From Listeria innocua (lineage in GTDB: Bacteria > Bacillota > Bacilli > Lactobacillales > Listeriaceae): DNA of 64,000 bases. The notes under the pieces were generated by a model. That model was given only the letters and a program-made list of their open reading frames with translations, was not told the origin of the DNA and made no database searches. A program made the position numbers and the translations under genes. Positions 1 to 64,000 of this stretch are shown one piece after another (the first letter of the stretch is position 1; each line of letters starts with the position of its first letter). The stretch is from assembly GCF_028596125.1 (NCBI RefSeq), contig NZ_CP117229.1, positions 1,162,001-1,226,000 of the forward strand, in the 5' to 3' direction.

Positions 1-107
1 CAGAAATTCCAGCAGAGAAAAAGAATGAAATCAGCCACCGAGCTAATGCTATTAAACAGCTAGAAAAAGATTTAGCAGAAGTTGTAGAAAAAGTTACTAA
101 AAAGTGA
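1..107 (+). CDS. rdgB: Non-canonical purine NTP pyrophosphatase (RdgB/HAM1), C-terminal fragment
   Basis: Only the last 34 codons are in the window; the frame is open from base 3 and stops with TGA at 105-107. The tail holds a KNEISHRANA stretch that matches the conserved C-terminal S-H-R-A motif of the RdgB/HAM1 (YsnA) family. That family hydrolyses dITP, XTP and similar damaged purine triphosphates to keep them out of nucleic acids. The next gene starts 37 bases later on the same strand, which matches the Bacillus rph-ysnA-ysnB order, so this is probably the middle gene of that operon. The call rests on a short motif plus gene order. Confidence 0.8.
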   Translation, partial: EIPAEKKNEISHRANAIKQLEKDLAEVVEKVTKK

Positions 108-144
108 GAGAATAAGTAACAGAGCACTAGGGGGAGGAAATAAA

Positions 145-669
145 ATGAAATTATTAGTAGTTAGCGACAGCCACTCAGAACGTGACTGCTTAATCCATCT
201 TAAAGAAAAATACGAAAATACAGTCGATGCCATGATTCATTGTGGGGATTCTGAATTAGAAGCTGATGATCCAGCGATTCAAGGATTTCATACTGTTCGA
301 GGCAACTGTGATTTTGGCGGAGGCTTTCCAAATGATTGGGTAGGGGAAGTGGATGGCTATCGTATATTCACCACACACGGACATCTTTATAACATCAAAA
401 TGACACTTATGAACTTACGCTACCGAGCTCGCGAATTAAACGCTGATTTCGCATTCTTTGGTCATTCTCATGAACTAGGCGTTGATATGCTAGATGACAC
501 CATCATTTTAAACCCAGGAAGCATTTCCTTACCAAGAGGTCGCATTCGCATTAAAACATACGCACTCATCGACTCTACACCAGAAGGAATCAAAGTTCGC
601 TTCATGGATCGTGACGATAACGAACTAACTGACCTAACACAAGTTTTTCCTTTAACAAAGCACAACTAG
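145..669 (+). CDS. YfcE/YsnB-family metallophosphoesterase
   Basis: A 174-residue protein of the small calcineurin-like phosphodiesterase family. The metal-binding motifs are in the usual order: SDSH near residue 7, CGDSE near 33, GNCD near 54, THGH near 77 and FGHSH near 104. Family members hydrolyse phosphodiester or phosphomonoester bonds with two bound metal ions; the physiological substrate is unknown. The ATG at 145 follows a strong GGGGGAGGA ribosome binding site. It lies directly behind rdgB, as in the Bacillus ysnA-ysnB pair, so co-transcription is likely. The length is typical of the family and all metal ligands are present. Confidence 0.85.
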   Translation: MKLLVVSDSHSERDCLIHLKEKYENTVDAMIHCGDSELEADDPAIQGFHTVRGNCDFGGGFPNDWVGEVDGYRIFTTHGHLYNIKMTLMNLRYRARELNADFAFFGHSHELGVDMLDDTIILNPGSISLPRGRIRIKTYALIDSTPEGIKVRFMDRDDNELTDLTQVFPLTKHN

Positions 670-718
670 GTCAAAAGACACCCAAAAAAGAAAAAATGCA
701 ATAACTTAAAGAAAACCA

Positions 719-747
719 TTGACAAACAAGCAATTTAAACATAAAAT
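719..747 (+). promoter_or_regulatory. SigmaA promoter of tRNA-Arg
   Basis: A perfect -35 TTGACA (719-724), a 17-base spacer and a -10 TAAAAT (742-747). Transcription would begin about 25 bases before the tRNA. Confidence 0.7.
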
Positions 748-779
748 GGTATTTGGCTGTTGAAAAAACAGTGCCATTT

Positions 780-853
<74 letters not shown>

Positions 854-859
854 TTAAAT

Positions 860-903
860 AAAGCACCATAAACGTGGTAATACAATGTTTATGGTGCTTT
901 TTG
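860..903 (+). terminator. Intrinsic terminator of tRNA-Arg
   Basis: The inverted repeat AAGCACCATAAAC ... GTTTATGGTGCTT is followed by a T-run, just downstream of the tRNA. Confidence 0.85.
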
Positions 904-1364
904 ATTTGCGGAAGTTCAAATAATGGTATTCAAGCAGTTGTGTCTATTAAGAGGGGAAGACAACATCGAATGCCTCTTACAAATAATAAAAGTTACTCTA
1001 ATATGTCTTTTAGTAAATAATATAGGTGGAGACTGATAAAAATCATATGAAATTCTTGTTTGATTTTATAAGTTAATTAGTTAAATAAAAAAGGGGATTT
1101 CATTTAAAAAAACAACATATATTTTAAGTGAATATGTATTTTTCGAGATATTCGAGAAGAGTAAAGCATAAATCGTGTATAATAAACTATATTACGTGTT
1201 ATCTTGTGATTAATTACACAATATTGCACCTATCGTTTAAGAAAAAGTTTAAGTAAGCTCTTTTTTTGTTGTTCATGACTAGAAACGGACATTTCATTAT
1301 ATTTTTGGTTATACATTAACTTATTGTATTACGATGAAACTAGACTAGGAGGAGGGAGAAAAAC
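904..1364. other. AT-rich intergenic stretch with no supported gene, one weak promoter
   Basis: No open frame with a ribosome binding site was found in these 461 bases. The only signal is a possible promoter for the next small gene: TTGGTT (1305-1310), 16-base spacer, TATTAC (1327-1332). The rest is AT-rich and could be a remnant of past insertion next to the tRNA. Confidence 0.4.
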
Positions 1365-1526
1365 ATGAAAAAAGGATTTTTTTACGCTATTTTTATTCTC
1401 TTAGTAATAATAGCAAGTACATTATTTGCTCTCAACATCATTTCCAGTGTAGGATGGATGGCTAGTGTTTTTTGTTTAGTGATAGTCGCTATAATATTTA
1501 CGAACATGACAAAAAAACGGACATAA
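1365..1526 (+). CDS. Small hydrophobic membrane protein, 53 aa
   Basis: An ATG at 1365 follows a very strong AGGAGGAGGGAG ribosome binding site and opens a 53-codon frame ending at TAA 1524-1526. The peptide begins MKKGFFYAIF, has two hydrophobic segments (about residues 5-25 and 30-46) and ends in a positively charged tail. This suggests a two-helix membrane peptide with both ends in the cytoplasm. I do not recognise a family. It lies between the tRNA-Arg gene and the large internalin, in the part of the window that looks accessory. A strong terminator follows about 80 bases downstream, supporting a single-gene transcript. Confidence 0.6.
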   Translation: MKKGFFYAIFILLVIIASTLFALNIISSVGWMASVFCLVIVAIIFTNMTKKRT

Positions 1527-1602
1527 CGGAGGGAAAAACGGTTATACTTTAGAGCATTAGATCGTATTAGCAGATGCTCTTAAAACGCTAAACAGTAAAA
1601 TA

Positions 1603-1668
1603 AAAAATCTCTAAAACATTTGAAACCCTTTGTAATTAAAAGGTGAATGTTTTAGAGATTTTTTTATC
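1603..1668 (+). terminator. Intrinsic terminator
   Basis: AAATCTCTAAAACATT pairs with AATGTTTTAGAGATTT across a loop of about 25 bases and is followed by a T-run. It closes the small membrane protein transcript. Confidence 0.8.
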
Positions 1669-2131
1669 TTGCATTTCCCATTTTTATTCCGTTGTTTTTG
1701 TGGCAAATTTTATTAAAACTAGTTCAAGTAATTACGAATCTCATTGGAAGCGAAGAACTACTTTATAAAATAGTCAAAAATTAGGACAAGCAGATTATTG
1801 AGATGATTGATCCTTTACTTTAATAATAATTTTTATGTAAACTCATCCCTTATTAGGTGTTCTATTGTATGACTTGAGAGTAGTTTTTTTGAGAATTTCA
1901 AGCAATAAATTTAAATATATTAGAGAGTCTAAAATTAGTACTAATCCCTAAAAAGATATGAACGATATGTGAACGATGATACCAAGAAATGAAAAAATCT
2001 CTATACTATATTCAAATTACAAGCTTGGGACTGCTATAATTAGTACTTATTGAGGCGATATGATGCCACATACATTAAATACAGAATAAACTCATTCTTT
2101 AAGATAATAATTACATCTAAGGAGACTAATC
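1669..2131. promoter_or_regulatory. Internalin upstream region with candidate promoter
   Basis: No gene is supported here. A candidate SigmaA promoter has -35 TTCAAA (2011-2016), an 18-base spacer and a perfect -10 TATAAT (2035-2040). That leaves an untranslated leader of about 85 bases before the internalin start. No PrfA-box-like palindrome was seen near this promoter. Confidence 0.5.
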
Positions 2132-5100
2132 ATGAAAAGAAAGATAAGTTCTATCATTGTAGTCGGGATAATGCTCTTTCAATCATTAACTATGTATCCA
2201 TTTATCACCGAAGCCAAAGAAAATGAACAAAAAGAAGAAATAAATAAACCCTCAAAAATAACTAAGGGATTAACTAATTCCCTAAAATACACTAAGACAA
2301 TTCTTGAAACAGGGGACACCTATGATAGTGTATTTCCTGACAGTGCTTTAGCTAAAGTAGTTGCTAAAGAAGCAACGGGGTCAGAGAATACAACTCAGCT
2401 AGTAACACAAGCAGACCTGAATAAAATCAAATCTCTCAATGGTTATAATAAAGGAATCAGCGTATTAACAGGAATCGATTTGCTAGTCAATGTGACAAGT
2501 ATAAGCTTGAATAATAATCAAGTAACAGACATTTCTCCAATAGATCAATTACCTAATTTAGTAAGCCTATCGGTAAAAAACAATCAAATTAGCAGTCTTA
2601 TCTTAAATGCGCAAAATCAACTCCCGAAACTAACAACCATTGATATTGAAAATAATCCTGATCTTAATACTATCGATATCCAAGATCAACCCCAATTGGT
2701 AGATGTAAAGACATCCGGTTATACAGGATTACGTAAGTTAACAACGGTAATTGCCAAAAACAATCCAGAATTAGTCAATTTAGGCCAATACACTATCCGA
2801 AATGTCTACTTTAGCCAAGTAGCAAGTTTAACGAAAGTTGAATTAGTCAATCTCCCTAAGGTAAGAAAAGTAGACCTTGAGAGGAACAGTATTAATGAGC
2901 TAAAAGTTACTGATTTGGCTATTGAAGATCTGCCATTAGAAGAAAATGAATTAACAGATACTGTATTCGATAACATCCAAAATCTGCCTAATTTAAAAAC
3001 GTTAGACCTGTCAAAAAACCAACTAGAAGAAGTTGTGTTAGACAAAACGGATGTAGAAAATCTACCCAATTTGATGACATTAGATATACAGCAAAATTTG
3101 GCTATAAAATTGATAAATGTTCAAGATCAACCCCAATTGGTAGATGTAAAGACTTCCGATTATAAAGAATTATCTGCGTTAACAACAGTAATTGCCAAAA
3201 ATAATCCAGAATTAGTTAATTTAGGTTATCCCATTATGCAAAATGTTTACTTTTACCTAGTAGCAAGTTTAACGAAAGTTGAATTAGTCAATCTCCCTAA
3301 GGTAAGAAAAGTAAACCTTGAGAGGAACAGTATTAATGAGCTAAAAGTTACTGATTTGGCTATTGAAGATCTGCCATTAGAAGAAAATGAATTAACAGAT
3401 ACTGTATTCGATAACATCCAAAATCTGCCTAATTTAAAAACGTTAGACCTGTCAAAAAACCAACTAGAAGAAGTTGTGTTAGACAAAACGGATGTAGAAA
3501 ATCTACCCAATTTGATGACATTAGATATACAGCAAAATTTGGCTATAAAATTGATAAATGTTCAAGATCAACCCCAATTGGTAGATGTAAAGACTTCCGA
3601 TTATAAAGAATTATCTGCGTTAACAACAGTAATTGCCAAAAATAATCCAGAATTAGTTAATTTAGGTTATCCCATTATGCAAAATGTTTACTTTAGCCAG
3701 GTGGCAAGTTTAACGAAAGTTGAACTTGCTAACCTTCCAAAAGTAAGAGCAGTTCGATTGGAACGTAATAGCATCAATCAGATTGAACTAAATAATTTAG
3801 TTTCAGTAAAAGACGTGAATCTAAATACTAACAAAATAACAAATGATAGCATAGAGAAATTTAGAGGCATGCCTATACTAGCAACTTTAAATTTAAACAA
3901 AAACCAAATTACCAATATAAATATGCTTGATGGTTTCCCACAAATGACTACTTTAAATATCGATTTAAACTCCATCAGTGTTTTACCAAGTAACCTTAAA
4001 ACAAAAATGCCAAAACTATCGAGAATTAGTGCATTAAATCAAACAGTTACTTTAGGTAAAGCAATTGTAGTGGATGATTCCGATTTAATTATTAATAATG
4101 AGATTAGTAATTTTGAAAAGTTAACCGAGCCAAGCCCAATATCAAATTTTGGAACTTACGCAAATGAAAAAATAACTTGGTCGTCTGAAAGAATAAAAAA
4201 TTTAACAGAGGTCAGCTTTCAGTTTTCTGAGCTAATTAATGTGACTGGTATAGATGGAACTTTTTCAGGAAAAGTAACACAACCATTTAAAAGATCAACT
4301 ACCCCAGTAATTAATGCAGATTCCGAAATTCATTATCCACAAGGGACAGAAAAAACAGAAGCAGAGTTTTTAAAGGATGTTCAAGCGCAAACAACGGATG
4401 ATTTAGCCATTAAAAGCGATTTTGAAACAATGGTGAATCTCAAGAAAGTAGGAAAATACACAGTAACATTAAACGTAGAGAATCTGGATGGAATTAAAGC
4501 TACTCCAAAAGAAGTGATTGTTTATATTGATGCTGTACAAGGTGCAAATATAACTGTGAAATATGAAGACGAATCAGGGAATAAACTTGCGGAAAATAGT
4601 ATACTAACTGGAAATGTCGGTGAAGAATATAGTTCAAGTGCAAAAGAAATTTTAGGTTATACACTAACTGAAATGCCATCAAATGCACAAGGAGAATTTA
4701 GCTTAGAAGAACAGACTGTGACATATATCTATTCGAAAAATCCCGTTCCAGCTAAAGACATCACGGTACAATATACCGATGAGGATGGGATGGAATTAGC
4801 ACCAACCGAAACATTATCAGGTAATGTTGATGAAAATTATGTTACAACAGCGAAGACTTTTACAGGATACGAATTAATTGAAACACCGAGCAATGCAGAA
4901 GGAAAGTTTAGCGAAAATGCACAAACAGTGACCTATGTGTATCGCGCGATTAAAGCAGAGCCAATTTTAGCTAAAGAAGTTACGGTGAACTACCAGGACG
5001 AATTAGGAGCTAAAATTAGTGAAACGGAAGTATTGACTGGTGAAATTGGTGAAACATACACAACAGTGGCTAAAACAATAGATGGCTATACCTTAATTAA

Positions 5101-5845
5101 GAGCCCTACTAACGCTAACGGGATTTTTAACGAGAATCCTCAAACGGTTACCTATGTGTATCAATTACAAAATAGCCCAATAGCAGCAAATATCACCGTT
5201 AAACACTTGGATGAAAACAACAACGAGCTAGCACCAAGTGAGGTACTAAGCGGAAATGTCGATGAAGCATATACAACTAAACCAAAAGAAATAAAAGACT
5301 ATTCGCTAGTAAAAGTACCAACTAATGCTAGCGGAAAATTCACGACAGAAGCACAAACTGTGATTTATCACTATAAAAAGAACAGTATACCGACATCATC
5401 TTATATTACTGTAAAATATGTAGATGAAACAGGGAAAGAGCTGGCCATAAGCAAGGTATTAAACGGAAACATTAATGATTCCTACGCAACTACAGCCAAG
5501 GAAATTAAAGGCTATACGCTAGTGCAAAAGCCCGCTAATGCAACTGGTAAATTTACGGATCAGAATCAAACTATAAAATATGTATATCGTGCTAATAAAG
5601 CCGAAGTAAATCCAAATCCAAATTCAGATGTACTAGGGAGTAATTCCAATGGAGATATTCAACCAACGAATGATATTAAGCCAACAAACGATGTCCAACC
5701 AACAAATGAGGCTCCACAAACCCTACCTAAAACAGGTAGTCAGCCGGCAAATTTGATCTTTGGATTAGGAATTTTACTAGTACTTCTTAGTACCCAATGG
5801 CTACACCGAAATAAAAGAAAAAAAGCTAAATCTCATAACTGCTGA
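2132..5845 (+). CDS. LPXTG-anchored internalin with leucine-rich repeats and five MucBP repeats
   Basis: A 1237-residue surface protein. A signal peptide covers about residues 1-29. An internalin cap and leucine-rich repeats run to about residue 630, with N-P-x-L and I-x-x-L-x-x-x-N repeat features. An Ig-like domain follows (about 726-802), then five MucBP repeats of about 65 residues (about 803-1153), each with an I-T-V-x-Y start and a V-T-Y-x-Y end. A short PTND-rich linker leads to the sortase A signal LPKTG at 1198-1202, a hydrophobic helix and a basic tail. The ATG at 2132 follows AAGGAGA. MucBP repeats are known to bind mucin, so adhesion to host surfaces or mucus is the likely role, but the ligand is unknown. 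The repeat block contains a 147-residue near-identical tandem duplication. The gene sits beside tRNA-Arg and is probably strain-variable. Confidence 0.9.
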   Translation: MKRKISSIIVVGIMLFQSLTMYPFITEAKENEQKEEINKPSKITKGLTNSLKYTKTILETGDTYDSVFPDSALAKVVAKEATGSENTTQLVTQADLNKIKSLNGYNKGISVLTGIDLLVNVTSISLNNNQVTDISPIDQLPNLVSLSVKNNQISSLILNAQNQLPKLTTIDIENNPDLNTIDIQDQPQLVDVKTSGYTGLRKLTTVIAKNNPELVNLGQYTIRNVYFSQVASLTKVELVNLPKVRKVDLERNSINELKVTDLAIEDLPLEENELTDTVFDNIQNLPNLKTLDLSKNQLEEVVLDKTDVENLPNLMTLDIQQNLAIKLINVQDQPQLVDVKTSDYKELSALTTVIAKNNPELVNLGYPIMQNVYFYLVASLTKVELVNLPKVRKVNLERNSINELKVTDLAIEDLPLEENELTDTVFDNIQNLPNLKTLDLSKNQLEEVVLDKTDVENLPNLMTLDIQQNLAIKLINVQDQPQLVDVKTSDYKELSALTTVIAKNNPELVNLGYPIMQNVYFSQVASLTKVELANLPKVRAVRLERNSINQIELNNLVSVKDVNLNTNKITNDSIEKFRGMPILATLNLNKNQITNINMLDGFPQMTTLNIDLNSISVLPSNLKTKMPKLSRISALNQTVTLGKAIVVDDSDLIINNEISNFEKLTEPSPISNFGTYANEKITWSSERIKNLTEVSFQFSELINVTGIDGTFSGKVTQPFKRSTTPVINADSEIHYPQGTEKTEAEFLKDVQAQTTDDLAIKSDFETMVNLKKVGKYTVTLNVENLDGIKATPKEVIVYIDAVQGANITVKYEDESGNKLAENSILTGNVGEEYSSSAKEILGYTLTEMPSNAQGEFSLEEQTVTYIYSKNPVPAKDITVQYTDEDGMELAPTETLSGNVDENYVTTAKTFTGYELIETPSNAEGKFSENAQTVTYVYRAIKAEPILAKEVTVNYQDELGAKISETEVLTGEIGETYTTVAKTIDGYTLIKSPTNANGIFNENPQTVTYVYQLQNSPIAANITVKHLDENNNELAPSEVLSGNVDEAYTTKPKEIKDYSLVKVPTNASGKFTTEAQTVIYHYKKNSIPTSSYITVKYVDETGKELAISKVLNGNINDSYATTAKEIKGYTLVQKPANATGKFTDQNQTIKYVYRANKAEVNPNPNSDVLGSNSNGDIQPTNDIKPTNDVQPTNEAPQTLPKTGSQPANLIFGLGILLVLLSTQWLHRNKRKKAKSHNC
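2681..3740 (+). repeat. Tandem repeat of 441 bp inside the internalin
   Basis: The DNA repeats with a period of exactly 441 bases (147 codons). Copies start at 2821 and 3262, and partial copies extend upstream to about 2681 and downstream past 3703. The two full copies differ at only a few positions, so the duplication looks recent. The period is a multiple of three and keeps the frame. Confidence 0.9.
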
Positions 5846-5857
5846 TAACGTTTCTTG

Positions 5858-5889
5858 AAAAAACTCTCCTTATCATAAGGAGAGTTTTT
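5858..5889 (+). terminator. Intrinsic terminator of the internalin gene
   Basis: AAAAACTCTCCTTA and TAAGGAGAGTTTTT form a perfect stem with a three-base loop, 13 bases after the stop codon. Confidence 0.9.
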
Positions 5890-6017
5890 GTTTATTAAAA
5901 TAATTTTACCTATCAAATAGTGAAGGCAGCGAGTCATTTTATATAATCACTACTAAGTTAGGATTAATACGCTTCCTTACAAAAATCTTCTTACGGTTAG
6001 CAGTTTTTTTATATTAC

Positions 6018-6043
6018 GCTTGAATTTCCAAAAACAGGGGTAT
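6018..6043 (+). promoter_or_regulatory. Candidate SigmaB-like promoter
   Basis: GCTT (6018-6021), a 16-base spacer and GGGTAT (6038-6043) resemble the SigmaB pattern GTTT-N13-17-GGGWAW, with one mismatch in the -35. A weak SigmaA reading (TTGAAT / TATTGT) overlaps it. Confidence 0.3.
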
Positions 6044-6087
6044 TGTACAAGTGTTCTAAAAAAAGATAATTGAAGGAGGATTTTTAC

Positions 6088-7446
6088 ATGAAAAAAATGC
6101 TACCTGAGAGTAAAGTAGAATCAATAAGAAAAGAAGGATTTTTAAATCGAGCTGTGGAGGCATACCGATTTTTCTATCCAACCGTTTCGAATGTATCAAA
6201 TTTTAAAGCATTACACGATTTAGGAATTACCGAGAATCACGATTTTATTATTCAACTTACGACTCCTGACTTAAATGTACTGACACAAAATTCAGATACC
6301 CCGTATTGTCTTGGAACAGGGAACACAGAGAATGGTCCTGTTGTCATCGAATTACCGCTGGGTGCCATTGTTGGTGTGGCGGATGATATTAATTTTAAAT
6401 TTATTACGAATATGGGATTAACAGGGGATGAAGAAGGTAAAGGTGCCAAGTATTTATATCTTCCTCCTAATTATGACGGGGATATTCCAGAAGGATACAT
6501 AGTTCGCAAACCATCTAGTTTTAGGTTTTTAATTTGTTTACGGGCGATGGTCCACCAAGCAAGTGATTATGAAAAAGCATTTGAGTTACTAAAAACAGTA
6601 AAATTTTATCCGCTAAAAGAAGCAAAAAATAATCCAACCAGTACTTTCCATGATTTTTCTCATCGTAAAGCCATTTCAACACCTTATTATGTTGAAGGAA
6701 AATTCGATTATTGGGAAGTAATCAAATGGGCGCTGGATAATGATGAAACAGATCCAGAATATTACCAAATGTATGGCTTACTAAAAGCAATTGGACTGGC
6801 TCCAAATAAAGAATTTAATCCTGATTCAGACACAAAAGCATTGTTAATTGAAGCTGCCGAAAAAGCAGATAAGATGATGTTTGTGAATTCCTTTAATACA
6901 GATGATCCTGCAGCCATTGTTTGGCCAGGGAAAAATTGGGAATGGGCTGTATACGGTGAGAATAATGACTTCTATGAAAAAACGTATTTAAACCTTCCTG
7001 TAAGAGAGCGCTGGTTCTATCAAGCGACACTCGAAACACACATGATGTTTATGCATAAAGTCGGATTTGGTTCCGTTTATATGCTTGGGGTGAAAGATAA
7101 AGAAGGAAACTATCTGGATGGGGGTAAAAGTTATACATTAAAAGTGCCAACACCAGTACCAACGAGCATTTTCTGGTCGGTAACGGTTTATGAGATGGAT
7201 ACTCGTTCGGAAATTGTTACCGAGCAGTTTATGCCTGCACTTAATTCAATCAAAGATACCTTTGAAGCTGATGCAGATGGCAATACAACGCTTTACTTTG
7301 GACCAAATCCACCAGAAGATGAGTCGCTACCTTGGATTCAAACTGTTCCTGATGCCAATTGGTTCACGTACTTCCGTATTTACGGACCAACTGAACCAGC
7401 ATTTGACAATAGCTGGCAACTATATGATTTTGAAGAAGTTAAATAA
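6088..7446 (+). CDS. DUF1254/DUF1214 domain protein
   Basis: A 452-residue protein that fits the DUF1254 plus DUF1214 architecture. The N-terminal half has a Y-R-F-F-Y-P start and an N-S-D-T-P-Y segment near residue 73. The C-terminal half has F-W-S-V-T-V-Y and Y-F-G-P-N-P-P-E motifs typical of DUF1214. The family is often described as VPA0450-like or murein-lipoprotein-like, but no activity is established. The ATG at 6088 is preferred over the upstream TTG because AAGGAGGA lies 8 bases before it. No signal peptide is visible. It is a single gene between two terminators. Confidence 0.75.
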   Translation: MKKMLPESKVESIRKEGFLNRAVEAYRFFYPTVSNVSNFKALHDLGITENHDFIIQLTTPDLNVLTQNSDTPYCLGTGNTENGPVVIELPLGAIVGVADDINFKFITNMGLTGDEEGKGAKYLYLPPNYDGDIPEGYIVRKPSSFRFLICLRAMVHQASDYEKAFELLKTVKFYPLKEAKNNPTSTFHDFSHRKAISTPYYVEGKFDYWEVIKWALDNDETDPEYYQMYGLLKAIGLAPNKEFNPDSDTKALLIEAAEKADKMMFVNSFNTDDPAAIVWPGKNWEWAVYGENNDFYEKTYLNLPVRERWFYQATLETHMMFMHKVGFGSVYMLGVKDKEGNYLDGGKSYTLKVPTPVPTSIFWSVTVYEMDTRSEIVTEQFMPALNSIKDTFEADADGNTTLYFGPNPPEDESLPWIQTVPDANWFTYFRIYGPTEPAFDNSWQLYDFEEVK

Positions 7447-7448
7447 AT

Positions 7449-7487
7449 AAAAAGAGGCGTAACTTTTAATAGTTGCGCCTCTTTTTA
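7449..7487. terminator. Bidirectional terminator between convergent genes
   Basis: AAAGAGGCGTAACT pairs with AGTTGCGCCTCTTT, with A- and T-runs on either side. It serves the DUF1254 gene and the convergent YdeI-like gene. Confidence 0.85.
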
Positions 7488-8081
7488 TTAATCATTAAGT
7501 CCTAATCCATCTAAAATCGTTGCTTCATATTTCTCAATGCGCGAAACACGCGTTTTTGATTGCTTTGGAGCCGCAAAATAAAGCAAGTACGCTTTTTGGC
7601 GACCAGGAGTTAACGCTTCAAAAGCTGTTTTTAAAGCAGGTAATTCCTCAAATTTCACAAGTAACTCTTCTGGAATAGGCGTTTCCGCTCTTGGTTTAAG
7701 CGCTACTTCTAAACCAGCTTTTTCAACTTCGATTGCATTTTGAATATATTTTTTTAAAATCTCTTTTTGATCAAGAATTTCTTGTAAATTAGTAAAGCGG
7801 ATTTGCCTAGCAGCTTGCACATTTTCTGTTTGTTGCACTAAAATATTGTCCGGATCACGGAGTAGTGCGCCTTTCATAAATAACAGGGCACAGTAGTTTT
7901 TAAAACCATGAATTAAGAAAACGTTGCTGCCATTAATAGCATAACAAGGTTTTCCCCATTTAAATTCTTCTTCTAGTTCAAATGTGATAGCCATTTCTCT
8001 TAATGCTTTGAATTCAGCTTGCCAGGTAGAAGGTTTATTAAGGAACGAATCTACTTTGGGATTTAATTCTGTCTTTGCCAT
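7488..8081 (-). CDS. YdeI/OmdA-type DUF1801 protein
   Basis: A 197-residue cytoplasmic protein. The N-terminal two thirds match the DUF1801 (YdhG/YdeI) fold: W-G-K-P-C-Y near residue 42, then F-x-x-x-C-A-L-L-F-M-K-G near 60. The C-terminal L-T-P-G-R-Q-K-A-Y segment with A-x-x-x-x-T-R-x-x-R-I matches the YdeI/OmpD-associated (OmdA) domain. The biochemical role is unknown; relatives have been linked to stress or peptide resistance. The ATG at 8081 follows AAGAGG and is preferred over an upstream start that lacks a ribosome binding site. Confidence 0.75.
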   Translation of the reverse strand: MAKTELNPKVDSFLNKPSTWQAEFKALREMAITFELEEEFKWGKPCYAINGSNVFLIHGFKNYCALLFMKGALLRDPDNILVQQTENVQAARQIRFTNLQEILDQKEILKKYIQNAIEVEKAGLEVALKPRAETPIPEELLVKFEELPALKTAFEALTPGRQKAYLLYFAAPKQSKTRVSRIEKYEATILDGLGLND

Positions 8082-8198
8082 AAAGAATACCTCTTTTCTA
8101 ATCTTAAATATGTGCTGTTTTACCTCGTACAAATATGCTTTTTTAGGACAAAATGACTTAAAGAAAGAACCTGAAACTTATCCCAGGTTCTTTTGCTT

Positions 8199-8606
8199 TT
8201 AGGATAGATTAAGCTGCCAACCAATACCAAACTTATCAGTAACTTGACCATATTTTTCTGACCAAAATGTTTTTCCGAGTGGCATAATAATATTGCCGCC
8301 TTCCGCAAGTTGATGGAATTGTTTTGTCAGTTTTATTTCGTCCGTTGTATCGATAACGAGTGTGATATTGTCTCCAAATGTAAGTGGCATAGACTTCGGC
8401 ACATCGGAAAACATGACTTTTACTCCATCGAGTACTAAACTAGCATTCATTACTAAATCTTTTAGCGAATCTTCTATAGGTTCTTCAGCGGACTCGATTT
8501 CCCCATATGTCATCAAATCTGTACACTTTGTTCCAAAAATTTCTTCATAAAACGCGATAGCATCTCTGGATTGTGTTCTAAAATTCAAGTAAACATTTAA
8601 CGTCAT
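8199..8606 (-). CDS. VOC-fold (glyoxalase/PhnB-like) protein
   Basis: A 135-residue protein with the paired beta-alpha-beta-beta-beta modules of the vicinal-oxygen-chelate superfamily. It opens MTLNVYLNF with R-D-A-I-A-F-Y-E-E-I-F-G, and ends in W-S-E-K-Y-G-Q-V-T-D-K-F-G-I-G-W, the signature of the PhnB/YjdN group. The group has no established catalytic role. The start at 8606 follows CGAGGAGGAATTC; longer reading frames upstream overlap the next promoter and lack a binding site. It is divergent from the phosphatase gene at 8771. Confidence 0.8.
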   Translation of the reverse strand: MTLNVYLNFRTQSRDAIAFYEEIFGTKCTDLMTYGEIESAEEPIEDSLKDLVMNASLVLDGVKVMFSDVPKSMPLTFGDNITLVIDTTDEIKLTKQFHQLAEGGNIIMPLGKTFWSEKYGQVTDKFGIGWQLNLS

Positions 8607-8770
8607 TTGAATTCCTCCTCGATTTTTATTCGCTATAGTTCTATTCATTTTGGTGTATTTATTATAGCAGATACTGCGTGAAAGAGGAAAAATTAAGAAG
8701 ATAAATACTTGACTTGGAGCTACTCCAGGGTGATAAACTAAAGAGAAGATATAGATTCGGAGGAATTTAG

Positions 8771-9370
8771 ATGAAAAAGACATTATATTTAATGCGCCAC
8801 GGTCAAACTTTATTTAACCAACGCAAAAAAATTCAAGGATTTTGCGATGCCCCACTTACCGACCTCGGGATTAAACAAGCAAAAATCGCTGGGAGTTACT
8901 TTAAAGAAAATAATATAACATTCGATCAAGTTTACAGTTCCACATCAGAGCGCGCATGTGACACGTTAGAGCTGATTACGGACAAAAGCTATCAACGGTT
9001 GAAAGGTTTGAAAGAATGGAATTTTGGTGCTTTTGAAGGCGAGAGCGAAGACCTGAACCCACCACTACCATATGGAGATTTTTTTGCCGAGTATGGGGGA
9101 GAGCGAGAAGTAGATTTCAGAGACCGTTTAGTAACAACAATGGAACGTATCATGAGCCAAGATAACCATGATACTGTCCTCGCTGTTTCCCACGGAGCAG
9201 CCTGTGCTCAATTTGCCAGATATTGGGAAAAAACAAGCAAAATTGGCAAAGTAACAGGACTGAAAAATTGCTGCATTCTGAAGTTTGAATATGAAAACGG
9301 TAGATTTACTTTAGTTAATTTTATTAATCATGATTTTGAGAATGGGACGCATATGGAAAGTGTTAAATAA
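8771..9370 (+). CDS. Histidine phosphatase (phosphoglycerate-mutase family)
   Basis: A 199-residue member of the histidine phosphatase superfamily. The catalytic L-M-R-H-G-Q-T motif sits near residue 7, a second conserved arginine lies in S-T-S-E-R-A near 55, and V-S-H-G-A near 139 carries the second histidine. The substrate is not predictable; related Listeria and Bacillus enzymes act on sugar phosphates or act as broad phosphatases. The ATG at 8771 follows CGGAGGA. The last bases of the gene (from 9333) are duplicated 2.4 kb downstream as part of the repeat flanking the LXG cassette. Confidence 0.85.
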   Translation: MKKTLYLMRHGQTLFNQRKKIQGFCDAPLTDLGIKQAKIAGSYFKENNITFDQVYSSTSERACDTLELITDKSYQRLKGLKEWNFGAFEGESEDLNPPLPYGDFFAEYGGEREVDFRDRLVTTMERIMSQDNHDTVLAVSHGAACAQFARYWEKTSKIGKVTGLKNCCILKFEYENGRFTLVNFINHDFENGTHMESVK

Positions 9371-9414
9371 ACAACTCATGAACGTTAGGTTTTATACGAA
9401 AGACAATATAGTTA

Positions 9415-9443
9415 GAAGAGGTGCAAATTAGCATCTCTTTTTG
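9415..9443 (+). terminator. Intrinsic terminator within left repeat
   Basis: AGAGGTGC pairs with GCATCTCT across a six-base loop and is followed by T5. It ends the phosphatase transcript. Confidence 0.8.
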
Positions 9444-9492
9444 TATACAATTGTTCTTGTTTTAAAAATTTTTCAACTTTTTCAACAATCTA

Positions 9493-9521
9493 TTGCGCCG
9501 TTTTTCACAATTCGATATAAT
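9493..9521 (+). promoter_or_regulatory. SigmaA promoter of the LXG operon
   Basis: -35 TTGCGC (9493-9498), 17-base spacer, perfect -10 TATAAT (9516-9521). The same promoter is duplicated at 11883-11911. Confidence 0.75.
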
Positions 9522-9565
9522 TATTATTGAGTGAATACAATATTACACATAAGAAGGTGGAAAGA

Positions 9566-9928
9566 ATGTCAAAATATGATGCTGAAATTGTTAATGCACA
9601 ACAATCCATCACCGGACAACAAGAAAAAATACGAAGATTAAAAGAACTTATCACAAAAATAGAAAGAAAAGGTGAACAGATTAGTTCCATACCTATTCGC
9701 CAAATCGATTTACCATTTGATTTTTGGCAAGGTAAATCTGATAGTGTCATGAGAGAAGTACTTCAAAGGCGACTTCAATTTTGGAATAATCAAAATGCTG
9801 TAGTGAATGACCTTGTACAGGAATTGCGCGCAGCGATGACTAAAATGCAAAATCAGATAAGTGATTATCAAGCGGATATTAGCTACTATACAAATTTAAA
9901 ACAAATGGAGGAAGAAGTAAATGTCTGA
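9566..9928 (+). CDS. Small helical LXG partner, DUF5082/YwqH-like
   Basis: A 120-residue, almost wholly alpha-helical, charged protein with no signal peptide or membrane segment. It has a central F-D-F-W-Q-G-K-S motif (about residues 51-58), a W-x-G type turn between two long helices as in WXG100-like proteins. Size, fold and position match DUF5082 (YwqH-like) proteins, the first gene of Bacillus ywqHIJ LXG operons. Such proteins are thought to bind the LXG domain and help present the toxin to the type VII (Ess/Yuk) secretion machine. The ATG at 9566 follows AAGGTGG. It overlaps the next gene by 8 bases. Confidence 0.7.
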   Translation: MSKYDAEIVNAQQSITGQQEKIRRLKELITKIERKGEQISSIPIRQIDLPFDFWQGKSDSVMREVLQRRLQFWNNQNAVVNDLVQELRAAMTKMQNQISDYQADISYYTNLKQMEEEVNV

Positions 9929-10196
9929 TATACAAGTAAATGAATCACAAATAATTAAAAGTATGAATCAATTTGCTGGTAAGCAAAAAGTACTTTATAA
10001 AAAATCTTCCTCTACTTCCCATAATAATAAACTAGCTACATATCATAAAATACAAACTATATTAACAAAAATGGATACTCAAATGAATCAATTACAGCAG
10101 TTAGGCGAGCGAACGACACAAGACATAGAGAAGAATTGTGCTGAATTCGTTAACTTAGATAAAAATCTATTAACTGATATTGAAGTAACGGGGTGA
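9921..10196 (+). CDS. Small helical LXG partner, DUF5344/YwqI-like
   Basis: A 91-residue helical protein that starts inside the previous gene. It is rich in K, Q and N, has no cysteine-based or membrane features, and ends in a helix with C-A-E-F-V-N-L-D-K. Position and size match the DUF5344 (YwqI-like) second partner of LXG operons, but the family match is judged by context more than by motif. The ribosome binding site GGAGGAAG lies in the end of the upstream gene, so the two are probably translationally coupled. It likely forms a helical complex with the LXG domain of the next protein. Confidence 0.6.
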   Translation: MSDIQVNESQIIKSMNQFAGKQKVLYKKSSSTSHNNKLATYHKIQTILTKMDTQMNQLQQLGERTTQDIEKNCAEFVNLDKNLLTDIEVTG

Positions 10197-10203
10197 TTGT
10201 AAA

Positions 10204-11664
10204 ATGAAGATAGATGTCAGAGAATTAAATGAGATAGTTAGCGAGAATATAGTAATGCTTAAGAAAGAGTATGAAAATTTAAATATAGCAATGAACGCTA
10301 CAACCAATTTCACAGTAGAAACTCAGGAATTTTTTAAAGGAAAAACAGCAGATGCAAGTCGTGCTTATCTACAAGAGGCATATAAACCTGTACAACAAAA
10401 AACGCTAGAAGTTAATAAATTGATGACAAAAATATTGAGCGAATATATTGCAGATGCCGAGGCACAGTTCGGAGCAAATGGTATGATAGATATTCAATCT
10501 ATTGTAATGGAATACAAGCGCAGTTTTAATCAAGTTAGTGATGATGAAATGAGAGAATACCGCGATTTGAATAATCTTATTCAAGAGGCAAACGAATTTA
10601 CTTACTTTCAGTCGAGTAATTTAGGTTTTTTTGAAGAATTGCATCATGATGCTTTAACAGAAATAACAAATATTCGCATGAAACTAGAAGACTTTGAAAC
10701 CAAATGGAATGTTGAACTTAGTAAAGCTGAAAAATTACAAAAAGAGCTTGATTGGATGTTAACACAAGTTAATGATAATAAAATAATTCCAACAAGCTAT
10801 CAAGCCGGAACGCTCCCATTCGGTAAGCCATTTAAATCACGAGATGAGTTTGATACAGTGCAAGAATATTACCAATATGTCGTTGAATGGGCAGTGGCAA
10901 ATGGTAAAGCGAAAGAAATCATTGTTGATGGGCAAAGATATTATGAGTTTACCGATACTTTTTATTATGAAAATTATAATAAGGAAGTCAATGGAACATT
11001 AGTTATGACAGAAGTAAATGGAGAAATGATATTATTTGTACAACGTAAAGATATAGAGAGTGCAGTTTCTGTTCCTTTTGGAGTATTTTACCCAGATCCA
11101 TTTCAAAGGCTAGCAAATGGAGGAGAAACAGATGGAACTATAAAATTATATCACTGGAAGAGCAAAGATATACCAGAAGGACTAAGTGTTCCAAACGAAG
11201 AATTAAAGGCTATGGCAGATTTCTTCGCAGATACACAGAATAGTTATGATGCAGGTATGGCTATATTAAAATATTTGGCTCATAACAAAAATCCTGAAAA
11301 GCTATCATTTACAGATACAGAATTAGATAAAGTTGCAACGAATTGGTCTGGCGGTAAAAATAGATTTGACTTTGCAGGTGAAGTTGAGGCGCATGCTGAT
11401 ATGCTTACTGATTCAATACTAACAGAACTTGCCGCGAAGCCAATGGATAAAATTGATAGACCTGGTAATACAGATGAAGAGAAGGAGCAAGGATATTATC
11501 ACGCAGCTTCAATAGCTGATATGCAAAAAGGAGAAGATGGAATGATGAACAAAAGTTTTAATTCGATTTGGGGTTCTGGCCAATATTCAGCTTATCTTCA
11601 AAACCTTATGCATGGACAAGAGAATACGCCGAAAGCTAAAAAGAGAAGTTTCCCACGCCAATAA
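10204..11664 (+). CDS. LXG-domain protein, putative type VII-secreted effector
   Basis: A 486-residue protein. Residues 1 to about 215 are helical and fit the LXG domain, including F-F-K-G-K-T-A-D-A near residue 45, where LXG proteins carry their L-x-G turn. No classical signal peptide is present, as expected for type VII export. The C-terminal region (about 215-486) begins with F-G-K-P-F-K and a Y-Y-E-F-T-D strand region. It carries H-A-D-M-L-T-D and ends in a Y-Y-H-A-A segment and a basic K-K-R-S-F-P-R-Q tail. I do not recognise its toxin fold. The two upstream small proteins form the usual helper pair. No clear immunity gene follows directly; the next frame is a broken two-TM protein 320 bases away. 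Toxin activity is inference. Confidence 0.75.
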   Translation: MKIDVRELNEIVSENIVMLKKEYENLNIAMNATTNFTVETQEFFKGKTADASRAYLQEAYKPVQQKTLEVNKLMTKILSEYIADAEAQFGANGMIDIQSIVMEYKRSFNQVSDDEMREYRDLNNLIQEANEFTYFQSSNLGFFEELHHDALTEITNIRMKLEDFETKWNVELSKAEKLQKELDWMLTQVNDNKIIPTSYQAGTLPFGKPFKSRDEFDTVQEYYQYVVEWAVANGKAKEIIVDGQRYYEFTDTFYYENYNKEVNGTLVMTEVNGEMILFVQRKDIESAVSVPFGVFYPDPFQRLANGGETDGTIKLYHWKSKDIPEGLSVPNEELKAMADFFADTQNSYDAGMAILKYLAHNKNPEKLSFTDTELDKVATNWSGGKNRFDFAGEVEAHADMLTDSILTELAAKPMDKIDRPGNTDEEKEQGYYHAASIADMQKGEDGMMNKSFNSIWGSGQYSAYLQNLMHGQENTPKAKKRSFPRQ

Positions 11665-11814
11665 TTTTTTATAAATACTAGTAGTGATTTACAATGTAAT
11701 AATCATAAAAAGCTAGTTACTATTAATAAGTAATTCCTTTCAAAATTTGAGAATGGAAAGCACTAAATAAAAAAACGTAAACATTAGGTTTTTTTATGAA
11801 AGAATATATAGTTA

Positions 11815-11843
11815 GAAGAGGTGCAAATTTGCATCTCTTTTTG
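11815..11843 (+). terminator. Intrinsic terminator within right repeat
   Basis: AGAGGTGCAAATTTGCATCTCT followed by T-run; the stem is one pair longer than in the left copy. It ends the LXG operon. Confidence 0.8.
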
Positions 11844-11882
11844 TATACAATTATTCTTACTTTAGAATTTTCCAACAAGCCA

Positions 11883-11911
11883 TTGCGCCGTTTTTCACAA
11901 TTCGATATAAT
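11883..11911 (+). promoter_or_regulatory. SigmaA promoter, duplicate of the LXG promoter
   Basis: -35 TTGCGC (11883-11888), 17-base spacer, -10 TATAAT (11906-11911), identical to the promoter at 9493-9521. It would drive the broken membrane protein gene. Confidence 0.7.
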
Positions 11912-11984
11912 TATTATTGAGTGAATACAAAATTACACCTCAATTTTTAAGAACGTAAATGAAAGAATACTGAATGGGTGAATT

Positions 11985-12655
11985 ATGAATAATAAGCTAA
12001 AATTTATTTTAAAAACACTATTAGGGGTGTTTTTACTATCTCTTTCTATGTATCTTTTTTTAGCTCAATTCAGCAAATTAGTTGGCTAGAAAATAGTAGT
12101 ATGGAAGATAGAACACGGTACTTTTTACAAAGGAAATTTAATGATGATTGGAAAGATATCTCCCCGAACTTAGCATTTGATTTCAATGTTGAAAGTGGTC
12201 GAAATAAATTAATGACAGCGCATTTTGATATATCCGCGCAAGTCGAAAATAGAAAAGATGATTTACACACATTTAAAACTAAAAAGAAAAGTGAGTTCAG
12301 TAAACTTATTACATTTGATATCGAAGTAATTAAAAATGTAAAAGCAAGTACTAAAATTGAAAAGAAGCAGACAGTATATATACATCCATTACCTGTAAAA
12401 GAGAACAATGAAATTTATACACTTCAGTTTTCTAATAATATGTATCAACCCAATCGAAAAATGGAAAAAGGATTAGACATACGGTCATCAGATGTGGTTG
12501 ATAGCGTAATTTCTTCTCAGAAAAAGTATCAACTTTTACTTGAGCAGATCACAACAAAAGAATTATCAAGCAAAAAACTAACAAAGAATATTATACTTTT
12601 ACTTAGCATTTTGGTTTTGGGAGCTTATGCATATTTAATAATTATTAAAAAGTAG
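11985..12655 (+). pseudogene. Two-TM protein gene interrupted by a frameshift in a T7 tract
   Basis: An ATG at 11985 opens MNNKLKFILK and a hydrophobic helix but stops after 34 codons. The frame that then continues runs to 12655. The switch falls at seven T residues (12055-12061). One extra T would join the parts into a 223-residue protein with an N-terminal membrane helix, a polar charged middle of about 150 residues and a C-terminal helix (about 199-220) ending in two lysines. As written, only a 184-residue product from ATG 12101 could be made, and that ATG lacks a good binding site. No family recognised. Its place after an LXG operon makes a membrane-bound immunity or accessory protein possible. 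A sequencing error, slippage switching or true decay cannot be told apart here. Confidence 0.65.
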
Positions 12656-12699
12656 AAAAAGCGCAGTACACCAAGCGGGCTCAGTGTACTGCGCTTTTT
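12656..12699. terminator. Bidirectional terminator
   Basis: AAAAAGCGCAGTACAC pairs with GTGTACTGCGCTTTTT. It separates two convergent genes. Confidence 0.9.
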
Positions 12700-12702
12700 C
12701 AT

Positions 12703-12963
12703 TTATTGAAACAAATTCTTTATTTTATCCAAAAACCCACCAGTTAACTCATTCGCAGTATCTTGCAAGTTTTCCGTAAGTCCGCTCGCTTTATCTTGCA
12801 GATTTTCCGTTAGGTTTGTCGCTTCATTCTGTAAATTTTCCGTGACATTACTTGCTTGTTCGCCAAGCTCAGATGCTTTGGTTGTTGCCTCTTCTGTCAG
12901 TGTTCCTAGATTTTCCAGGGGCAGGGACTCGGTAACTTTATTCTTCAAATCATCTAAATTCAT
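12703..12963 (-). CDS. Small amphipathic-helix protein with 11-residue repeats
   Basis: An 86-residue soluble protein made almost wholly of 11-residue repeats of the form T-E-N-L-Q-x-x-A-x-x-L (about residues 38-75), preceded by a T-K-A-S-E-L-G-E-Q version. This periodicity gives an amphipathic helix like that of LEA or YtxH-tail-like stress proteins. There is no signal peptide, cysteine or membrane helix. The ATG at 12963 follows AAGGAGGAAAC; the upstream in-frame starts lack a binding site. It is divergent from the helicase gene. A stress or surface-association role is inference only. Confidence 0.65.
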   Translation of the reverse strand: MNLDDLKNKVTESLPLENLGTLTEEATTKASELGEQASNVTENLQNEATNLTENLQDKASGLTENLQDTANELTGGFLDKIKNLFQ

Positions 12964-13086
12964 TGTTTCCTCCTTATTTTGGAAGCTTAGAGTCCATTTT
13001 AAAGGAAGTAGGAGCGAAGTACAAACAATTCGTTCCGTCATTTGTGAAAAAATATGGTATGATGATATGAGGAAATGAGGACTGAC

Positions 13087-14499
13087 ATGAATAATTTAAA
13101 ATTAAGTGAAGAAATTAAAAGAGCCATTAATGAACTAGGATATAAAGAAGCTACCCCTGTTCAAAAAGCAGTAATTCCAGTTGCCTTAACAGGAGAAGAT
13201 ATTGTTGCTAAATCACAAACTGGTAGCGGGAAAACAGCAGCATTTGCGATTCCAATTGCAGAACAGGTTGTTTGGGAAGAAAACAAACCACAAGCGCTAA
13301 TTATCGTACCAACGAGAGAACTTGCAATGCAGGTTAAGACAGAATGTACGAATATTGGACGATTTAAACGAATTAAAGCAGCAGCAATATATGGACAATC
13401 ACCTTTTGCTAAACAAAAATTAGAATTAAGTCAAAAAAACCATATTGTTGTTGGAACGCCGGGGCGATTACTGGATCATATCGAAAAAGGATCACTTAAT
13501 GTCGATAAAGTAGCCCATTTAGTTTTAGATGAAGTAGACGAAATGTTAAGCATGGGCTTTATTGACCAAGTAGAAGATATTCTTAGCCGTTTACCAAAAC
13601 AGCGTCAAAACTTATTTTTCTCAGCGACATTACCTGAAGAAATGCAAGATTTAATTAAACGCTATCAAGATAATCCAATGGTAATTGAAATGGCTTCTGA
13701 AAAAACAAATCCAATTTTTCATGTGGAAATGCAAACGGATAATAAAGAAAAAACGTTAAAAGATGTTTTAATTACTGAAAATCCTGACAGTGCAATTATT
13801 TTTTGCAATACGAAAAATCAAGTCGATGAACTCACCGATTTACTCGATGTAAAAGCTAGTAAAATTCATGGCGGTTTAAGACAAGAAGATCGTTTCCGCG
13901 CTATGGATGATTTCAAAAGCGGAAAATCACGTTTCTTAATTGCGACAGATGTAGCCGGTCGAGGAATTGATGTTGATAATGTCTCGCTTGTAATTAATTA
14001 CGATTTACCAATTGAAAAAGAGAACTACGTGCACCGAATCGGACGTACTGGCCGTGCTGGAAAAAGTGGAAAAGCTATCAGTTTTGTTAAAACGAATGAA
14101 AATCCGCTTCTTCGTGATATAGAAGAAATGCTAAATATTACGATTGAGAAAAAGCGGAAACCAACTATCATCGAAGTAAAAGCAAATGAAGAAGCTTTCC
14201 GTAAAAAACAACAAAAACGCCCAACCATAAAGAAAGCTCGCGGTGAAAAACTAAATAAAAATATTATGAAACTTTATTTTAACGGTGGTAAAAAGAAAAA
14301 AATCCGTGCGGTAGATTTTGTTGGAACCATTTCTAAATTAGAAGGGATTACAGCGGAAGATATTGGTATTATTACGATTGAAGACCATGTATCCTTTGTC
14401 GAAATTTTAAACGGAAAAGGCCCAGCTGTCCTTGAAATGATGCGCTCACGAAAAGTGAAAGGCAGACGTCTCAAAGTCAACGAAGCAAGAAAACGATAA
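13087..14499 (+). CDS. dbpA: DEAD-box RNA helicase, DbpA/YxiN type
   Basis: A 470-residue ATP-dependent RNA helicase. Visible motifs are the Q motif near T-P-V-Q-K-A, Walker A S-Q-T-G-S-G-K-T (about 47-54), P-T-R-E-L-A, T-P-G-R-L, motif [15 protein letters not shown] and H-R-I-G-R-T-G-R. Motif II reads D-E-V-D (148-151) instead of D-E-A-D. The C-terminal 75 residues match the DbpA RRM-like domain that binds hairpin 92 of 23S rRNA, so a role in 50S ribosome assembly is likely. The ATG at 13087 follows ATGAGG at proper spacing; the ATG 12 bases upstream has no usable site. Confidence 0.85.
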
Positions 14500-14522
14500 T
14501 TTAAAGCAAAGAAGGTCACGCA

Positions 14523-14786
14523 ATGGAAAGGCCAGATAATCGACTTATTATAATGGTGTTAGAAGTTGTCAAAAATCCTGTATACAATATAAAATCATTA
14601 ACCATCAATTTTCTGCAAAGTGATATTGTTGGCAATTCTACGAGAAATGAGTTGTTATACTGCACTTACTGGCTTGAATTTCATGGCTTTATCATACGTG
14701 ACGAAAATAATAATAATAAAAAATATTATAGTATGACGCAGCAAGGTAATCATTTACTTCAAAAAATTAAAAATGAACTTTCTTAG
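14523..14786 (+). CDS. Small winged-helix-like hypothetical protein
   Basis: An 87-residue protein that may be a YjcQ-like winged-helix domain: three helices followed by a beta wing of the form G-F-I-I-R-D-E-N-N-N-N-K-K-Y-Y-S-M-T, and a last helix with G-N-H-L-L-Q-K-I. The pattern resembles small DNA-binding wHTH proteins, but I cannot name a family with confidence. The ATG at 14523 follows GAAGG and lies 23 bases after dbpA on the same strand, so they may be co-transcribed. A terminator follows after about 70 bases. Confidence 0.6.
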   Translation: MERPDNRLIIMVLEVVKNPVYNIKSLTINFLQSDIVGNSTRNELLYCTYWLEFHGFIIRDENNNNKKYYSMTQQGNHLLQKIKNELS

Positions 14787-14858
14787 TTTGTTCATACTTT
14801 TTTCATATTTATTCGGTATATTAAGAGTAACCTTTTTTTCAATGAAATATCTCACCTG

Positions 14859-14902
14859 ACAGCATCCGTTTCCCAACCTAAACACGGATGCTGTTATTTT
14901 TT
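14859..14902 (+). terminator. Intrinsic terminator
   Basis: ACAGCATCCGT and ACGGATGCTGT form an 11-bp stem followed by TATTTTTT. Confidence 0.85.
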
Positions 14903-14952
14903 ATGCCGTTAAATATGCTATACTAATAAAAACGAAAAAAGAAGGTTAAACT

Positions 14953-15429
14953 ATGTATAAATACACGCTCTGCTTTATCCAAAGAGCTGATGAAATTTTA
15001 TTATTAAACAGACAAAAATCCCCTTGGATGGGAAGTTGGAACGGCGTTGGTGGAAAAATCGAGCCCGGAGAATCACTCATTGAATCTATCAAACGTGAAA
15101 TTAAAGAAGAGACTGGAATTAATGCAGCCGACTACGAAATACGTGATATTGGTGAAATGAAATGGTTTGTAGAAGGGGAGAACCTTGGCGGCATGCATTT
15201 GTTTGTTGCTAAACTGAAAGATGACTTTATATACCAAACCCCGCTGGCAACCGATGAAGGAATTCTCGACTTTAAAAAAATATCATGGATACTTAATCAA
15301 GAGAATACTGGTGTAGTGAACAATCTACCTTATCTGATCAAACATGTTCCGGATGATTTGAAGAGAATAGAAGTTACAACAAAATACCGTGAAAATACAT
15401 TATTACATATTAGCCATCAAGTCTTATAA
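14953..15429 (+). CDS. NUDIX hydrolase, MutT-like
   Basis: A 158-residue NUDIX enzyme. The Nudix box starts at G-G-K-I-E-P-G-E-S near residue 35 and continues with R-E-I-K-E-E-T-G, giving the full G-x5-E-x7-R-E-U-x-E-E signature. The start M-Y-K-Y-T-L-C-F-I-Q-R and W-M-G-S-W-N-G-V-G-G resemble 8-oxo-dGTP diphosphatases that clean the nucleotide pool. The real substrate is unproven. The ATG at 14953 follows AGAAGG. It stands alone between terminators. Confidence 0.8.
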   Translation: MYKYTLCFIQRADEILLLNRQKSPWMGSWNGVGGKIEPGESLIESIKREIKEETGINAADYEIRDIGEMKWFVEGENLGGMHLFVAKLKDDFIYQTPLATDEGILDFKKISWILNQENTGVVNNLPYLIKHVPDDLKRIEVTTKYRENTLLHISHQVL

Positions 15430-15458
15430 AAAAAGCATTGCGCTGATTCGCAATGCTT
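15427..15458 (-). terminator. Intrinsic terminator of the MFS transcript
   Basis: AAGCATTGCG pairs with CGCAATGCTT; on the minus strand it is followed by a run of seven T. It overlaps the end of the convergent NUDIX gene. Confidence 0.75.
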
Positions 15459-15465
15459 CCATTTA

Positions 15466-15711
15466 TCAAGATGTAGTAAAATAATTAGCTTCCCATCTAC
15501 TAATTAAATTTTGAGCATCATCGGTAGATAATTTTTTATGGCCGATAATTTGTTCTTTCGCAATTTCTAGACTTTCAAAATGATCAATTAATCGCTGCGA
15601 TGGGTTATTAATATAGACGTCACTAAGCAAAATAGAATGATTTTTTTCACTTTCAATCGCTCGGACTCCTACGATATAACCTGCTGCGGTAATGAGTAAT
15701 AATTTATTCAT
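15466..15711 (-). CDS. Hypothetical protein, 81 aa, coupled to MFS gene
   Basis: An 81-residue protein starting MNKLLLITAAGYIVGVRAIE, with a mildly hydrophobic first strand, then mixed helix and strand with L-S-T-D-D-A-Q-N-L and a W-E-A-N-Y tail. No family recognised. Its start overlaps the MFS gene stop by 4 bases, so it is translationally coupled and likely functions with, or is regulated like, the transporter. Confidence 0.65.
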   Translation of the reverse strand: MNKLLLITAAGYIVGVRAIESEKNHSILLSDVYINNPSQRLIDHFESLEIAKEQIIGHKKLSTDDAQNLISRWEANYFTTS

Positions 15712-16913
15712 AATTCTTCGCTCCCTTTTAGTTGTTCATGTGCGCCACTGGACACTTTTTTTCTGGATAAAAACATGTAAATAAATACGCAAACAAATGC
15801 GATAGCACCAGCGATAATGTAAATACCTTGGAATGAAAGAACATGATGAATTTCACCCATAATATAAGGTCCGATACCAAGGCCTAAATCAAGCCCAATA
15901 AAGTAAGTAGATAAACCAATGCCAATACGGTGGGGTTCACAAACTTTCAAACAAACAGCTTGTCCATTCGACATAAAAGTTCCATAACCTAAACCAATTA
16001 ATCCACCTGAAATAAGTAAAACAATACTTGATGTTGCAGTACTAAGCACAACTAGACCAACTGCTAAAAAGAGATAACTAGGATACATGACATATTTTTC
16101 ACCTTTTGCATCAAATAGTTTCCCTGACATAGGTCTGGTAAAAGTAATAACTAACGCATAGACAACAAAGAAAAAAGTACCAGCGCTAACTAAATTAATT
16201 TCTCGCGCATACGAAGCAAGGAAGGTAAGTACGCTTGAATAAGAAATCCCCATCAAAAAGGCAATAAAAGTAATCGGAATAACTTTTGTTTCAATAAAAC
16301 TTTTGACAGTCCAAGTTTGTAATGCTGTCCGATGTTCTTTTGTTAAAACAATATTTTTTACTGGTAGATAGAAACAAAGCAGTGCAGTTAATAAGACAAT
16401 AACCGTGGAAAAAATAATAATCGTATAAAAGCTTGTTTTACTTAACAAAATCATTCCAATAAATGGTCCAATGGCAGCAGCAAGACTCGTACTAAGACCA
16501 TAATAATTAATGCCTTCTCCGTTTCTAGAATTAGGAATATAAGCAGTAACAATGGCATTTGTTGCAGTAGAAGTTGTTCCATATGCAAACCCATTTAAAA
16601 AGCGAATAATAAACATAATTGCAATCGTCGGCATGTATAAGTAAGCCATCGTCGTTACTAAGAAAAATAAAATACCAAACCTTAAAACTTGCTTACGACC
16701 AAATAACTCAAGCTTTTTCCCCATATAAAGTCTCGCAAGGAGCGTACCAATAATATAAATACCAGAAGCAAAACCCGCTTCGCCGAGTGATGCACCCAGC
16801 TCTTCTTGGGCAATGACAGCAATAATCACCATCAGCAAATAATAGACAAGATAAACGACAAAGTTAATCAATGTTATTAAAACAAAACCCTTATTAAATA
16901 ATTTTTCTTTCAT
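15708..16913 (-). CDS. Major facilitator superfamily exporter
   Basis: A 401-residue integral membrane protein with 12 hydrophobic segments. The MFS signature between helices 2 and 3 is present as L-Y-M-G-K-K-L-E-L-F-G-R-K. A second half copy has G-K-L-F-D-A-K-G-E-K. It most resembles the multidrug or metabolite efflux branch of the superfamily (YfkF/NarK-like open reading frames in Bacilli), but the substrate cannot be read. The ATG at 16913 follows AGGAAGGGA. It is divergent from a Crp/Fnr regulator, a common arrangement for a regulated transporter. Confidence 0.8.
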   Translation of the reverse strand: MKEKLFNKGFVLITLINFVVYLVYYLLMVIIAVIAQEELGASLGEAGFASGIYIIGTLLARLYMGKKLELFGRKQVLRFGILFFLVTTMAYLYMPTIAIMFIIRFLNGFAYGTTSTATNAIVTAYIPNSRNGEGINYYGLSTSLAAAIGPFIGMILLSKTSFYTIIIFSTVIVLLTALLCFYLPVKNIVLTKEHRTALQTWTVKSFIETKVIPITFIAFLMGISYSSVLTFLASYAREINLVSAGTFFFVVYALVITFTRPMSGKLFDAKGEKYVMYPSYLFLAVGLVVLSTATSSIVLLISGGLIGLGYGTFMSNGQAVCLKVCEPHRIGIGLSTYFIGLDLGLGIGPYIMGEIHHVLSFQGIYIIAGAIAFVCVFIYMFLSRKKVSSGAHEQLKGSEEL

Positions 16914-17014
16914 AAATTAAAATCCCTTCCTACGTGTGATTTATCTCAGCGACAAAGAGTATTATAGGCGAAATTTTAAGAGTAGACTTTTTAATTTGGT
17001 AATTATTTCTGATA

Positions 17015-17069
17015 TATACAAATTTGTATAACATATGTTGAAAAAATAGGGAATAGTATTTTGTATGAT
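17015..17069. promoter_or_regulatory. Divergent control region: palindrome, PrfA-like box and -10
   Basis: TATACAAATTTGTATA (17015-17030) is a perfect 16-base palindrome. It overlaps ATAACATATGTTGA (17028-17041), which matches the PrfA box TTAACANNTGTTAA at 12 of 14 positions counting the two free ones. A -10 TATGAT (17064-17069) lies 22 bases downstream, the spacing typical of PrfA-type promoters. The region controls the Crp/Fnr gene and perhaps the divergent MFS gene. Confidence 0.5.
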
Positions 17070-17110
17070 TAATATGCTTTAACTGGAATGACAAAAAGGA
17101 GGTTAAGAAC

Positions 17111-17770
17111 ATGAAACAAAATATTCTTAATAATTATGTAAGCACAAATGATTTTCCAGTTATTACAAGGGGAAAACGTAAATATTTAACTTACGAAGGG
17201 CTTGAAGATTCTTATGTGTACATACTTAAAAAAGGGATTATTAAAACGAGTATTATCTCAAGGGATGGCAGGGAATTTAATTTAAACTACATTAATAAAA
17301 TGGATATTATCTCACTTTTAAAAGATGAGTATTCTCAATTTGCCAATGCGCCGTTTAATATTCGTGTGGAATCAGACACAGCAGAACTATATCAAGTAGA
17401 CCGAGTACGTTTTTGGAAAGATGTAAACCGTGACGTTGATCTGCAAATTTATGTCAAAGATTATTATCGCACAAGACTTTTACAATCCATCAAAAAAATG
17501 CAGCAAATGCTGATGAACGGAAAACTTGGCGCAATTTGCACACAGTTATACGAACTTTATACACTTTTCGGCGTGGAAATCGAAAAAGATCAATTTTTAA
17601 TCGATTTTTTAGTGAGTAATGAAGAAATTGGTCACTTTTGCGGAATAAATTCAGCGAGCAGTGTCAATCGGATTTTTCAACAATTAAAAAAAGAGGGCGT
17701 CATCACCATGAAAAATCGCTATATTATCATAAAAAAATTAGATGTTATTCAAGAAAACGTAATTTTTTAA
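17111..17770 (+). CDS. Crp/Fnr-family transcriptional regulator (PrfA-like architecture)
   Basis: A 219-residue regulator. The N-terminal half (about 10-120) is a beta-rich cyclic-nucleotide-binding-like domain with L-K-K-G-I-I-K-T-S-I-I-S-R-D-G-R. A long linker helix follows, then a C-terminal winged helix with E-E-I-G-H-F-C-G-I-N-S-A-S-S-V-N-R-I-F as the recognition helix. Listeria has many such paralogues of PrfA. No FNR-type cysteine cluster is visible. The ATG at 17111 follows AAAGGAGG. Its promoter has a PrfA-box-like palindrome, which may be an autoregulatory site. Ligand and targets are unknown; the divergent MFS operon is the obvious candidate. Confidence 0.85.
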   Translation: MKQNILNNYVSTNDFPVITRGKRKYLTYEGLEDSYVYILKKGIIKTSIISRDGREFNLNYINKMDIISLLKDEYSQFANAPFNIRVESDTAELYQVDRVRFWKDVNRDVDLQIYVKDYYRTRLLQSIKKMQQMLMNGKLGAICTQLYELYTLFGVEIEKDQFLIDFLVSNEEIGHFCGINSASSVNRIFQQLKKEGVITMKNRYIIIKKLDVIQENVIF

Positions 17771-17781
17771 AGGATAACAGT

Positions 17782-17818
17782 AGAAAAGCACTGCAATCAT
17801 AATTTGCAGTGCTTTTCT
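17782..17818. terminator. Bidirectional terminator
   Basis: AGAAAAGCACTGCAA pairs with TTGCAGTGCTTTTCT. It overlaps the stop codon of the convergent small membrane protein gene. Confidence 0.85.
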
Positions 17819-18011
17819 ATCCTCTTTTTTTAAATGTATATCGAACTCTAAGTGTAATAAGCCCAATGATGATTAGCAAAGAGCCAACCAGCATATTTTC
17901 TAAGTCGCTAAAGTCCCAAAAAATAGAAATTCCGATATTAGATAGTCCCAAAAAAACAAAAACCAAGCCAACAACAAGTAAAACCATATATGCCGGTTTA
18001 GATATTTTCAT
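17817..18011 (-). CDS. Small two-TM membrane protein, 64 aa
   Basis: A 64-residue protein with two hydrophobic helices (about 8-28 and 40-57) and a basic C-terminus R-V-R-Y-T-F-K-K-R-G. No family recognised. The start at 18011 follows GAGGCGTCC. Its stop codon lies inside the shared terminator hairpin. Confidence 0.6.
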   Translation of the reverse strand: MKISKPAYMVLLVVGLVFVFLGLSNIGISIFWDFSDLENMLVGSLLIIIGLITLRVRYTFKKRG

Positions 18012-18077
18012 AAGGACGCCTCACTTACATTAAAAATAATTTCCACATCATTGTAACATAAGTTTCATAAAACAACA

Positions 18078-18923
18078 TCATTCGCTTGTAATTTGTTTTG
18101 TGAATCCTTCTCCAACAACACTTTGCACGTCATTAATAATAAAGAATGCTTTTTCGTCATATTTATTCACGATTTTTGTTAGTGGGAGAAGTTGATCACG
18201 ACTAATCACGATATAAAGGATTTTTTTATCTTGACGCATATAGAATCCTTGACCGTTAAACAGCGTAATACCTCGTTCCAAATTCGCATCGATTTCGGTA
18301 GCAATTTCTTCATAGTAGTCAGAAATAATCGTAACAGATTTTTTAGGATTATAACCTTCTAGGATGAAATCAAGCACTTTTGTAGAAATATAAAGTGAAA
18401 CAACCGTAAATAGCATATTTTCAAAACCAATAACAAAAACAGAAGGGATAACGACAATTAAATCAAAGAATAATAGCGCATAACTAGTATTCCAACCTAA
18501 ATATTTATTTGCTATTTTTGCTAAAATAGCACTTCCAGCAGTAGTTCCGCCGCCGTTCATAATGAGCCCCATACCAATTCCCATCATTAAACCAGCGAAA
18601 ATCGCTGCCACGATAGATTGGCTTGCAACAAAAGCAAGCGGTTCAGAAAAATGTAAGAATAGCGAAGTGAAACTAATCGCGACAATCGTCCAAACAATCG
18701 TCATGCGATCCAAAAACTTATAACCAATAACAAGTAAAATACCATTAAAAATAAACGTCGTAATCGCTGGAGTCCAACCAAGCAAGTAGTAAAGCATCAT
18801 CGTTAACCCCGTAACGCCGCCTTCCCCAAGATTATTAGGGATTGCAAAAACATTGACCGCAAGCGAGAATATAAGCGCTCCAACAATAATTTTTGCGATG
18901 TTCCAACCAGTTTTATTTTTCAT
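18078..18923 (-). CDS. YitT-family membrane protein (DUF161 + DUF2179)
   Basis: A 281-residue protein. Five or so hydrophobic helices (to about residue 180) match the YitT membrane domain, including N-N-L-G-E-G-G-V-T-G near 33 and M-N-G-G-G-T-T-A-G-S near 120. The C-terminal 85 residues form the soluble DUF2179 domain, with G-F-Y-M-R-Q-D-K-K-I-L-Y. The family is widespread in Firmicutes; transport function is suspected but not settled. The ATG at 18923 is chosen because GGAAAGGAG lies 8 bases before it; two earlier starts overlap that site. Two terminator-like hairpins lie upstream. Confidence 0.85.
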   Translation of the reverse strand: MKNKTGWNIAKIIVGALIFSLAVNVFAIPNNLGEGGVTGLTMMLYYLLGWTPAITTFIFNGILLVIGYKFLDRMTIVWTIVAISFTSLFLHFSEPLAFVASQSIVAAIFAGLMMGIGMGLIMNGGGTTAGSAILAKIANKYLGWNTSYALLFFDLIVVIPSVFVIGFENMLFTVVSLYISTKVLDFILEGYNPKKSVTIISDYYEEIATEIDANLERGITLFNGQGFYMRQDKKILYIVISRDQLLPLTKIVNKYDEKAFFIINDVQSVVGEGFTKQITSE

Positions 18924-18943
18924 ATCCATTTCTCCTTTCCACA

Positions 18944-18991
18944 CAAAAAAAGACCCAAGAACACCGCGAAATCGGCACTCTGGAGTCTTTT
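18944..18991 (-). terminator. Terminator-like hairpin in the yitT leader (possible attenuator)
   Basis: On the minus strand AAAGACTCCAGAGTGCCG pairs with CGGTGTTCTTGGGTCTTT (with wobble pairs) and runs into T7, only about 20 bases before the yitT start. It lies in the leader, so it could act as an attenuator. Confidence 0.5.
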
Positions 18992-18992
18992 T

Positions 18993-19028
18993 ATAAAAAA
19001 AGCATTAACTGACATCTCTGTCATTAAT
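18993..19028 (-). terminator. Intrinsic terminator after two small ORFs
   Basis: On the minus strand ATTAATGACA pairs with TGTCAGTTAAT, then GC and T7. It probably ends the transcript of the two small membrane proteins upstream. Confidence 0.6.
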
Positions 19029-19119
19029 TGTCTCACCATAAAAAATTGCTATTCATTTCAACACAATTTACAATATACCATAAAAAATAAGCTGCTTCAA
19101 GCACTATTAAGTAAAAAAA

Positions 19120-19227
19120 TTAACCGAAGATCGCTAAGAATGGCATTAAATTAAGTAAAAATAAACCAACAAGAACACTAATAACAATTTTGATGACAAG
19201 CGGTTTTTCACTTTCTGTTTTTTTCAC
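19120..19227 (-). CDS. Very small membrane protein, 35 aa
   Basis: A GTG at 19227 follows GGGAGGG and opens 35 codons: a charged start (KKTESEK) then a single hydrophobic helix ending L-N-L-M-P-F-L-A-I-F-G. The size suggests a single-helix accessory peptide, such as a small subunit of a membrane complex. No family recognised. It lies 24 bases after the 45-aa gene on the same strand. Confidence 0.5.
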   Translation of the reverse strand: MKKTESEKPLVIKIVISVLVGLFLLNLMPFLAIFG

Positions 19228-19251
19228 CTTGATTCCCTCCCTATTAGATGC

Positions 19252-19389
19252 TTACTTTGCCCAGTGTACAAATTCATTTTTTAGTGGCATATAAGTGGCA
19301 GTTTTTTTCTTATAAATCTGATAAGCAAATAAAAATCCAAGAAATGCTGGAACGATAATTGCGATAATAGTTAAAATAACTTTAGTCAT
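19252..19389 (-). CDS. Very small membrane protein, 45 aa
   Basis: An ATG at 19389 follows AAGAGGAGG and opens 45 codons. One hydrophobic helix (about residues 3-24) is followed by a basic Y-K-K-K-T stretch and a polar tail ending F-V-H-W-A-K. Topology would place the tail in the cytoplasm. No family recognised. It likely forms a bicistronic unit with the 35-aa gene. Confidence 0.5.
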   Translation of the reverse strand: MTKVILTIIAIIVPAFLGFLFAYQIYKKKTATYMPLKNEFVHWAK

Positions 19390-19493
19390 AGAAAATACCT
19401 CCTCTTAAATCAAAACAAAAGAACAAATCTTACTACTATTAGTGTAACAAATTTCACGTGATTTTGGTAATAAAGCGGACTAGCAAATTTCGG

Positions 19494-19521
19494 TTACATT
19501 TATCTGCAAATATGCTACAAT
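19494..19521 (+). promoter_or_regulatory. Candidate promoter of treR
   Basis: TTACAT (19494-19499), 16-base spacer, TACAAT (19516-19521), about 12 bases before a probable transcription start and short leader. Confidence 0.5.
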
Positions 19522-19539
19522 AGCGGTGGGTGAGTTAAT

Positions 19540-20253
19540 TTGAATAAAAAAAATAAGTTTTTTGACATTTATTTAGAATTAGAGCAAGATATTACATCCG
19601 GCGTTTATCCAGCAGGCACACTACTTCCGAGTGAAAATGTCCTGGCCAAACGTTTTTCAGTATCCCGTGAAACAATCAGAAAAGCACTTGTTTTACTACT
19701 TGAAAACGGCTGTATTCAAAAGCTCCAAGGTAAAGGATCGATTGTAATTGATAGGGAACGATATTCATTTCCAGTTTCGGGATTAACTAGTTTTAAAGAA
19801 TTACAAAAATCCGAACATATGAATGCGACCACCAAAGTAATTCGAAACGAGCGAGCAACCTTGCCAAATCGTATTGCTGATTTCGCTGGTCTTCCGCGTG
19901 GATCATCTTGTTTAGCTATCTTGAGAGTTCGTTATTTAGAAGGAGAAGCAACCATTCTAGACTACGATTATTTATTAGACAATACCAATCCGATTGAAAC
20001 CGAGATTTTAGAAGACTCTCTTTATCAGTACTTAGAAAATGAAAAAGGCTATGAAATCAGTTACGCTCAAAAAGAAATTACGGTTGAGCCGCTGAATGCA
20101 GAAGATAAGAAATACTTAGCGCTCCACGGTGACACTCATGTGGTTGTCGTAAAAAGCACCGTATTTCTAAAAGACACAACTCTTTTTCAATATACAGAGT
20201 CACGTCACCGATTGGATAAATTTCGTTTTATTGATTTTGCTAGAAGACGTTAA
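19540..20253 (+). CDS. treR: Trehalose operon repressor, GntR family
   Basis: A 237-residue GntR/HutC-type regulator. The N-terminal winged helix (about 5-72) has P-S-E-N-V-L-A-K-R-F-S-V-S-R-E-T-I-R-K-A. The rest is a UTRA effector-binding domain. Homologues repress trehalose uptake genes and are released by trehalose-6-phosphate. It uses a TTG start at 19540 after GGTGGGTGAG. The gene converges on treA, with a terminator between them. The palindrome AACTTGTATATACAAGTT at the treB promoter is the likely operator. Confidence 0.9.
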   Translation: MNKKNKFFDIYLELEQDITSGVYPAGTLLPSENVLAKRFSVSRETIRKALVLLLENGCIQKLQGKGSIVIDRERYSFPVSGLTSFKELQKSEHMNATTKVIRNERATLPNRIADFAGLPRGSSCLAILRVRYLEGEATILDYDYLLDNTNPIETEILEDSLYQYLENEKGYEISYAQKEITVEPLNAEDKKYLALHGDTHVVVVKSTVFLKDTTLFQYTESRHRLDKFRFIDFARRR

Positions 20254-20285
20254 AAGGCCCGAGAAATATTCCCGGGCTTTTTTTA
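20253..20285. terminator. Bidirectional terminator between treR and treA
   Basis: A GC-rich stem GGCCCG ... CGGGC with flanking A and T runs lies between the convergent genes. Confidence 0.75.
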
Positions 20286-21929
20286 TTGAATTAAAGTTAA
20301 TGTTTCATAAGGCGATAACTCTATCTCAGCACTAATTTCTTTACGGTCATAATTTGATAGTAATATCTTTCCGTCCGAAAATTCTTTTGGAAGCTGTATT
20401 TTTTTCTTTGTAGCTCCAAAGTAATGAATTGCTAGTAGCGATGCAGTTTCATTTGAACGCTTATAGGCGATAATCGAATCTTCCTCGGTCAAATATGGCG
20501 TATAATCACCAGTTTGAATGACCGGATATTCTTTACGTAAAGCAATCAGTTTTTGGTAAAAGTAGAAAATGCTTGTTTTATCGGATAGCGCTTTTTGAAC
20601 ATTAATTTCATTGGCGTTATCTGCTACTTTTAACCAAGGAGTGCCGGTCGTAAACCCAGCATTGTTCGAACTATCCCACTGCATTGGTGTCCGGCTATTA
20701 TCACGCGAACGTTCTTTAATAATAGTCATTACTTCTTGTTCACTTAGCCCGTTTTTGTGTAAGATGTCAAAATGATTGAGTGTTTCAATATCGACATAAT
20801 CATCAATTGTAGGGAATTTTGGATTCATCATGCCAATTTCTTCTCCCATATATACAAAGGGAGTTCCACGCATAAAATGAATTGTCGCACCAAGCAGGGT
20901 GGCAGAGTGATAATAATGTTCCGGACGATCAGAAGCAAAACGCCCAAGCGCTCTAGGTTGATCATGATTATTCCAAAAAAGCGCATCCCAGCCATTCTCT
21001 TCAGACATTGCGACTTGCCACGTATGGAAAATCGATTTCAAATTAGCAAAATTCACATCCGCTAAGCGCCATTTTTCCCCATCAGGATAATCCACTTTTA
21101 AATGATGGAAATGAAATACCATCGATAATTCTTTTTCTTTCGGGTCGCTATAACGGATACAATTATCAATATCAGTAGAAGACATCTCCCCAACAGTTAC
21201 AATCGGCTTATCACCAAAAGTTCGCTCATTTAACTCTTTTAAATAGGCGTGAATGCCTGGCCCATCCGTGTAAAAACGACGACCATCACCTTCAAAATCA
21301 TCTTCTAAAAACTTAGGTTTCGCAATAACGTTTAACACATCTAAACGAAATCCTTCCACACCTTTATCAATCCAAAAGTTCACCACATCAAAAAGCGCTT
21401 CACGTACATTTTTGTTAGCCCAGTCAAGATCAGCTTGAGTAACGTCATATAAATGCAAATAATACTCAGATGAATTAGGTAACTTTTGCCAAGCACTTCC
21501 GCCAAATTTAGACTCCCAGTTTGTTGGCGGAGATCCATCTGCTTTTGCCGGACGGAAATAATAAAAATCACGATAAAAAGGGTCACCAGCGAGAGCTTTT
21601 TTAAACCAAGGGTGTTCGGTTGAAGTATGATTTAAGACTAAATCAATCATAATTCCGATATTTCTTTTCTTTGCTTCAGAAATAAGCGTAGTAACATCAT
21701 TCATAGTTCCAAATAACGGGTCTACAGCCGTATAATCAGAAATATCATACCCGTTATCATTTTGCGGAGAAGGATAAAAAGGATTAATCCAAATCATCTC
21801 AATTCCGAGTTCCTGTAAGTAATCAAGCTTAGCGGTGATACCAGGAATATCCCCAGTACCATCGCCAGTCGTATCAAAAAAAGATTTTGGATACACTTGA
21901 TAAATAGTTTTTTGAGCAAACTTTGTCAT
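20283..21929 (-). CDS. treA: Trehalose-6-phosphate hydrolase
   Basis: A 548-residue glycoside hydrolase family 13 enzyme (phospho-alpha-1,1-glucosidase) that splits imported trehalose-6-phosphate into glucose and glucose-6-phosphate. The four GH13 regions are visible: D-L-V-L-N-H, G-F-R-L-D-V-L-N with the nucleophile Asp, E-M-S (acid/base Glu) and N-N-H-D-Q-P. The start at 21929 follows GTGAGG; a GTG 15 bases upstream overlaps that site. It lies 18 bases behind treB, in one operon, and is repressed through TreR. Confidence 0.93.
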   Translation of the reverse strand: MTKFAQKTIYQVYPKSFFDTTGDGTGDIPGITAKLDYLQELGIEMIWINPFYPSPQNDNGYDISDYTAVDPLFGTMNDVTTLISEAKKRNIGIMIDLVLNHTSTEHPWFKKALAGDPFYRDFYYFRPAKADGSPPTNWESKFGGSAWQKLPNSSEYYLHLYDVTQADLDWANKNVREALFDVVNFWIDKGVEGFRLDVLNVIAKPKFLEDDFEGDGRRFYTDGPGIHAYLKELNERTFGDKPIVTVGEMSSTDIDNCIRYSDPKEKELSMVFHFHHLKVDYPDGEKWRLADVNFANLKSIFHTWQVAMSEENGWDALFWNNHDQPRALGRFASDRPEHYYHSATLLGATIHFMRGTPFVYMGEEIGMMNPKFPTIDDYVDIETLNHFDILHKNGLSEQEVMTIIKERSRDNSRTPMQWDSSNNAGFTTGTPWLKVADNANEINVQKALSDKTSIFYFYQKLIALRKEYPVIQTGDYTPYLTEEDSIIAYKRSNETASLLAIHYFGATKKKIQLPKEFSDGKILLSNYDRKEISAEIELSPYETLTLIQ

Positions 21930-21947
21930 AAAGAGAAGCCTCACTTT

Positions 21948-23432
21948 TTAATTGGTTGATTTAGCAGAACCACGATATTCTTTTTTACCAAAAGTTCGAA
22001 TTGGAGCAGTATCTACTTTGTTTAAAATATTATATTTGCGGAATAATACAGTTAGAACGAATGGAACAACAATTGTAATCAACATACATACAGCAAAGAT
22101 TGCATAGTATTTAGGATTAATTGACAAGATTCCAGGTAATCCCCCAACCCCAATGGAGTTAGCCATAACACCACTAGAAACGGAAACGACAGCTGCAATT
22201 GCTGATCCAATCATGGCAGCAACGAAAGGATATAAGTACTTCAAGTTAATACCAAACATTGCAGGCTCAGTTACACCAAGGTAACAAGAAATAGTTGCAG
22301 GGATCGAAACCTGTTCTTCTTTTTCATTACCGCGGTGAAGGAAAATAATAGCAAGAACAGCTGAACCTTGAGCAATATTAGATAAAGCAATCATCGGCCA
22401 GAGATTTGTTCCTTTAAATTGGCTCATTAATTGTAAGTCGATAGCGTTAGTCATATGATGCAGTCCCGTAACAACGAGCGGGGCATATAAGAAGCCAAAT
22501 AGGGCGGCGAACAACCAACTCAGTCCACCAGTTAAACCAGCATAAACGACATTTGAAATCGCGTTACCAATTTTCCATCCAATAGGTCCAAGAATGACAT
22601 GAGCAGCTAGAACAGTTGGAACAAGGGCAAAGAATGGAACAAAAATCATCGAAATTGCATTTGGAATAAATTTACGTAACCAGATTTCGAGATAGGCTAG
22701 TAAGAAACCTGCCATAATTGCAGGAATAACTTGTGCCTGATAACCAATCATCTGCACTTGAGCAAAGCCAAAATCCCAGACAGGAATGTCGCCAGCTTTT
22801 GTTTCAACAACGCTGTAAGCATTTAGCAGTTGCGGGGAAACAAGTGTTAAACCAAGGACAATCCCTAGAATTTGAGTTGTCCCCATTTTTTTCGCGATTG
22901 ACCATGTAATTCCAACTGGTAGGAAGTGGAATACAGCTTCACCAATCAGCCATAAGAAACTATAAACACCAGCCCAAAATGGATACACATCAACAATCGT
23001 CTTAGTACCGTCTTCTAAAAACTTAATATCACCGATAACATTACGGAAACCGAGAATAAGACCACCAACAACGATTGCAGGAATTAACGGTGTGAAAATT
23101 TCAGCTAATCCGGCAAGCAAACGTTGAAGTAAGCTCATATTTTTCTTAGCATCTACTTTGGCATCCTCTTTATTTACACCTTCCACACCACTAATTTTTG
23201 TAAATTCATTATAAAAAATAGCTACATCATTACCTATAATAACTTGAAATTGCCCAGCTTGAGTAAACGTTCCCTTTACAGCTGGAATGTCTTCGATAGC
23301 TTCCACGTCAGCATTATCAGGGTCTAGCAAAACAAAACGCATTCTTGTTGCACAATGTGTAACAGATGAAATATTTTCTTTGCCGCCTATTAATTCTAAG
23401 AGAGCGCTTGCATCCTTTTTATAGTCAACCAT
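21948..23432 (-). CDS. treB: PTS trehalose transporter, EIIBC
   Basis: A 494-residue phosphotransferase system permease. The N-terminal EIIB domain has the phospho-cysteine in T-H-C-A-T-R-M-R (Cys near residue 27). A membrane EIIC domain of about ten helices follows from about residue 105, with G-L-H-H-M near 320. No EIIA domain is attached, so phosphate must come from a separate EIIA of the glucose type. It imports trehalose as trehalose-6-phosphate. Translation starts at 23432 after AAGGAGGAA. A TreR-type palindrome and a cre-like site lie at its promoter. Confidence 0.93.
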   Translation of the reverse strand: MVDYKKDASALLELIGGKENISSVTHCATRMRFVLLDPDNADVEAIEDIPAVKGTFTQAGQFQVIIGNDVAIFYNEFTKISGVEGVNKEDAKVDAKKNMSLLQRLLAGLAEIFTPLIPAIVVGGLILGFRNVIGDIKFLEDGTKTIVDVYPFWAGVYSFLWLIGEAVFHFLPVGITWSIAKKMGTTQILGIVLGLTLVSPQLLNAYSVVETKAGDIPVWDFGFAQVQMIGYQAQVIPAIMAGFLLAYLEIWLRKFIPNAISMIFVPFFALVPTVLAAHVILGPIGWKIGNAISNVVYAGLTGGLSWLFAALFGFLYAPLVVTGLHHMTNAIDLQLMSQFKGTNLWPMIALSNIAQGSAVLAIIFLHRGNEKEEQVSIPATISCYLGVTEPAMFGINLKYLYPFVAAMIGSAIAAVVSVSSGVMANSIGVGGLPGILSINPKYYAIFAVCMLITIVVPFVLTVLFRKYNILNKVDTAPIRTFGKKEYRGSAKSTN

Positions 23433-23449
23433 AAAATTTCCTCCTTTTT

Positions 23450-23467
23450 AACTTGTATATACAAGTT
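23450..23467. promoter_or_regulatory. TreR operator
   Basis: The perfect 18-base palindrome AACTTGTATATACAAGTT lies between the treB promoter and its ribosome binding site. Its core TTGTATATACAA matches the operator type known for Bacillus TreR. Confidence 0.8.
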
Positions 23468-23477
23468 ATTCGCCATT

Positions 23478-23509
23478 ACTATACTATAAATCAGTTGAAA
23501 GCGCAACCA
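23478..23509 (-). promoter_or_regulatory. treB promoter with overlapping cre-like site
   Basis: Minus strand -35 TTGCGC (23501-23506), 17-base spacer, -10 TATAGT (23478-23483). TGAAAGCGCAACCA (23496-23509) matches the CcpA cre consensus except at two positions and covers the -35, so carbon catabolite repression is likely. Confidence 0.65.
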
Positions 23510-23547
23510 CTTTATTTATGCTAAAATTAAAAAAAGGAGAGAGGTTT

Positions 23548-24000
23548 ATGAAACATATAAGAGTAGCAGCGATTATCAGGCATCAAAACAAAATTTTACT
23601 CCACACAACTAAGAATGAAAGTTATTGGACATTGCCGGGTGGTGCCGTTGAAAACGAGTTAACTAACGAAGGCTTACAGCGAGAAATGAGAGAAGAACTT
23701 GGAGAAGAAGTGATTATTCGCGATTTAAAAATTATCGCAGAAAATCGCTTTGTATATCATGGCGAGGAAATTGATAGTATTGAGTTTTATTATGCTGTGG
23801 AATTATATCCAAACAGCTCACTATTAGAACTTTCGACGTTTACAAAAATAGAACAGTTTGGGCAGTACGGGGAGACAGGTTACGAGTTAAATTTTAAATG
23901 GTTTGAAATAGACAAGGTGAGTGAGGTAGAAATATTGCCAAAATTCCTCCAAACAGAACTAGCTCAACTTTCAAGTGATCGTATAAAACACATTCAATAA
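23548..24000 (+). CDS. NUDIX hydrolase
   Basis: A 150-residue NUDIX protein. The box begins G-G-A-V-E-N-E near residue 33 and continues R-E-M-R-E-E-L-G-E-E, close to the full signature. The strand H-I-R-V-A-A-I-I-R-H at the start and E-S-Y-W-T-L-P-G-G are typical of the ADP-ribose or MutT-like groups. Substrate unknown. The ATG at 23548 follows AGGAGAG; the longer frame from 23518 would run over that site. It is divergent from treB. Confidence 0.78.
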   Translation: MKHIRVAAIIRHQNKILLHTTKNESYWTLPGGAVENELTNEGLQREMREELGEEVIIRDLKIIAENRFVYHGEEIDSIEFYYAVELYPNSSLLELSTFTKIEQFGQYGETGYELNFKWFEIDKVSEVEILPKFLQTELAQLSSDRIKHIQ

Positions 24001-24012
24001 ACAGCATAAAAA

Positions 24013-24041
24013 TACCCCGCGAAATATAAGTTTCGCGGGGG
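24013..24041. terminator. Hairpin between convergent genes
   Basis: CCCCGCGAAA pairs with TTTCGCGGGG. A T-rich tail is present only in the minus direction. Confidence 0.6.
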
Positions 24042-24046
24042 TTCAT

Positions 24047-24511
24047 TTAATTAGTCAAAGATACTAATGTAATTTCTTTTTTGCTAAGGTCTAAAAATGG
24101 TAATTTAACACGTGTATCTAAGCAATATGCGTTGTATAGTAAAGGTTTTAAAGTCGTTGTAGAGCTCTCGACTTGGCGAACAAAATTACCAATTTCTTGA
24201 TACAAAATTTCAATATTTTTTAGACTACCAATTTTTGAATCAATGCGGTTTTCACTAACATTCACATTGGAGTTCGTTACTTTTTCATTAAATTCATCAT
24301 TGATAGCATCTTTTGTACGTTCAATTCTTGTAAAACGAGTATCTTCCCAATCAATCTCAATGATATGGCAATCGTCAAGTTGGAGGAAGTCACCTGTCCA
24401 CAGTTTTCCGTCAATTTCAACAATCATTCGCGTATCGGGGAAAACCTCTTTGTTACGGTATTTTTTTAGTAAATAATCATACATTTGTAATTGCGCTAAA
24501 CAGTTATCCAT
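24047..24511 (-). CDS. Hypothetical acidic protein, 154 aa
   Basis: A 154-residue acidic soluble protein of mixed strand and helix content. It has W-T-G-D-F-L-Q-L-D-D-C and H-I-I-E-I-D-W-E-D-T-R-F-T-R in the first half and L-P-F-L-D-L-S-K-K near the end. No family recognised. The ATG at 24511 is preferred because AAGGAG lies 9 bases before it; an ATG 9 bases earlier sits right on that site. It is a single gene. Confidence 0.6.
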   Translation of the reverse strand: MDNCLAQLQMYDYLLKKYRNKEVFPDTRMIVEIDGKLWTGDFLQLDDCHIIEIDWEDTRFTRIERTKDAINDEFNEKVTNSNVNVSENRIDSKIGSLKNIEILYQEIGNFVRQVESSTTTLKPLLYNAYCLDTRVKLPFLDLSKKEITLVSLTN

Positions 24512-24699
24512 GTGTGTCATCTCCTTATGGGTTTATTATAGCACATTGTGATTATGTGAACAATCAAGTTAAGATAAATGAATAGTTGGAACTGTAACTT
24601 TTTAACTAGTTATACAAAAGTCCTAATAAAAGGCAGTGAAATAGTGAAAATAACTGCCAGATGTTATACTAATATTAAGATGAAATGGGAGGGAGACAC

Positions 24700-25620
24700 A
24701 TGTACAAACAAATGAAATTAAAAGCGACAGATGGGTTAGATTTACATTTACATATATGGGATGAAGTTGAAAATCCAGTTGGTGTAGTTCAAATTGTTCA
24801 CGGCATGGCAGAGCACGGGGCTAGATATGGCTTGTTTGCTGAACGTTTGAATGAAGCGGGATATATCGTAGTAGCAGACGATCATCGTGGGTTTGGAAAA
24901 TCAGCTATAGATGAAACTTATTTGGGTCATTTAGACGGCGAAACAGGTTTTCAAAATATGATACAAGATGAAGTAGTCGTTCGAACTTATTTAAAAGAAA
25001 CTTATCCCGGACTGAGCTATTTTATTTTCGCACACAGTATGGGAAGTTTCGTCATCCGGACTTTTATGGCGCAACATCAAGTTGATGGAGTAATACTGAG
25101 CGGAAGCGGATTACAACCAATCCCTCTCCTGAAAATGGGGCAAATTATAACGAAACAACGGGTAAAAAAAGATGAAATGAAACGAAGCGGATTTCTAAAT
25201 AAATTAGCATTTTGGGGCTATAATAAGCCGTTTAATGAAAATCATCGCTTCAGTTGGCTTTCACGTGATGTGGCGATTTATGAAGCTTATGAGAAAGACC
25301 CGTTTTGCGGTCCAGTAGTGGGAACGAGCGGATTTTTCCATAATCTTTTTGAAGCCGTTAAAATAAGCCAGCAAAAAGAAACTGTCGAAAGTGTGCCGAA
25401 AGATTTGCCTATTTTATTACTTTCAGGGAGTGATGATCCGGTAGGCCATTTTGGAAAAGATACGCCTAAAATTGCATTAGCTTTAGAAGCAGCTGGAGTG
25501 GAAGATGTTACCTATAAAATCTACGAAGATGCGCGCCATGAACTTGTCAATGAATTATGTAAAGAAACTGTTTTTAAAGATGTTATTGCTTGGTTGAATA
25601 CAAAAAACAAGGAAGCCTAA
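24700..25620 (+). CDS. Alpha/beta hydrolase, monoacylglycerol lipase-like
   Basis: A 306-residue alpha/beta hydrolase. The nucleophile elbow A-H-S-M-G-S lies near residue 111, the acid in L-S-G-S-D-D-P-V near 250, and the histidine in D-A-R-H-E-L near 285. The H-G-M-A-E-H-G oxyanion segment near 35 and the whole layout match the Hydrolase_4 (lysophospholipase or monoacylglycerol lipase) family. Substrate unproven. The ATG at 24700 follows GGGAGGGAG, which rules out the upstream start. No signal peptide. Confidence 0.82.
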   Translation: MYKQMKLKATDGLDLHLHIWDEVENPVGVVQIVHGMAEHGARYGLFAERLNEAGYIVVADDHRGFGKSAIDETYLGHLDGETGFQNMIQDEVVVRTYLKETYPGLSYFIFAHSMGSFVIRTFMAQHQVDGVILSGSGLQPIPLLKMGQIITKQRVKKDEMKRSGFLNKLAFWGYNKPFNENHRFSWLSRDVAIYEAYEKDPFCGPVVGTSGFFHNLFEAVKISQQKETVESVPKDLPILLLSGSDDPVGHFGKDTPKIALALEAAGVEDVTYKIYEDARHELVNELCKETVFKDVIAWLNTKNKEA

Positions 25621-25637
25621 CTATTAGGCTTCCTTTT
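25609..25637. terminator. Bidirectional terminator
   Basis: AAGGAAGCCTAA pairs with TTAGGCTTCCTT. It overlaps the end of the hydrolase gene and faces proA. Confidence 0.8.
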
Positions 25638-25639
25638 CA

Positions 25640-26887
25640 TTAATTACGGATTTGACCGTCCCCGAAAATAATATATTTAGTTGAAGTAAGCTCCGTTAAG
25701 CCCATTGGACCTCTGGCATGAAGTTTTTGAGTACTAATACCAATTTCTGCACCAAATCCCATTGCAAAACCATCTGTGAAGCGAGTAGAAGCATTAATAT
25801 ATACTGCCGCAGCATCGACTTTTTGGTGAAATGCTTGTCCTGTTGCATAATCATTCGAAATAATTGCTTCGGAATGTTTTGTCCCGTATTTATTAATGTG
25901 ATTAATTGCTTCATCTACTGAATCTACAACTTTAATGGCCAAAATAAAGTCTAAAAATTCATCTTCCCAGTCTGACTCTGTTGCTGCTTTAGAATCTTTT
26001 AGAATTTCTCGTGCGCGTTCATCCGCGCGTAATTCAACGTTATATTCCTTTAAAGCGGTTTCCATTTCAGGAAGAAAGGCTTCTGCCATATCTCGGTGAA
26101 TAAGTAAGGTTTCAGCTGCATTACAAACAGAAGGACGCGAACATTTTGCGTTCACTAAAATATCGATTGCCATTTGTTTTTCAGCAGCTTTATCGACATA
26201 AATATGACAATTTCCTGTGCCGGTTTCAATGACTGGAACAGTAGCATTTTCAAGAACTGTTTGGATTAATTTAGCTCCACCGCGCGGGATAAGAACATCT
26301 AAAAAGCGATTTAAACGCATCATATCACGAGCTGTTTCACGAGATGTGTCTTCAATTAATTGAACGCTAGAACGAGGGAATCCAGATGCCGCTAGTGAAT
26401 CCTGAATAACGGACATAAGAGCCTTATTCGAATCAATTGCATCACTACCACCACGTAAAATAACAGCATTACCAGTTTTAAAACAAAGTACAGAAGCATC
26501 GACTGTAACGTTTGGTCTTGATTCATAAATGATACCTATAACTCCAAGTGGTACTCTCGTTTTTCCAATAGTGAGTTCGGCTTCATTTTTCCACATATTT
26601 GTTACTTCTCCGATAGGATCTTTCAAAGCAACAACTTGTTTAACCGCGTCAGAAATTTCTTTTATTCTTTCTTCTGTTAAACGGAGGCGATCAATCATTG
26701 TTTCAGGTGTCCCTTTTTCCCGAGCACGTATAATATCTTTGTTGTTTTCCTGTAGAAGGGAAGCTGTATGGGCAAGTAAATCATTGCTTAGATTTAGCAA
26801 AGCTGCATTTTTTTGCTTAGTTGATGCTTGCGCTAAAAATTGGGATGCTTCTTTAGCGGCACTTCCTTTTTTAATGAGTTCCGTCAT
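25640..26887 (-). CDS. proA: Gamma-glutamyl phosphate reductase
   Basis: A 415-residue enzyme of the aldehyde dehydrogenase superfamily that reduces gamma-glutamyl phosphate to glutamate semialdehyde, the second step of proline synthesis. [10 protein letters not shown] near residue 118, a cysteine in [10 protein letters not shown] and G-P-M-G-L-T near the end match ProA. The start at 26887 follows AAGGAGGAA and overlaps proB by 17 bases, so the two are coupled. Confidence 0.95.
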
Positions 26888-27701
26888 GGGAAAATTCCTC
26901 CTTTTTACTTGCAAATAAAGTCCCAACTTGTTCACCTTGCATTATATCAAAAATAATTGTAGGATTTTTGCCATTGGTTAAAATCATTTTTTGGTTAGCA
27001 TTCATACAATAAGAAGCAGCGGAAAGTTTCGTTAACATACCGCCAGTTCCGAATTTAGAACCTTTACCGCCAGCAAGTGCTTCGATTTCTGGTGTTATTT
27101 GATTGATTTCAGAAAACATAACTGCATCTGGGTCAGTTGAAGGATTACTACCATAAAAGCCATCAATATCAGATAGCATGATAAGTAAATCAGCTTGCAC
27201 GAGTTTAGCTACAATAGCTGAAAGAAGGTCGTTATCGCCGTATTTAGTTACATGTTCCAGTTCTTCAACAGCAACTGTATCATTTTCATTTACAATAGGA
27301 ATAATGCCGCGTTCTAAGAGACTTTCGAGCGTGTTCATAACATTTTCTCTACTAATAGGGAAGTCAGTTACATCTCGAGTAAGTAGTACTTGACCAACAA
27401 CTTGTCCGTATTCACCAAAAAACTTACTATATATATGCATTAATTCACTCTGACCGACAGAAGCAACTGCTTGTTGTTCGGGAATGCTTGTAGGTCGCAC
27501 TGGAAGTTGTAATTTATGACAGCCAACGCCGATTGCCCCAGAAGAAACTAAGATAACTTCTTTTCCTTCATTACGTAAATCGGATAAAACCATCGCTAAT
27601 TTTTCGATAGTTCTTAGGTTAATATGGCCATTTCCATACATTAATGTACTTGTACCAACCTTGATAACTAATCTCTTGCTATTTTTTAAAGATTCGCGCA
27701 T
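26871..27701 (-). CDS. proB: Glutamate 5-kinase
   Basis: A 276-residue amino acid kinase that makes gamma-glutamyl phosphate, the first and feedback-controlled step of proline synthesis. Motifs are K-V-G-T-S-T near residue 13, S-S-G-A-I-G near 53, V-N-E-N-D-T near 134 and G-T-G-G-M near 212. It ends after the kinase domain and lacks the C-terminal PUA domain of the Escherichia coli enzyme, as many Firmicute versions do. The ATG at 27701 follows GAGGGG. It is the first gene of proBA. Confidence 0.94.
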
Positions 27702-27795
27702 TTCTATGACCCCTCTGCTAATTAGATAATACTTCTATTTTACATGAAAATAGAGATATGTCTATAATATATTGTTGTTTGGTCAAGTAATCACT

Positions 27796-27834
27796 AAAAA
27801 AGGATTCTAAGAAATTGTCTTAGAATCCTTTTTT
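27796..27834 (-). terminator. Intrinsic terminator of the PrsW gene
   Basis: AAAAAGGATTCTAAGA pairs with TCTTAGAATCCTTTTT; the symmetric stem has A and T runs on both sides. Confidence 0.9.
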
Positions 27835-27835
27835 A

Positions 27836-28975
27836 TTATTTTGTAGCTTTACTCGCAGCTGAGATGACTGAAACTTGTTTTAATCCTTTGCTTATTAGGC
27901 GTAAAATAACGAACCACACAATTACGATTAGAACAATTTGTTTAAACGCAATGGCTGGTAGTGGATTGAAAGGACAATCCCAAACGAAATGTAAAGCAAT
28001 CGGAATAATAAACCATTTCCAGAAAGTGCCTGTGAAAATATGGTTCATTCCTAGTTTTTGATCTCCTTTAGCAATTACAAGAGCGGCACCAGTTATTGCA
28101 GCCCATACAACATGACCACCGATAGACTGCCAACCACGACTAAAGATAACATTCATCATTGTTTCACCAGCAATATGAATATCCTTGAATAAAAATGCTG
28201 CATCGACACTATAGTTAAATGCATAGCCAAGCGATTCAAAAGCAGCGAATCCAGCCCCAACAGCTGCACCAATAAGTAAGCCGTTTAGGATATATTTCGA
28301 ATTAAGCGAGCGGATGAATAGGGCAACGATAATCATTTTTCCGGTTTCTTCTATAAAACCAACTAATAAAGCATTAAAGTAGTTTAATTTCCCAACTGGA
28401 ATAATCGAATAAATGACAAGTGTTGCAACAAGCGCTGCGACACCACCGATGAAAAACATTTTTACAACATCAAAAACGCTGATATTTCGCGGTGCATTTG
28501 TTTCGAAAAAGAATAATAAGACCGAAAATGGAACTGCAAAAGAGCCAATAACCATCAGCCCAGGTATGGTATTACTATTATCAAACAAATATGTACAAGC
28601 AAGAAGTAAAAAGTACGTAATGATTAAAACTAAGAATACTCTAGAAAACACCCATGGATGAGGCCAAGTATGGGGAATGTCACTAGTTGCAGGCGTCGTA
28701 TATTTTGTCCCTGCGATAAATACTTTTTCGCCTTCCTCTTTAGAGTGCTTTTTAAACACAGCAGAGAAAAGATTTCCAATTTTTAATTCTGAATTCCCGT
28801 GATTTAACGCATGTTGATGTAATTCTGTTTGTTTAAATGCGACCCACTCTGGATGAGGGGATTTTTGGACCAATGTTAAATCATTAATCTCTTTCTTTTT
28901 ATATAGAGCTATCATCTCTACATTAGTAAAAGGCCCAACTTTCTGTTCGTTCTTTTTGAAGTACCATTCTGACAA
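27836..28975 (-). CDS. PrsW-family membrane protease with N-terminal GYF_2 domain
   Basis: A 379-residue protein. Residues 1 to about 60 form a GYF_2 (DUF4339) domain: W-Y-F-K-K-N-E-Q-K-V-G-P-F. After a polar linker, eight or so membrane helices follow from about residue 105. They carry the PrsW glutamic-protease motifs F-I-E-E-T-G-K-M near 206, F-A-A-F-E-S-L-G-Y near 244 and H-F-V-W-D-C near 337. In Bacillus PrsW cleaves the anti-sigma factor RsiW at site 1; the substrate here is unknown. It uses a TTG start at 28975 after GGGGGAG. The GYF domain may recruit a partner. Confidence 0.85.
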   Translation of the reverse strand: MSEWYFKKNEQKVGPFTNVEMIALYKKKEINDLTLVQKSPHPEWVAFKQTELHQHALNHGNSELKIGNLFSAVFKKHSKEEGEKVFIAGTKYTTPATSDIPHTWPHPWVFSRVFLVLIITYFLLLACTYLFDNSNTIPGLMVIGSFAVPFSVLLFFFETNAPRNISVFDVVKMFFIGGVAALVATLVIYSIIPVGKLNYFNALLVGFIEETGKMIIVALFIRSLNSKYILNGLLIGAAVGAGFAAFESLGYAFNYSVDAAFLFKDIHIAGETMMNVIFSRGWQSIGGHVVWAAITGAALVIAKGDQKLGMNHIFTGTFWKWFIIPIALHFVWDCPFNPLPAIAFKQIVLIVIVWFVILRLISKGLKQVSVISAASKATK

Positions 28976-29054
28976 ATGAAACTCCCCCTTTAACTTTTTA
29001 GTTTGACTCTGTTAATTATTCCCAAAAAAAGTCAAAGTTAAACGGGTGATGAAT

Positions 29055-29450
29055 TTAATCATTAAGTTTTTTCGCTTGTTCATATAGGAAATCTATCGAA
29101 TCAGCTAGAAAATGAGCAGCTGAATCATTCAAAGGCTTGCCGTTTAAATTCAAATCATCTTCATATCTTAAATCTTCACTAATTTTTATCATTCTTTTAG
29201 CAATATCTTTCTCACCTTGAAGTTCACTAGGAGCATAAGTAGGAATACTTTGCTGACCTAGTAAATAATCTACACTAACATCGTAAAGTGTTGCAATTTG
29301 TGTAACCATATCTAAATCAGGTTCGCGAATACCATACTCCCAGTTGCCGTAAGTAGAAGGTGCTTTCAAACCTAATCTTCTTGCTGTTTCAGCTTTTGAC
29401 CAGCCTTGTTTTTCTCGTAGTAATGTGAGTCTATTACTTAAATTTGGCAT
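29055..29450 (-). CDS. XRE-family repressor
   Basis: A 131-residue regulator. The N-terminal helix-turn-helix (about 3-60) has L-T-L-L-R-E-K-Q-G-W-S-K-A-E-T-A-R-R-L-G and Y-G-N-W-E-Y-G-I-R-E-P, then Y-D-V-S-V-D-Y-L-L-G, all typical of phage-repressor-like XRE proteins. The helical C-terminal part may be for dimerisation. The ATG at 29450 follows AAGGAG. It diverges from another small XRE gene, so the pair forms a cI/cro-like switch without phage genes nearby. Confidence 0.85.
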   Translation of the reverse strand: MPNLSNRLTLLREKQGWSKAETARRLGLKAPSTYGNWEYGIREPDLDMVTQIATLYDVSVDYLLGQQSIPTYAPSELQGEKDIAKRMIKISEDLRYEDDLNLNGKPLNDSAAHFLADSIDFLYEQAKKLND

Positions 29451-29483
29451 GATTTCACTCCTTTTTGTTTGATTATACAATAA

Positions 29484-29584
29484 ATTACACAATTTAGCTA
29501 TAATTTAACACAAAGTGAATTATTTTGCAATTGACAACCTCTTATCGAGTTGGTATTATTGTATTAATAACTCAAACTGTGTAG
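29484..29584. promoter_or_regulatory. Divergent XRE control region
   Basis: On the plus strand a perfect -35 TTGACA (29531-29536), 17-base spacer and -10 TATTAT (29554-29559) drive the 71-aa gene. Three copies of an A-C-A-C-A-A / T-T-G-T-G-T-like half-site occur: ATTACACAA (29484-29492), AACACAAAG (29507-29515) and ACTGTGTAG (29576-29584). They are possible repressor sites. Confidence 0.55.
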
Positions 29585-29600
29585 ATAAGGAGAAGATGAC

Positions 29601-29816
29601 ATGAAAACAATAGACAGCAGAAAAATTAACACGGCCAAAATTCGGGAATTACGATTAGAACGGGGAATAACACAAGCTTTTATTGCAAGAAAAATGGGTT
29701 ATAAGTACACATCAGGTTATAGTAATATCGAAAAAGGAAGCGTACGGTTATCACATAAAAATGCCGTTATTTTGAGTGAGGTGCTAATGTGTGATTTAAA
29801 GTGTTTTTATGAATAA
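29601..29816 (+). CDS. Small XRE-family regulator (Cro-like)
   Basis: A 71-residue protein that is essentially one helix-turn-helix domain: I-R-E-L-R-L-E-R-G-I-T-Q-A-F-I-A-R-K-M-G, then S-N-I-E-K-G-S-V-R-L and a short tail. The ATG at 29601 follows AAGGAGA. It is transcribed from a strong promoter, toward the metallopeptidase and lipoprotein genes. Confidence 0.8.
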   Translation: MKTIDSRKINTAKIRELRLERGITQAFIARKMGYKYTSGYSNIEKGSVRLSHKNAVILSEVLMCDLKCFYE

Positions 29817-29880
29817 CGCTTGTTGAAAAATAAAGTAAAAGCACACAAAATGAGTGTTTTTCTTTATTTTTGATAAAATA

Positions 29881-29894
29881 CACACATTGTGTGA
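29881..29894 (+). promoter_or_regulatory. Palindrome before the metallopeptidase gene
   Basis: CACACATTGTGTG (29881-29893) is a perfect 13-base palindrome with a central T. It shares the TTGTGTGA half-site with the XRE control region and lies 38 bases before the start. Confidence 0.45.
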
Positions 29895-29918
29895 AACTAA
29901 AAAAGAGGAGCAAACAAC

Positions 29919-30452
29919 ATGAGGAAAAAAACTTTAGTAATGTTTCTTATTTTTATTGTGTTAGTTTCGTTATTTATACCTACTAATGCAAGCGCGTATT
30001 CGAGACTTGGATATGTGATGACAAAGGCTAGCGCCAAAAATTTTAAGGTGTATATTAATGGTTCAGCGAGAGGATATAGAAATATCATTATTAACGGGGC
30101 GAAATCTTGGAATCCTTCTCCGTACTTGAATACGGTAACGATGGGAAATGATGTGAAGCCTAACTTTACTGTCAGTAGTTCAAATACGAACAAAGGAAGC
30201 GTCTTAGCAGTTTGTAACACAACTTATTACAAATCTAATAAATTAATCGTGAAGAATGAAATTACGCTATACAAAGGCTTCCGTTCACTTTCAAATAATC
30301 ATAAAATAGAAACGGTAGCGCATGAATTTGGTCATGGCTTTGGTTTAGGACATGTGAAAACCAGAAATGCAATCATGTTAGATAAAGGTTTTATCAATAA
30401 AACTAAACCGCAAAAAGACGATTTTAATGGCATCAAAGCCTTATACAAGTAA
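29919..30452 (+). CDS. Secreted matrixin-type zinc metallopeptidase
   Basis: A 177-residue exported protein. A signal peptide covers about residues 1-27, ending A-S-A. The zinc motif H-E-F-G-H-G-F-G-L-G-H near residue 135 fits H-E-x-x-H-x-x-G-x-x-H of metzincins such as matrixins. A conserved downstream methionine (N-A-I-M-L) provides the Met-turn. This is a compact catalytic domain with no propeptide or repeat. Substrate unknown. The ATG at 29919 follows AAGAGGAG. A lipoprotein gene follows 15 bases later and may be its partner or target. Confidence 0.82.
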   Translation: MRKKTLVMFLIFIVLVSLFIPTNASAYSRLGYVMTKASAKNFKVYINGSARGYRNIIINGAKSWNPSPYLNTVTMGNDVKPNFTVSSSNTNKGSVLAVCNTTYYKSNKLIVKNEITLYKGFRSLSNNHKIETVAHEFGHGFGLGHVKTRNAIMLDKGFINKTKPQKDDFNGIKALYK

Positions 30453-30467
30453 AAAGGAGGATTGACG

Positions 30468-31133
30468 ATGAAGAAAAAAATAACGATGATCATAGGCTTA
30501 GTAAGTCTTAGTATATTAACTGCTTGCTCAAACAGCCAAAGTGTAAAAGAAAAACCATCAGAAGAAAAAGCAACCACACAAAGCGCATCAGAAACGGTCA
30601 AAGCAAATAATGGCGTTGTTTCTTATCACGGTAAGTATCTTGAACTCGCGGAAAATATGGATGCTTTAGAAAAAGATGCCCCAATTATTATCAAAGCTAC
30701 TAAAAAATCCGAAAAAACAACAGTGACAAAAGAAACGAAAGAAAATGTATTTCCAACCGACTTTTATACAATGAGCGATGTACAAATTAATTCTATCAAA
30801 AAAGACACAACGGAAAAACTAACAGAGAATGCGACAATTAAAGTGTTAGAGTATAGCGTAGAAAACGTTATGGTAGAGGGCAAAAAATATGATTTAACAA
30901 TTGATGGTTATAAAAACATGGAAAAAGGGGAAGAATATACACTTTTCCTAGAGAAAAATCCGGATGGCGACAACTATATACTTTCAAATGCTATAATAAG
31001 TAAATTTCCGGTTGAAGAAGTGGGCAAAGAGGAATTATTCTTAGATGGCGGGGAAACAACAGAAGCAACAGAGGATATAGAAGAAATTTATCAGGAAATC
31101 TATCAAGAAGTTTTAACAGAATATAGTGAGTAA
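30468..31133 (+). CDS. Lipoprotein of unknown function
   Basis: A 221-residue lipoprotein: basic start, hydrophobic h-region and lipobox L-T-A-C with the modified Cys at residue 20. A polar S/E/K-rich linker follows, then a beta-rich domain from about residue 45 with repeated K-V-L-E-Y and T-L-F-L-E-K strands, and a strongly acidic tail (E-E-I-Y-Q-E). No family recognised. The ATG at 30468 is preferred over TTG 30462 because AAAGGAGG lies 7 bases before it. It is the second gene of the metallopeptidase operon. Confidence 0.75.
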   Translation: MKKKITMIIGLVSLSILTACSNSQSVKEKPSEEKATTQSASETVKANNGVVSYHGKYLELAENMDALEKDAPIIIKATKKSEKTTVTKETKENVFPTDFYTMSDVQINSIKKDTTEKLTENATIKVLEYSVENVMVEGKKYDLTIDGYKNMEKGEEYTLFLEKNPDGDNYILSNAIISKFPVEEVGKEELFLDGGETTEATEDIEEIYQEIYQEVLTEYSE

Positions 31134-31153
31134 ATAAAGTAATCTAGATACTT

Positions 31154-31189
31154 GATAGACCTCGAGATAAAAATCGAGGTCTATCTTTC
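31154..31189 (+). terminator. Intrinsic terminator
   Basis: GATAGACCTCGA pairs with TCGAGGTCTATC, followed by TTTCT, after the lipoprotein gene. Confidence 0.75.
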
Positions 31190-31251
31190 TGCTTATAAAA
31201 ATTAAAGCTTATTCCAGACGATTTTGCGCAATATAACACCACAAAACTCAC

Positions 31252-31280
31252 TTGACAGAACTAAACTATCCAAGTAGAAT
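31252..31280 (+). promoter_or_regulatory. SigmaA promoter of the TPR-like gene
   Basis: Perfect -35 TTGACA (31252-31257), 17-base spacer, -10 TAGAAT (31275-31280). Confidence 0.7.
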
Positions 31281-31388
31281 GAATCAAATCCAAGTCAACT
31301 TTTTTGTTGAAAAGGGTTAGACTTTCTACAATAAGGGTAAATCCAGTTAGAATAAATAAAGCTTTTTCGAATAAAAGGAGATAAAACG

Positions 31389-32327
31389 ATGAGTGAAAGT
31401 GGTGCTTTTTTTCCAATGAGCGTTAAAAAATTTATGGAAAAAGGGATTGCCTCGTTGACCGAAGAAGAAAAAATGAGTACGCTACATTATTTGGAAAATG
31501 CGTATCATCAAGAACCATGCAACGAGGAAATTGTACATAGGTTAATTCAATTTTATAATCAGACGAATAAAACCAAAAAAGCGCAAGAAATAGGTCAAAA
31601 TTTCTTAACGATGAATGGCTACAACAAGGAAATTTTAGGTGAGTTATCTGTAACTTTCATGCAAGAAGATAATATGGATACTTATTTCACGTTAGTTCGT
31701 CATTATATGGAAGAAGAAAAACAGGAAGATACAAAAGAAGTCACAAATAATGTCATTCCATTTCCTAAACAATTTGTTCCTAGAAAAGATATCCGTGATT
31801 TTGCGTCATGGCAAACAGCGGAACAATTAGAGTTTTTACAAGAAGCTCGTTTTCTAGAAATTGATGATTTTTTGCCGGCTTTTAAAATGTTTTTAGCGGA
31901 CGAAAGTTTTTCCCCGTTTGTGCAATCAATGATCTTTGAGCTGATGCAAGAAAAAGAAGTGAATGAAGAAATAGAAGTCCGAAAAATTGATAAGCATGGT
32001 ATTTTTAATCCGAGTGAGGTGCCGATGTTAGCCGAAAACGCATTTGCAACGGAACTATTCGCTGGCCTTGCGGATAAACTTGAACACAGTAATCCAAGTC
32101 TATTAGAACAAATAATTGGGATTATTCAACAACATTTATTTATGCTTTATCCGTTTGAGTTTGAGCCAAAAGAAGTGGATGTATGGGTGAATGCCTACTT
32201 TAAATGGGCCAACTCGATGTACGGTGATGTTAGTCTGATTTCAGATGCAGTAAATCAAGCAGCAGTTGAAGAAGCAATTTCTATTATTGAGGAGTTAGAA
32301 ATCAGACAGCAAAATTATTTCATATAA
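31389..32327 (+). CDS. TPR-like protein upstream of tig (YsoA-like)
   Basis: A 312-residue, largely helical soluble protein. The first 120 residues look like tetratricopeptide helices (L-E-N-A-Y-H-Q-E-P then Q-E-I-G-Q-N-F-L-T). A middle linker with N-V-I-P-F-P-K-Q leads to a helical C-terminal half. It matches the position of Bacillus ysoA, directly before tig and clpX. Function unknown; a link to protein folding or ribosome-bound chaperone activity is only suggested by position. The ATG at 31389 follows AAAAGGAG. Confidence 0.7.
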   Translation: MSESGAFFPMSVKKFMEKGIASLTEEEKMSTLHYLENAYHQEPCNEEIVHRLIQFYNQTNKTKKAQEIGQNFLTMNGYNKEILGELSVTFMQEDNMDTYFTLVRHYMEEEKQEDTKEVTNNVIPFPKQFVPRKDIRDFASWQTAEQLEFLQEARFLEIDDFLPAFKMFLADESFSPFVQSMIFELMQEKEVNEEIEVRKIDKHGIFNPSEVPMLAENAFATELFAGLADKLEHSNPSLLEQIIGIIQQHLFMLYPFEFEPKEVDVWVNAYFKWANSMYGDVSLISDAVNQAAVEEAISIIEELEIRQQNYFI

Positions 32328-32441
32328 TGATATTTGTTGTTTTCAAGTCAGGGATATCTGTGTTATTATTAGTGAGTATGGCTGAAACTTGTCATGAGAG
32401 TAATTAAATTGAACTAAATAGATGATGGAGGGAATTATACC

Positions 32442-33725
32442 ATGTCAGTAAAATGGGAAAAACAAGAAGGTAATGTTGGAAAACTTACTTTTGAAATTGA
32501 ACAAGAAAAAGTAAAAGAAGGTTTAGATAGAGCTTTCGTAAAAGTACGTAAAACTCTTAACGTACCAGGCTTCCGTAAAGGGAAAGTTCCACGTCAAATT
32601 TTCAACCAACGTTTCGGCGAAGAAGCTCTTTACCAAGATGCACTTGATATCTTGCTTCCAGAAGTATATTCTCAAGCAATTGATGAAGCTGGAATTGATC
32701 CAGTTGATACTCCTCAAGTAAATATTGAGTCTATGGAAAAAGGCGAAACTTGGGTTCTAACAGCAGATGTAACTGTAAAACCTGAAGTTAAACTTGGAGA
32801 CTACAAAGGTCTTGAAGTTGAAAAACGCGAAACAGAACTAACAACAGAAGAATTAGAAGCAGAATTAAAACAATTACAAGAGCGTCAAGCTGAATTAGTT
32901 GTTAAAGAAGATGCTCCAGCTGAAAACGGCGACACTGTCATCCTTGATTTTGAAGGATTCAAAGACGGCGTAGCTTTTGAAGGCGGACAAGCTGAAAATC
33001 ATTCTCTAGAACTTGGAAGCGGTCAATTCATTCCTGGTTTTGAAGAAAAATTAGTTGGCTTAAAAGCTGGCGACGAAGCTGACATCGAGTTAACATTCCC
33101 AGAAGAATACCATGCGGAAGACTTAGCTGGACAACCTGTTGTTTTCAAAGTGAAACTACACGAAATCAAAACTAAAGAAGTTCCTGCACTTGACGATGAA
33201 CTTGCAAAAGACATCGACGAAGAAGTAGAAACTTTAGATGAACTAAAAGAAAAAATCTCTAAACGTCTACAAGAAGCAAAAGAAGATTCTGTTGCTCAAG
33301 CTAAACAAGAAGAAGTTATTGCTAAAGCTGTTGAAAATGCAGAAGTGGATATTCCACACGCAATGGTTCACCATGAAGCTGATCATTTAATGAATCATTT
33401 TGCACAAGATTTACAAGCACAAGGTCTAACTCCTGAATTATATTACCAATTCACTGGTCAAACAGAAGAAGCAATGCACGCACAAATGGAAAAAGACGCT
33501 GAAAAACGCGTGAAAATGAACCTAGTGCTTGAAGCTATTGCTGAAGCTGAAAACATTGAGCCAACTGAAGAAGCTATTGACGAAGAAATTTCTACATTAG
33601 CTGAAAAATATGGTATGGAAAAAGACGCTGTTCGTGCTGCTCTTGGCGATATGAGCGAACTTAAATCAGACCTTAAGATCCGTAAAGCTATTGACGTTTT
33701 ACTAGATAGCGCAGTAGAAAAATAA
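32442..33725 (+). CDS. tig: Trigger factor
   Basis: A 427-residue ribosome-associated chaperone and peptidyl-prolyl isomerase. The ribosome-binding loop G-F-R-K-G-K near residue 45 is present. The FKBP-type domain spans about 150-245 (D-F-E-G-F near 170 and F-I-P-G-F-E-E-K near 195). The helical C-terminal arms fill the rest. It binds nascent chains at the exit tunnel. The ATG at 32442 follows GGAGGGAA. The length matches the family (about 430) and clpX follows. Confidence 0.95.
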
Positions 33726-33760
33726 GCAAAGAATGATTTAATAATTTCATTAAAAAATGG

Positions 33761-33785
33761 GGGACATGAGTTATACTCGTGTCCT
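33761..33785 (+). terminator. Weak hairpin after tig
   Basis: GGACATGAGT pairs with ACTCGTGTCC, but only a short TTCT tail follows. It may slow or stop transcription before clpX. Confidence 0.4.
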
Positions 33786-33909
33786 TCTGAATGTAGAAAT
33801 AAGGATACAGATGATTGGCATTTCTAATTAACAAATGATATTATTAACACACATAGGAGATGAAAAAATCGCCTATAAGCAACATACCTATGCGAAGGGG
33901 TGAAATATT

Positions 33910-35169
33910 TTGTTTAAATTTAACGACGAAAAAGGCCAACTTAAATGCTCCTTTTGCGGAAAGACTCAAGATCAAGTACGTAAATTAGTGGCCGGTCCAG
34001 GTGTTTATATTTGTGATGAATGTATCGAGCTTTGTAATGAAATTATTGAAGAAGAGCTAGGTATTTCTGAATTTGTTGATTTTGGCGAAGTGCCAAAACC
34101 ACAAGAAATCCGTCATATATTAAGTGACTATGTTATTGGTCAAGAGCGAGCTAAAAAAGCACTCGCTGTAGCAGTTTACAATCACTACAAACGAATTAAT
34201 TCCAATGAAACAAAAGAAGACGAGGTAGAACTGTCAAAAAGTAATATTTGTTTAATTGGTCCAACAGGTAGTGGTAAAACACTTCTTGCCCAAACACTGG
34301 CGCGAATTCTTAATGTTCCGTTTGCAATTGCAGATGCAACTTCACTTACAGAAGCTGGTTACGTTGGGGAAGATGTAGAAAATATTCTTCTTAAACTAAT
34401 TCAATCTGCTGACTATGATGTTGAAAAAGCAGAAAAAGGTATTATCTACATTGATGAAATCGACAAAGTTGCTCGTAAATCCGAAAACCCATCTATTACT
34501 AGAGACGTTTCCGGTGAAGGCGTTCAACAAGCATTACTAAAAATTCTAGAAGGCACTGTCGCAAGTGTTCCTCCTCAAGGTGGTAGAAAACATCCTCATC
34601 AAGAATTAATTCAAATTGATACAGGAAATATTCTATTTATCGTTGGTGGTGCATTTGACGGAATCGAACAAATCGTTAAGAATCGAATGGGTGAAAAAGT
34701 CATTGGATTTGGAACTGATAATGCGAAACTAAAAGAAGATGAAACTTATTTATCCCGTGTCGTTCCGGAAGATTTACTGAAATTCGGCTTAATTCCTGAA
34801 TTTATCGGTCGTTTGCCGGTTATCGCGACGCTTGAACAATTAGATGAAGCAGCACTTGTTTCCATTTTGACAGAACCGAAGAATGCTTTAGTAAAACAAT
34901 ACAAACGTATGTTAGAGCTTGATGACGTAGAGCTTGAATTCGAACCAACAGCTTTAATTGAAATTGCGAAAGAAGCGATTGAACGTAAAACTGGAGCACG
35001 TGGTCTTCGTTCTATCATTGAACAAATCATGTTAGAAGTTATGTTCGAAATCCCTTCTCGTGATGACATTACTAAGTGTATTATTACTGAGAAAGCAGCG
35101 CGCGGAGAAGAAGAGCCGCAACTGCAATTAGAGGATGGCTCCATTATCCCTATTAAAACATCAGCATGA
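33910..35169 (+). CDS. clpX: ClpX ATPase subunit of ClpXP protease
   Basis: A 419-residue AAA+ unfoldase that feeds substrates into ClpP. The N-terminal zinc-binding domain has C-S-F-C-G-K near residue 14 and C-D-E-C-I near 36. Walker A is G-P-T-G-S-G-K-T (about 117), Walker B I-Y-I-D-E-I-D-K. The ClpP-contacting I-G-F loop reads V-I-G-F-G near 265. It uses a TTG start at 33910 after AAGGGG. It has its own leader of about 180 bases after tig. Confidence 0.96.
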
Positions 35170-35173
35170 TTCG

Positions 35174-35205
35174 AAATGCGCGTCGTAATTGGCGCGCATT
35201 TTTTC
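35174..35205 (+). terminator. Intrinsic terminator of clpX
   Basis: AAATGCGCG pairs with CGCGCATTT followed by T-run. Confidence 0.85.
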
Positions 35206-35288
35206 TATCAATCTAGCTTGTTTTACTGTAACATCTAGCTTGTTTCGTGCTATACTTTATTAATAATAATTGGAGAGGATAAAAAGAC

Positions 35289-35855
35289 ATGAAAAGTGAA
35301 AATAAATTTTTTTCTGGGGCATTTGGATGGATAAAAATAATTATCATTGCGCTCATACTCGCTTTCGGTATTCGCTATTTTTTAATTTCTCCAGTTACTG
35401 TTAATGGGAAATCAATGGATCCAACACTACATGACGGTGAACATCTATTTATTAACAAAATATCAGATCCAAAACGCTTTGATATTATTGTATTTCCAGC
35501 TCCTGATGAAGAAAATGCAGAATATATTAAGCGCGTAATCGGACTTCCAGGAGATAAAGTGGAGTATAAAGAAGACCAACTTTATATTAATGGTAAAAAG
35601 TATGATGAACCGTATTTAGATTCTGAGAAAAGCGCTTTAACAGGTGGTTATTTGACTACAGATGATAAGGGCGATCCTAACTTCACAATGGCTGATATTC
35701 CGTACTCTGACGGCTCTCTTACTGTTCCAGATGGCAAACTTTTTGTGTTAGGGGATAATCGTCAAGTAAGTAAGGATAGTCGCTATATCGGCTTCATATC
35801 GCAAGACACAGTTCTTGGGAAAGTAATTTCGTTTGGAAAGTCTTTGCAGCGATAA
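35289..35855 (+). CDS. sipX: Type I signal peptidase SipX
   Basis: A 188-residue signal peptidase with one N-terminal membrane helix (about 13-33). The catalytic serine is Ser42 in G-K-S-M-D-P-T and the lysine is Lys81 in Y-I-K-R-V-I-G-L-P-G-D. The G-D-N-R box near residue 155 is intact. It cleaves signal peptides of exported proteins. It is the first of three paralogues; its D-Q-L-Y-I-N-G-K-K-Y-D-E-P-Y segment is also in SipZ, so these two are closest. In Listeria all three are known and differ in substrate use and virulence role. The gene order fixes the names. Confidence 0.92.
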   Translation: MKSENKFFSGAFGWIKIIIIALILAFGIRYFLISPVTVNGKSMDPTLHDGEHLFINKISDPKRFDIIVFPAPDEENAEYIKRVIGLPGDKVEYKEDQLYINGKKYDEPYLDSEKSALTGGYLTTDDKGDPNFTMADIPYSDGSLTVPDGKLFVLGDNRQVSKDSRYIGFISQDTVLGKVISFGKSLQR

Positions 35856-35890
35856 TTTAAACCCGCGAAGAGTTCTAGGAGGAGACATAG

Positions 35891-36460
35891 ATGGCAGATT
35901 ATTTGGAAGAAAAGCCTAAGAAAAAAAGTGGGGCGCATCAATTATTAAGCTGGGTGCTTGTCATCGTAGCGGCACTTTTAATAGCATTAGTTATTCGTAA
36001 TTTTGTTATTGCACCAGTAAAAGTAGAAGGAACATCTATGGTTCCAACCTATCAAGACGGCGACCGAATTTTTATTGAAAAAATAACAAATCCAGATCAA
36101 TTTGATATTATTGTATTTGATGAACCACCAATGATTGGCTCAGGTGAACATTTTATTAAACGTGTTATCGGTATGCCGGGAGATAAAATTGCTTTTAAAA
36201 ATGGCGAATTATACTTAAATGGCAAGCGAAAAGTTGAAAGTTATTTGCCAGAAGGAACACTAACACTATGGAACCCGGACCCCACCCAAAAGCCTTACAT
36301 AGCGGATTATACGTTAGAGGATATGACGGGAGAAAGTACGGTTCCTAAAGGCAAACTATTTGTTCTTGGGGATAATCGCGGTGGTAGTTCGGATAGCCGA
36401 GTTTTTGGATTTATTGATGACAAAACTGTAAACGGCACTGTAATTCAATTTGGGAAATAA
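35891..36460 (+). CDS. sipY: Type I signal peptidase SipY
   Basis: A 189-residue signal peptidase. One membrane helix (about 20-40) follows a basic K-P-K-K-K-S start. The catalytic dyad is Ser in G-T-S-M-V-P-T (about 54) and Lys in F-I-K-R-V-I-G-M-P-G-D. The late S-S-D-S-R box is present. It differs from SipX and SipZ in the middle cap (S-Y-L-P-E-G). The ATG at 35891 follows AGGAGGAGAC, 35 bases after sipX. Confidence 0.92.
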   Translation: MADYLEEKPKKKSGAHQLLSWVLVIVAALLIALVIRNFVIAPVKVEGTSMVPTYQDGDRIFIEKITNPDQFDIIVFDEPPMIGSGEHFIKRVIGMPGDKIAFKNGELYLNGKRKVESYLPEGTLTLWNPDPTQKPYIADYTLEDMTGESTVPKGKLFVLGDNRGGSSDSRVFGFIDDKTVNGTVIQFGK

Positions 36461-36462
36461 TA

Positions 36463-36498
36463 AGAAATCCGTGAAAGTTACTTTTTCGCGGATTTCTC
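36463..36498 (+). terminator. Hairpin between sipY and sipZ
   Basis: AGAAATCCGTGAAA pairs with TTTTCGCGGATTTCT. The T-rich tail is weak, so termination may be partial. Confidence 0.55.
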
Positions 36499-36562
36499 TA
36501 TTAAATGAAAGTTTTTTCGTTTATAATGAGACTGTTAGTAAAAAATAGGGCGGTGCAGTTTT

Positions 36563-37105
36563 TTGAAGGAGAAGAATTTAAAACGGTTATGGTCTTGGAT
36601 TTGGGCGGCTGTTTTAGCAGTGTTATTAGCTGTTATAATCCGTTTTTATTTGTTCGTGCCTATTCTTGTGGATGGAATTTCGATGATGCCTACACTTCAT
36701 AGTGATGACCGTGTAATTATAAACCGTTTTGGCGAGGTAGATCGTTTTGATGTAATTGTTTTTCGTGAAGCAGATGGAAAAGAATACATTAAGCGAGTGA
36801 TTGGTTTACCTGGCGATACGGTAGAATATAAAGCAGACCAACTTTACATCAATGGAAAAAAATATGATGAACCGTATTTAGATACTTACAAAGAAAAGCT
36901 GAAAGATGGCTACTTAACAGATGATTACAGTTCTAAAGACCAACTAGATGGCGGCAAAATTCCAAAAGATACCTATTTTGTTTTAGGTGACAACCGGAGA
37001 GCGAGTAAAGACAGCCGGATAATAGGACCGATTCCGCTAAGTAAGGTACTCGGAACAACACCAATTTGTTATTGGCCAATTGAAGATGCAAAACTAATAG
37101 ATTAG
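36563..37105 (+). CDS. sipZ: Type I signal peptidase SipZ
   Basis: A 180-residue signal peptidase, the one reported as the major enzyme in Listeria. One membrane helix (about 10-30), Ser in G-I-S-M-M-P-T (about 40), Lys in Y-I-K-R-V-I-G-L-P-G-D (about 77) and a G-D-N-R-R box. It uses a TTG start at 36563 after GGGCGGTG. Close to SipX in the middle region, which suggests a duplication. rbgA follows 9 bases later. Confidence 0.92.
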   Translation: MKEKNLKRLWSWIWAAVLAVLLAVIIRFYLFVPILVDGISMMPTLHSDDRVIINRFGEVDRFDVIVFREADGKEYIKRVIGLPGDTVEYKADQLYINGKKYDEPYLDTYKEKLKDGYLTDDYSSKDQLDGGKIPKDTYFVLGDNRRASKDSRIIGPIPLSKVLGTTPICYWPIEDAKLID

Positions 37106-37114
37106 GAGTATATG

Positions 37115-37978
37115 ATGACAATTCAATGGTTTCCAGGTCATATGGCCAAAGCTCGTCGTGAGGTGACAGAAAAATTAAAACTAGTAGATGTGATTTTTGA
37201 ATTAGTGGATGCACGTATCCCGCTATCCTCATCCAATCCAATGCTAGAAGAAATTATCCACCAAAAAAGACGAGTGATTATTTTAAATAAAGCAGATACA
37301 GCTGATGAGAAAACAACCAAAGAATGGATTGATTATTTTGCTGAGAAAGGCTTACCAGCAGTAGCAGTAAATGCTCAAGAAGGAAAAGGCCTATTCAAAA
37401 TCGAACAAGCGGCTGAAAAATTAATGGCCGAAAAGTTTGAACGTTTAAGAAGTAAAGGAATGAAACCAAGAGCAATTCGCGCGATGATACTCGGAATCCC
37501 GAATGTAGGAAAATCAACATTGATTAATCGTTTGGCGAAAAAGAATATTGCGCGAACTGGTAATAAACCAGGGGTAACTAAAGCTCAACAATGGATCAAA
37601 GTAGGGAAAACATTAGAACTTCTTGATACACCAGGAATTCTATGGCCTAAATTTGAAGATCAAGAAATAGGATATAAGTTAGCTTTAACAGGTGCGATTA
37701 AAGACGATTTATTACAAATGGAAGAAATTGCGGGTTATGGATTACGTTTCTTAGAAAAACATTACCCCGATCGCCTTCAAAACTGGCTAAAAGTAGAGAA
37801 AGTTTCAGAAGATCCAATTGAAACACTAGCTTTTATAGCTGAAAAAAGAGGACTTCTAGATCGTTATAATGATCCTGATTATTCACGCGCAGCTGAGACT
37901 GTTGTTCGAGAAATCCGTCAACAAAAATTAGGAAGAATGTCTTTTGATTTCCCTAATTGGGAAGACGATGCTGAATGA
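37115..37978 (+). CDS. rbgA: Ribosome biogenesis GTPase RbgA (YlqF)
   Basis: A 287-residue circularly permuted GTPase needed for late 50S subunit assembly (uL16 incorporation). The G4 motif N-K-A-D comes first (about 59), then G1 G-I-P-N-V-G-K-S-T (about 127) and G3 D-T-P-G (about 172), with an ANTAR-like RNA-binding tail. The start [12 protein letters not shown] at 37115 is standard. An ATG one codon earlier is too near AGGAG. Overlaps rnhB by 4 bases. Confidence 0.95.
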
Positions 37979-38760
37979 GTGAATCTATCGCTGTTATCCG
38001 AGAAAAACTCAGCCTAGTGACCTCAGAACAAGACCCTTTTTTTCAACTTTGCACTCAAGACGAACGAAAAGGTGTACAGAAACTTCTTCAATCGACCCGA
38101 AAAAAATGGGAAAAAGAAGCAAAATTAGCTGCAAAATTAATAGAAATGAAACGCTATGAAACAGATCTTTTTAAGCAAGGTTTTCAGTATATCGCTGGTG
38201 TAGATGAGGTGGGGCGCGGTCCGCTAGCAGGTCCAGTAGTGGCTGCTGCAGTCATTTTACCAGCTGATTTTTCTGTCGTTGGGATCAATGATTCTAAACA
38301 GCTAAATGAGGCTAAACGAGATATACTTTTTGATGTTATAAAAGAAGAAGCCATCTCCATCGGTATCGGAATTATTGACCATGATGTAATTGATCAAGTA
38401 AACATCTATGAAGCAACAAAAATAGCTATGCGCACAGCTTTAGAAGAGTTGAATCCAGCGCCTGACTTCGTCCTAATTGATGCGATGCCACTGAAATATT
38501 CTGAATCAGAGTTATCGCTTATAAAAGGAGATACGAAAAGTATTTCTATCGCTGCTGCCTCTATCATCGCCAAAGTTACAAGAGATAGAATGATGCAACA
38601 GTATGATGAATTATATCCAGGGTATGATTTTGCAAACAATATGGGTTACGGGACGAAAAAACATTTGAATGGCTTAGATACTATCGGAATTTGTCCAATT
38701 CACAGGTTAAGCTTTTCTCCTGTAAAAGAAGCAAAGTTACATTTTGAGAGTCTAAAATAG
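37975..38760 (+). CDS. rnhB: Ribonuclease HII
   Basis: A 261-residue enzyme that removes ribonucleotides from DNA duplexes. The [13 protein letters not shown] motif (about 75) carries the first Asp and Glu. Further acidic residues lie in L-I-D-A-M and a K-G-D segment. The 70-residue N-terminal extension is helical and typical of Firmicute RnhB. The start ATG overlaps the rbgA stop as ATGA, so the pair is coupled, as in Bacillus. Confidence 0.95.
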
Positions 38761-38774
38761 CTAAATACTTAAAG

Positions 38775-38812
38775 CAAAAGCGTATTTTCTTAATAGAAAG
38801 TACGCTTTTTTG
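38775..38812 (+). terminator. Intrinsic terminator of rnhB
   Basis: AAAAGCGTA and TACGCTTTT pair around an inner TTCT/AGAA stem, followed by T-run. Confidence 0.8.
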
Positions 38813-38894
38813 AGCTGAAAAGAAAATTTTACCGATTTTACAAAAAGAGCTAATCTTTGTACACTTGTGAATAACTATCACGGAGGTGCAGAAG

Positions 38895-39755
38895 ATGAAC
38901 TTTAAAGAACGAGAAACTTGGTTAAAAATCGCTTCATGTAAATCTATTTCCGCTAAAAAAAGGGCAGTTATCTGGCAAAAAATTACCACTTTTAATTGTT
39001 GGGAGATGTCGATTGAACAGATTGCAACTCATTTTTTTACTGCGGACAAAAAAGAACAAATAATTACTGAATTAGAGGAAGCAGCAATTTATTCGCCAGA
39101 AGAAGCGAGTGTGGTCTGTATTCTTGATGAAAACTACCCCGAGTTACTTAAAGAAATATATGAAGCACCACCGCTTTTGTTTTATAAAGGAAATCTAGAC
39201 CTATTAAAAAAACAAGCTATTGCAATTGTAGGGACACGACGAATGAGTGAGTATGGTAGAAAAGCATGTGCGTCACTTGCCGCTGAACTTTCAAATCATG
39301 GCTTTGCGATAGTTAGTGGACTTGCGCTTGGAATAGATGCTGAAGCGCACAAAGCTAGCCTCCGTAATAGCGGCGCCACCATTGCAGTACTTGGATCTGG
39401 AGTAAATAAAATTTATCCTCGGACGAATGAACTACTAGCCAAAGAAGTAATCACGCAAGGTTTACTTCTTAGCGAGTATTTACCAAATGAAGAAGCAAGA
39501 AGATGGTATTTTCCTGAGCGCAACCGTATTATTAGTGGCTTAGCTCTTGGTACGGTTATTATTGAAGCTGCCGAGAGAAGTGGATCCTTAATAACAGCTG
39601 ACTTTGCTTTGGAACAAAATAGACAAGTTTTTGCGGTTCCCGGTAATATTTATATTGATACTTGGAGAGGTACAAACCGTTTGATTCAAGAAGGTGCGAA
39701 ATTAGTTTTAAATGCAAACAATATAATAGAAGAATTTTTTCAAATTAAGCCATAA
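38895..39755 (+). CDS. dprA: DNA processing protein DprA (Smf)
   Basis: A 286-residue protein with a Rossmann-like core from about residue 100: I-V-G-T-R-R, then G-L-A-L-G-I-D-A-E-A-H, P-R-T-N, F-P-E-R-N-R-I-I-S-G and a long S-G-S-L-I-T-A-D helix. DprA loads RecA on single-stranded DNA during natural transformation. The C-terminal winged-helix domain seen in some relatives is missing, as in Bacillus. The ATG at 38895 follows GGAGG. It precedes topA, the usual Bacilli order. Confidence 0.93.
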   Translation: MNFKERETWLKIASCKSISAKKRAVIWQKITTFNCWEMSIEQIATHFFTADKKEQIITELEEAAIYSPEEASVVCILDENYPELLKEIYEAPPLLFYKGNLDLLKKQAIAIVGTRRMSEYGRKACASLAAELSNHGFAIVSGLALGIDAEAHKASLRNSGATIAVLGSGVNKIYPRTNELLAKEVITQGLLLSEYLPNEEARRWYFPERNRIISGLALGTVIIEAAERSGSLITADFALEQNRQVFAVPGNIYIDTWRGTNRLIQEGAKLVLNANNIIEEFFQIKP

Positions 39756-39871
39756 AAGTAGTCAAATTATCCTTTTTAAGTGATTTGACTTGCAATTCCT
39801 GATTTTTTAAGATAAGTTTGCTAAAGAAAGCTGTTTTACAACACATAAAATGGATTTTTTAATAAAAGTCA

Positions 39872-39900
39872 TTGACAAACCCAGTAGGAAGGGCTAATAT
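39872..39900 (+). promoter_or_regulatory. SigmaA promoter of topA
   Basis: Perfect -35 TTGACA (39872-39877), 17-base spacer, -10 TAATAT (39895-39900), leaving a leader of about 118 bases. Confidence 0.75.
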
Positions 39901-40024
39901 TTACTACTGAATTATGTGAAAAGTCAGCATGCAAACTTATTGAACGCGAGGCTAAGACTGTAATAGTATAATAGCAACTAGTTAAGCCCGTGTATTGACC
40001 CAAATCAGGGAGGAATATATAGAT

Positions 40025-42103
40025 ATGGCAGATTATTTAGTGATTGTAGAGTCACCTGCAAAAGCAAAAACAATTGAAAAGTATTTAGGAAAGAAATTTA
40101 AAGTTAAAGCTTCGATGGGACATGTTAGGGATTTACCAAAGAGTCAGATGGGTGTAGATACTGAACATGACTACGAACCTCGTTACATTACGATTCGCGG
40201 AAAAGGCCCTGTTTTGAAAGATTTAAAACAAGCGGCTAAAAAAGCGAAAAAAGTCTATCTCGCAGCCGATCCAGATCGCGAAGGAGAAGCAATTGCATGG
40301 CATTTAGCCAATAGTCTTGATTTAGATCAATCAGATAAATTACGTGTGGTGTTTAATGAAATTACAAAAGAAGCTGTAAAAGAATCATTCAAGACACCAA
40401 GAAAAATTGATATGGACCTTGTGAACGCTCAACAAGCACGGAGGATTTTAGACCGTTTAGTAGGTTATAATATCAGTCCTATCTTATGGAAGAAAGTTAA
40501 AAAAGGTCTAAGTGCGGGACGTGTGCAATCGATTGCGCTACGAATTATTATTGATCGCGAAAAAGAAATAAATAATTTCAAACCAGAAGAATATTGGACA
40601 ATTGACGGGAACTTCCTAAAAGGTAAGAAAAAATTCCAAGCTAATTTTTATGGCGTGAATGGTAAGAAGAGAAAACTTTCCACTGCTGATGACGTAAAAG
40701 AAGTAATGTCAGCAATTAAAGGTAAAACATTTGATGTAACTGACGTAACTAAAAAAGAAAGACTTAGAAACCCAGCAGCACCATTTACTACCTCAAGTTT
40801 ACAACAAGAAGCAGCACGGAAATTAAATTATCGTACTAGAAAAACGATGATGCTTGCTCAACAACTATATGAAGGAATCACACTTGGAAAACAAGGTACA
40901 GTAGGTCTAATCACATACATGCGTACTGACTCTACTCGTATTGCAGATTCCGCCATTCTAGAAGCAAGTAATTATATTAAAGAAACATACGGAGCTGAAT
41001 TTTCCCGTAATCATAAACGGTCTGATAAAAATGCTAAAGGCGCACAAGATGCCCATGAAGCAATCCGTCCAACAAGCGCTATGAGAAGTCCTCAAGAAGT
41101 GAAAGAATATCTAACTCGAGATCAACTTCGATTATATCGCTTGATCTGGGAACGTTTTATTGCTAGCCAAATGACACCAGCTGTCCTAGATACAATGCGA
41201 GTTGATTTGGATAATAATGGTGTTAACTTTAGAGCAAACGGATCGAAAATCAAATTCCATGGTTTTATGAAAGTCTATGTTGAAAGTAACGATGATAATA
41301 CGGAAGAAAAAGAAAATATTTTACCGGATTTGAAAAAAGGAGACAAGGTGCAGTCCGAATCACTCGAACAGCGTCAACATTTCACACAGCCACCTCCACG
41401 TTACACAGAAGCTAGATTAGTAAAAACACTTGAAGAAATTGGTATTGGTCGACCATCGACGTATTCACCGACATTAGATACAATCCAGCGTAGAAATTAT
41501 GTTTCGCTAACAAATAAACGTTTTGTTCCAACTGAACTTGGTGAAATCGTCAATGAAATGATTGAGGAATATTTCCCTGAAATTTTAGATGTGAAGTTCA
41601 CTGCTAATATGGAAAGCGAATTAGATGAAGTGGAGCACGGTGAAGTTGAATGGGTCAAAGTTATCGATGAGTTTTATAAACAATTTGAACCAAACGTTAT
41701 TAAAGCTGATGCCGAAATGGAAAAAATCGAAATTAAAGATGAACCAGCCGGTATCGATTGTGACCTATGCGGGGCACCAATGGTATACAAAATGGGTAAA
41801 TATGGTAAGTTTCTTGCGTGCAGCAGATTTCCAGATTGCCGAAATACAAAAGCAATCGTTAAAGAAATCGGCGTGACTTGTCCGAAATGTGAAAAAGGAC
41901 ATGTAATAGAAAGAAAAAGCAAGAAAAAACGTATTTTCTACGGATGTGATCGCTATCCAGATTGTGATTACGTTTCTTGGGATAAACCAGTCGAAAGAGC
42001 TTGCCCGAAATGTAATAAGCGTGCATTAGTAGAGAAGAAATTGAAAAAAGGCGTACAAGTACAATGTACAAATTGTGATTATAAAGAATCCACACAACAA
42101 TAA
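40025..42103 (+). CDS. topA: DNA topoisomerase I
   Basis: A 692-residue type IA topoisomerase that relaxes negative supercoils. Toprim domain at the start ([10 protein letters not shown], then D-P-D-R-E-G-E), active-site tyrosine in Y-M-R-T-D-S-T (about 300). Three C4 zinc fingers lie in the last 120 residues (C-D-L-C-G-A, C-P-K-C-E, C-P-K-C-N-K). The ATG at 40025 follows GGGAGGAA and starts [11 protein letters not shown]. Likely in one transcript with trmFO. Confidence 0.96.
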
Positions 42104-42166
42104 ATGGAAAAATGGCAGCACTCGGATAGTTCCTGTGTTGCCATTGTTGCGCGAGGAGGCGGACAA

Positions 42167-43471
42167 ATGGAAAAAAGTGTTAATGTAATTGGAGCAGGAT
42201 TAGCTGGCAGTGAAGCAGCTTGGCAACTTGTAAAACGAGGTGTAAAGGTAGATTTATACGAAATGAGACCGGTAAAGCAAACACCAGCTCATCATACTGA
42301 TAAATTTGCGGAGTTAGTATGTACCAATTCACTGCGAGCTAATGGCTTAACTAATGCGGTGGGCGTAATTAAAGAAGAAATGCGGTTACTTGACTCGATT
42401 ATTATTGAATCAGCTGACAAAGCTTCTGTGCCAGCTGGAGGAGCACTTGCAGTTGATCGCCATGAATTTTCTGGCTATATCACGGACAAAGTGAAAAATC
42501 ATCCACTCGTTACAATTCATACTGAAGAAGTCACATCTATTCCAGAAGGACCAACCATCATTGCAACAGGTCCACTGACTAGCCCAGCTCTAGCCGAAGA
42601 AATTAAACGCTTAACGGGTGAAGAGTATCTTTATTTTTATGATGCAGCAGCGCCTATTATTGAAAAAGATAGTATCGACATGGATAAAGTATATTTAAAA
42701 TCAAGATATGATAAAGGGGAAGCAGCTTATCTAAACTGCCCAATGTCAGAAGAAGAATTTAACACTTTTTATGAAGCATTAGTAACTGCCGAAACAGCCG
42801 CATTAAAAGAATTTGAAAAAGAGGTTTTCTTTGAAGGATGTATGCCGATAGAAGTAATGGCAAAACGTGGTATTAAAACAATGCTATTTGGCCCACTTAA
42901 ACCAGTTGGATTAGAAGATCCAAAAACTGGCAAAAGACCATATGCAGTGTTGCAATTAAGACAAGATGATGCAGCAGGGACGCTTTATAACATGGTAGGC
43001 TTCCAAACGCATCTTAAATGGGGCGAACAAAAACGTGTATTTGGCTTAATTCCAGGCCTAGAAAATGCGGAAATTGTTCGTTATGGAGTAATGCACCGAA
43101 ACACATTTATTAACTCACCGACTGTACTTGAGCCAACCTATCAATTGAAAACGAGAAATGACTTATTTTTCGCTGGTCAAATGACTGGTGTGGAAGGTTA
43201 TGTGGAGTCAGCAGCTAGCGGACTTGCAGCAGGAATCAATGCAGCTAATTTTGTACAAGACAAAGAGCCGATTGTTTTCCCTCCTGAGTCTGCGATTGGA
43301 AGTTTAGCAAATTACATTACAAGTGCTAGTAAGAAATCTTTCCAACCAATGAATGTAAATTTCGGTCTATTTCCGGAGTTACCAACTAAGATTCGCGCTA
43401 AACAAGAGCGTAATGAAAAATTGGCTGAAAGAGCATTAGATGCAATAAAAAAGGTTGCAGAACAACTTTAA
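42167..43471 (+). CDS. trmFO: tRNA (uracil-54-C5)-methyltransferase TrmFO
   Basis: A 434-residue folate- and FAD-dependent enzyme that makes m5U54 in the tRNA T-loop. The FAD-binding [12 protein letters not shown] begins at residue 7. Further TrmFO marks are C-T-N-S-L-R near 51, F-E-G-C-M-P-I-E near 219 and G-Q-M-T-G-V-E-G-Y near 340. The ATG at 42167 follows GCGAGGAGGC. The older name gid is used in many Listeria annotations. It lies 63 bases after topA, with a small hairpin between. Confidence 0.95.
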
Positions 43472-43501
43472 AAACACTATAATAATTGAGGACTATTCTT
43501 T

Positions 43502-43574
43502 GCTGTTCTTTTCATCACGATTATCGCTTTTATATTTTTAAGAGATTCGATAGTGATGAAAAGGCAGTTTTTCT
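43502..43574 (+). terminator. Intrinsic terminator of topA-trmFO
   Basis: CTTTTCATCAC plus an inner ATTATCG pairs with CGATAGTGATGAAAAG, followed by GCAG and a T-run. A long imperfect stem. Confidence 0.7.
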
Positions 43575-43700
43575 TTCGAGTGAATGGTCTAGACAAATCA
43601 CGTTAATAAATGTTGACTTTTTCACATAAAAGCTTAGATTAAATTGAATTGATTATAAATCCTGATTAATTCGAAAAGTTGCGAAAAATGTATAAAATTA

Positions 43701-43729
43701 TTGCAACGTGCATATTCTTATGTTAACAT
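43701..43729 (+). promoter_or_regulatory. SigmaA promoter of the xerC-hslVU-codY operon
   Basis: -35 TTGCAA (43701-43706), 17-base spacer, -10 TAACAT (43724-43729). The -10 lies inside the palindrome ATGTTAACAT. Confidence 0.6.
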
Positions 43730-43754
43730 GATAGTGTTTGAGAGGTGTATTCGC

Positions 43755-44657
43755 ATGACGCAAGAGGGGCAGTTAGAGAAGCGATTTCTTGACTATCTTC
43801 ACTCAGAACGAAATTATTCAGAACATACAAGTACGGCTTATGAAAATGATTTAAGTGATTTTCGTCGCTTCTTAAATGAACAAGCTATTATAGAGTATCA
43901 ACAAGTTACATTTTTAGACGTTCGAATTTATTTAACTGAATTAAAGCAAAAATCTTTTTCTAGAACAACTGTAGCTCGAAAGATTTCAAGTTTACGGAGT
44001 TTTTACACTTTTCTTTTAAGGGAGAATGTGATTACTGAAAACCCATTTACCTACGTTTCACATGCGAAAAATCAGCTAAGGCTTCCCAAATTTTTCTATT
44101 CAGAAGAAATGGAAGCTTTGTTTCAAGTGGTTTATGAAGATAATGAAACGCTTACACTGAGAGATCGAGTGATTTTAGAGGTGCTCTATGGTACTGGAAT
44201 TCGGGTGAGTGAATGTGCAGGAATCATGCTTTCTGACTTAGATACATCTTATCAAGCAATTCTGATTCGAGGAAAAGGGAATAAAGAACGCTATGTACCG
44301 TTTGGTGCCTATGCGGAAGATGCGATAACAGATTATTTAAGTGGGCGAATAGAATTAATGACTCGTTTCAAAAAAACGCATGACTCATTACTTATTAATC
44401 ATTACGGAGATCCGCTTACAACAAGAGGGATTAGATATTGTTTAACGAAAATAATTAGTAAAGCTTCATTAACTCGAAAAATCCATCCGCATATGCTACG
44501 CCACACCTTTGCGACGGACTTACTTAACAACGGTGCGGATATGAGGACGGTACAGGAGTTGCTTGGACATGCTAGCTTATCATCCACCCAGATATATACG
44601 CACGTGACAAAAGAACATTTAAAATCTACTTATATGAAACATCATCCGAGAGCTTAA
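43755..44657 (+). CDS. xerC: Tyrosine recombinase XerC (CodV)
   Basis: A 300-residue site-specific recombinase that resolves chromosome dimers at dif together with XerD. The N-terminal SAM-like core-binding domain spans about 1-95. Catalytic residues are Arg in G-T-G-I-R-V-S-E near 150, H-M-L-R-H-T-F near 243, H in G-H-A-S and Tyr in Q-I-Y-T-H. The start at 43755 follows GAGAGGTG. First gene of the codV-clpQ-clpY-codY operon as in Bacillus. Confidence 0.95.
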
Positions 44658-44678
44658 ATTTGGAGGAGGTTAAGGAAA

Positions 44679-45218
44679 ATGGAATTACATGCTACTACAA
44701 TTTTTGCCGTGCAGCACGATGGTAAAGCTGCGATGGCTGGGGACGGTCAAGTCACGCTCGGGGAATCGGTAGTAATGAAACACACTGCCAAAAAAGTTCG
44801 CCGCCTTTTTCATGATAAGGTAATAGCTGGTTTTGCTGGATCCGTTGCAGATGCCTTTACTTTATTTGAAAAATTCGAAGCAAAATTAAATGAATATAAT
44901 GGAAACTTAGAAAGAGCTGCTGTGGAACTCGCGCAACAATGGCGAAGTGATAGTGTTCTACGTAAATTAGAAGCGATGTTGATCGTAATGGACAAAGATA
45001 CATTGTTGTTAGTTTCTGGAACAGGTGAAGTTATTGAACCAGATGATGGCATTTTAGCAATCGGTTCTGGTGGTAACTATGCTCTAGCTGCTGGTAGAGC
45101 GTTAAAAAGACATAATGGCGGACAAATGGAAGCTAAAGACATAGCTCGTCATGCACTGGAAATCGCTTCTGAAATTTGTGTGTTTACGAATGACCATATT
45201 ACAGTAGAAGAGCTTTGA
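44679..45218 (+). CDS. hslV: ATP-dependent protease HslV (ClpQ) peptidase
   Basis: A 179-residue proteasome-like peptidase that works with HslU. It starts [12 protein letters not shown], so the catalytic N-terminal threonine (Thr6) is preceded by five residues. The [17 protein letters not shown] and A-I-G-S-G-G-N-Y-A motifs match the family. The extra N-terminal residues imply cleavage or an alternative nucleophile mode, as discussed for Bacillus CodW. The ATG follows GGAGGAGG. hslU starts 14 bases later. Confidence 0.95.
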
Positions 45219-45231
45219 AGGAGTGGTTAAT

Positions 45232-46641
45232 TTGACAAATTTAACGTTAATGAACCAGTTGACACCAAAGCAAATTGTCGAAAAACTGGATCAATATATT
45301 ATTGGACAAACCGGAGCGAAAAAATCAGTTGCTGTAGCACTAAGAAACCGCTATCGTAGACAACTGATGGATGAATCTATCCGAGATGAAATTATTCCAA
45401 AAAATATTCTGATGATTGGCCCAACTGGGGTAGGTAAAACAGAAATTGCACGCCGAATTGCAAAAATCGTTCGCGCACCTTTTTCAAAAGTAGAGGCTAC
45501 TAAATTTACTGAAGTCGGCTATGTTGGACGCGACGTGGAATCAATGGTTCGCGATTTAGTTGAAGTGTCAGTACGTTTAGTAAAAGAAGAAAAAATGCAA
45601 TTAGTACGTGTGAAAGCTGAAAAAAATGCCGAAAAACGACTAATTAAATTACTAGCACCAAGTCAAAAGAAAAAGCAAACAACATCACAAAATCCACTAG
45701 AGGCGCTTTTTGGCAGTATGAATCAACCTGATGAACCTGCTGAGGAAGAAGTAGACCAAGAATTAAAGAATAAAAGAAGCCAAATTGAATGGCGCCTTCA
45801 AAACGGAGAGCTTGATGATGAAATAGTAACAGTTGAAGTAAAAGAGCAACAAAACCCGATGTTTGATATGATGCGTGGAACTGGAATGGACCAAATGAGC
45901 GGCATGCAAGATGCTCTTTCAGGTATGTTCCCAGCGAAGAAGAAAAAACGCAAAGTAACCGTTCGTGAAGCGAAGAAAATTCTTTTTGAGGATGAAGCAT
46001 CTAAATTGATTGATTCAGATGAACTCGCAGCAGAAGGAATTCATCGCGCAGAGCAAATGGGTATGATTTTCATTGATGAAATTGATAAAATCGCTAGTAA
46101 AGAAGGCGGCGGAAATGCGCAAGTTTCCCGTGAAGGTGTTCAAAGAGACATTCTTCCAATCGTTGAGGGGTCGCAAATTTCTACCAAATATGGTACAGTC
46201 AACACGGAGTACATTTTATTCATTGCCGCTGGAGCTTTTCATATGTCTAAACCAAGTGATTTAATTCCAGAGCTTCAAGGTCGTTTTCCAATTAGAATTG
46301 AGCTGGATAAGTTAACACAAGAAGATTTCTACAAAATCTTAACAGAACCAGACAATGCGCTAATTAAACAATACAAAGCTTTACTCAAAACAGAAGGAAT
46401 TGACTTGATTTTTACAAAAGAAGCTGTAGAAAGAATCGCTGAGATTGCATTCCAAGTTAATCAAGATTCAGATAATATCGGAGCAAGAAGACTTCATACC
46501 ATTTTAGAAAAATTACTAGAGGATTTACTTTTTGAAGCACCTGAAATTAATATGGAATCCATCAAAGTAACAGAAAACTATGTTAATGAAAAACTTGCGC
46601 CAATAATGACGAATAAAGACTTAACACAATTTATTTTATAA
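45232..46641 (+). CDS. hslU: HslU (ClpY) ATPase
   Basis: A 469-residue AAA+ unfoldase that drives HslV. Walker A G-P-T-G-V-G-K-T (about 61), a long insertion (I domain, about 115-240) rich in K, E and M, Walker B I-F-I-D-E-I-D-K, and a C-terminal tail ending F-I-L that docks into HslV. It uses a TTG start at 45232 after GAAGGAG; a GTG three codons earlier overlaps that site. Confidence 0.95.
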
Positions 46642-46661
46642 AATACTAGGAGGATCTAATA

Positions 46662-47441
46662 ATGACTTTATTAGAAAAAACAAGAAAAATTAATGCTATG
46701 TTACAAAACGCTGCAGGTAAAACAGTAAACTTTAAAGAAATGGCTGATACTTTAACAGACGTAATTGAAGCAAATACGTATATCGTAAGCCGTAAAGGTA
46801 AATTACTTGGTTATTCTGAAGCATTACCAATCGAAAACGACCGTATGAAACAAATGCTTACAGAACGCCAATTCCCAGAAGAATATACTCAAAGTTTATT
46901 TAATGTTGGTGAAACTTCTTCTAACTTAGAAGTATCAAGTCAATATACTGCTTTTCCAATCGAAAACAGTGATTTGTTTACTAAAGGTTTAACAACTATC
47001 GTACCTATCGTTGGTGGTGGCGAACGCCTTGGAACACTTATCTTATCTCGTTTAGAAAGCAATTTCACAGACGATGATTTGTTATTAGCTGAATACGGCG
47101 GAACTGTTGTTGGTATGGAAATCCTACATGAAAAAGCAGAAGAAATTGAAGAAGAAGCTCGTAGCCGTGCAGTTGTACAAATGGCAATTAGCTCTCTTTC
47201 TTACAGTGAATTAGAAGCTATTGAGCATATTTTTGATGAATTAAATGGTAAAGAAGGCCTTCTTGTTGCCTCTAAAATCGCAGACCGTGTCGGCATTACA
47301 CGCTCTGTAATCGTTAATGCGCTTCGTAAATTAGAAAGTGCAGGCGTTATTGATTCTCGCTCATTAGGAATGAAAGGTACATTTATCCGTGTACTTAATG
47401 ATAAATTCCTAGTAGAACTTGAAAAACTTAAAAATAACTAA
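46662..47441 (+). CDS. codY: GTP- and BCAA-sensing repressor CodY
   Basis: A 259-residue global regulator. The N-terminal GAF domain (about 1-155) binds branched-chain amino acids, and the C-terminal winged helix (about 200-240) has [16 protein letters not shown]. CodY represses nitrogen, amino acid and motility genes in rich conditions and in Listeria also affects virulence. The ATG at 46662 follows AGGAGG. Last gene of the operon, with a strong terminator. Confidence 0.97.
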
Positions 47442-47449
47442 AAAACCAA

Positions 47450-47490
47450 AAAAGCTTTCTCTGAAAATATTCAGGGAGAGCTTTTTTTTT
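47450..47490 (+). terminator. Intrinsic terminator of codY operon
   Basis: AAAGCTTTCTCTGA pairs with TTCAGGGAGAGCTTT followed by a run of T. Confidence 0.9.
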
Positions 47491-47543
47491 ATTGCTTTGG
47501 TAAAATAAGAAGGAAGAAGTAGTTGTGACTGGAGGAATTTGGA

Positions 47544-47963
47544 ATGGAAATTGCTGAAACAACCATTGAAGTACGCTATGCAGAAACAGATCAAATGGGG
47601 GTTGTTTATCATAATAATTACCTTGTTTGGATGGAAATTGGTCGAACAAGATTAATTGAACAATTAGGTTTTCGTTATTTTGATATGGAAGAAGCGGGGT
47701 ACCTTTCTCCGGTATTAGATGTGCATATTCATTACGGAAAACCACTGCGCTACGGACAGAAAGCAGTTGTAAAAACATGGATAAAAGGGTATGATGGACT
47801 TCGTGTTACTTATGGTTATGAAATTTGCTATGAAGGAACAAATGAAGTAGCAATAACTGGAGAAACAGAGCATGTTTGTGTAACAAAAGAAGATTTTCGG
47901 CCTGTTTCGTTAAGAAGAACTTTCCCGAATTGGCATGAAGCCTATCTAAAAGCTTTAGAATAA
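47544..47963 (+). CDS. Acyl-CoA thioesterase, YbgC/YneP-like 4HBT family
   Basis: A 139-residue hot-dog-fold thioesterase. The Y-A-E-T-D-Q-M-G-V-V-Y-H-N-N-Y motif (about 12) holds the catalytic Asp of the 4-hydroxybenzoyl-CoA thioesterase family. It hydrolyses acyl-CoA or acyl-ACP, substrate unknown. The ATG at 47544 follows TGGAGGAA. Gene order thioesterase, YneQ, plsY, YneT, parE, parC matches Bacillus yneP to parC. Confidence 0.85.
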   Translation: MEIAETTIEVRYAETDQMGVVYHNNYLVWMEIGRTRLIEQLGFRYFDMEEAGYLSPVLDVHIHYGKPLRYGQKAVVKTWIKGYDGLRVTYGYEICYEGTNEVAITGETEHVCVTKEDFRPVSLRRTFPNWHEAYLKALE

Positions 47964-47985
47964 ATAAGACTGGTAGTGATGAAAA

Positions 47986-48297
47986 ATGGCTTTTGGTGTA
48001 AAACGCGATGAAATGGAATTATGGAAAGAAAAAGCAGCTCGTGGCGAGATTGCGATTATTACGCATTACTGGCTAGATGATCGTTTTCCTGATTCAAAAA
48101 CAGTAACCAAAGTTGCATGTGTCGATTTGAAAAAACTGCAAGAATGGGGAAAACAATATGGTTTAGCGCCAGATTGGATTGATAACCGTCGAAAAAACTT
48201 TCCGCATTATGATTTGTTTGGCGAGATGCAACTCGTTGTACTAAAAAAAGAAAAAGCCTTTGAACAAATCGAGCGGTTTCATTTGGAGGAGAAATAA
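47986..48297 (+). CDS. YneQ-like hypothetical protein
   Basis: A 103-residue cytoplasmic protein with many aromatic and charged residues: I-T-H-Y-W-L-D-D-R-F-P-D-S near 26 and N-R-R-K-N-F-P-H-Y-D near 67. By position it corresponds to Bacillus yneQ. No function known. The ATG at 47986 lacks a strong binding site, with GTAGTGATG as the nearest. The next gene starts 2 bases after its stop, so they are coupled. Confidence 0.7.
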   Translation: MAFGVKRDEMELWKEKAARGEIAIITHYWLDDRFPDSKTVTKVACVDLKKLQEWGKQYGLAPDWIDNRRKNFPHYDLFGEMQLVVLKKEKAFEQIERFHLEEK

Positions 48298-48299
48298 CA

Positions 48300-49172
48300 A
48301 TGATTAAACTAGAAAATGAATTACTACTTGTAGAAATGAAAGAAGCTGGTGCTGAATTAACACGAATTTTCCACAAAGATACTAAGTTAGAGTATTTATG
48401 GAATGCAGATAGTACCTTTTGGGGGCGTCATTCTCCGGTTCTATTCCCGACAGTAGGTAGACTTGTTGAGGATACTTATTTTGTAGATGGTAACCCGTAT
48501 CACTTAGGTCAACACGGCTTTGCGCGTGATCGTGATTTTAAAGTAGTGGAGCACACAGAAAACGCTGTACGCTTTGAACTAGATGCGGATGAAGATTCAT
48601 TAACGATTTATCCGTATAAATTTAAATTATCGATTATTTATACAATAGAAAAAGATTCAGTTGCGGTTTCTTATGAAGTGGAAAATACGGACAATAAGCG
48701 CATCTATTTCTCCATCGGCGCGCATCCAGCCTTTAATTTACCACTTACTGACGGAACTACATTTGAAGATTATTATTTGGATTTTGGAACAGAAGAGAAT
48801 CTCGAAACACTTTGTCTGGAAGGCCCTTATCGCAGTGGTAAAATTGAAAAAGTTGTCAATGAACCAGCAAGATATTTGCCATTAAGCTATGATTTATTTA
48901 AAAATGATGCACTGATTTTTGAAGCATTAAAGCAAAAAGAAATTACGATTAAATCAGACAAAACTCCACATTTTGTAAAAGTGTCATTTCCAGAGTTCCC
49001 GTTTGTTGGGGTTTGGACAGCAAAAGCAGGAACGCCTTTCTTATGTATCGAACCTTGGTACGGAATTGCAGATGGTGCTGGAAAATCGGTTGAGCTTCGA
49101 GATAAAGCAGGTATTGAACATCTAGAACCAGAAGCAGTTTTCGCTTCTGAATATAAAATTACTATTGGTTAA
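48300..49172 (+). CDS. Aldose 1-epimerase family protein, LacX-like
   Basis: A 290-residue beta-sandwich protein of the galactose mutarotase superfamily. The family marks are S-P-V-L-F-P-T-V-G near 43, G-Q-H-G-F-A-R-D near 66, H-P-A-F-N near 142 and C-I-E-P-W-Y-G near 255. The LacX group is found with sugar genes, and the substrate is unknown. The ATG at 48300 follows TTGGAGGAG. Confidence 0.83.
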   Translation: MIKLENELLLVEMKEAGAELTRIFHKDTKLEYLWNADSTFWGRHSPVLFPTVGRLVEDTYFVDGNPYHLGQHGFARDRDFKVVEHTENAVRFELDADEDSLTIYPYKFKLSIIYTIEKDSVAVSYEVENTDNKRIYFSIGAHPAFNLPLTDGTTFEDYYLDFGTEENLETLCLEGPYRSGKIEKVVNEPARYLPLSYDLFKNDALIFEALKQKEITIKSDKTPHFVKVSFPEFPFVGVWTAKAGTPFLCIEPWYGIADGAGKSVELRDKAGIEHLEPEAVFASEYKITIG

Positions 49173-49175
49173 AAT

Positions 49176-49214
49176 AAAAACCCAGCAGAGCTAAATAGCT
49201 CTGCTGGGTTTTTA
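49176..49214. terminator. Bidirectional terminator
   Basis: AAAAACCCAGCAGAGCTA pairs with TAGCTCTGCTGGGTTTTT; a strong stem between convergent genes. Confidence 0.92.
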
Positions 49215-49811
49215 TTACATCCATTTTATTTTTGGTTCTTCGCCGTTTCGAATGCGCGTAATATTTGCTCGGTGGCGCCAAATAACAAAGAGAGCGATGC
49301 AAGCAACGAGGATAATTAAAATCCAGTCTCCCATGAAAAAAGAAATAATTAATGCTGCAAGTGCTCCAATCATTGAACTAAGCGACACATATTTGCTGAT
49401 TTTTAATGTTAATAAGAAAACGACTAGTGCTGCTACAAACAAAAGTGGTGCATAAGCAAGGATAACACCAGCAGAAGTAGCAACTGCTTTCCCACCTCTG
49501 AATCCTGCGAAAAGCGGGAAACTATGTCCGATAATCGCAAATGCTCCCGTAAGTAACCAGAAATGATGATTAACATTTAGTTGGAAAAAGAATGGAAGTA
49601 ATGTTGCGACAGTACCTTTTAAAATATCCATCACTGTAACAATACTGCCCGCTTTTACCCCTAAAACACGGAAGGAGTTTGTAGCTCCTAAATTTCCGCT
49701 ACCAAAATCACGAATATCTTTTTTGTAAAAAATTTTACCGATCCATAAGCCAGAAGGTATTGAACCGATTACATAAGCTAACAAAGAAAGCAGAATTAAA
49801 TTAATAGTCAT
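49215..49811 (-). CDS. plsY: Glycerol-3-phosphate acyltransferase PlsY
   Basis: A 198-residue membrane enzyme with five or so helices that transfers an acyl group from acyl phosphate to glycerol-3-phosphate, the first step of phospholipid synthesis. Conserved motifs are G-S-I-P-S-G near residue 16, G-S-G-N-L-G-A-T-N near 37, and G-H-S-F-P-L-F with F-R-G-G-K near 95. The ATG at 49811 follows GAGGGG. It matches Bacillus yneS in position, here on the opposite strand to its neighbours. Confidence 0.94.
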
Positions 49812-49968
49812 TTTTAAACCCCTCAAGAAGAAATGATGTTTTCCATAAAGAATTATAGCATAAAAAAAAGATTTTTGGCTAAATTGTTCCGATAAAACAC
49901 GATGAAAAGTTGAAAAAACCGCAAAAATAGCTTATGATTAGAAAGAATAGTAGGGGGCGATTAGACTA

Positions 49969-50379
49969 ATGCAAAATCCAACAAAAGAGGAAATAGCGCA
50001 TATTTTAAGAGAAGCAAAAGTAATCGCAGTCGTTGGTTTGAGTGATAAACCAGACCGCACAAGTTACCGAGTAAGCCAAATCATGCAACAAGCTGGGTAT
50101 AAAATTATTCCAGTAAATCCTAATGCAAATGAAATTCTTGGAGAAAAAGCTGTAAAGAGATTAACTGACATTAAAGAACACGTTGATATTGTGAATGTTT
50201 TCCGTCGCTCGGAATTTTTACCAGACATAGCGCGGGAATTCGACCAAATAGACGCAGACGTGTTTTGGGCACAACTTGGCATTGTTAATCAGGAAGCATT
50301 TGATTTTTTGACAGAAAAAGGATATTCTACTGTCATGGATTATTGCATTAAGGTTGCTTATCAAGAAATGGATTACTAA
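49969..50379 (+). CDS. CoA-binding protein, YneT-like
   Basis: A 136-residue protein with a CoA-binding Rossmann-like domain: V-I-A-V-V-G-L-S-D-K near residue 17, Y-R-V-S-Q and I-I-P-V-N-P-N near 45, and D-I-V-N-V-F-R near 69. Single-domain proteins of this kind are common, and their role is unknown. The ATG at 49969 follows GTAGGGGGC. It lies between plsY and parE as does Bacillus yneT. Confidence 0.85.
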   Translation: MQNPTKEEIAHILREAKVIAVVGLSDKPDRTSYRVSQIMQQAGYKIIPVNPNANEILGEKAVKRLTDIKEHVDIVNVFRRSEFLPDIAREFDQIDADVFWAQLGIVNQEAFDFLTEKGYSTVMDYCIKVAYQEMDY

Positions 50380-50396
50380 CAACCATTTTTGAAAGA

Positions 50397-50427
50397 AGCA
50401 GGTTCTTATAGCAGAGCCTGTTTTTTT
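50397..50427 (+). terminator. Intrinsic terminator
   Basis: GCAGGTTCT pairs with AGAGCCTGT (one wobble) followed by T7. Confidence 0.8.
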
Positions 50428-50554
50428 ATGAAAAAGAATTTGTCACCAAACTATCACTTTATTAATTAGCTGGTTAATGCTATTCTGATAAGGTGGTTTT
50501 AAGCGAAGAACAACGTAAAGTTGCAGATTGATGGAATGAAGGGAGTTTTGAAAT

Positions 50555-52522
50555 ATGAATCGGAATGAGTATAATGATGATTCTATTCAGGTGCTTGAAG
50601 GACTGGAAGCGGTCCGGAAACGCCCAGCGATGTATATTGGCTCAACTGATGTACGCGGGCTGCACCATTTAGTATATGAGATAGTAGATAACTCGGTCGA
50701 TGAGACCCTTGCAGGATTTGGTAAAAAGATAGTTGTGACGCTTCATGATGATGGTAGCGTTAGTGTTAGCGATGAAGGCCGCGGAATGCCAGTTGGAATG
50801 CATAAAACTGGTAAATCTACGGTAGAAGTTATTTTGACCGTTCTTCATGCTGGCGGTAAGTTTGGCCAAGAAGGTGGCTATAAAACAAGTGGAGGACTTC
50901 ACGGCGTAGGGTCTTCTGTTGTAAATGCACTTTCTGAATGGCTAGTTGTTACAATCAATCGTGACGGCGCAACATACCAGCAAAAATTTAAAGATGGCGG
51001 GAAACCAGATGGAACACTTAAAAAAATTGGCAAATCTAAAGCCACTGGTACTACGATTCGCTTTAAACCAGATCCAGCCATTTTCCCAACAACTTCCTTT
51101 AATTATGAAACATTATCCGAACGTTTAAGAGAATCAGCATTTCTTCTTAAAGGCATGCTAATTCAATTAGTCGACGAACGTGTTGGTATGGCAGAGTCTT
51201 TCCACTTTGAAGAAGGTGTGAAGAACTTTGTTGAATATATTAATGAAGGAAAAGATGTACTTCACCCAGTAGTCAGTTTTGAAGGAGAAAATGCGACCAT
51301 TGAAGTAGAAATGGCGTTCCAATTCAATGATGGCTACTCTGAAAATATCTTGAGTTTTGTTAATAACGTTCGAACTCGTGGAGCAGGTTCGCATGAGTCT
51401 GGAATGAAAGCTGCGATGACACGTATTTTCAATGACTACGCTCGTCGGGTAAACTTACTCAAAGAAAAAGATAAAAATCTTGAAGGTAGCGATATTCGCG
51501 AAGGCTTATCCGCTGTACTTTCTATTCGCGTACCAGAAAAAATTCTTCAATTTGAAGGTCAAACAAAAGAGAAGCTAGGGACACAGGAAGCGCGTCAAGC
51601 AGTTGATGCAGTTGTGGCGGAACATTTAGCTTACTTCCTTGCTGAAAACCCAGAAACAAGCTCTCTTCTAGTTAAAAAGGCAGTTAAAGCAAGAGAAGCA
51701 AGAGAAGCAGCCAGAAAAGCCCGTGAAGAAACACGTAATGGCAAGAAAAAGAAACGTTCAGAAACACTTCTTTCTGGAAAATTGACACCAGCACAATCAA
51801 GAAATCCTAACAAAAATGAACTGTATCTTGTCGAAGGAGACTCGGCCGGTGGATCTGCCAAACAAGGTCGTGACCGCCGTTTCCAAGCAATTTTGCCACT
51901 TCGAGGAAAAGTAATTAATACTGAAAAAGCAAAATTACAAGATATTCTAAAAAACGAAGAAATTAGTACCATTATTCATACAGTTGGTGCCGGAGTTGGT
52001 ACTGAGTTTGATGTAGAGGACTGTAACTATGACAAAGTAGTTATCATGACCGATGCTGATACGGATGGTGCCCACATTCAAGTACTATTATTAACATTTT
52101 TCTATCGTTATATGCGACCTCTTGTGGAAGCAGGAAAAGTCTTTATTGCCTTACCACCACTTTACAAAGTAAGCCGTGGTTCTGGTAAAAAAGAAGTGAT
52201 TGAATATGCCTGGACAGACGAAGAATTAGATGCAGCTATTCAAAAAATCGGTAAAGGCTATATGATTCAACGTTACAAAGGTCTTGGGGAAATGAATGCA
52301 GACCAACTTTGGGAAACAACAATGAACCCAGATACACGTACGTTAATTCGTGTGCGCGTGGATGATTCCGCACGCGCAGAACGACGCGTAGCAACACTGA
52401 TGGGCGACAAAGTAGAACCAAGACGTCAGTGGATTGAAAAGCATGTCGAGTTTTCTATGGAAGATAGCCAAAACATTTTAGAAAATGAAAACATGATGGT
52501 TGAGGAGGCGAAAGACATTTGA
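50555..52522 (+). CDS. parE: DNA topoisomerase IV subunit B
   Basis: A 655-residue ATPase subunit of topoisomerase IV, which decatenates daughter chromosomes. The GHKL ATPase domain has D-E-G-R-G-M-P near residue 75 and G-G-L-H-G-V-G near 113. The Toprim domain starts E-G-D-S-A-G-G-S-A near 428 and has M-T-D-A-D-T-D-G-A near 502. It is called parE and not gyrB because parC follows directly. The ATG follows GAAGGGAG. It overlaps parC by 4 bases. Confidence 0.95.
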
Positions 52523-54975
52523 GTAATCCAGAACAACATATCCAAGACTTAGCACTTGAAGAAGTTATGGGCGACCGTTTTGGTAGATATAGTAAATATA
52601 TTATTCAAGAACGTGCGCTTCCAGACGTGCGAGACGGTCTAAAACCCGTACAACGCCGGATTTTATTTGCAATGAATGTCGAAGGAAATACTGCTGAAAA
52701 AGGTTTCCGTAAATCTGCTAAAACAGTCGGAAACGTTATCGGTAATTACCATCCGCATGGTGATTCTTCCGTTTATGAAGCGATGGTACGGATGAGTCAA
52801 GACTGGAAAGTACGCAATATGCTTATCGAAATGCACGGAAATAACGGTAGTGTTGACGGTGATCCACCAGCTGCAATGCGTTATACCGAAGCACGTCTTT
52901 CTCCAATATCAGCTGAACTATTACGTGATATTGAAAAAGAAACAGTCGATTTTATCCCAAACTTTGATGATACTTCTAGTGAGCCAACTGTTTTACCAGC
53001 GCGTTTTCCTAACCTTTTGGTAAATGGCTCAACTGGTATTTCGGCCGGATATGCGACAGACATCCCGCCACACAATTTAACTGAAATTATTGAAGCTGTA
53101 ATTAAACGTCTTGATAAGCCATTTTCGACAACAGAAGATATTATGAAAATTGTCAAAGGACCCGATTTCCCAACTGGTGGAATTATTCAAGGGATTGACG
53201 GAATTCGTAAAGCTTATGAAACAGGAAAAGGCCGCGTAGTTGTTCGTTCTAAAACAGAGATTGAAGATATTCGTGGCGGTAGGAAGCAAATTACCATTCA
53301 TGAAATTCCATATGAAGTAAATAAAGCCAATTTAGTTAAGCGAATGGACGAACTTCGTATTGAGAAAAAAATCGAAGGAATTTCTGAAGTGCGCGATGAA
53401 ACTGACCGCACCGGACTGCGCATTGCCGTAGAGCTTAAAAAAGATGCAAATGCGGAAGGCGTACTGAATTACCTCTTTAAAAATACAGATTTACAAGTAA
53501 GTTATAATTTTAATATGGTTGCAATTCATAATAAGCGTCCGGAATTAATGGGAATTATCCCAATGCTTGATGCTTATATCGAACACCAAAAAGAAATTAT
53601 TACTAAACGTTCAGAATATGATATTCGAAAAGCACGCGCTCGCCAACATATTTTAGAAGGCTTAATCAAAGCTCTTTCTATTTTAGATGAAGTGATTAAA
53701 TTAATTCGTGGTTCTAAAGATAAACGTGATGCGAAATTAAACCTGCAAACAACATACGATTTCAGTGAAAAACAAGCTGAAGCAATTGTATCCTTGCAAC
53801 TTTATCGTTTAACTAATACAGATATTCACGAACTTCAAAGTGAAGCAAAAGAACTTGCAGAACAAATTAGTATTTTAGAGAAAATCCTTGGCGACGAAGC
53901 AGAACTTGTTGCAGTCTTAAAATCGGAATTAGCTGATATTAAGAAAAAATACAAAACCGCTCGTCGGACAGAAGTACAAGCTGAAATTACAGAAATCAAA
54001 ATTGACACAGAAGTACTTGTGGCTAATGAAGATGTGATTGTTTCTGTAACAAAAGAAGGCTATGTTAAACGCACAAGTCAGCGTTCTTATGCGGCTTCAA
54101 ATGGTGCAGAGTTAGCAATGAAGGAAGCAGACCACGCGATCTTCATTCAAAAAATGAATTCTCTTGATTCGTTATTATTATTTACAAATAAAGGGAATTT
54201 CATTTATCGACCAGTACACGAATTACCTGATATTCGCTGGAAAAACCTTGGCGATCACGTTAGTCACTTAGCTAGTGATTTATCTGCTGGAGAAGAAATA
54301 CGCTCTGTTATCGCTATCGATTCCTTTACAGAACAAAAACGATTCTTATTTGTCACCAAAAATGGTATGACAAAGCAATCGGCTATTACTAATTACAAAC
54401 CGCAACGTTATTCTAAATCTATGATGGCCATTAAGTTAAAAGAAGATGAACTTTTGAATGTATATTTAATTGATGGAACTGAAGATATTTTTCTAGCTAC
54501 TAGAAATGGCTACGGATTACGTTATCCAATCGCTGAAATTCCTGAATCAGGCGCTAGAACTGCGGGTGTTAAAGCAATCAATCTGAAACAAGGTGACGTG
54601 GTTATAGGCGGAGTAGTCCTTACACCGAATGATAACAAACATATCTTATTAGCCACACAACGCGGCTCCTTGAAACAAATGAAAGCAAGTGAATTTGAAC
54701 CAATTTCAAGAGCAAAACGCGGCTTACTAATGCTTCGCGAACTGAAAAGTAATCCCCATCGTTTCATCGGTCTGACGCTTGCTGATAGTAAAGACCACTT
54801 GTTTATTGAAACTAACAGAGAACAAATTGTAGAAATAGATGTAGCAAACCTTCGTGTAACGGATCGTTATTCTAATGGCTCTTTCGTATTAGATGAAACG
54901 ATGGAAGGTGAACCAACTTCTATCTGGCTAGATATACCAGAAATAAAAGATACAACAGACGCTAAAGACGAATAA
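52519..54975 (+). CDS. parC: DNA topoisomerase IV subunit A
   Basis: An 818-residue cleavage-rejoining subunit. The active tyrosine is in [10 protein letters not shown] (about 119), and the quinolone-resistance region H-P-H-G-D-S-S-V-Y lies near 78. The C-terminal beta-pinwheel (about 490-800) wraps DNA and shows repeated blades of the form V-T-K-E-G-Y-V-K-R. It has a TTG start at 52519 overlapping the parE stop, after GAGGAGG. Confidence 0.95.
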
Positions 54976-54980
54976 AAGTA

Positions 54981-55020
54981 AGAATCCTCGCATAGAAAAT
55001 ATGCAAGGATTCTTTTTTTT
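54981..55020 (+). terminator. Intrinsic terminator of parEC
   Basis: AGAATCCTCGCATA pairs with TATGCAAGGATTCT, then T8. The -10 TATAAT of luxS (55023-55028) follows at once. Confidence 0.9.
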
Positions 55021-55055
55021 GATATAATAACTAAGAATAAAAGGAGGGTACAATG

Positions 55056-55523
55056 ATGGCAGAAAAAATGAACGTAGAAAGTTTTAATTTAGATCACACC
55101 AAAGTAAAAGCGCCTTTTGTTAGACTTGCTGGAACAAAAGTTGGTGTGCATGGGGATGAGATTTATAAATATGATGTTCGCTTTAAGCAACCAAATAAAG
55201 AACATATGGAAATGCCTGCACTGCACTCTCTAGAACACTTGATGGCTGAACTTGCCAGAAACCACACCGATAAATTAGTCGACATTAGTCCCATGGGCTG
55301 CCAGACTGGTTTTTATATGTCATTTATCAACCATAATGATTATGATGATGCTTTAGAAATTTTAGCTACTACTTTAACGGATGTATTAGCCGCAGATTCG
55401 GTTCCAGCATGCAATGAAGTACAATGCGGTTGGGCAGCGAGTCATAGTTTAGAAGGTGCCAAAGAGCTTGCAGAAGAATTCTTAGCGAAACGAAGCGAAT
55501 GGAAAAATGTCTTTGGTGAATAA
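55056..55523 (+). CDS. luxS: S-ribosylhomocysteine lyase LuxS
   Basis: A 155-residue iron enzyme of the activated methyl cycle that splits S-ribosylhomocysteine into homocysteine and DPD, the AI-2 precursor. The metal site H-S-L-E-H-L (about 54-59) and the catalytic Cys in S-P-M-G-C-Q-T (about 84) are present. The ATG at 55056 has the better spacing to AGGAGGG than the ATG at 55053. A TATAAT sits 28 bases upstream. Confidence 0.96.
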
Positions 55524-55527
55524 ACGG

Positions 55528-55561
55528 AAAAATCTCTCTATGTGAATAGGGAGTTTTTTTC
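55528..55561 (+). terminator. Intrinsic terminator of luxS
   Basis: AAATCTCTCTAT pairs with ATAGGGAGTTTTT (imperfect), with a T-run. Confidence 0.75.
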
Positions 55562-55874
55562 TTAGTAGAGACCTTTCGCGGCATATACTTGTTTTTTTGA
55601 AAGCGTATTCCATCAAAAAGTCACATTTTCGCCATATTTTATGATTCGTTTACTACTCAATAAAATACTCTTCCAAAGCTCATTATTAAGCCATTCCTCT
55701 TGATTAGAATAGTTCTTTTTTAATTATATGATTAATATATCGTGGAATGTTCACAATTTGTCCATTGGTATTTGGTCTATACCGGACTATAATTTACATT
55801 GTTAAGACGAGCAGACAGCCGTTTTAGACGATTACATTTGTAATTAATCTAAGTACAGAGAGGAACAACAGCGT
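55562..55874 (+). promoter_or_regulatory. Internalin upstream region with SigmaA promoter
   Basis: About 310 bases without a gene. A promoter has -35 TTGGTA (55765-55770), 17-base spacer and perfect -10 TATAAT (55788-55793), leaving a leader of about 75 bases. No other signal is seen. Confidence 0.65.
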
Positions 55875-57737
55875 ATGTCGATTAAATCTAAAATTATGAA
55901 AGTCGGGATTTGTAGTGTCATGGTTATGGTACCACTATCTCAAGTTTCTTTACCTAGTTTTGCCGCAGAAGAACAAGGATTACAAGCAAGTCAAGATGTA
56001 GTAAATATTCCAGATCCAGAACTAAAAAAACAATTAAATTCTCATATGTCGAAACCAGCTACTGCTGATATTACAGAAGATGAAATGAGTAGGCTAGATA
56101 ATGTTTCATTAAGTTCAGGTATTACTGACCTAACTGGGTTAGAGTATGCAAAGAATATTACTAGAATATCATTCCGTGGTGTAAATGCTTCCTATGACGT
56201 AGTAACAAAACTTCCTAAACTTAATAATTTAACTATCACAGGTTCTAATATTACTTCTGATAAAATTCCTAATCTAAATAGTATGACTAATTTAGAACAT
56301 TTATATTTATACGAATCAAATTTTGACAATTCGTTACTTCCTAAAATTAACGCGCTTCCCAATTTAAAAACCCTTAATATAGGTTATAATAAGCAAATAA
56401 CTAATATAAGTTCATTAAAAAGCCTTCCCAATTTAACCGATTTAGTAGTTATGGGCTGCCAAATTGACGATTTCAGAGGGATTGCAGATTTTCCGAAATT
56501 AGAAAATTTTAATGGTACTTATCAAAGATTTGAAGATGAAGCAAGCAAGAGTCTTAAAAGTAGTGAGCTAACATTTAATGAAGCAGAACAAACACTATTT
56601 ATCCCATTTAAAATTTTGGAAAAACAAACGATTTATAACTACGATGGAACCATTTTACCCTACGATACAAATCCTGCTAATTTAATGATTGAAATAGATT
56701 CTGGTTATGAATTTACGGATGATAAAACTACTATTTCACAAGAAGGTGTTACACTAAAGAATTTTTCCAAAGAAAATTATGATGGTATGGAAATGTTATA
56801 TATAGTCGCTATGTTCGATGGAATTAACATTGCAACACCACCAAATTTAGCTAATGGAACATATAATATAACTGGAAATCTTTCTGGTGGATTATATGAC
56901 GTCGATCATTCTGTAAGTATTGAAGCAGATGATAATGTATCTTATACGCAAGGACAAACCGTAACACCAGAACAATTCTTAAAAGATATTAATGCAAGTG
57001 CCAATGGTGGAACAATTACAAGCGACTTTGCAGATAAAGTAGATTTCTCCACACCGGGAACTTATACAGTTACTTTAAATGCATCAAATTCAGTTGGTTT
57101 AACGGCTGATCCAGTGCAAGTAACCGTTACTATCGTTGAACAAACAGTGATTACTGCAGAAACAGAAGTTAGTTACAATATGAATGACGCAAAAACAGAA
57201 GCTGAATTTTTAGCGGATATTAATGCTGTAACGAACAATAGTGCTGCGATTACGACAGACTTTGATACAGTTGTTGATTTAACAACAGCTGGTGAATATA
57301 CAGTTACACTAAATGCAGGAACAGCGAAACAAAAAGCAACACCATTTAAAGTTACTGTTAAAGTTGTAGATCCAACACCGGCGCCAGCACCAGATCCAAC
57401 GCCGACACCGGATCCAACACCGTCACCAGATCCAACACCAACACCAGACCCTGCATCTGACCCTGATCCATCAAACGATCCAGCGCCAGCAGAAGATCCT
57501 GGAACATCCATTGACTCAACGGGTTCAATTGACTCAACTGATCCAGCTAATTCAACATCAGAAGATTCAAGTTCTTCTACTCCGAAAGCTAGTAAAAAAG
57601 CTAACTCTGGTAACTCAACATTAGTAACAGCCAGCAAAGCAAGTTTACCAAAAACAGGTGATTCTTTACCTGTAACTGGAGTAGCAGTAGGATTCTTAGT
57701 TTTAGGATTAGGCGTTCTAATTGCTCGTAAAAAATAA
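55875..57737 (+). CDS. LPXTG-anchored internalin-like protein
   Basis: A 620-residue surface protein. Signal peptide about 1-31; internalin-type cap and leucine-rich repeats about 40-235 (L-T-G-L-E-Y-A-K-N, then L-P-N-L-K-T-L-N-I-G-Y-N and similar). Two Ig-like repeats follow (about 350-435 and 435-505, each ending T-V-T-L-N-A). A Pro/Asp-rich stalk of D-P-T-P-T-P repeats crosses the wall, then LPKTG at 591-595, a hydrophobic helix and R-K-K. It belongs to the luxS-oatA internalin locus. The ATG follows AGAGAGGAAC. Confidence 0.9.
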   Translation: MSIKSKIMKVGICSVMVMVPLSQVSLPSFAAEEQGLQASQDVVNIPDPELKKQLNSHMSKPATADITEDEMSRLDNVSLSSGITDLTGLEYAKNITRISFRGVNASYDVVTKLPKLNNLTITGSNITSDKIPNLNSMTNLEHLYLYESNFDNSLLPKINALPNLKTLNIGYNKQITNISSLKSLPNLTDLVVMGCQIDDFRGIADFPKLENFNGTYQRFEDEASKSLKSSELTFNEAEQTLFIPFKILEKQTIYNYDGTILPYDTNPANLMIEIDSGYEFTDDKTTISQEGVTLKNFSKENYDGMEMLYIVAMFDGINIATPPNLANGTYNITGNLSGGLYDVDHSVSIEADDNVSYTQGQTVTPEQFLKDINASANGGTITSDFADKVDFSTPGTYTVTLNASNSVGLTADPVQVTVTIVEQTVITAETEVSYNMNDAKTEAEFLADINAVTNNSAAITTDFDTVVDLTTAGEYTVTLNAGTAKQKATPFKVTVKVVDPTPAPAPDPTPTPDPTPSPDPTPTPDPASDPDPSNDPAPAEDPGTSIDSTGSIDSTDPANSTSEDSSSSTPKASKKANSGNSTLVTASKASLPKTGDSLPVTGVAVGFLVLGLGVLIARKK

Positions 57738-57743
57738 TAACAA

Positions 57744-57781
57744 AAAACTACTCGCTCAAAATAGTGGCGGGTAGTTTTTTT
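57744..57781 (+). terminator. Intrinsic terminator of the internalin gene
   Basis: AAAACTACTCGC pairs with GCGGGTAGTTTT, followed by T-run. Confidence 0.85.
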
Positions 57782-57813
57782 GGCTATCAATATACAAGGT
57801 TTAAATATAGTAA

Positions 57814-57843
57814 ACAAAAAAGCTGCCCGTATTAGGGCAGCTT
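57814..57843 (-). terminator. Intrinsic terminator of oatA
   Basis: AAGCTGCCC pairs with GGGCAGCTT with a six-base loop; T-run in the minus direction. Confidence 0.85.
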
Positions 57844-57844
57844 A

Positions 57845-59746
57845 CTATTTTTTCATTACACTTGTTAACATCGCGACATAGGCTTGAGCACCAGATTTAG
57901 TTAAATGAACACCATCAGGAGCGAAGTATTGCGACTGGCCACTTGACCTTGAATACCAATCAACGACAGTCACGTTTGGACGTGAGGCTGCGTTAGCAAT
58001 GCTCTTGTTTACTTCATTTTGCCATCCTCTAGGGACTCGTGTGTTGACTAGATAAATTGTTGCTTTATCGAATTGGTCTAATAGTGTATTCAGTTGATCT
58101 TCAGTAAAAGGACCGTTTGTGCCGAGTTCTAATATTACTGAGCTGTTTTCGCTATTAAACTTCTTATAACCAGTTGCAGTATTTATAGCATCGCGCAATT
58201 GTCGACCAACTAGACCATCAATTGTCACATTAGGAACTGCTTCTTTTAAGTATGGCTCGATGTCAAGCATTACCGAATCACCAATAGCTACTGTTTGAGT
58301 AATCGTAGGGGTTGGGGTTGCAGCTTTATCTTTATTATCTGGTTGGGTCGGATCATTTTGTCCCGCAGCTTTATTTGTTTCGGGTTCTTTCTTTTTCTCT
58401 GTATCCGTTGTTGTTTTTTCTTTTTCTTTCTCTTTCTCTTCTGCTTCTTTTTTGGTTTCTTTCTCAGTATCTTTTGTGGATGTTGTGGTTTTAACGGATG
58501 TTTGTTGTTTTTCAGCATTAGTATTTACAGAAAGAACATTTGTCATCCCAAGCGCAAACACTGCTAAAACAGCTACAAGGCCAGCGATACTAAGCCATTT
58601 GCCAACCGGTTTATTTTTCAAGACAAAATAATTTTTATCTTTGAATCCTTTGAAATAATTAATGAAGCCGTTTTTGCGAATAGGTGTTTCAATGAAACGA
58701 AACGATAATTCAGCGATAATAAATGTTGCGGCAACTTGCAAGATAGCGCGCCAAATATTGGGCTGCGTGATTTCTAAAACAGGTGTAGTCAAAGTAATAA
58801 TTGGATAGTGCCATAAATAAATACCATAGGAACGTGTCCCAATCCATCTAAGCGGTTTAAAACTAAAAATTCTGCTTAAATAAGAGGCTGGGTGGGAGAT
58901 AGTTGCAATCATGATAACGCCAAGAATAGCAACTAACAGCAAACCACCGCGGTATAAAAATGGTTGGTATTCACTAACAAACGCTGTAAATAACAGGAAG
59001 AAAAGAATACTAATTGTTCCAGCAATATTAAGAGCAGCTTTACTTTTCTTCGGTACAACTGGGCTAAGTCGGTTGAAAGGCCAAACAAAAGCGAGTGCAC
59101 AACCAGCTAGTAAATCAAATGCTCTTGTATCTGTTCCATAATAAACTCGACTCGGATCAGTTCCCGGGACATATAACACAGTCATTAAAATCGCAGAAAG
59201 AAGACCTAATCCTACAACGATTTTTAAAAGTAATTTAGGATTTTTAACCCACTTGAGGAATACAAGTAAAAACAAAGGCCAAACCATATAAAATTGTTCT
59301 TCTATTGCAAGAGACCATAAGTTTTTTAACGGTGATGGAAGTCCAAATGAATCGAAATAAGATACATTATGGAAAATAAACCACCAATTACTTACATAAA
59401 AGAATGAAGCAATAGCGTCACCACGTAAGTTTTTTAAAATTTCAGGATGGAAAAACACGGAATAAATCACAACTACTACAATCATCACGTAGACAGCTGG
59501 AATCAGTCGTCGAAAACGTCTGAGCCAAAATTGCTTTAACTGCAGTGATTGATTTTTTTCCCATTGTGTTAACAAAATATTCGTAATTAAATAACCAGAT
59601 AAGACGAAAAATATGTCGACGCCGATGAATCCACCTTTAGCCCAACTGAAGTTCAGATGGTAGGCAATTACAGCGATAACAGCGAGTGCTCGAAGTCCAT
59701 CAATACTCGGAACATATTTTCTACTGTAGCGAGTAGTCCTTTTCAA
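57845..59746 (-). CDS. oatA: Peptidoglycan O-acetyltransferase OatA
   Basis: A 633-residue membrane enzyme. Residues 1 to about 390 form an acyltransferase-3 domain of about ten helices with the early S-I-D-G-L-R-A-L-A and the I-A-Y-H-L and V-L-S-G-Y-L-I motifs. After a very charged K/E linker (about 410-470), the extracellular SGNH domain has G-D-S-V near 490, L-G-T-N-G and D-G-V-H-L. OatA acetylates MurNAc C6 and gives lysozyme resistance. The TTG start at 59746 follows AGGAG; an in-frame ATG at 59809 has no binding site. Confidence 0.93.
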   Translation of the reverse strand: MKRTTRYSRKYVPSIDGLRALAVIAVIAYHLNFSWAKGGFIGVDIFFVLSGYLITNILLTQWEKNQSLQLKQFWLRRFRRLIPAVYVMIVVVVIYSVFFHPEILKNLRGDAIASFFYVSNWWFIFHNVSYFDSFGLPSPLKNLWSLAIEEQFYMVWPLFLLVFLKWVKNPKLLLKIVVGLGLLSAILMTVLYVPGTDPSRVYYGTDTRAFDLLAGCALAFVWPFNRLSPVVPKKSKAALNIAGTISILFFLLFTAFVSEYQPFLYRGGLLLVAILGVIMIATISHPASYLSRIFSFKPLRWIGTRSYGIYLWHYPIITLTTPVLEITQPNIWRAILQVAATFIIAELSFRFIETPIRKNGFINYFKGFKDKNYFVLKNKPVGKWLSIAGLVAVLAVFALGMTNVLSVNTNAEKQQTSVKTTTSTKDTEKETKKEAEEKEKEKEKTTTDTEKKKEPETNKAAGQNDPTQPDNKDKAATPTPTITQTVAIGDSVMLDIEPYLKEAVPNVTIDGLVGRQLRDAINTATGYKKFNSENSSVILELGTNGPFTEDQLNTLLDQFDKATIYLVNTRVPRGWQNEVNKSIANAASRPNVTVVDWYSRSSGQSQYFAPDGVHLTKSGAQAYVAMLTSVMKK

Positions 59747-59892
59747 ATTAACATCTCCTATTTGTGATAAATATGTGTGTGTAAACTTAGACAGAGATAG
59801 TAAAGCCATCTGTTTTTAGCTCCATACTATAATACCATAGATAAATCAAGAAGTAATTTAAAAAGCTGAAATTATACATGGATTTTAAAAAT

Positions 59893-59922
59893 TTGAGTAT
59901 ATTTACTTATTTTTGTTATAGT
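59893..59922 (+). promoter_or_regulatory. Candidate promoter of the GDPD gene
   Basis: TTGAGT (59893-59898), 18-base spacer, TATAGT (59917-59922). Confidence 0.5.
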
Positions 59923-59954
59923 AATTATAAGTAAATAGTTTGGGGGGAAGCGAT

Positions 59955-60662
59955 TTGACAGAGATTTATGCTCATAGAGGAAGTAGTGGCACACATCCTG
60001 AAAACACATTGCCGGCTATGAAAAAAGCTATAGAAACAGGTGCTGATGGAATAGAATTAGACATACATGTACTAAAATCTGGAGAATTAATCGTAATGCA
60101 TGACGAACGTGTGGATAGAACTACTAATGGGACTGGATTTTTAAAAGATTTTACATTGCTTGAGGTGAAAAAATTATATACCGCCAAACACTTTTTTAGA
60201 AAAGTTCGCGTGCCTACTTTAGAAGAAGTATTTAAATTAGTGAATCACACGGGAGTAAGCCTCAATATTGAATTAAAAACAGACGTCTTTGAATATGAAG
60301 GAATTGAGAGAAAAGTTTTAGAATTAGCGAGTCAGTTTCCGAATGTTGAGCGGATGTATTCTTCTTTTAATCCTGATACCCTGATTCGCCTTAGAGAACT
60401 AGATAGTGGAGCAAGGTTAGCGCTTATCACACATGGCAATTTAGACAAGGTGCTTCCCCTACATGAAAAAATTCAGTTAGACGCGGTTCATCCGCCAATA
60501 AAAGCGGAAAACAACCCAATCCTCCAACAAATTCCAGCGCGTTTTTGGACAGTGAATAAAGAAGCGGACATAACTCATTTTATAGATATTCATGCAAAAG
60601 GAATTATGACTGATTTTCCAGAAAGAGCTGTAGCAATTAAAGAGAGTAAAACAAGTCGCTGA
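59955..60662 (+). CDS. Glycerophosphodiester phosphodiesterase
   Basis: A 235-residue GDPD-family TIM barrel. H-R-G-S-S-G-T-H-P-E-N-T (about 6) carries the catalytic His and the E-N-T motif; E-L-D-I-H-V and V-M-H-D-E-R follow with further catalytic and metal residues. It hydrolyses glycerophosphodiesters to glycerol-3-phosphate and alcohol. No signal peptide is visible, so a cytoplasmic role is likely. It uses a TTG start at 59955 after GGGGGGAAG. glpD, which uses its product, lies next. Confidence 0.88.
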   Translation: MTEIYAHRGSSGTHPENTLPAMKKAIETGADGIELDIHVLKSGELIVMHDERVDRTTNGTGFLKDFTLLEVKKLYTAKHFFRKVRVPTLEEVFKLVNHTGVSLNIELKTDVFEYEGIERKVLELASQFPNVERMYSSFNPDTLIRLRELDSGARLALITHGNLDKVLPLHEKIQLDAVHPPIKAENNPILQQIPARFWTVNKEADITHFIDIHAKGIMTDFPERAVAIKESKTSR

Positions 60663-60700
60663 GCAAAACGCTTTCATTCTAAAAGATTACAAGCTATAAT
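60663..60700 (+). promoter_or_regulatory. glpD promoter with cre-like site
   Basis: A perfect -10 TATAAT (60695-60700) with a weak -35 (TTTCAT, 60672-60677). GCAAAACGCTTTCA (60663-60676) matches the cre consensus at 12 of 14 positions and overlaps the -35, consistent with catabolite control. Confidence 0.6.
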
Positions 60701-60736
60701 CGAAGTAAGTTAATAATTAAATTGTCTGAGATTCGG

Positions 60737-60787
60737 AGAGACTGCAAAAGGCGAGCGCAATCGCCTTCATTTGCAGTCTCTTTTTTT
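60737..60787 (+). terminator. Leader terminator of glpD (GlpP-type antitermination)
   Basis: AGAGACTGCAAA pairs with TTTGCAGTCTCT around an inner GGCGA/TCGCC stem and runs into T8. It lies between the promoter and glpD. In Bacillus the glpD leader has such a terminator that is overcome by GlpP with glycerol-3-phosphate. Confidence 0.8.
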
Positions 60788-60885
60788 GTTTTTTTATAAC
60801 TTAAAGCGTTTCAGTTCATTGGAATAGTGGAAAAGTAGCAAGAAGGCATAAATCAGACGTAAACAATTTGAAGGGGGCAAACAAA

Positions 60886-62562
60886 ATGGTACAATTATTC
60901 TCAGCTTTTGATAGAGAAACCATTGAAAGAAATTTACAAGAAGAAAAATTTGATTTAGTCATTGTTGGCGGCGGTATTACTGGAGCAGGAATCGCATTAG
61001 ATGCAACTTCCAGAGGTATGAGTGTGGCGCTAGTAGAAATGGGTGACTTCGCAAGCGGAACTTCAAGTCGCTCCACGAAATTAGTCCACGGTGGCTTACG
61101 TTACCTACAACAATTTGAAATTAAAGAAGTAGCAGACCTTGGGAAAGAACGCGCTATCGTTTATGAAAATGGTCCACACGTTACGACTCCAGAATGGATG
61201 ATGTTGCCATTCCATAAAGGCGGAAATATGGGTAAAACAACAGCTTCCTTTGGTATTCGTTTATATGACTATTTAGCAGGCGTAAAGAAAAATGAACGCC
61301 GCAAGATCTTAAGCGCCAAAGAAACCTTAGCAAAAAACCCATTTGTTAAAAAAGATGGCTTAAAAGGCTCTGGTTACTATGTAGAATACCGGACCGATGA
61401 TGCCAGATTAACGATTGAAGTAATGAAAAAAGCCGTTGAACTTGGCGCAAACGCAATTAATTATACAAAAGCAGAACACTTCTTATATGATGATAAAAAA
61501 CAAGTGGTTGGCGTGACTGTAACAGACCGTCTAACTGGCAAAGCTTACGATATTAAAGGGCGTCGCGTAATTAATGCAGCTGGACCATGGGTAGATAAAG
61601 TCAGAAAACTCGACTATGCTACAAATAATAAACACCTTCGCTTAACAAAAGGTATTCATTTAGTTATCGATAAACAAAAATTCCCAATGGAACAAGCGGT
61701 TTATTTCGATACACCAGATGGTCGAATGGTTTTTGCTATCCCTCGTGATAAAAAAGTGTATGTTGGTACAACGGATACAGTTTATGATGAAGCAGTAATT
61801 AATCCAAAAGCACTCGAATCTGACCATAATTATGTTATTAAAGCGATCAACTATATGTTCCCAGATGTGCATATTAGCGAAAAAGACATTGAATCAAGCT
61901 GGGCTGGCGTACGTCCGCTTATTTACGAAGAAGGAAAAGATCCTTCTGAAATTTCTCGAAAAGATGAAGTTTGGTTCTCTGAAAGTGGCTTAATCACAAT
62001 GGCTGGTGGTAAATTAACAGGCTACCGCAAAATGGCTGAAAAATTACTAGACGATGTATCCAAAACATTGTCCAAAGAAACTGGTAAAAAATATAAACCA
62101 GTTCAAACAAAACATTTACCTATCTCAGGTGGAGACATTGGCGGTTCAGAACAATTAGAAGCATTCCTTTCGAAAAAAGCGAAAGAAGGAAATAATCGTT
62201 TCGGTTGGACACTAGAAGAAGGTCGCGAAATTGCTAAACGATTTGGTAGTAATATTGATCAATTGTTTACCTACGCGCAAGAACACAAAGACCAAAATGA
62301 AACTACTCTACCAAATAGTCTTTATGCAGAACTTCGCTATTCGATTCAACATGAAGCCGTAACAACACCGATTGATTTCTTATTACGCCGTACAGGTTAC
62401 TTGCTGTTTGATATGCCATATTTACTTGAATGGAAAGACGCTGTTGTAGATGAAATGGCCAAACAATTCCACTGGAGCGACGATGTAAAACAAACTTATA
62501 TAGAAGAATTAAATATCCAAATTAATGATGCCAGAGAACCAGCAGATTGGCATGATAGATAA
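60886..62562 (+). CDS. glpD: Aerobic glycerol-3-phosphate dehydrogenase
   Basis: A 558-residue FAD enzyme that oxidises glycerol-3-phosphate to dihydroxyacetone phosphate and passes electrons to menaquinone. The dinucleotide fold is [13 protein letters not shown] near residue 25. [12 protein letters not shown] and V-G-T-T-D-T-V-Y follow, with a C-terminal DAO_C helical domain. The ATG at 60886 follows AAGGGGGC. It lies behind a terminator leader. Confidence 0.95.
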
Positions 62563-62572
62563 AAGAATCATA

Positions 62573-62608
62573 AAAAGAGCGCATTTCTTCCAGATTTGCG
62601 CTTTTTTT
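62573..62608 (+). terminator. Intrinsic terminator of glpD
   Basis: AAAGAGCGCA pairs with TGCGCTTTTT around an inner A-rich loop, with T7. Confidence 0.75.
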
Positions 62609-62686
62609 ATGAAAAAAATCATTTTCGCTATTTTCAAGAAACCATTTTCATGGTACATTGATTACAGGCGAAAAGGAGGTTTTTTT

Positions 62687-63604
62687 TTGAGTAAGATTCC
62701 TGTTATCGTCATCGTTGGCCCAACTGCTGTCGGTAAAACAAGTCTTAGTATTACCTTAGCGAAGAATTTTGATGGAGAAATCATTAGCGGCGACTCTATG
62801 CAAGTATATCGCGGATTAGATATTGGTACCGCAAAAATCACACCAGAAGAAATGGATGGGATAAAACATTATCTAATTGATGTAACTGATCCAGCTGTTC
62901 CTTTTACAGCAGCAAAATTCCAAGCAGAAACAAGGGGCTTAATTGAATCCATACATAATAGAGGAAAACTTCCAATAATAGTTGGTGGAACAGGACTATA
63001 TATTCAGTCTGTTTTTTATGATTATGGTTTTGGAAATGCAAGTGAAGATAAGGCTTACCGAAGAGAACTAGATCAATTGGACAAAACGACTTTATGGCAA
63101 ATGCTAGATCAACTTGATCCAAAAAGCGCAGAACTTATTCATGAAAATAATAAAAGGCGTGTCATAAGGGCTCTAGAAGTGATACATTTGACTGGAAAAC
63201 CTTTTTCTGAATATCAAGTTCATCATACGTTAAACGAAGCATATCAACCTCTTTTTCTAGGACTTGATTTAGACAGAGAGTTGCTTTATGAACGAATCAA
63301 TAGGCGCGTAGAGCTAATGTTTGAAGAAGGACTAGTTTCAGAAGCATCGAAGCTATATGATAAACATTTAGTCGATGTTCCAGCCATACGAGGCATCGGT
63401 TATAAAGAATTATTTACTTATTTTGATGGAAATAGTTCGCTTGAAGAAGCAAAAGAATTAATTCAAAAAAACTCGCGTCATTTCGCGAAAAGACAGTTAA
63501 CGTGGTTTAGAAATAGAATGGATATTGACTGGATTCAAGCGGGTGTTAGCACAACTGACACTGAAGCAATGGAAAAAGTGAAGACCTTTTTAGCATCTAA
63601 ATAA
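62687..63604 (+). CDS. miaA: tRNA dimethylallyltransferase MiaA
   Basis: A 305-residue enzyme that adds dimethylallyl to A37 of tRNAs reading UNN codons. Walker A-like G-P-T-A-V-G-K-T near residue 10, S-G-D-S-M-Q-V-Y-R near 35, D-V-T-D-P and G-G-T-G-L-Y near 95, then R-R-V-I-R-A-L-E. It uses a TTG start at 62687 directly after AGGAGG and T8; the longer frame upstream is not supported. hfq follows, the classic miaA-hfq order. Confidence 0.95.
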
Positions 63605-63613
63605 CACTTTTCT

Positions 63614-63639
63614 GTTTGGTAGTAAGAAATAAAGGGTAT
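63614..63639 (+). promoter_or_regulatory. SigmaB promoter of hfq
   Basis: GTTT (63614-63617), 16-base spacer, GGGTAT (63634-63639) match the SigmaB consensus. hfq of L. monocytogenes is reported to be SigmaB dependent. Confidence 0.7.
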
Positions 63640-63675
63640 TTGAAATTAGCCAACCAATTGCACAATGAAACTACA

Positions 63676-63703
63676 TTGGGGTTTGGGAATTTTTTAGTAT
63701 AAG
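63676..63703 (+). promoter_or_regulatory. Candidate SigmaA promoter of hfq
   Basis: TTGGGG (63676-63681), 16-base spacer, TATAAG (63698-63703), about 20 bases before the coding start. Confidence 0.45.
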
Positions 63704-63725
63704 ATAGAGATTGGAGAGGGAAATT

Positions 63726-63959
63726 ATGAAACAAGGTGGACAAGGGTTACAGGACTATTACTTAAATCAATTGCGTAAGGAAAAAATTCTTGCAACAGTA
63801 TTTTTAACAAATGGCTTTCAGTTAAGAGGACGCGTTGTAAGTTTTGACAATTTTACCGTACTACTAGATGTCGAAGGAAAACAACAACTTGTATTTAAAC
63901 ACGCAATTTCAACTTTCTCCCCGCAAAAGAATGTCGCTTTGAATCCTGATGCGGAATAA
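63726..63959 (+). CDS. hfq: RNA chaperone Hfq
   Basis: A 77-residue Sm-like protein that forms a hexameric ring and binds small RNAs and mRNAs. The Sm1 and Sm2 signatures are seen: [19 protein letters not shown] and L-V-F-K-H-A-I-S-T (K-H motif). The ATG at 63726 follows TTGGAGAGGG; an earlier in-frame start overlaps that site. In Listeria Hfq aids stress tolerance and virulence and works with the sRNA LhrA. The window ends 41 bases later with no more features. Confidence 0.97.
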
Positions 63960-64000
63960 GCAATTCCTTTAAAAGGCAAGAAACTCGTTTTGGCGATGTT

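Follow-up and report, generated by a model that had tools for sequence, protein, structure and literature searches.

A toxA cassette probably stacked before a gutted toxB cassette at a proposed LXG docking site in Listeria

In the window (the whole stretch of 64,000 nucleotides analysed here), the LXG-domain gene toxA and two small genes before it lie between imperfect direct repeats, which raises the question of whether these repeats record the insertion or amplification of one cassette, or have a different origin. An alignment spans most of both copies; its ungapped blocks comprise 82 nt with 88% identity and 78 nt with 91%, and the longest identical run shared by the copies is 49 nt (starting at 9492 and 11882). 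When positions 9333-9570 were used to search the whole genome, the right copy was matched with an E-value of 1.3e-53 (83% identity, query positions 21-216), which excludes chance as the source of the repeats, while no third copy was found at E 0.001. The preliminary description was thus borne out for the repeats, and also for the two helper genes and the LXG gene between them (Table 1), although the genome is L. innocua-like and not L. monocytogenes, as that description had assumed.

The content of the repeats had been described correctly as well: each has a phosphatase 3' end, a strong hairpin that leads into Ts, and a promoter with a TATAAT box. The true phosphatase stop codon (9368-9370) sits inside the left copy, and the right copy keeps only a coding-end trace shortened by an 11-nt gap. 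The repeats are best read as the heads of two cassettes, i.e. terminator plus promoter, each placed after a phosphatase 3' end. In a comparison of four heads, from which the G008 stretch upstream of helper 1 was left out, the TATAAT box and the 17-nt spacer are kept in all four, as is the hairpin, the stem letters of which vary with pairing retained; the shuffle test (Table 1) covered the two window hairpins among these four. The list from a consensus scan contained neither the head hairpins nor the TTGCGC-17-TATAAT promoter.

Table 1. Features of the cassette site and its flanks, in window positions
Feature	Position	Strand	Evidence
Left flank, L. monocytogenes type (recombination tract), with phosphatase gene	8430..9377		Site counts
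Histidine phosphatase superfamily gene, 199 aa	8771..9370	+	PF00300 E 1.3e-37
Left repeat: phosphatase 3' end and toxA cassette head	9333..9548	+	Alignment
Terminator-like hairpin, toxA head	9414..9441	+	-13.9 kcal/mol, z -5.15
Predicted promoter, toxA head, TTGCGC-17-TATAAT	9493..9521	+	Comparison of four heads
Small helper 1, weakly YwqH-like, 120 aa	9566..9928	+	PF16888 E 1.4e-4, 22.6 bits vs cut-off 33.7
Small helper 2, DUF5344-like, 91 aa	9921..10196	+	PF17279 E 1.5e-5, 25.9 bits vs cut-off 27
LXG-domain gene toxA, 486 aa, open frame	10204..11664	+	PF04740 E 7.7e-13
78-nt spacer 3' of toxA, without immunity gene	11665..11742		No ORF of at least 50 aa inside
Right repeat: phosphatase-end relic (11-nt gap) and second cassette head	11743..11938	+	Alignment
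Terminator-like hairpin, second head	11814..11841	+	-14.8 kcal/mol, z -4.48
Predicted promoter, second head, TTGCGC-17-TATAAT	11883..11911	+	Head comparison
3' tip of deleted toxB, overlapping the immunity gene start	11940..11992	+	Alignment with G003 toxB end and immunity gene start
Orphan immunity-like gene (immB homologue), frameshifted, hydrophobic ends by eye	11985..12655	+	Pieces 11985-12089 and 12101-12655
Terminator-like inverted repeat between converging genes	12655..12700		Inverted-repeat search, terminator scan
Right flank, probable end of imported tract	12660..12850		Site counts
11-mer-repeat protein gene, right neighbour	12703..12963	-	ORF list and profile search

Behind the right head lie the terminal ~53 nt of another toxin gene, toxB, and after these a homologue of the toxB immunity gene that carries a frameshift. 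At the same site, G003 has one head, two small helpers, toxB (522 aa, an LXG toxin unlike toxA) and an intact immunity gene of 229 aa, which overlaps the stop codon of toxB; the toxB-immunity pair is found again in G010, where the toxB domain is 64% identical. With its counterparts in G003 and G010, which both adjoin toxB, the downstream piece of the window gene shares 81% and 44% identity respectively; it has no relative among viral contigs. Judged by position, the relatives of this gene in G003 and G010 stand beside their cognate toxin, and its own protective role is putative. The succession of right head, toxB tip and immB homologue therefore indicates that the toxA cassette precedes a second cassette, from which the helpers and the toxin have been deleted. 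A comparable arrangement is present at the argF locus of G003, where a head and 35 codons of helper 1 are followed by a gene of the immunity family, which is also frameshifted; the two frameshifts argue against strong present selection to keep these genes. Among the genomes compared, we saw none with toxA and an intact toxB cassette, or with a head and orphan gene only at the phosphatase site.

With regard to the first cassette, its three frames are all open, the N-terminal LXG domain of toxA scores 49.2 bits (cut-off 26.5), and the T7SSb ATPase EssC is encoded in the same genome (TIGR03928, 1949.7 bits vs 778.4). The two small genes have the position of LXG partners and the order seen in G003 and G008, with family matches that are weak (below the cut-offs); helper 1 is 75% identical to its G003 counterpart. 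The C-terminal part of toxA matched one of 395 genomes of the order, which was its own. Pfam gave LXG only, NCBIfam gave nothing better than E 0.08, and no match was obtained in PADLOC, the PDB and viral contigs (both with the full length) or plasmids (with the C-terminal part); phages likewise had no DNA match to 9333-11938. Toxicity of toxA is suggested only by its LXG domain, since no relative of the C-terminal domain was found and its single-sequence fold prediction is too poor (pLDDT 39). Among ORFs of at least 50 aa, no cognate immunity gene was found directly downstream of toxA, where 78 nt are followed by the second head, and this spacer has matches of at most 13-14 nt in the loci compared outside the window genome. 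A toxA cassette without an immunity gene goes against the usual plan, and is a counterpoint to the explanation that we favour. In Bacillus subtilis the ywqH-ywqI-ywqJ-ywqK operon encodes two small helpers, an LXG toxin and an immunity protein, in that order; this order is like the plan of the cassettes, and toxA lacks the fourth gene.

We then considered the site in genomes with both flanking genes. It is empty in 13 of the 15 comparable genomes, drawn from collections that hold one genome per species and may leave out records close to the window, and the gap between flank matches is 407-435 bp in empty sites versus 3.5-3.7 kb in occupied ones. Outside these 15 fell G004, G008 and G010, in which the phosphatase match was of 56-60% identity and no helicase match reached the cut-off, as well as the 7 of 25 genomes with no phosphatase match at the cut-off. 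In all 13 empty genomes the alignment of a head to the gap was no better than that of shuffled sequence, and a search with the repeat found only the phosphatase end in four and nothing in nine. A single repeat copy had been predicted for cassette-free genomes, as the product of repeat fusion; the lack of any head trace contradicts this, and repeat fusion therefore did not make the empty sites. Of the proposed recombinational gain at this spot, the gain and the involvement of recombination are supported, and the repeats as its cause or scar are not supported. Loss of the toxA cassette through the 49 identical nucleotides of the heads is possible in principle, and the product of such an event is present in no genome compared.

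The flanks suggest a foreign source. By base counts at diagnostic sites, about 0.95 kb to the left of the cassettes belongs to the L. monocytogenes type, with the monocytogenes-specific base at 41/42 sites and the farberi-specific base at 3/54, against 35/170 and 215/426 in the background (Fisher P 1.6e-21 and 1.3e-11 respectively, which serve as a guide only, as the sites are linked). The site classes were monocytogenes-type (G016-G019), marthii/cossartiae-type (G002, G003, G015 and G022) and L. farberi (G005); G024 was aligned outside these classes, and the bins 8390-8690 and 12850-13100 were kept outside the background. This mosaic left flank differs by ~2% from G019, and the phosphatase groups with L. 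monocytogenes-type genomes, in conflict with the helicase and transporter trees. Some 0.2 kb of the right flank is probably of the same type, although on few sites (farberi-specific base 0/14, monocytogenes-specific base 3/3). Further upstream the background is mixed, with monocytogenes-specific bases at 9/14 and farberi-specific bases at 2/30 sites in 6890-7490, and with 7001-8200 equally near to G016 (90.8%) and G005 (90.5%), so that more than one import may lie here. As L. monocytogenes-type flanks stand in an L. innocua-like genome, the block likely arrived by cross-species recombination.

We consider it quite probable that these observations reflect the stacking of a toxA cassette before a gutted toxB cassette at a T7SSb LXG docking site. 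The interval between the phosphatase and the 11-mer-repeat gene would serve LXG toxin cassettes of type VII secretion (T7SSb) as a docking place; these would follow a fixed order of terminator, promoter, two small helpers, LXG toxin and immunity gene, and the window would contain two of them in tandem, the first with helpers and toxin and without its own immunity gene. In the second, an internal deletion would have begun just past the promoter and stopped ~53 nt short of the toxB end. The immunity gene of toxB would thereby have come under the cassette promoter, with the start and ribosome-binding region of that gene kept. The toxA cassette was probably stacked onto this older cassette by a recombination event whose anchor lay in shared upstream sequence and whose right junction, near 11742, was non-homologous and presumably illegitimate; the tract at 8430-9377 is present upstream of the new module and may have been the homologous anchor. 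Homologous recombination through the phosphatase side is the most likely route of arrival for the block, possibly in a single import of the whole, and it is from the arrangement at the site that we infer this order of events. On this reading the repeats are the heads of two cassettes, and no duplication was made at insertion. The function of the site would be antibacterial, and the orphan gene would protect against toxB-bearing rivals, but its frameshift suggests that protection is now lost or weak.

The repeats could also be explained by a single insertion that duplicated a ~200-bp target, or by unequal recombination between repeats that amplify and delete the cassette. They do flank the cassette, and their 49-nt core is usable for recombination; identity is also higher between the window heads (83%) than between the left one and its G003 counterpart (75%). 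This similarity counts against the favoured reading too, in that the head may have been duplicated at an earlier time in this lineage. We nevertheless regard insertion or amplification as improbable: none of the 13 empty sites has a head trace, G003 has a full cassette with one head, divergence is 9-17% between the copies but ~2% between the imported flank and G019, and the right copy stops where the toxB tip starts. A mobile element with target-site duplication was rejected on the same lack of heads in empty sites and on a scan of five proteins encoded in 9566-12655 (the remaining ORFs there being of 51-112 aa), which gave no recombinase or transposase. Recent amplification in place was rejected as the origin of the repeats, given their 9-17% divergence and the different cassettes that they head.

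Equally little probability is given to the copied promoter being a design by which the gene at 11985-12655 immunizes against toxA and is made even with the toxin operon off. This is the sole immunity-like gene adjoining toxA, and the 49-nt core is common to both promoters; its relatives, however, are directly behind toxB in G003 and G010, the toxB tip lies before it, its reading frame is broken, and the alignment of the toxA and toxB C-terminal parts is limited to the first 13 residues. A less remote but still doubtful reading, compatible with the stacking of two cassettes, is that the toxA cassette is itself decaying, having lost its immunity gene at the right junction, with toxA nontoxic or silent and the site a graveyard. 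The spacer without an immunity gene and the frameshift in the adjacent one fit such decay, whereas the three open frames, the retained hairpin and promoter and the presence of EssC do not.

The locus is a clear new case of an evolutionary process already known, and not an element of a new kind. By analogy, the closest process would be effector displacement in Vibrio T6SS clusters, where sequential displacement yields orphan immunity arrays according to PMC5361080. As described there, a new toxin module lies in front, the old toxin is gone and the old immunity gene is kept behind, and the proposed model likewise has a homologous upstream anchor and an illegitimate junction; the hallmark of a lost-toxin remnant before the orphan gene is present here as the toxB tip. 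Unlike the clusters described in PMC5361080, the window locus is of the T7SSb/LXG type and lies in the chromosome away from the secretion locus, its incoming module brings a toxin and no immunity gene of its own, and each cassette has its own terminator and promoter, so that the orphan gene keeps a promoter. For L. monocytogenes, PMC10327511 gives 14 LXG hotspots external to ess, as well as orphan immunity genes; like the site here, the hotspots are chromosomal and generally have one LXG gene if occupied, with one or two small helical partners, for which the two helpers of the toxA cassette are candidates, but the new LXG proteins described there each adjoin a probable immunity gene, which toxA does not. 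Tandem paralogous T7SS immunity genes recombine with one another, as PMC9484751 describes, and in both cases T7SS immunity genes are shaped through recombination, although those are strings of related genes whereas the window has a single orphan left by deletion.

The site thus offers an unusually readable fossil record of T7SS toxin replacement, with an old head, the last codons of a lost toxin, an orphan immunity gene and a new toxin before them, all within a block that seemingly passed from one Listeria species to another. With it, the Vibrio T6SS displacement model becomes testable in a Gram-positive system, and toxA is flagged as a toxin-like gene with no adjacent immunity gene. With terminator and promoter forming the head of Listeria LXG cassettes, the removal of helpers and toxin by an internal deletion would give an immunity gene that already has a promoter. 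Tentatively, and with the balance somewhat against it, deletion-gutted cassettes could be a recurrent, selectable route that turns T7SS toxin modules into stand-alone immunity units; with newer toxins stacked before them, these would then move from one species to another. The gutted cassettes behind this reading are two, at the phosphatase site in the window and at argF in G003.

Two imperfect direct copies had been placed on either side of the LXG gene in the preliminary description, and both exist at those positions (see table). We read them as the heads of two separate toxin cassettes, a head being the terminator hairpin and promoter with which such a cassette opens. With the left copy as query against the whole genome, the right copy was recovered at E 1.3e-53 and 83% identity, and no third copy was found at E 0.001. 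In their alignment the phosphatase trace is interrupted by an 11-nt gap and further gaps fall at about mid-length; the ungapped blocks have 88% and 91% identity, and 49 nt is the longest identical run. Each copy contains a hairpin leading into Ts, which folds far better than shuffled sequences, and a TATAAT box with TTGCGC 17 nt upstream; a generic consensus scan reported neither the hairpins nor the TTGCGC-17-TATAAT promoter. When both window heads were aligned with two from the Listeria genome G003 (one at its phosphatase site, one next to argF), all chosen by similarity to the window heads, the hairpin was preserved despite letter changes, as were TATAAT and its spacer.

Features of the cassette site and of the related argF locus in G003
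Feature	Position	Remark
Histidine phosphatase gene	8771-9370	left neighbour
Left copy	9333-9548	
Weakly YwqH-like gene	9566-9928	between copies
DUF5344-like gene	9921-10196	between copies
toxA, LXG gene	10204-11664	between copies
Right copy	11743-11938	
11-mer-repeat protein gene	12703-12963	right neighbour
Head and helper-1 start fused to immunity-family gene	G003:C1:1337863-1340943	adjoins argF (argF named by eye from sequence)

Of 25 Listeria genomes searched, 15 gave matches at the applied cut-offs to the phosphatase gene as well as to the neighbouring helicase gene. The site is empty in 13 of these, with the two matches 407-435 bp apart, and occupied in the window genome (3.7 kb) and in G003 (3.5 kb). 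Four empty genomes matched the repeat query in the phosphatase end alone and the other nine not at all, and in all 13 the head fitted the empty gap no more closely than shuffled sequence did, so the empty sites are not the products of repeat fusion that had been expected. The missing head also opposes a single insertion with duplication of a target of about 200 bp, or amplification and deletion of the cassette by unequal recombination between the repeats, which we consider improbable. In favour of these, and against a wholly separate origin of the two window heads, the left head shares 83% identity with the right one and 75% with that of G003. In another genome, G020, the counterpart of this phosphatase gene has an LXG gene (G020:C1:1177982-1178557) some 5 kb upstream of it.

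The G003 site contains one head, two helper genes and a different LXG toxin gene, toxB (522 aa), whose stop is overlapped by a further gene of 229 aa; the hydrophobic ends of this 229-aa protein, judged by eye, suggest that it is a membrane protein. Sequence 3' of the right copy in the window aligns first to the final ~53 nt of toxB and next to this 229-aa gene, with 81% protein identity for the piece searched. In G010 the toxB domain is 64% identical and again has a homologue of the immunity gene behind it (44%), and by this association the gene at 11985-12655 is the putative toxB immunity gene, orphaned in the window. A frameshift splits this gene into the pieces 11985-12089 and 12101-12655; its relative in G003 is intact. 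At 12054-12062 the zero frame crosses a T-run ending in TTA, presumably in the form of a slippery heptamer, with the downstream piece in the -1 frame; such runs are common by chance. At the G003 argF locus helper and toxin genes have been lost a second time and head and immunity gene remain: the head, followed by 35 helper-1 codons, is joined directly to a frameshifted immunity-family gene. As both orphan immunity genes are frameshifted, selection for keeping them is doubtful. The toxB-type domain and immunity gene of G010 (G010:C9, about 49000-51000) lie at a site other than the phosphatase one, where the LXG end is shortened and the helper region broken.

Relatives of the toxA C-terminal part were absent from plasmids and, its own genome excepted, from 395 genomes of the order; the full-length protein has none in viral contigs or the PDB, and its structure prediction failed (mean pLDDT 39). 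No ORF of at least 50 aa lies within the 78 nt between toxA and the right copy, and toxA lacks an adjacent immunity gene, which counts against our reading. The genome contains EssC and six LXG matches, making secretion possible at most.

The best-supported sequence of events, which we regard as probable, would start with a toxB cassette at the phosphatase site, of which an internal deletion left head and immunity gene; before or after this deletion the toxA cassette would have been stacked in front, anchored in the shared upstream sequence and with a non-homologous junction at about 11742, and an L. innocua-like host would then have received the stacked block. The scheme resembles the displacement model proposed for Vibrio T6SS clusters, in which incoming modules displace the old effector while the immunity gene stays, and may enter by homology-facilitated illegitimate recombination (PMC5361080). 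LXG hotspots and orphan immunity genes are already described for L. monocytogenes (PMC10327511), and searches of open-licence literature gave no description of the phosphatase site or of head-plus-immunity remnants.

The genome is L. innocua-like and not L. monocytogenes: the first 12 kb of its second contig (104,612 bp) are 100% identical to an L. innocua plasmid of 104,605 bp. For the window's helicase and transporter genes the best match is G005, standing for L. farberi (93-94%), versus only 87-88% to G016-G019, a single clade which we take to be L. monocytogenes-type. Trees of helicase, transporter and upstream sequence group the window with G005 (support 0.99-1.0), and that of 8481-9370 places it on the monocytogenes-type side (support 1.0). 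Within 8430-9377 the window has the monocytogenes-specific base at 41/42 sites and the farberi-specific base at 3/54, against a background of 35/170 and 215/426. Right of the cassettes, 12660-12850 is again monocytogenes-like (3/3 sites, P 0.01; farberi-specific 0/14, P 1e-4), and farberi-specific bases return in 12850-13100 (4/7). Import of a single block of ~4.4 kb is the simplest explanation, with its right end supported by few sites. Judged by eye, the right copy's phosphatase relic also resembles the monocytogenes type, which would fit stacking before import. Further upstream, 6890-7490 leans to the monocytogenes type (9/14 against 2/30 farberi-specific sites) and 7001-8200 is equally close to G016 (90.8%) and G005 (90.5%), and with so non-uniform a background there may have been more than one import into the region. 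Finally, 1500-5500, with an internalin-like gene (2132-5845), lacks a counterpart in the L. farberi sequence compared, which spans only part of the region, and is mostly 92-100% identical to the L. monocytogenes-type G017 and G019; it is likely another cross-species import.
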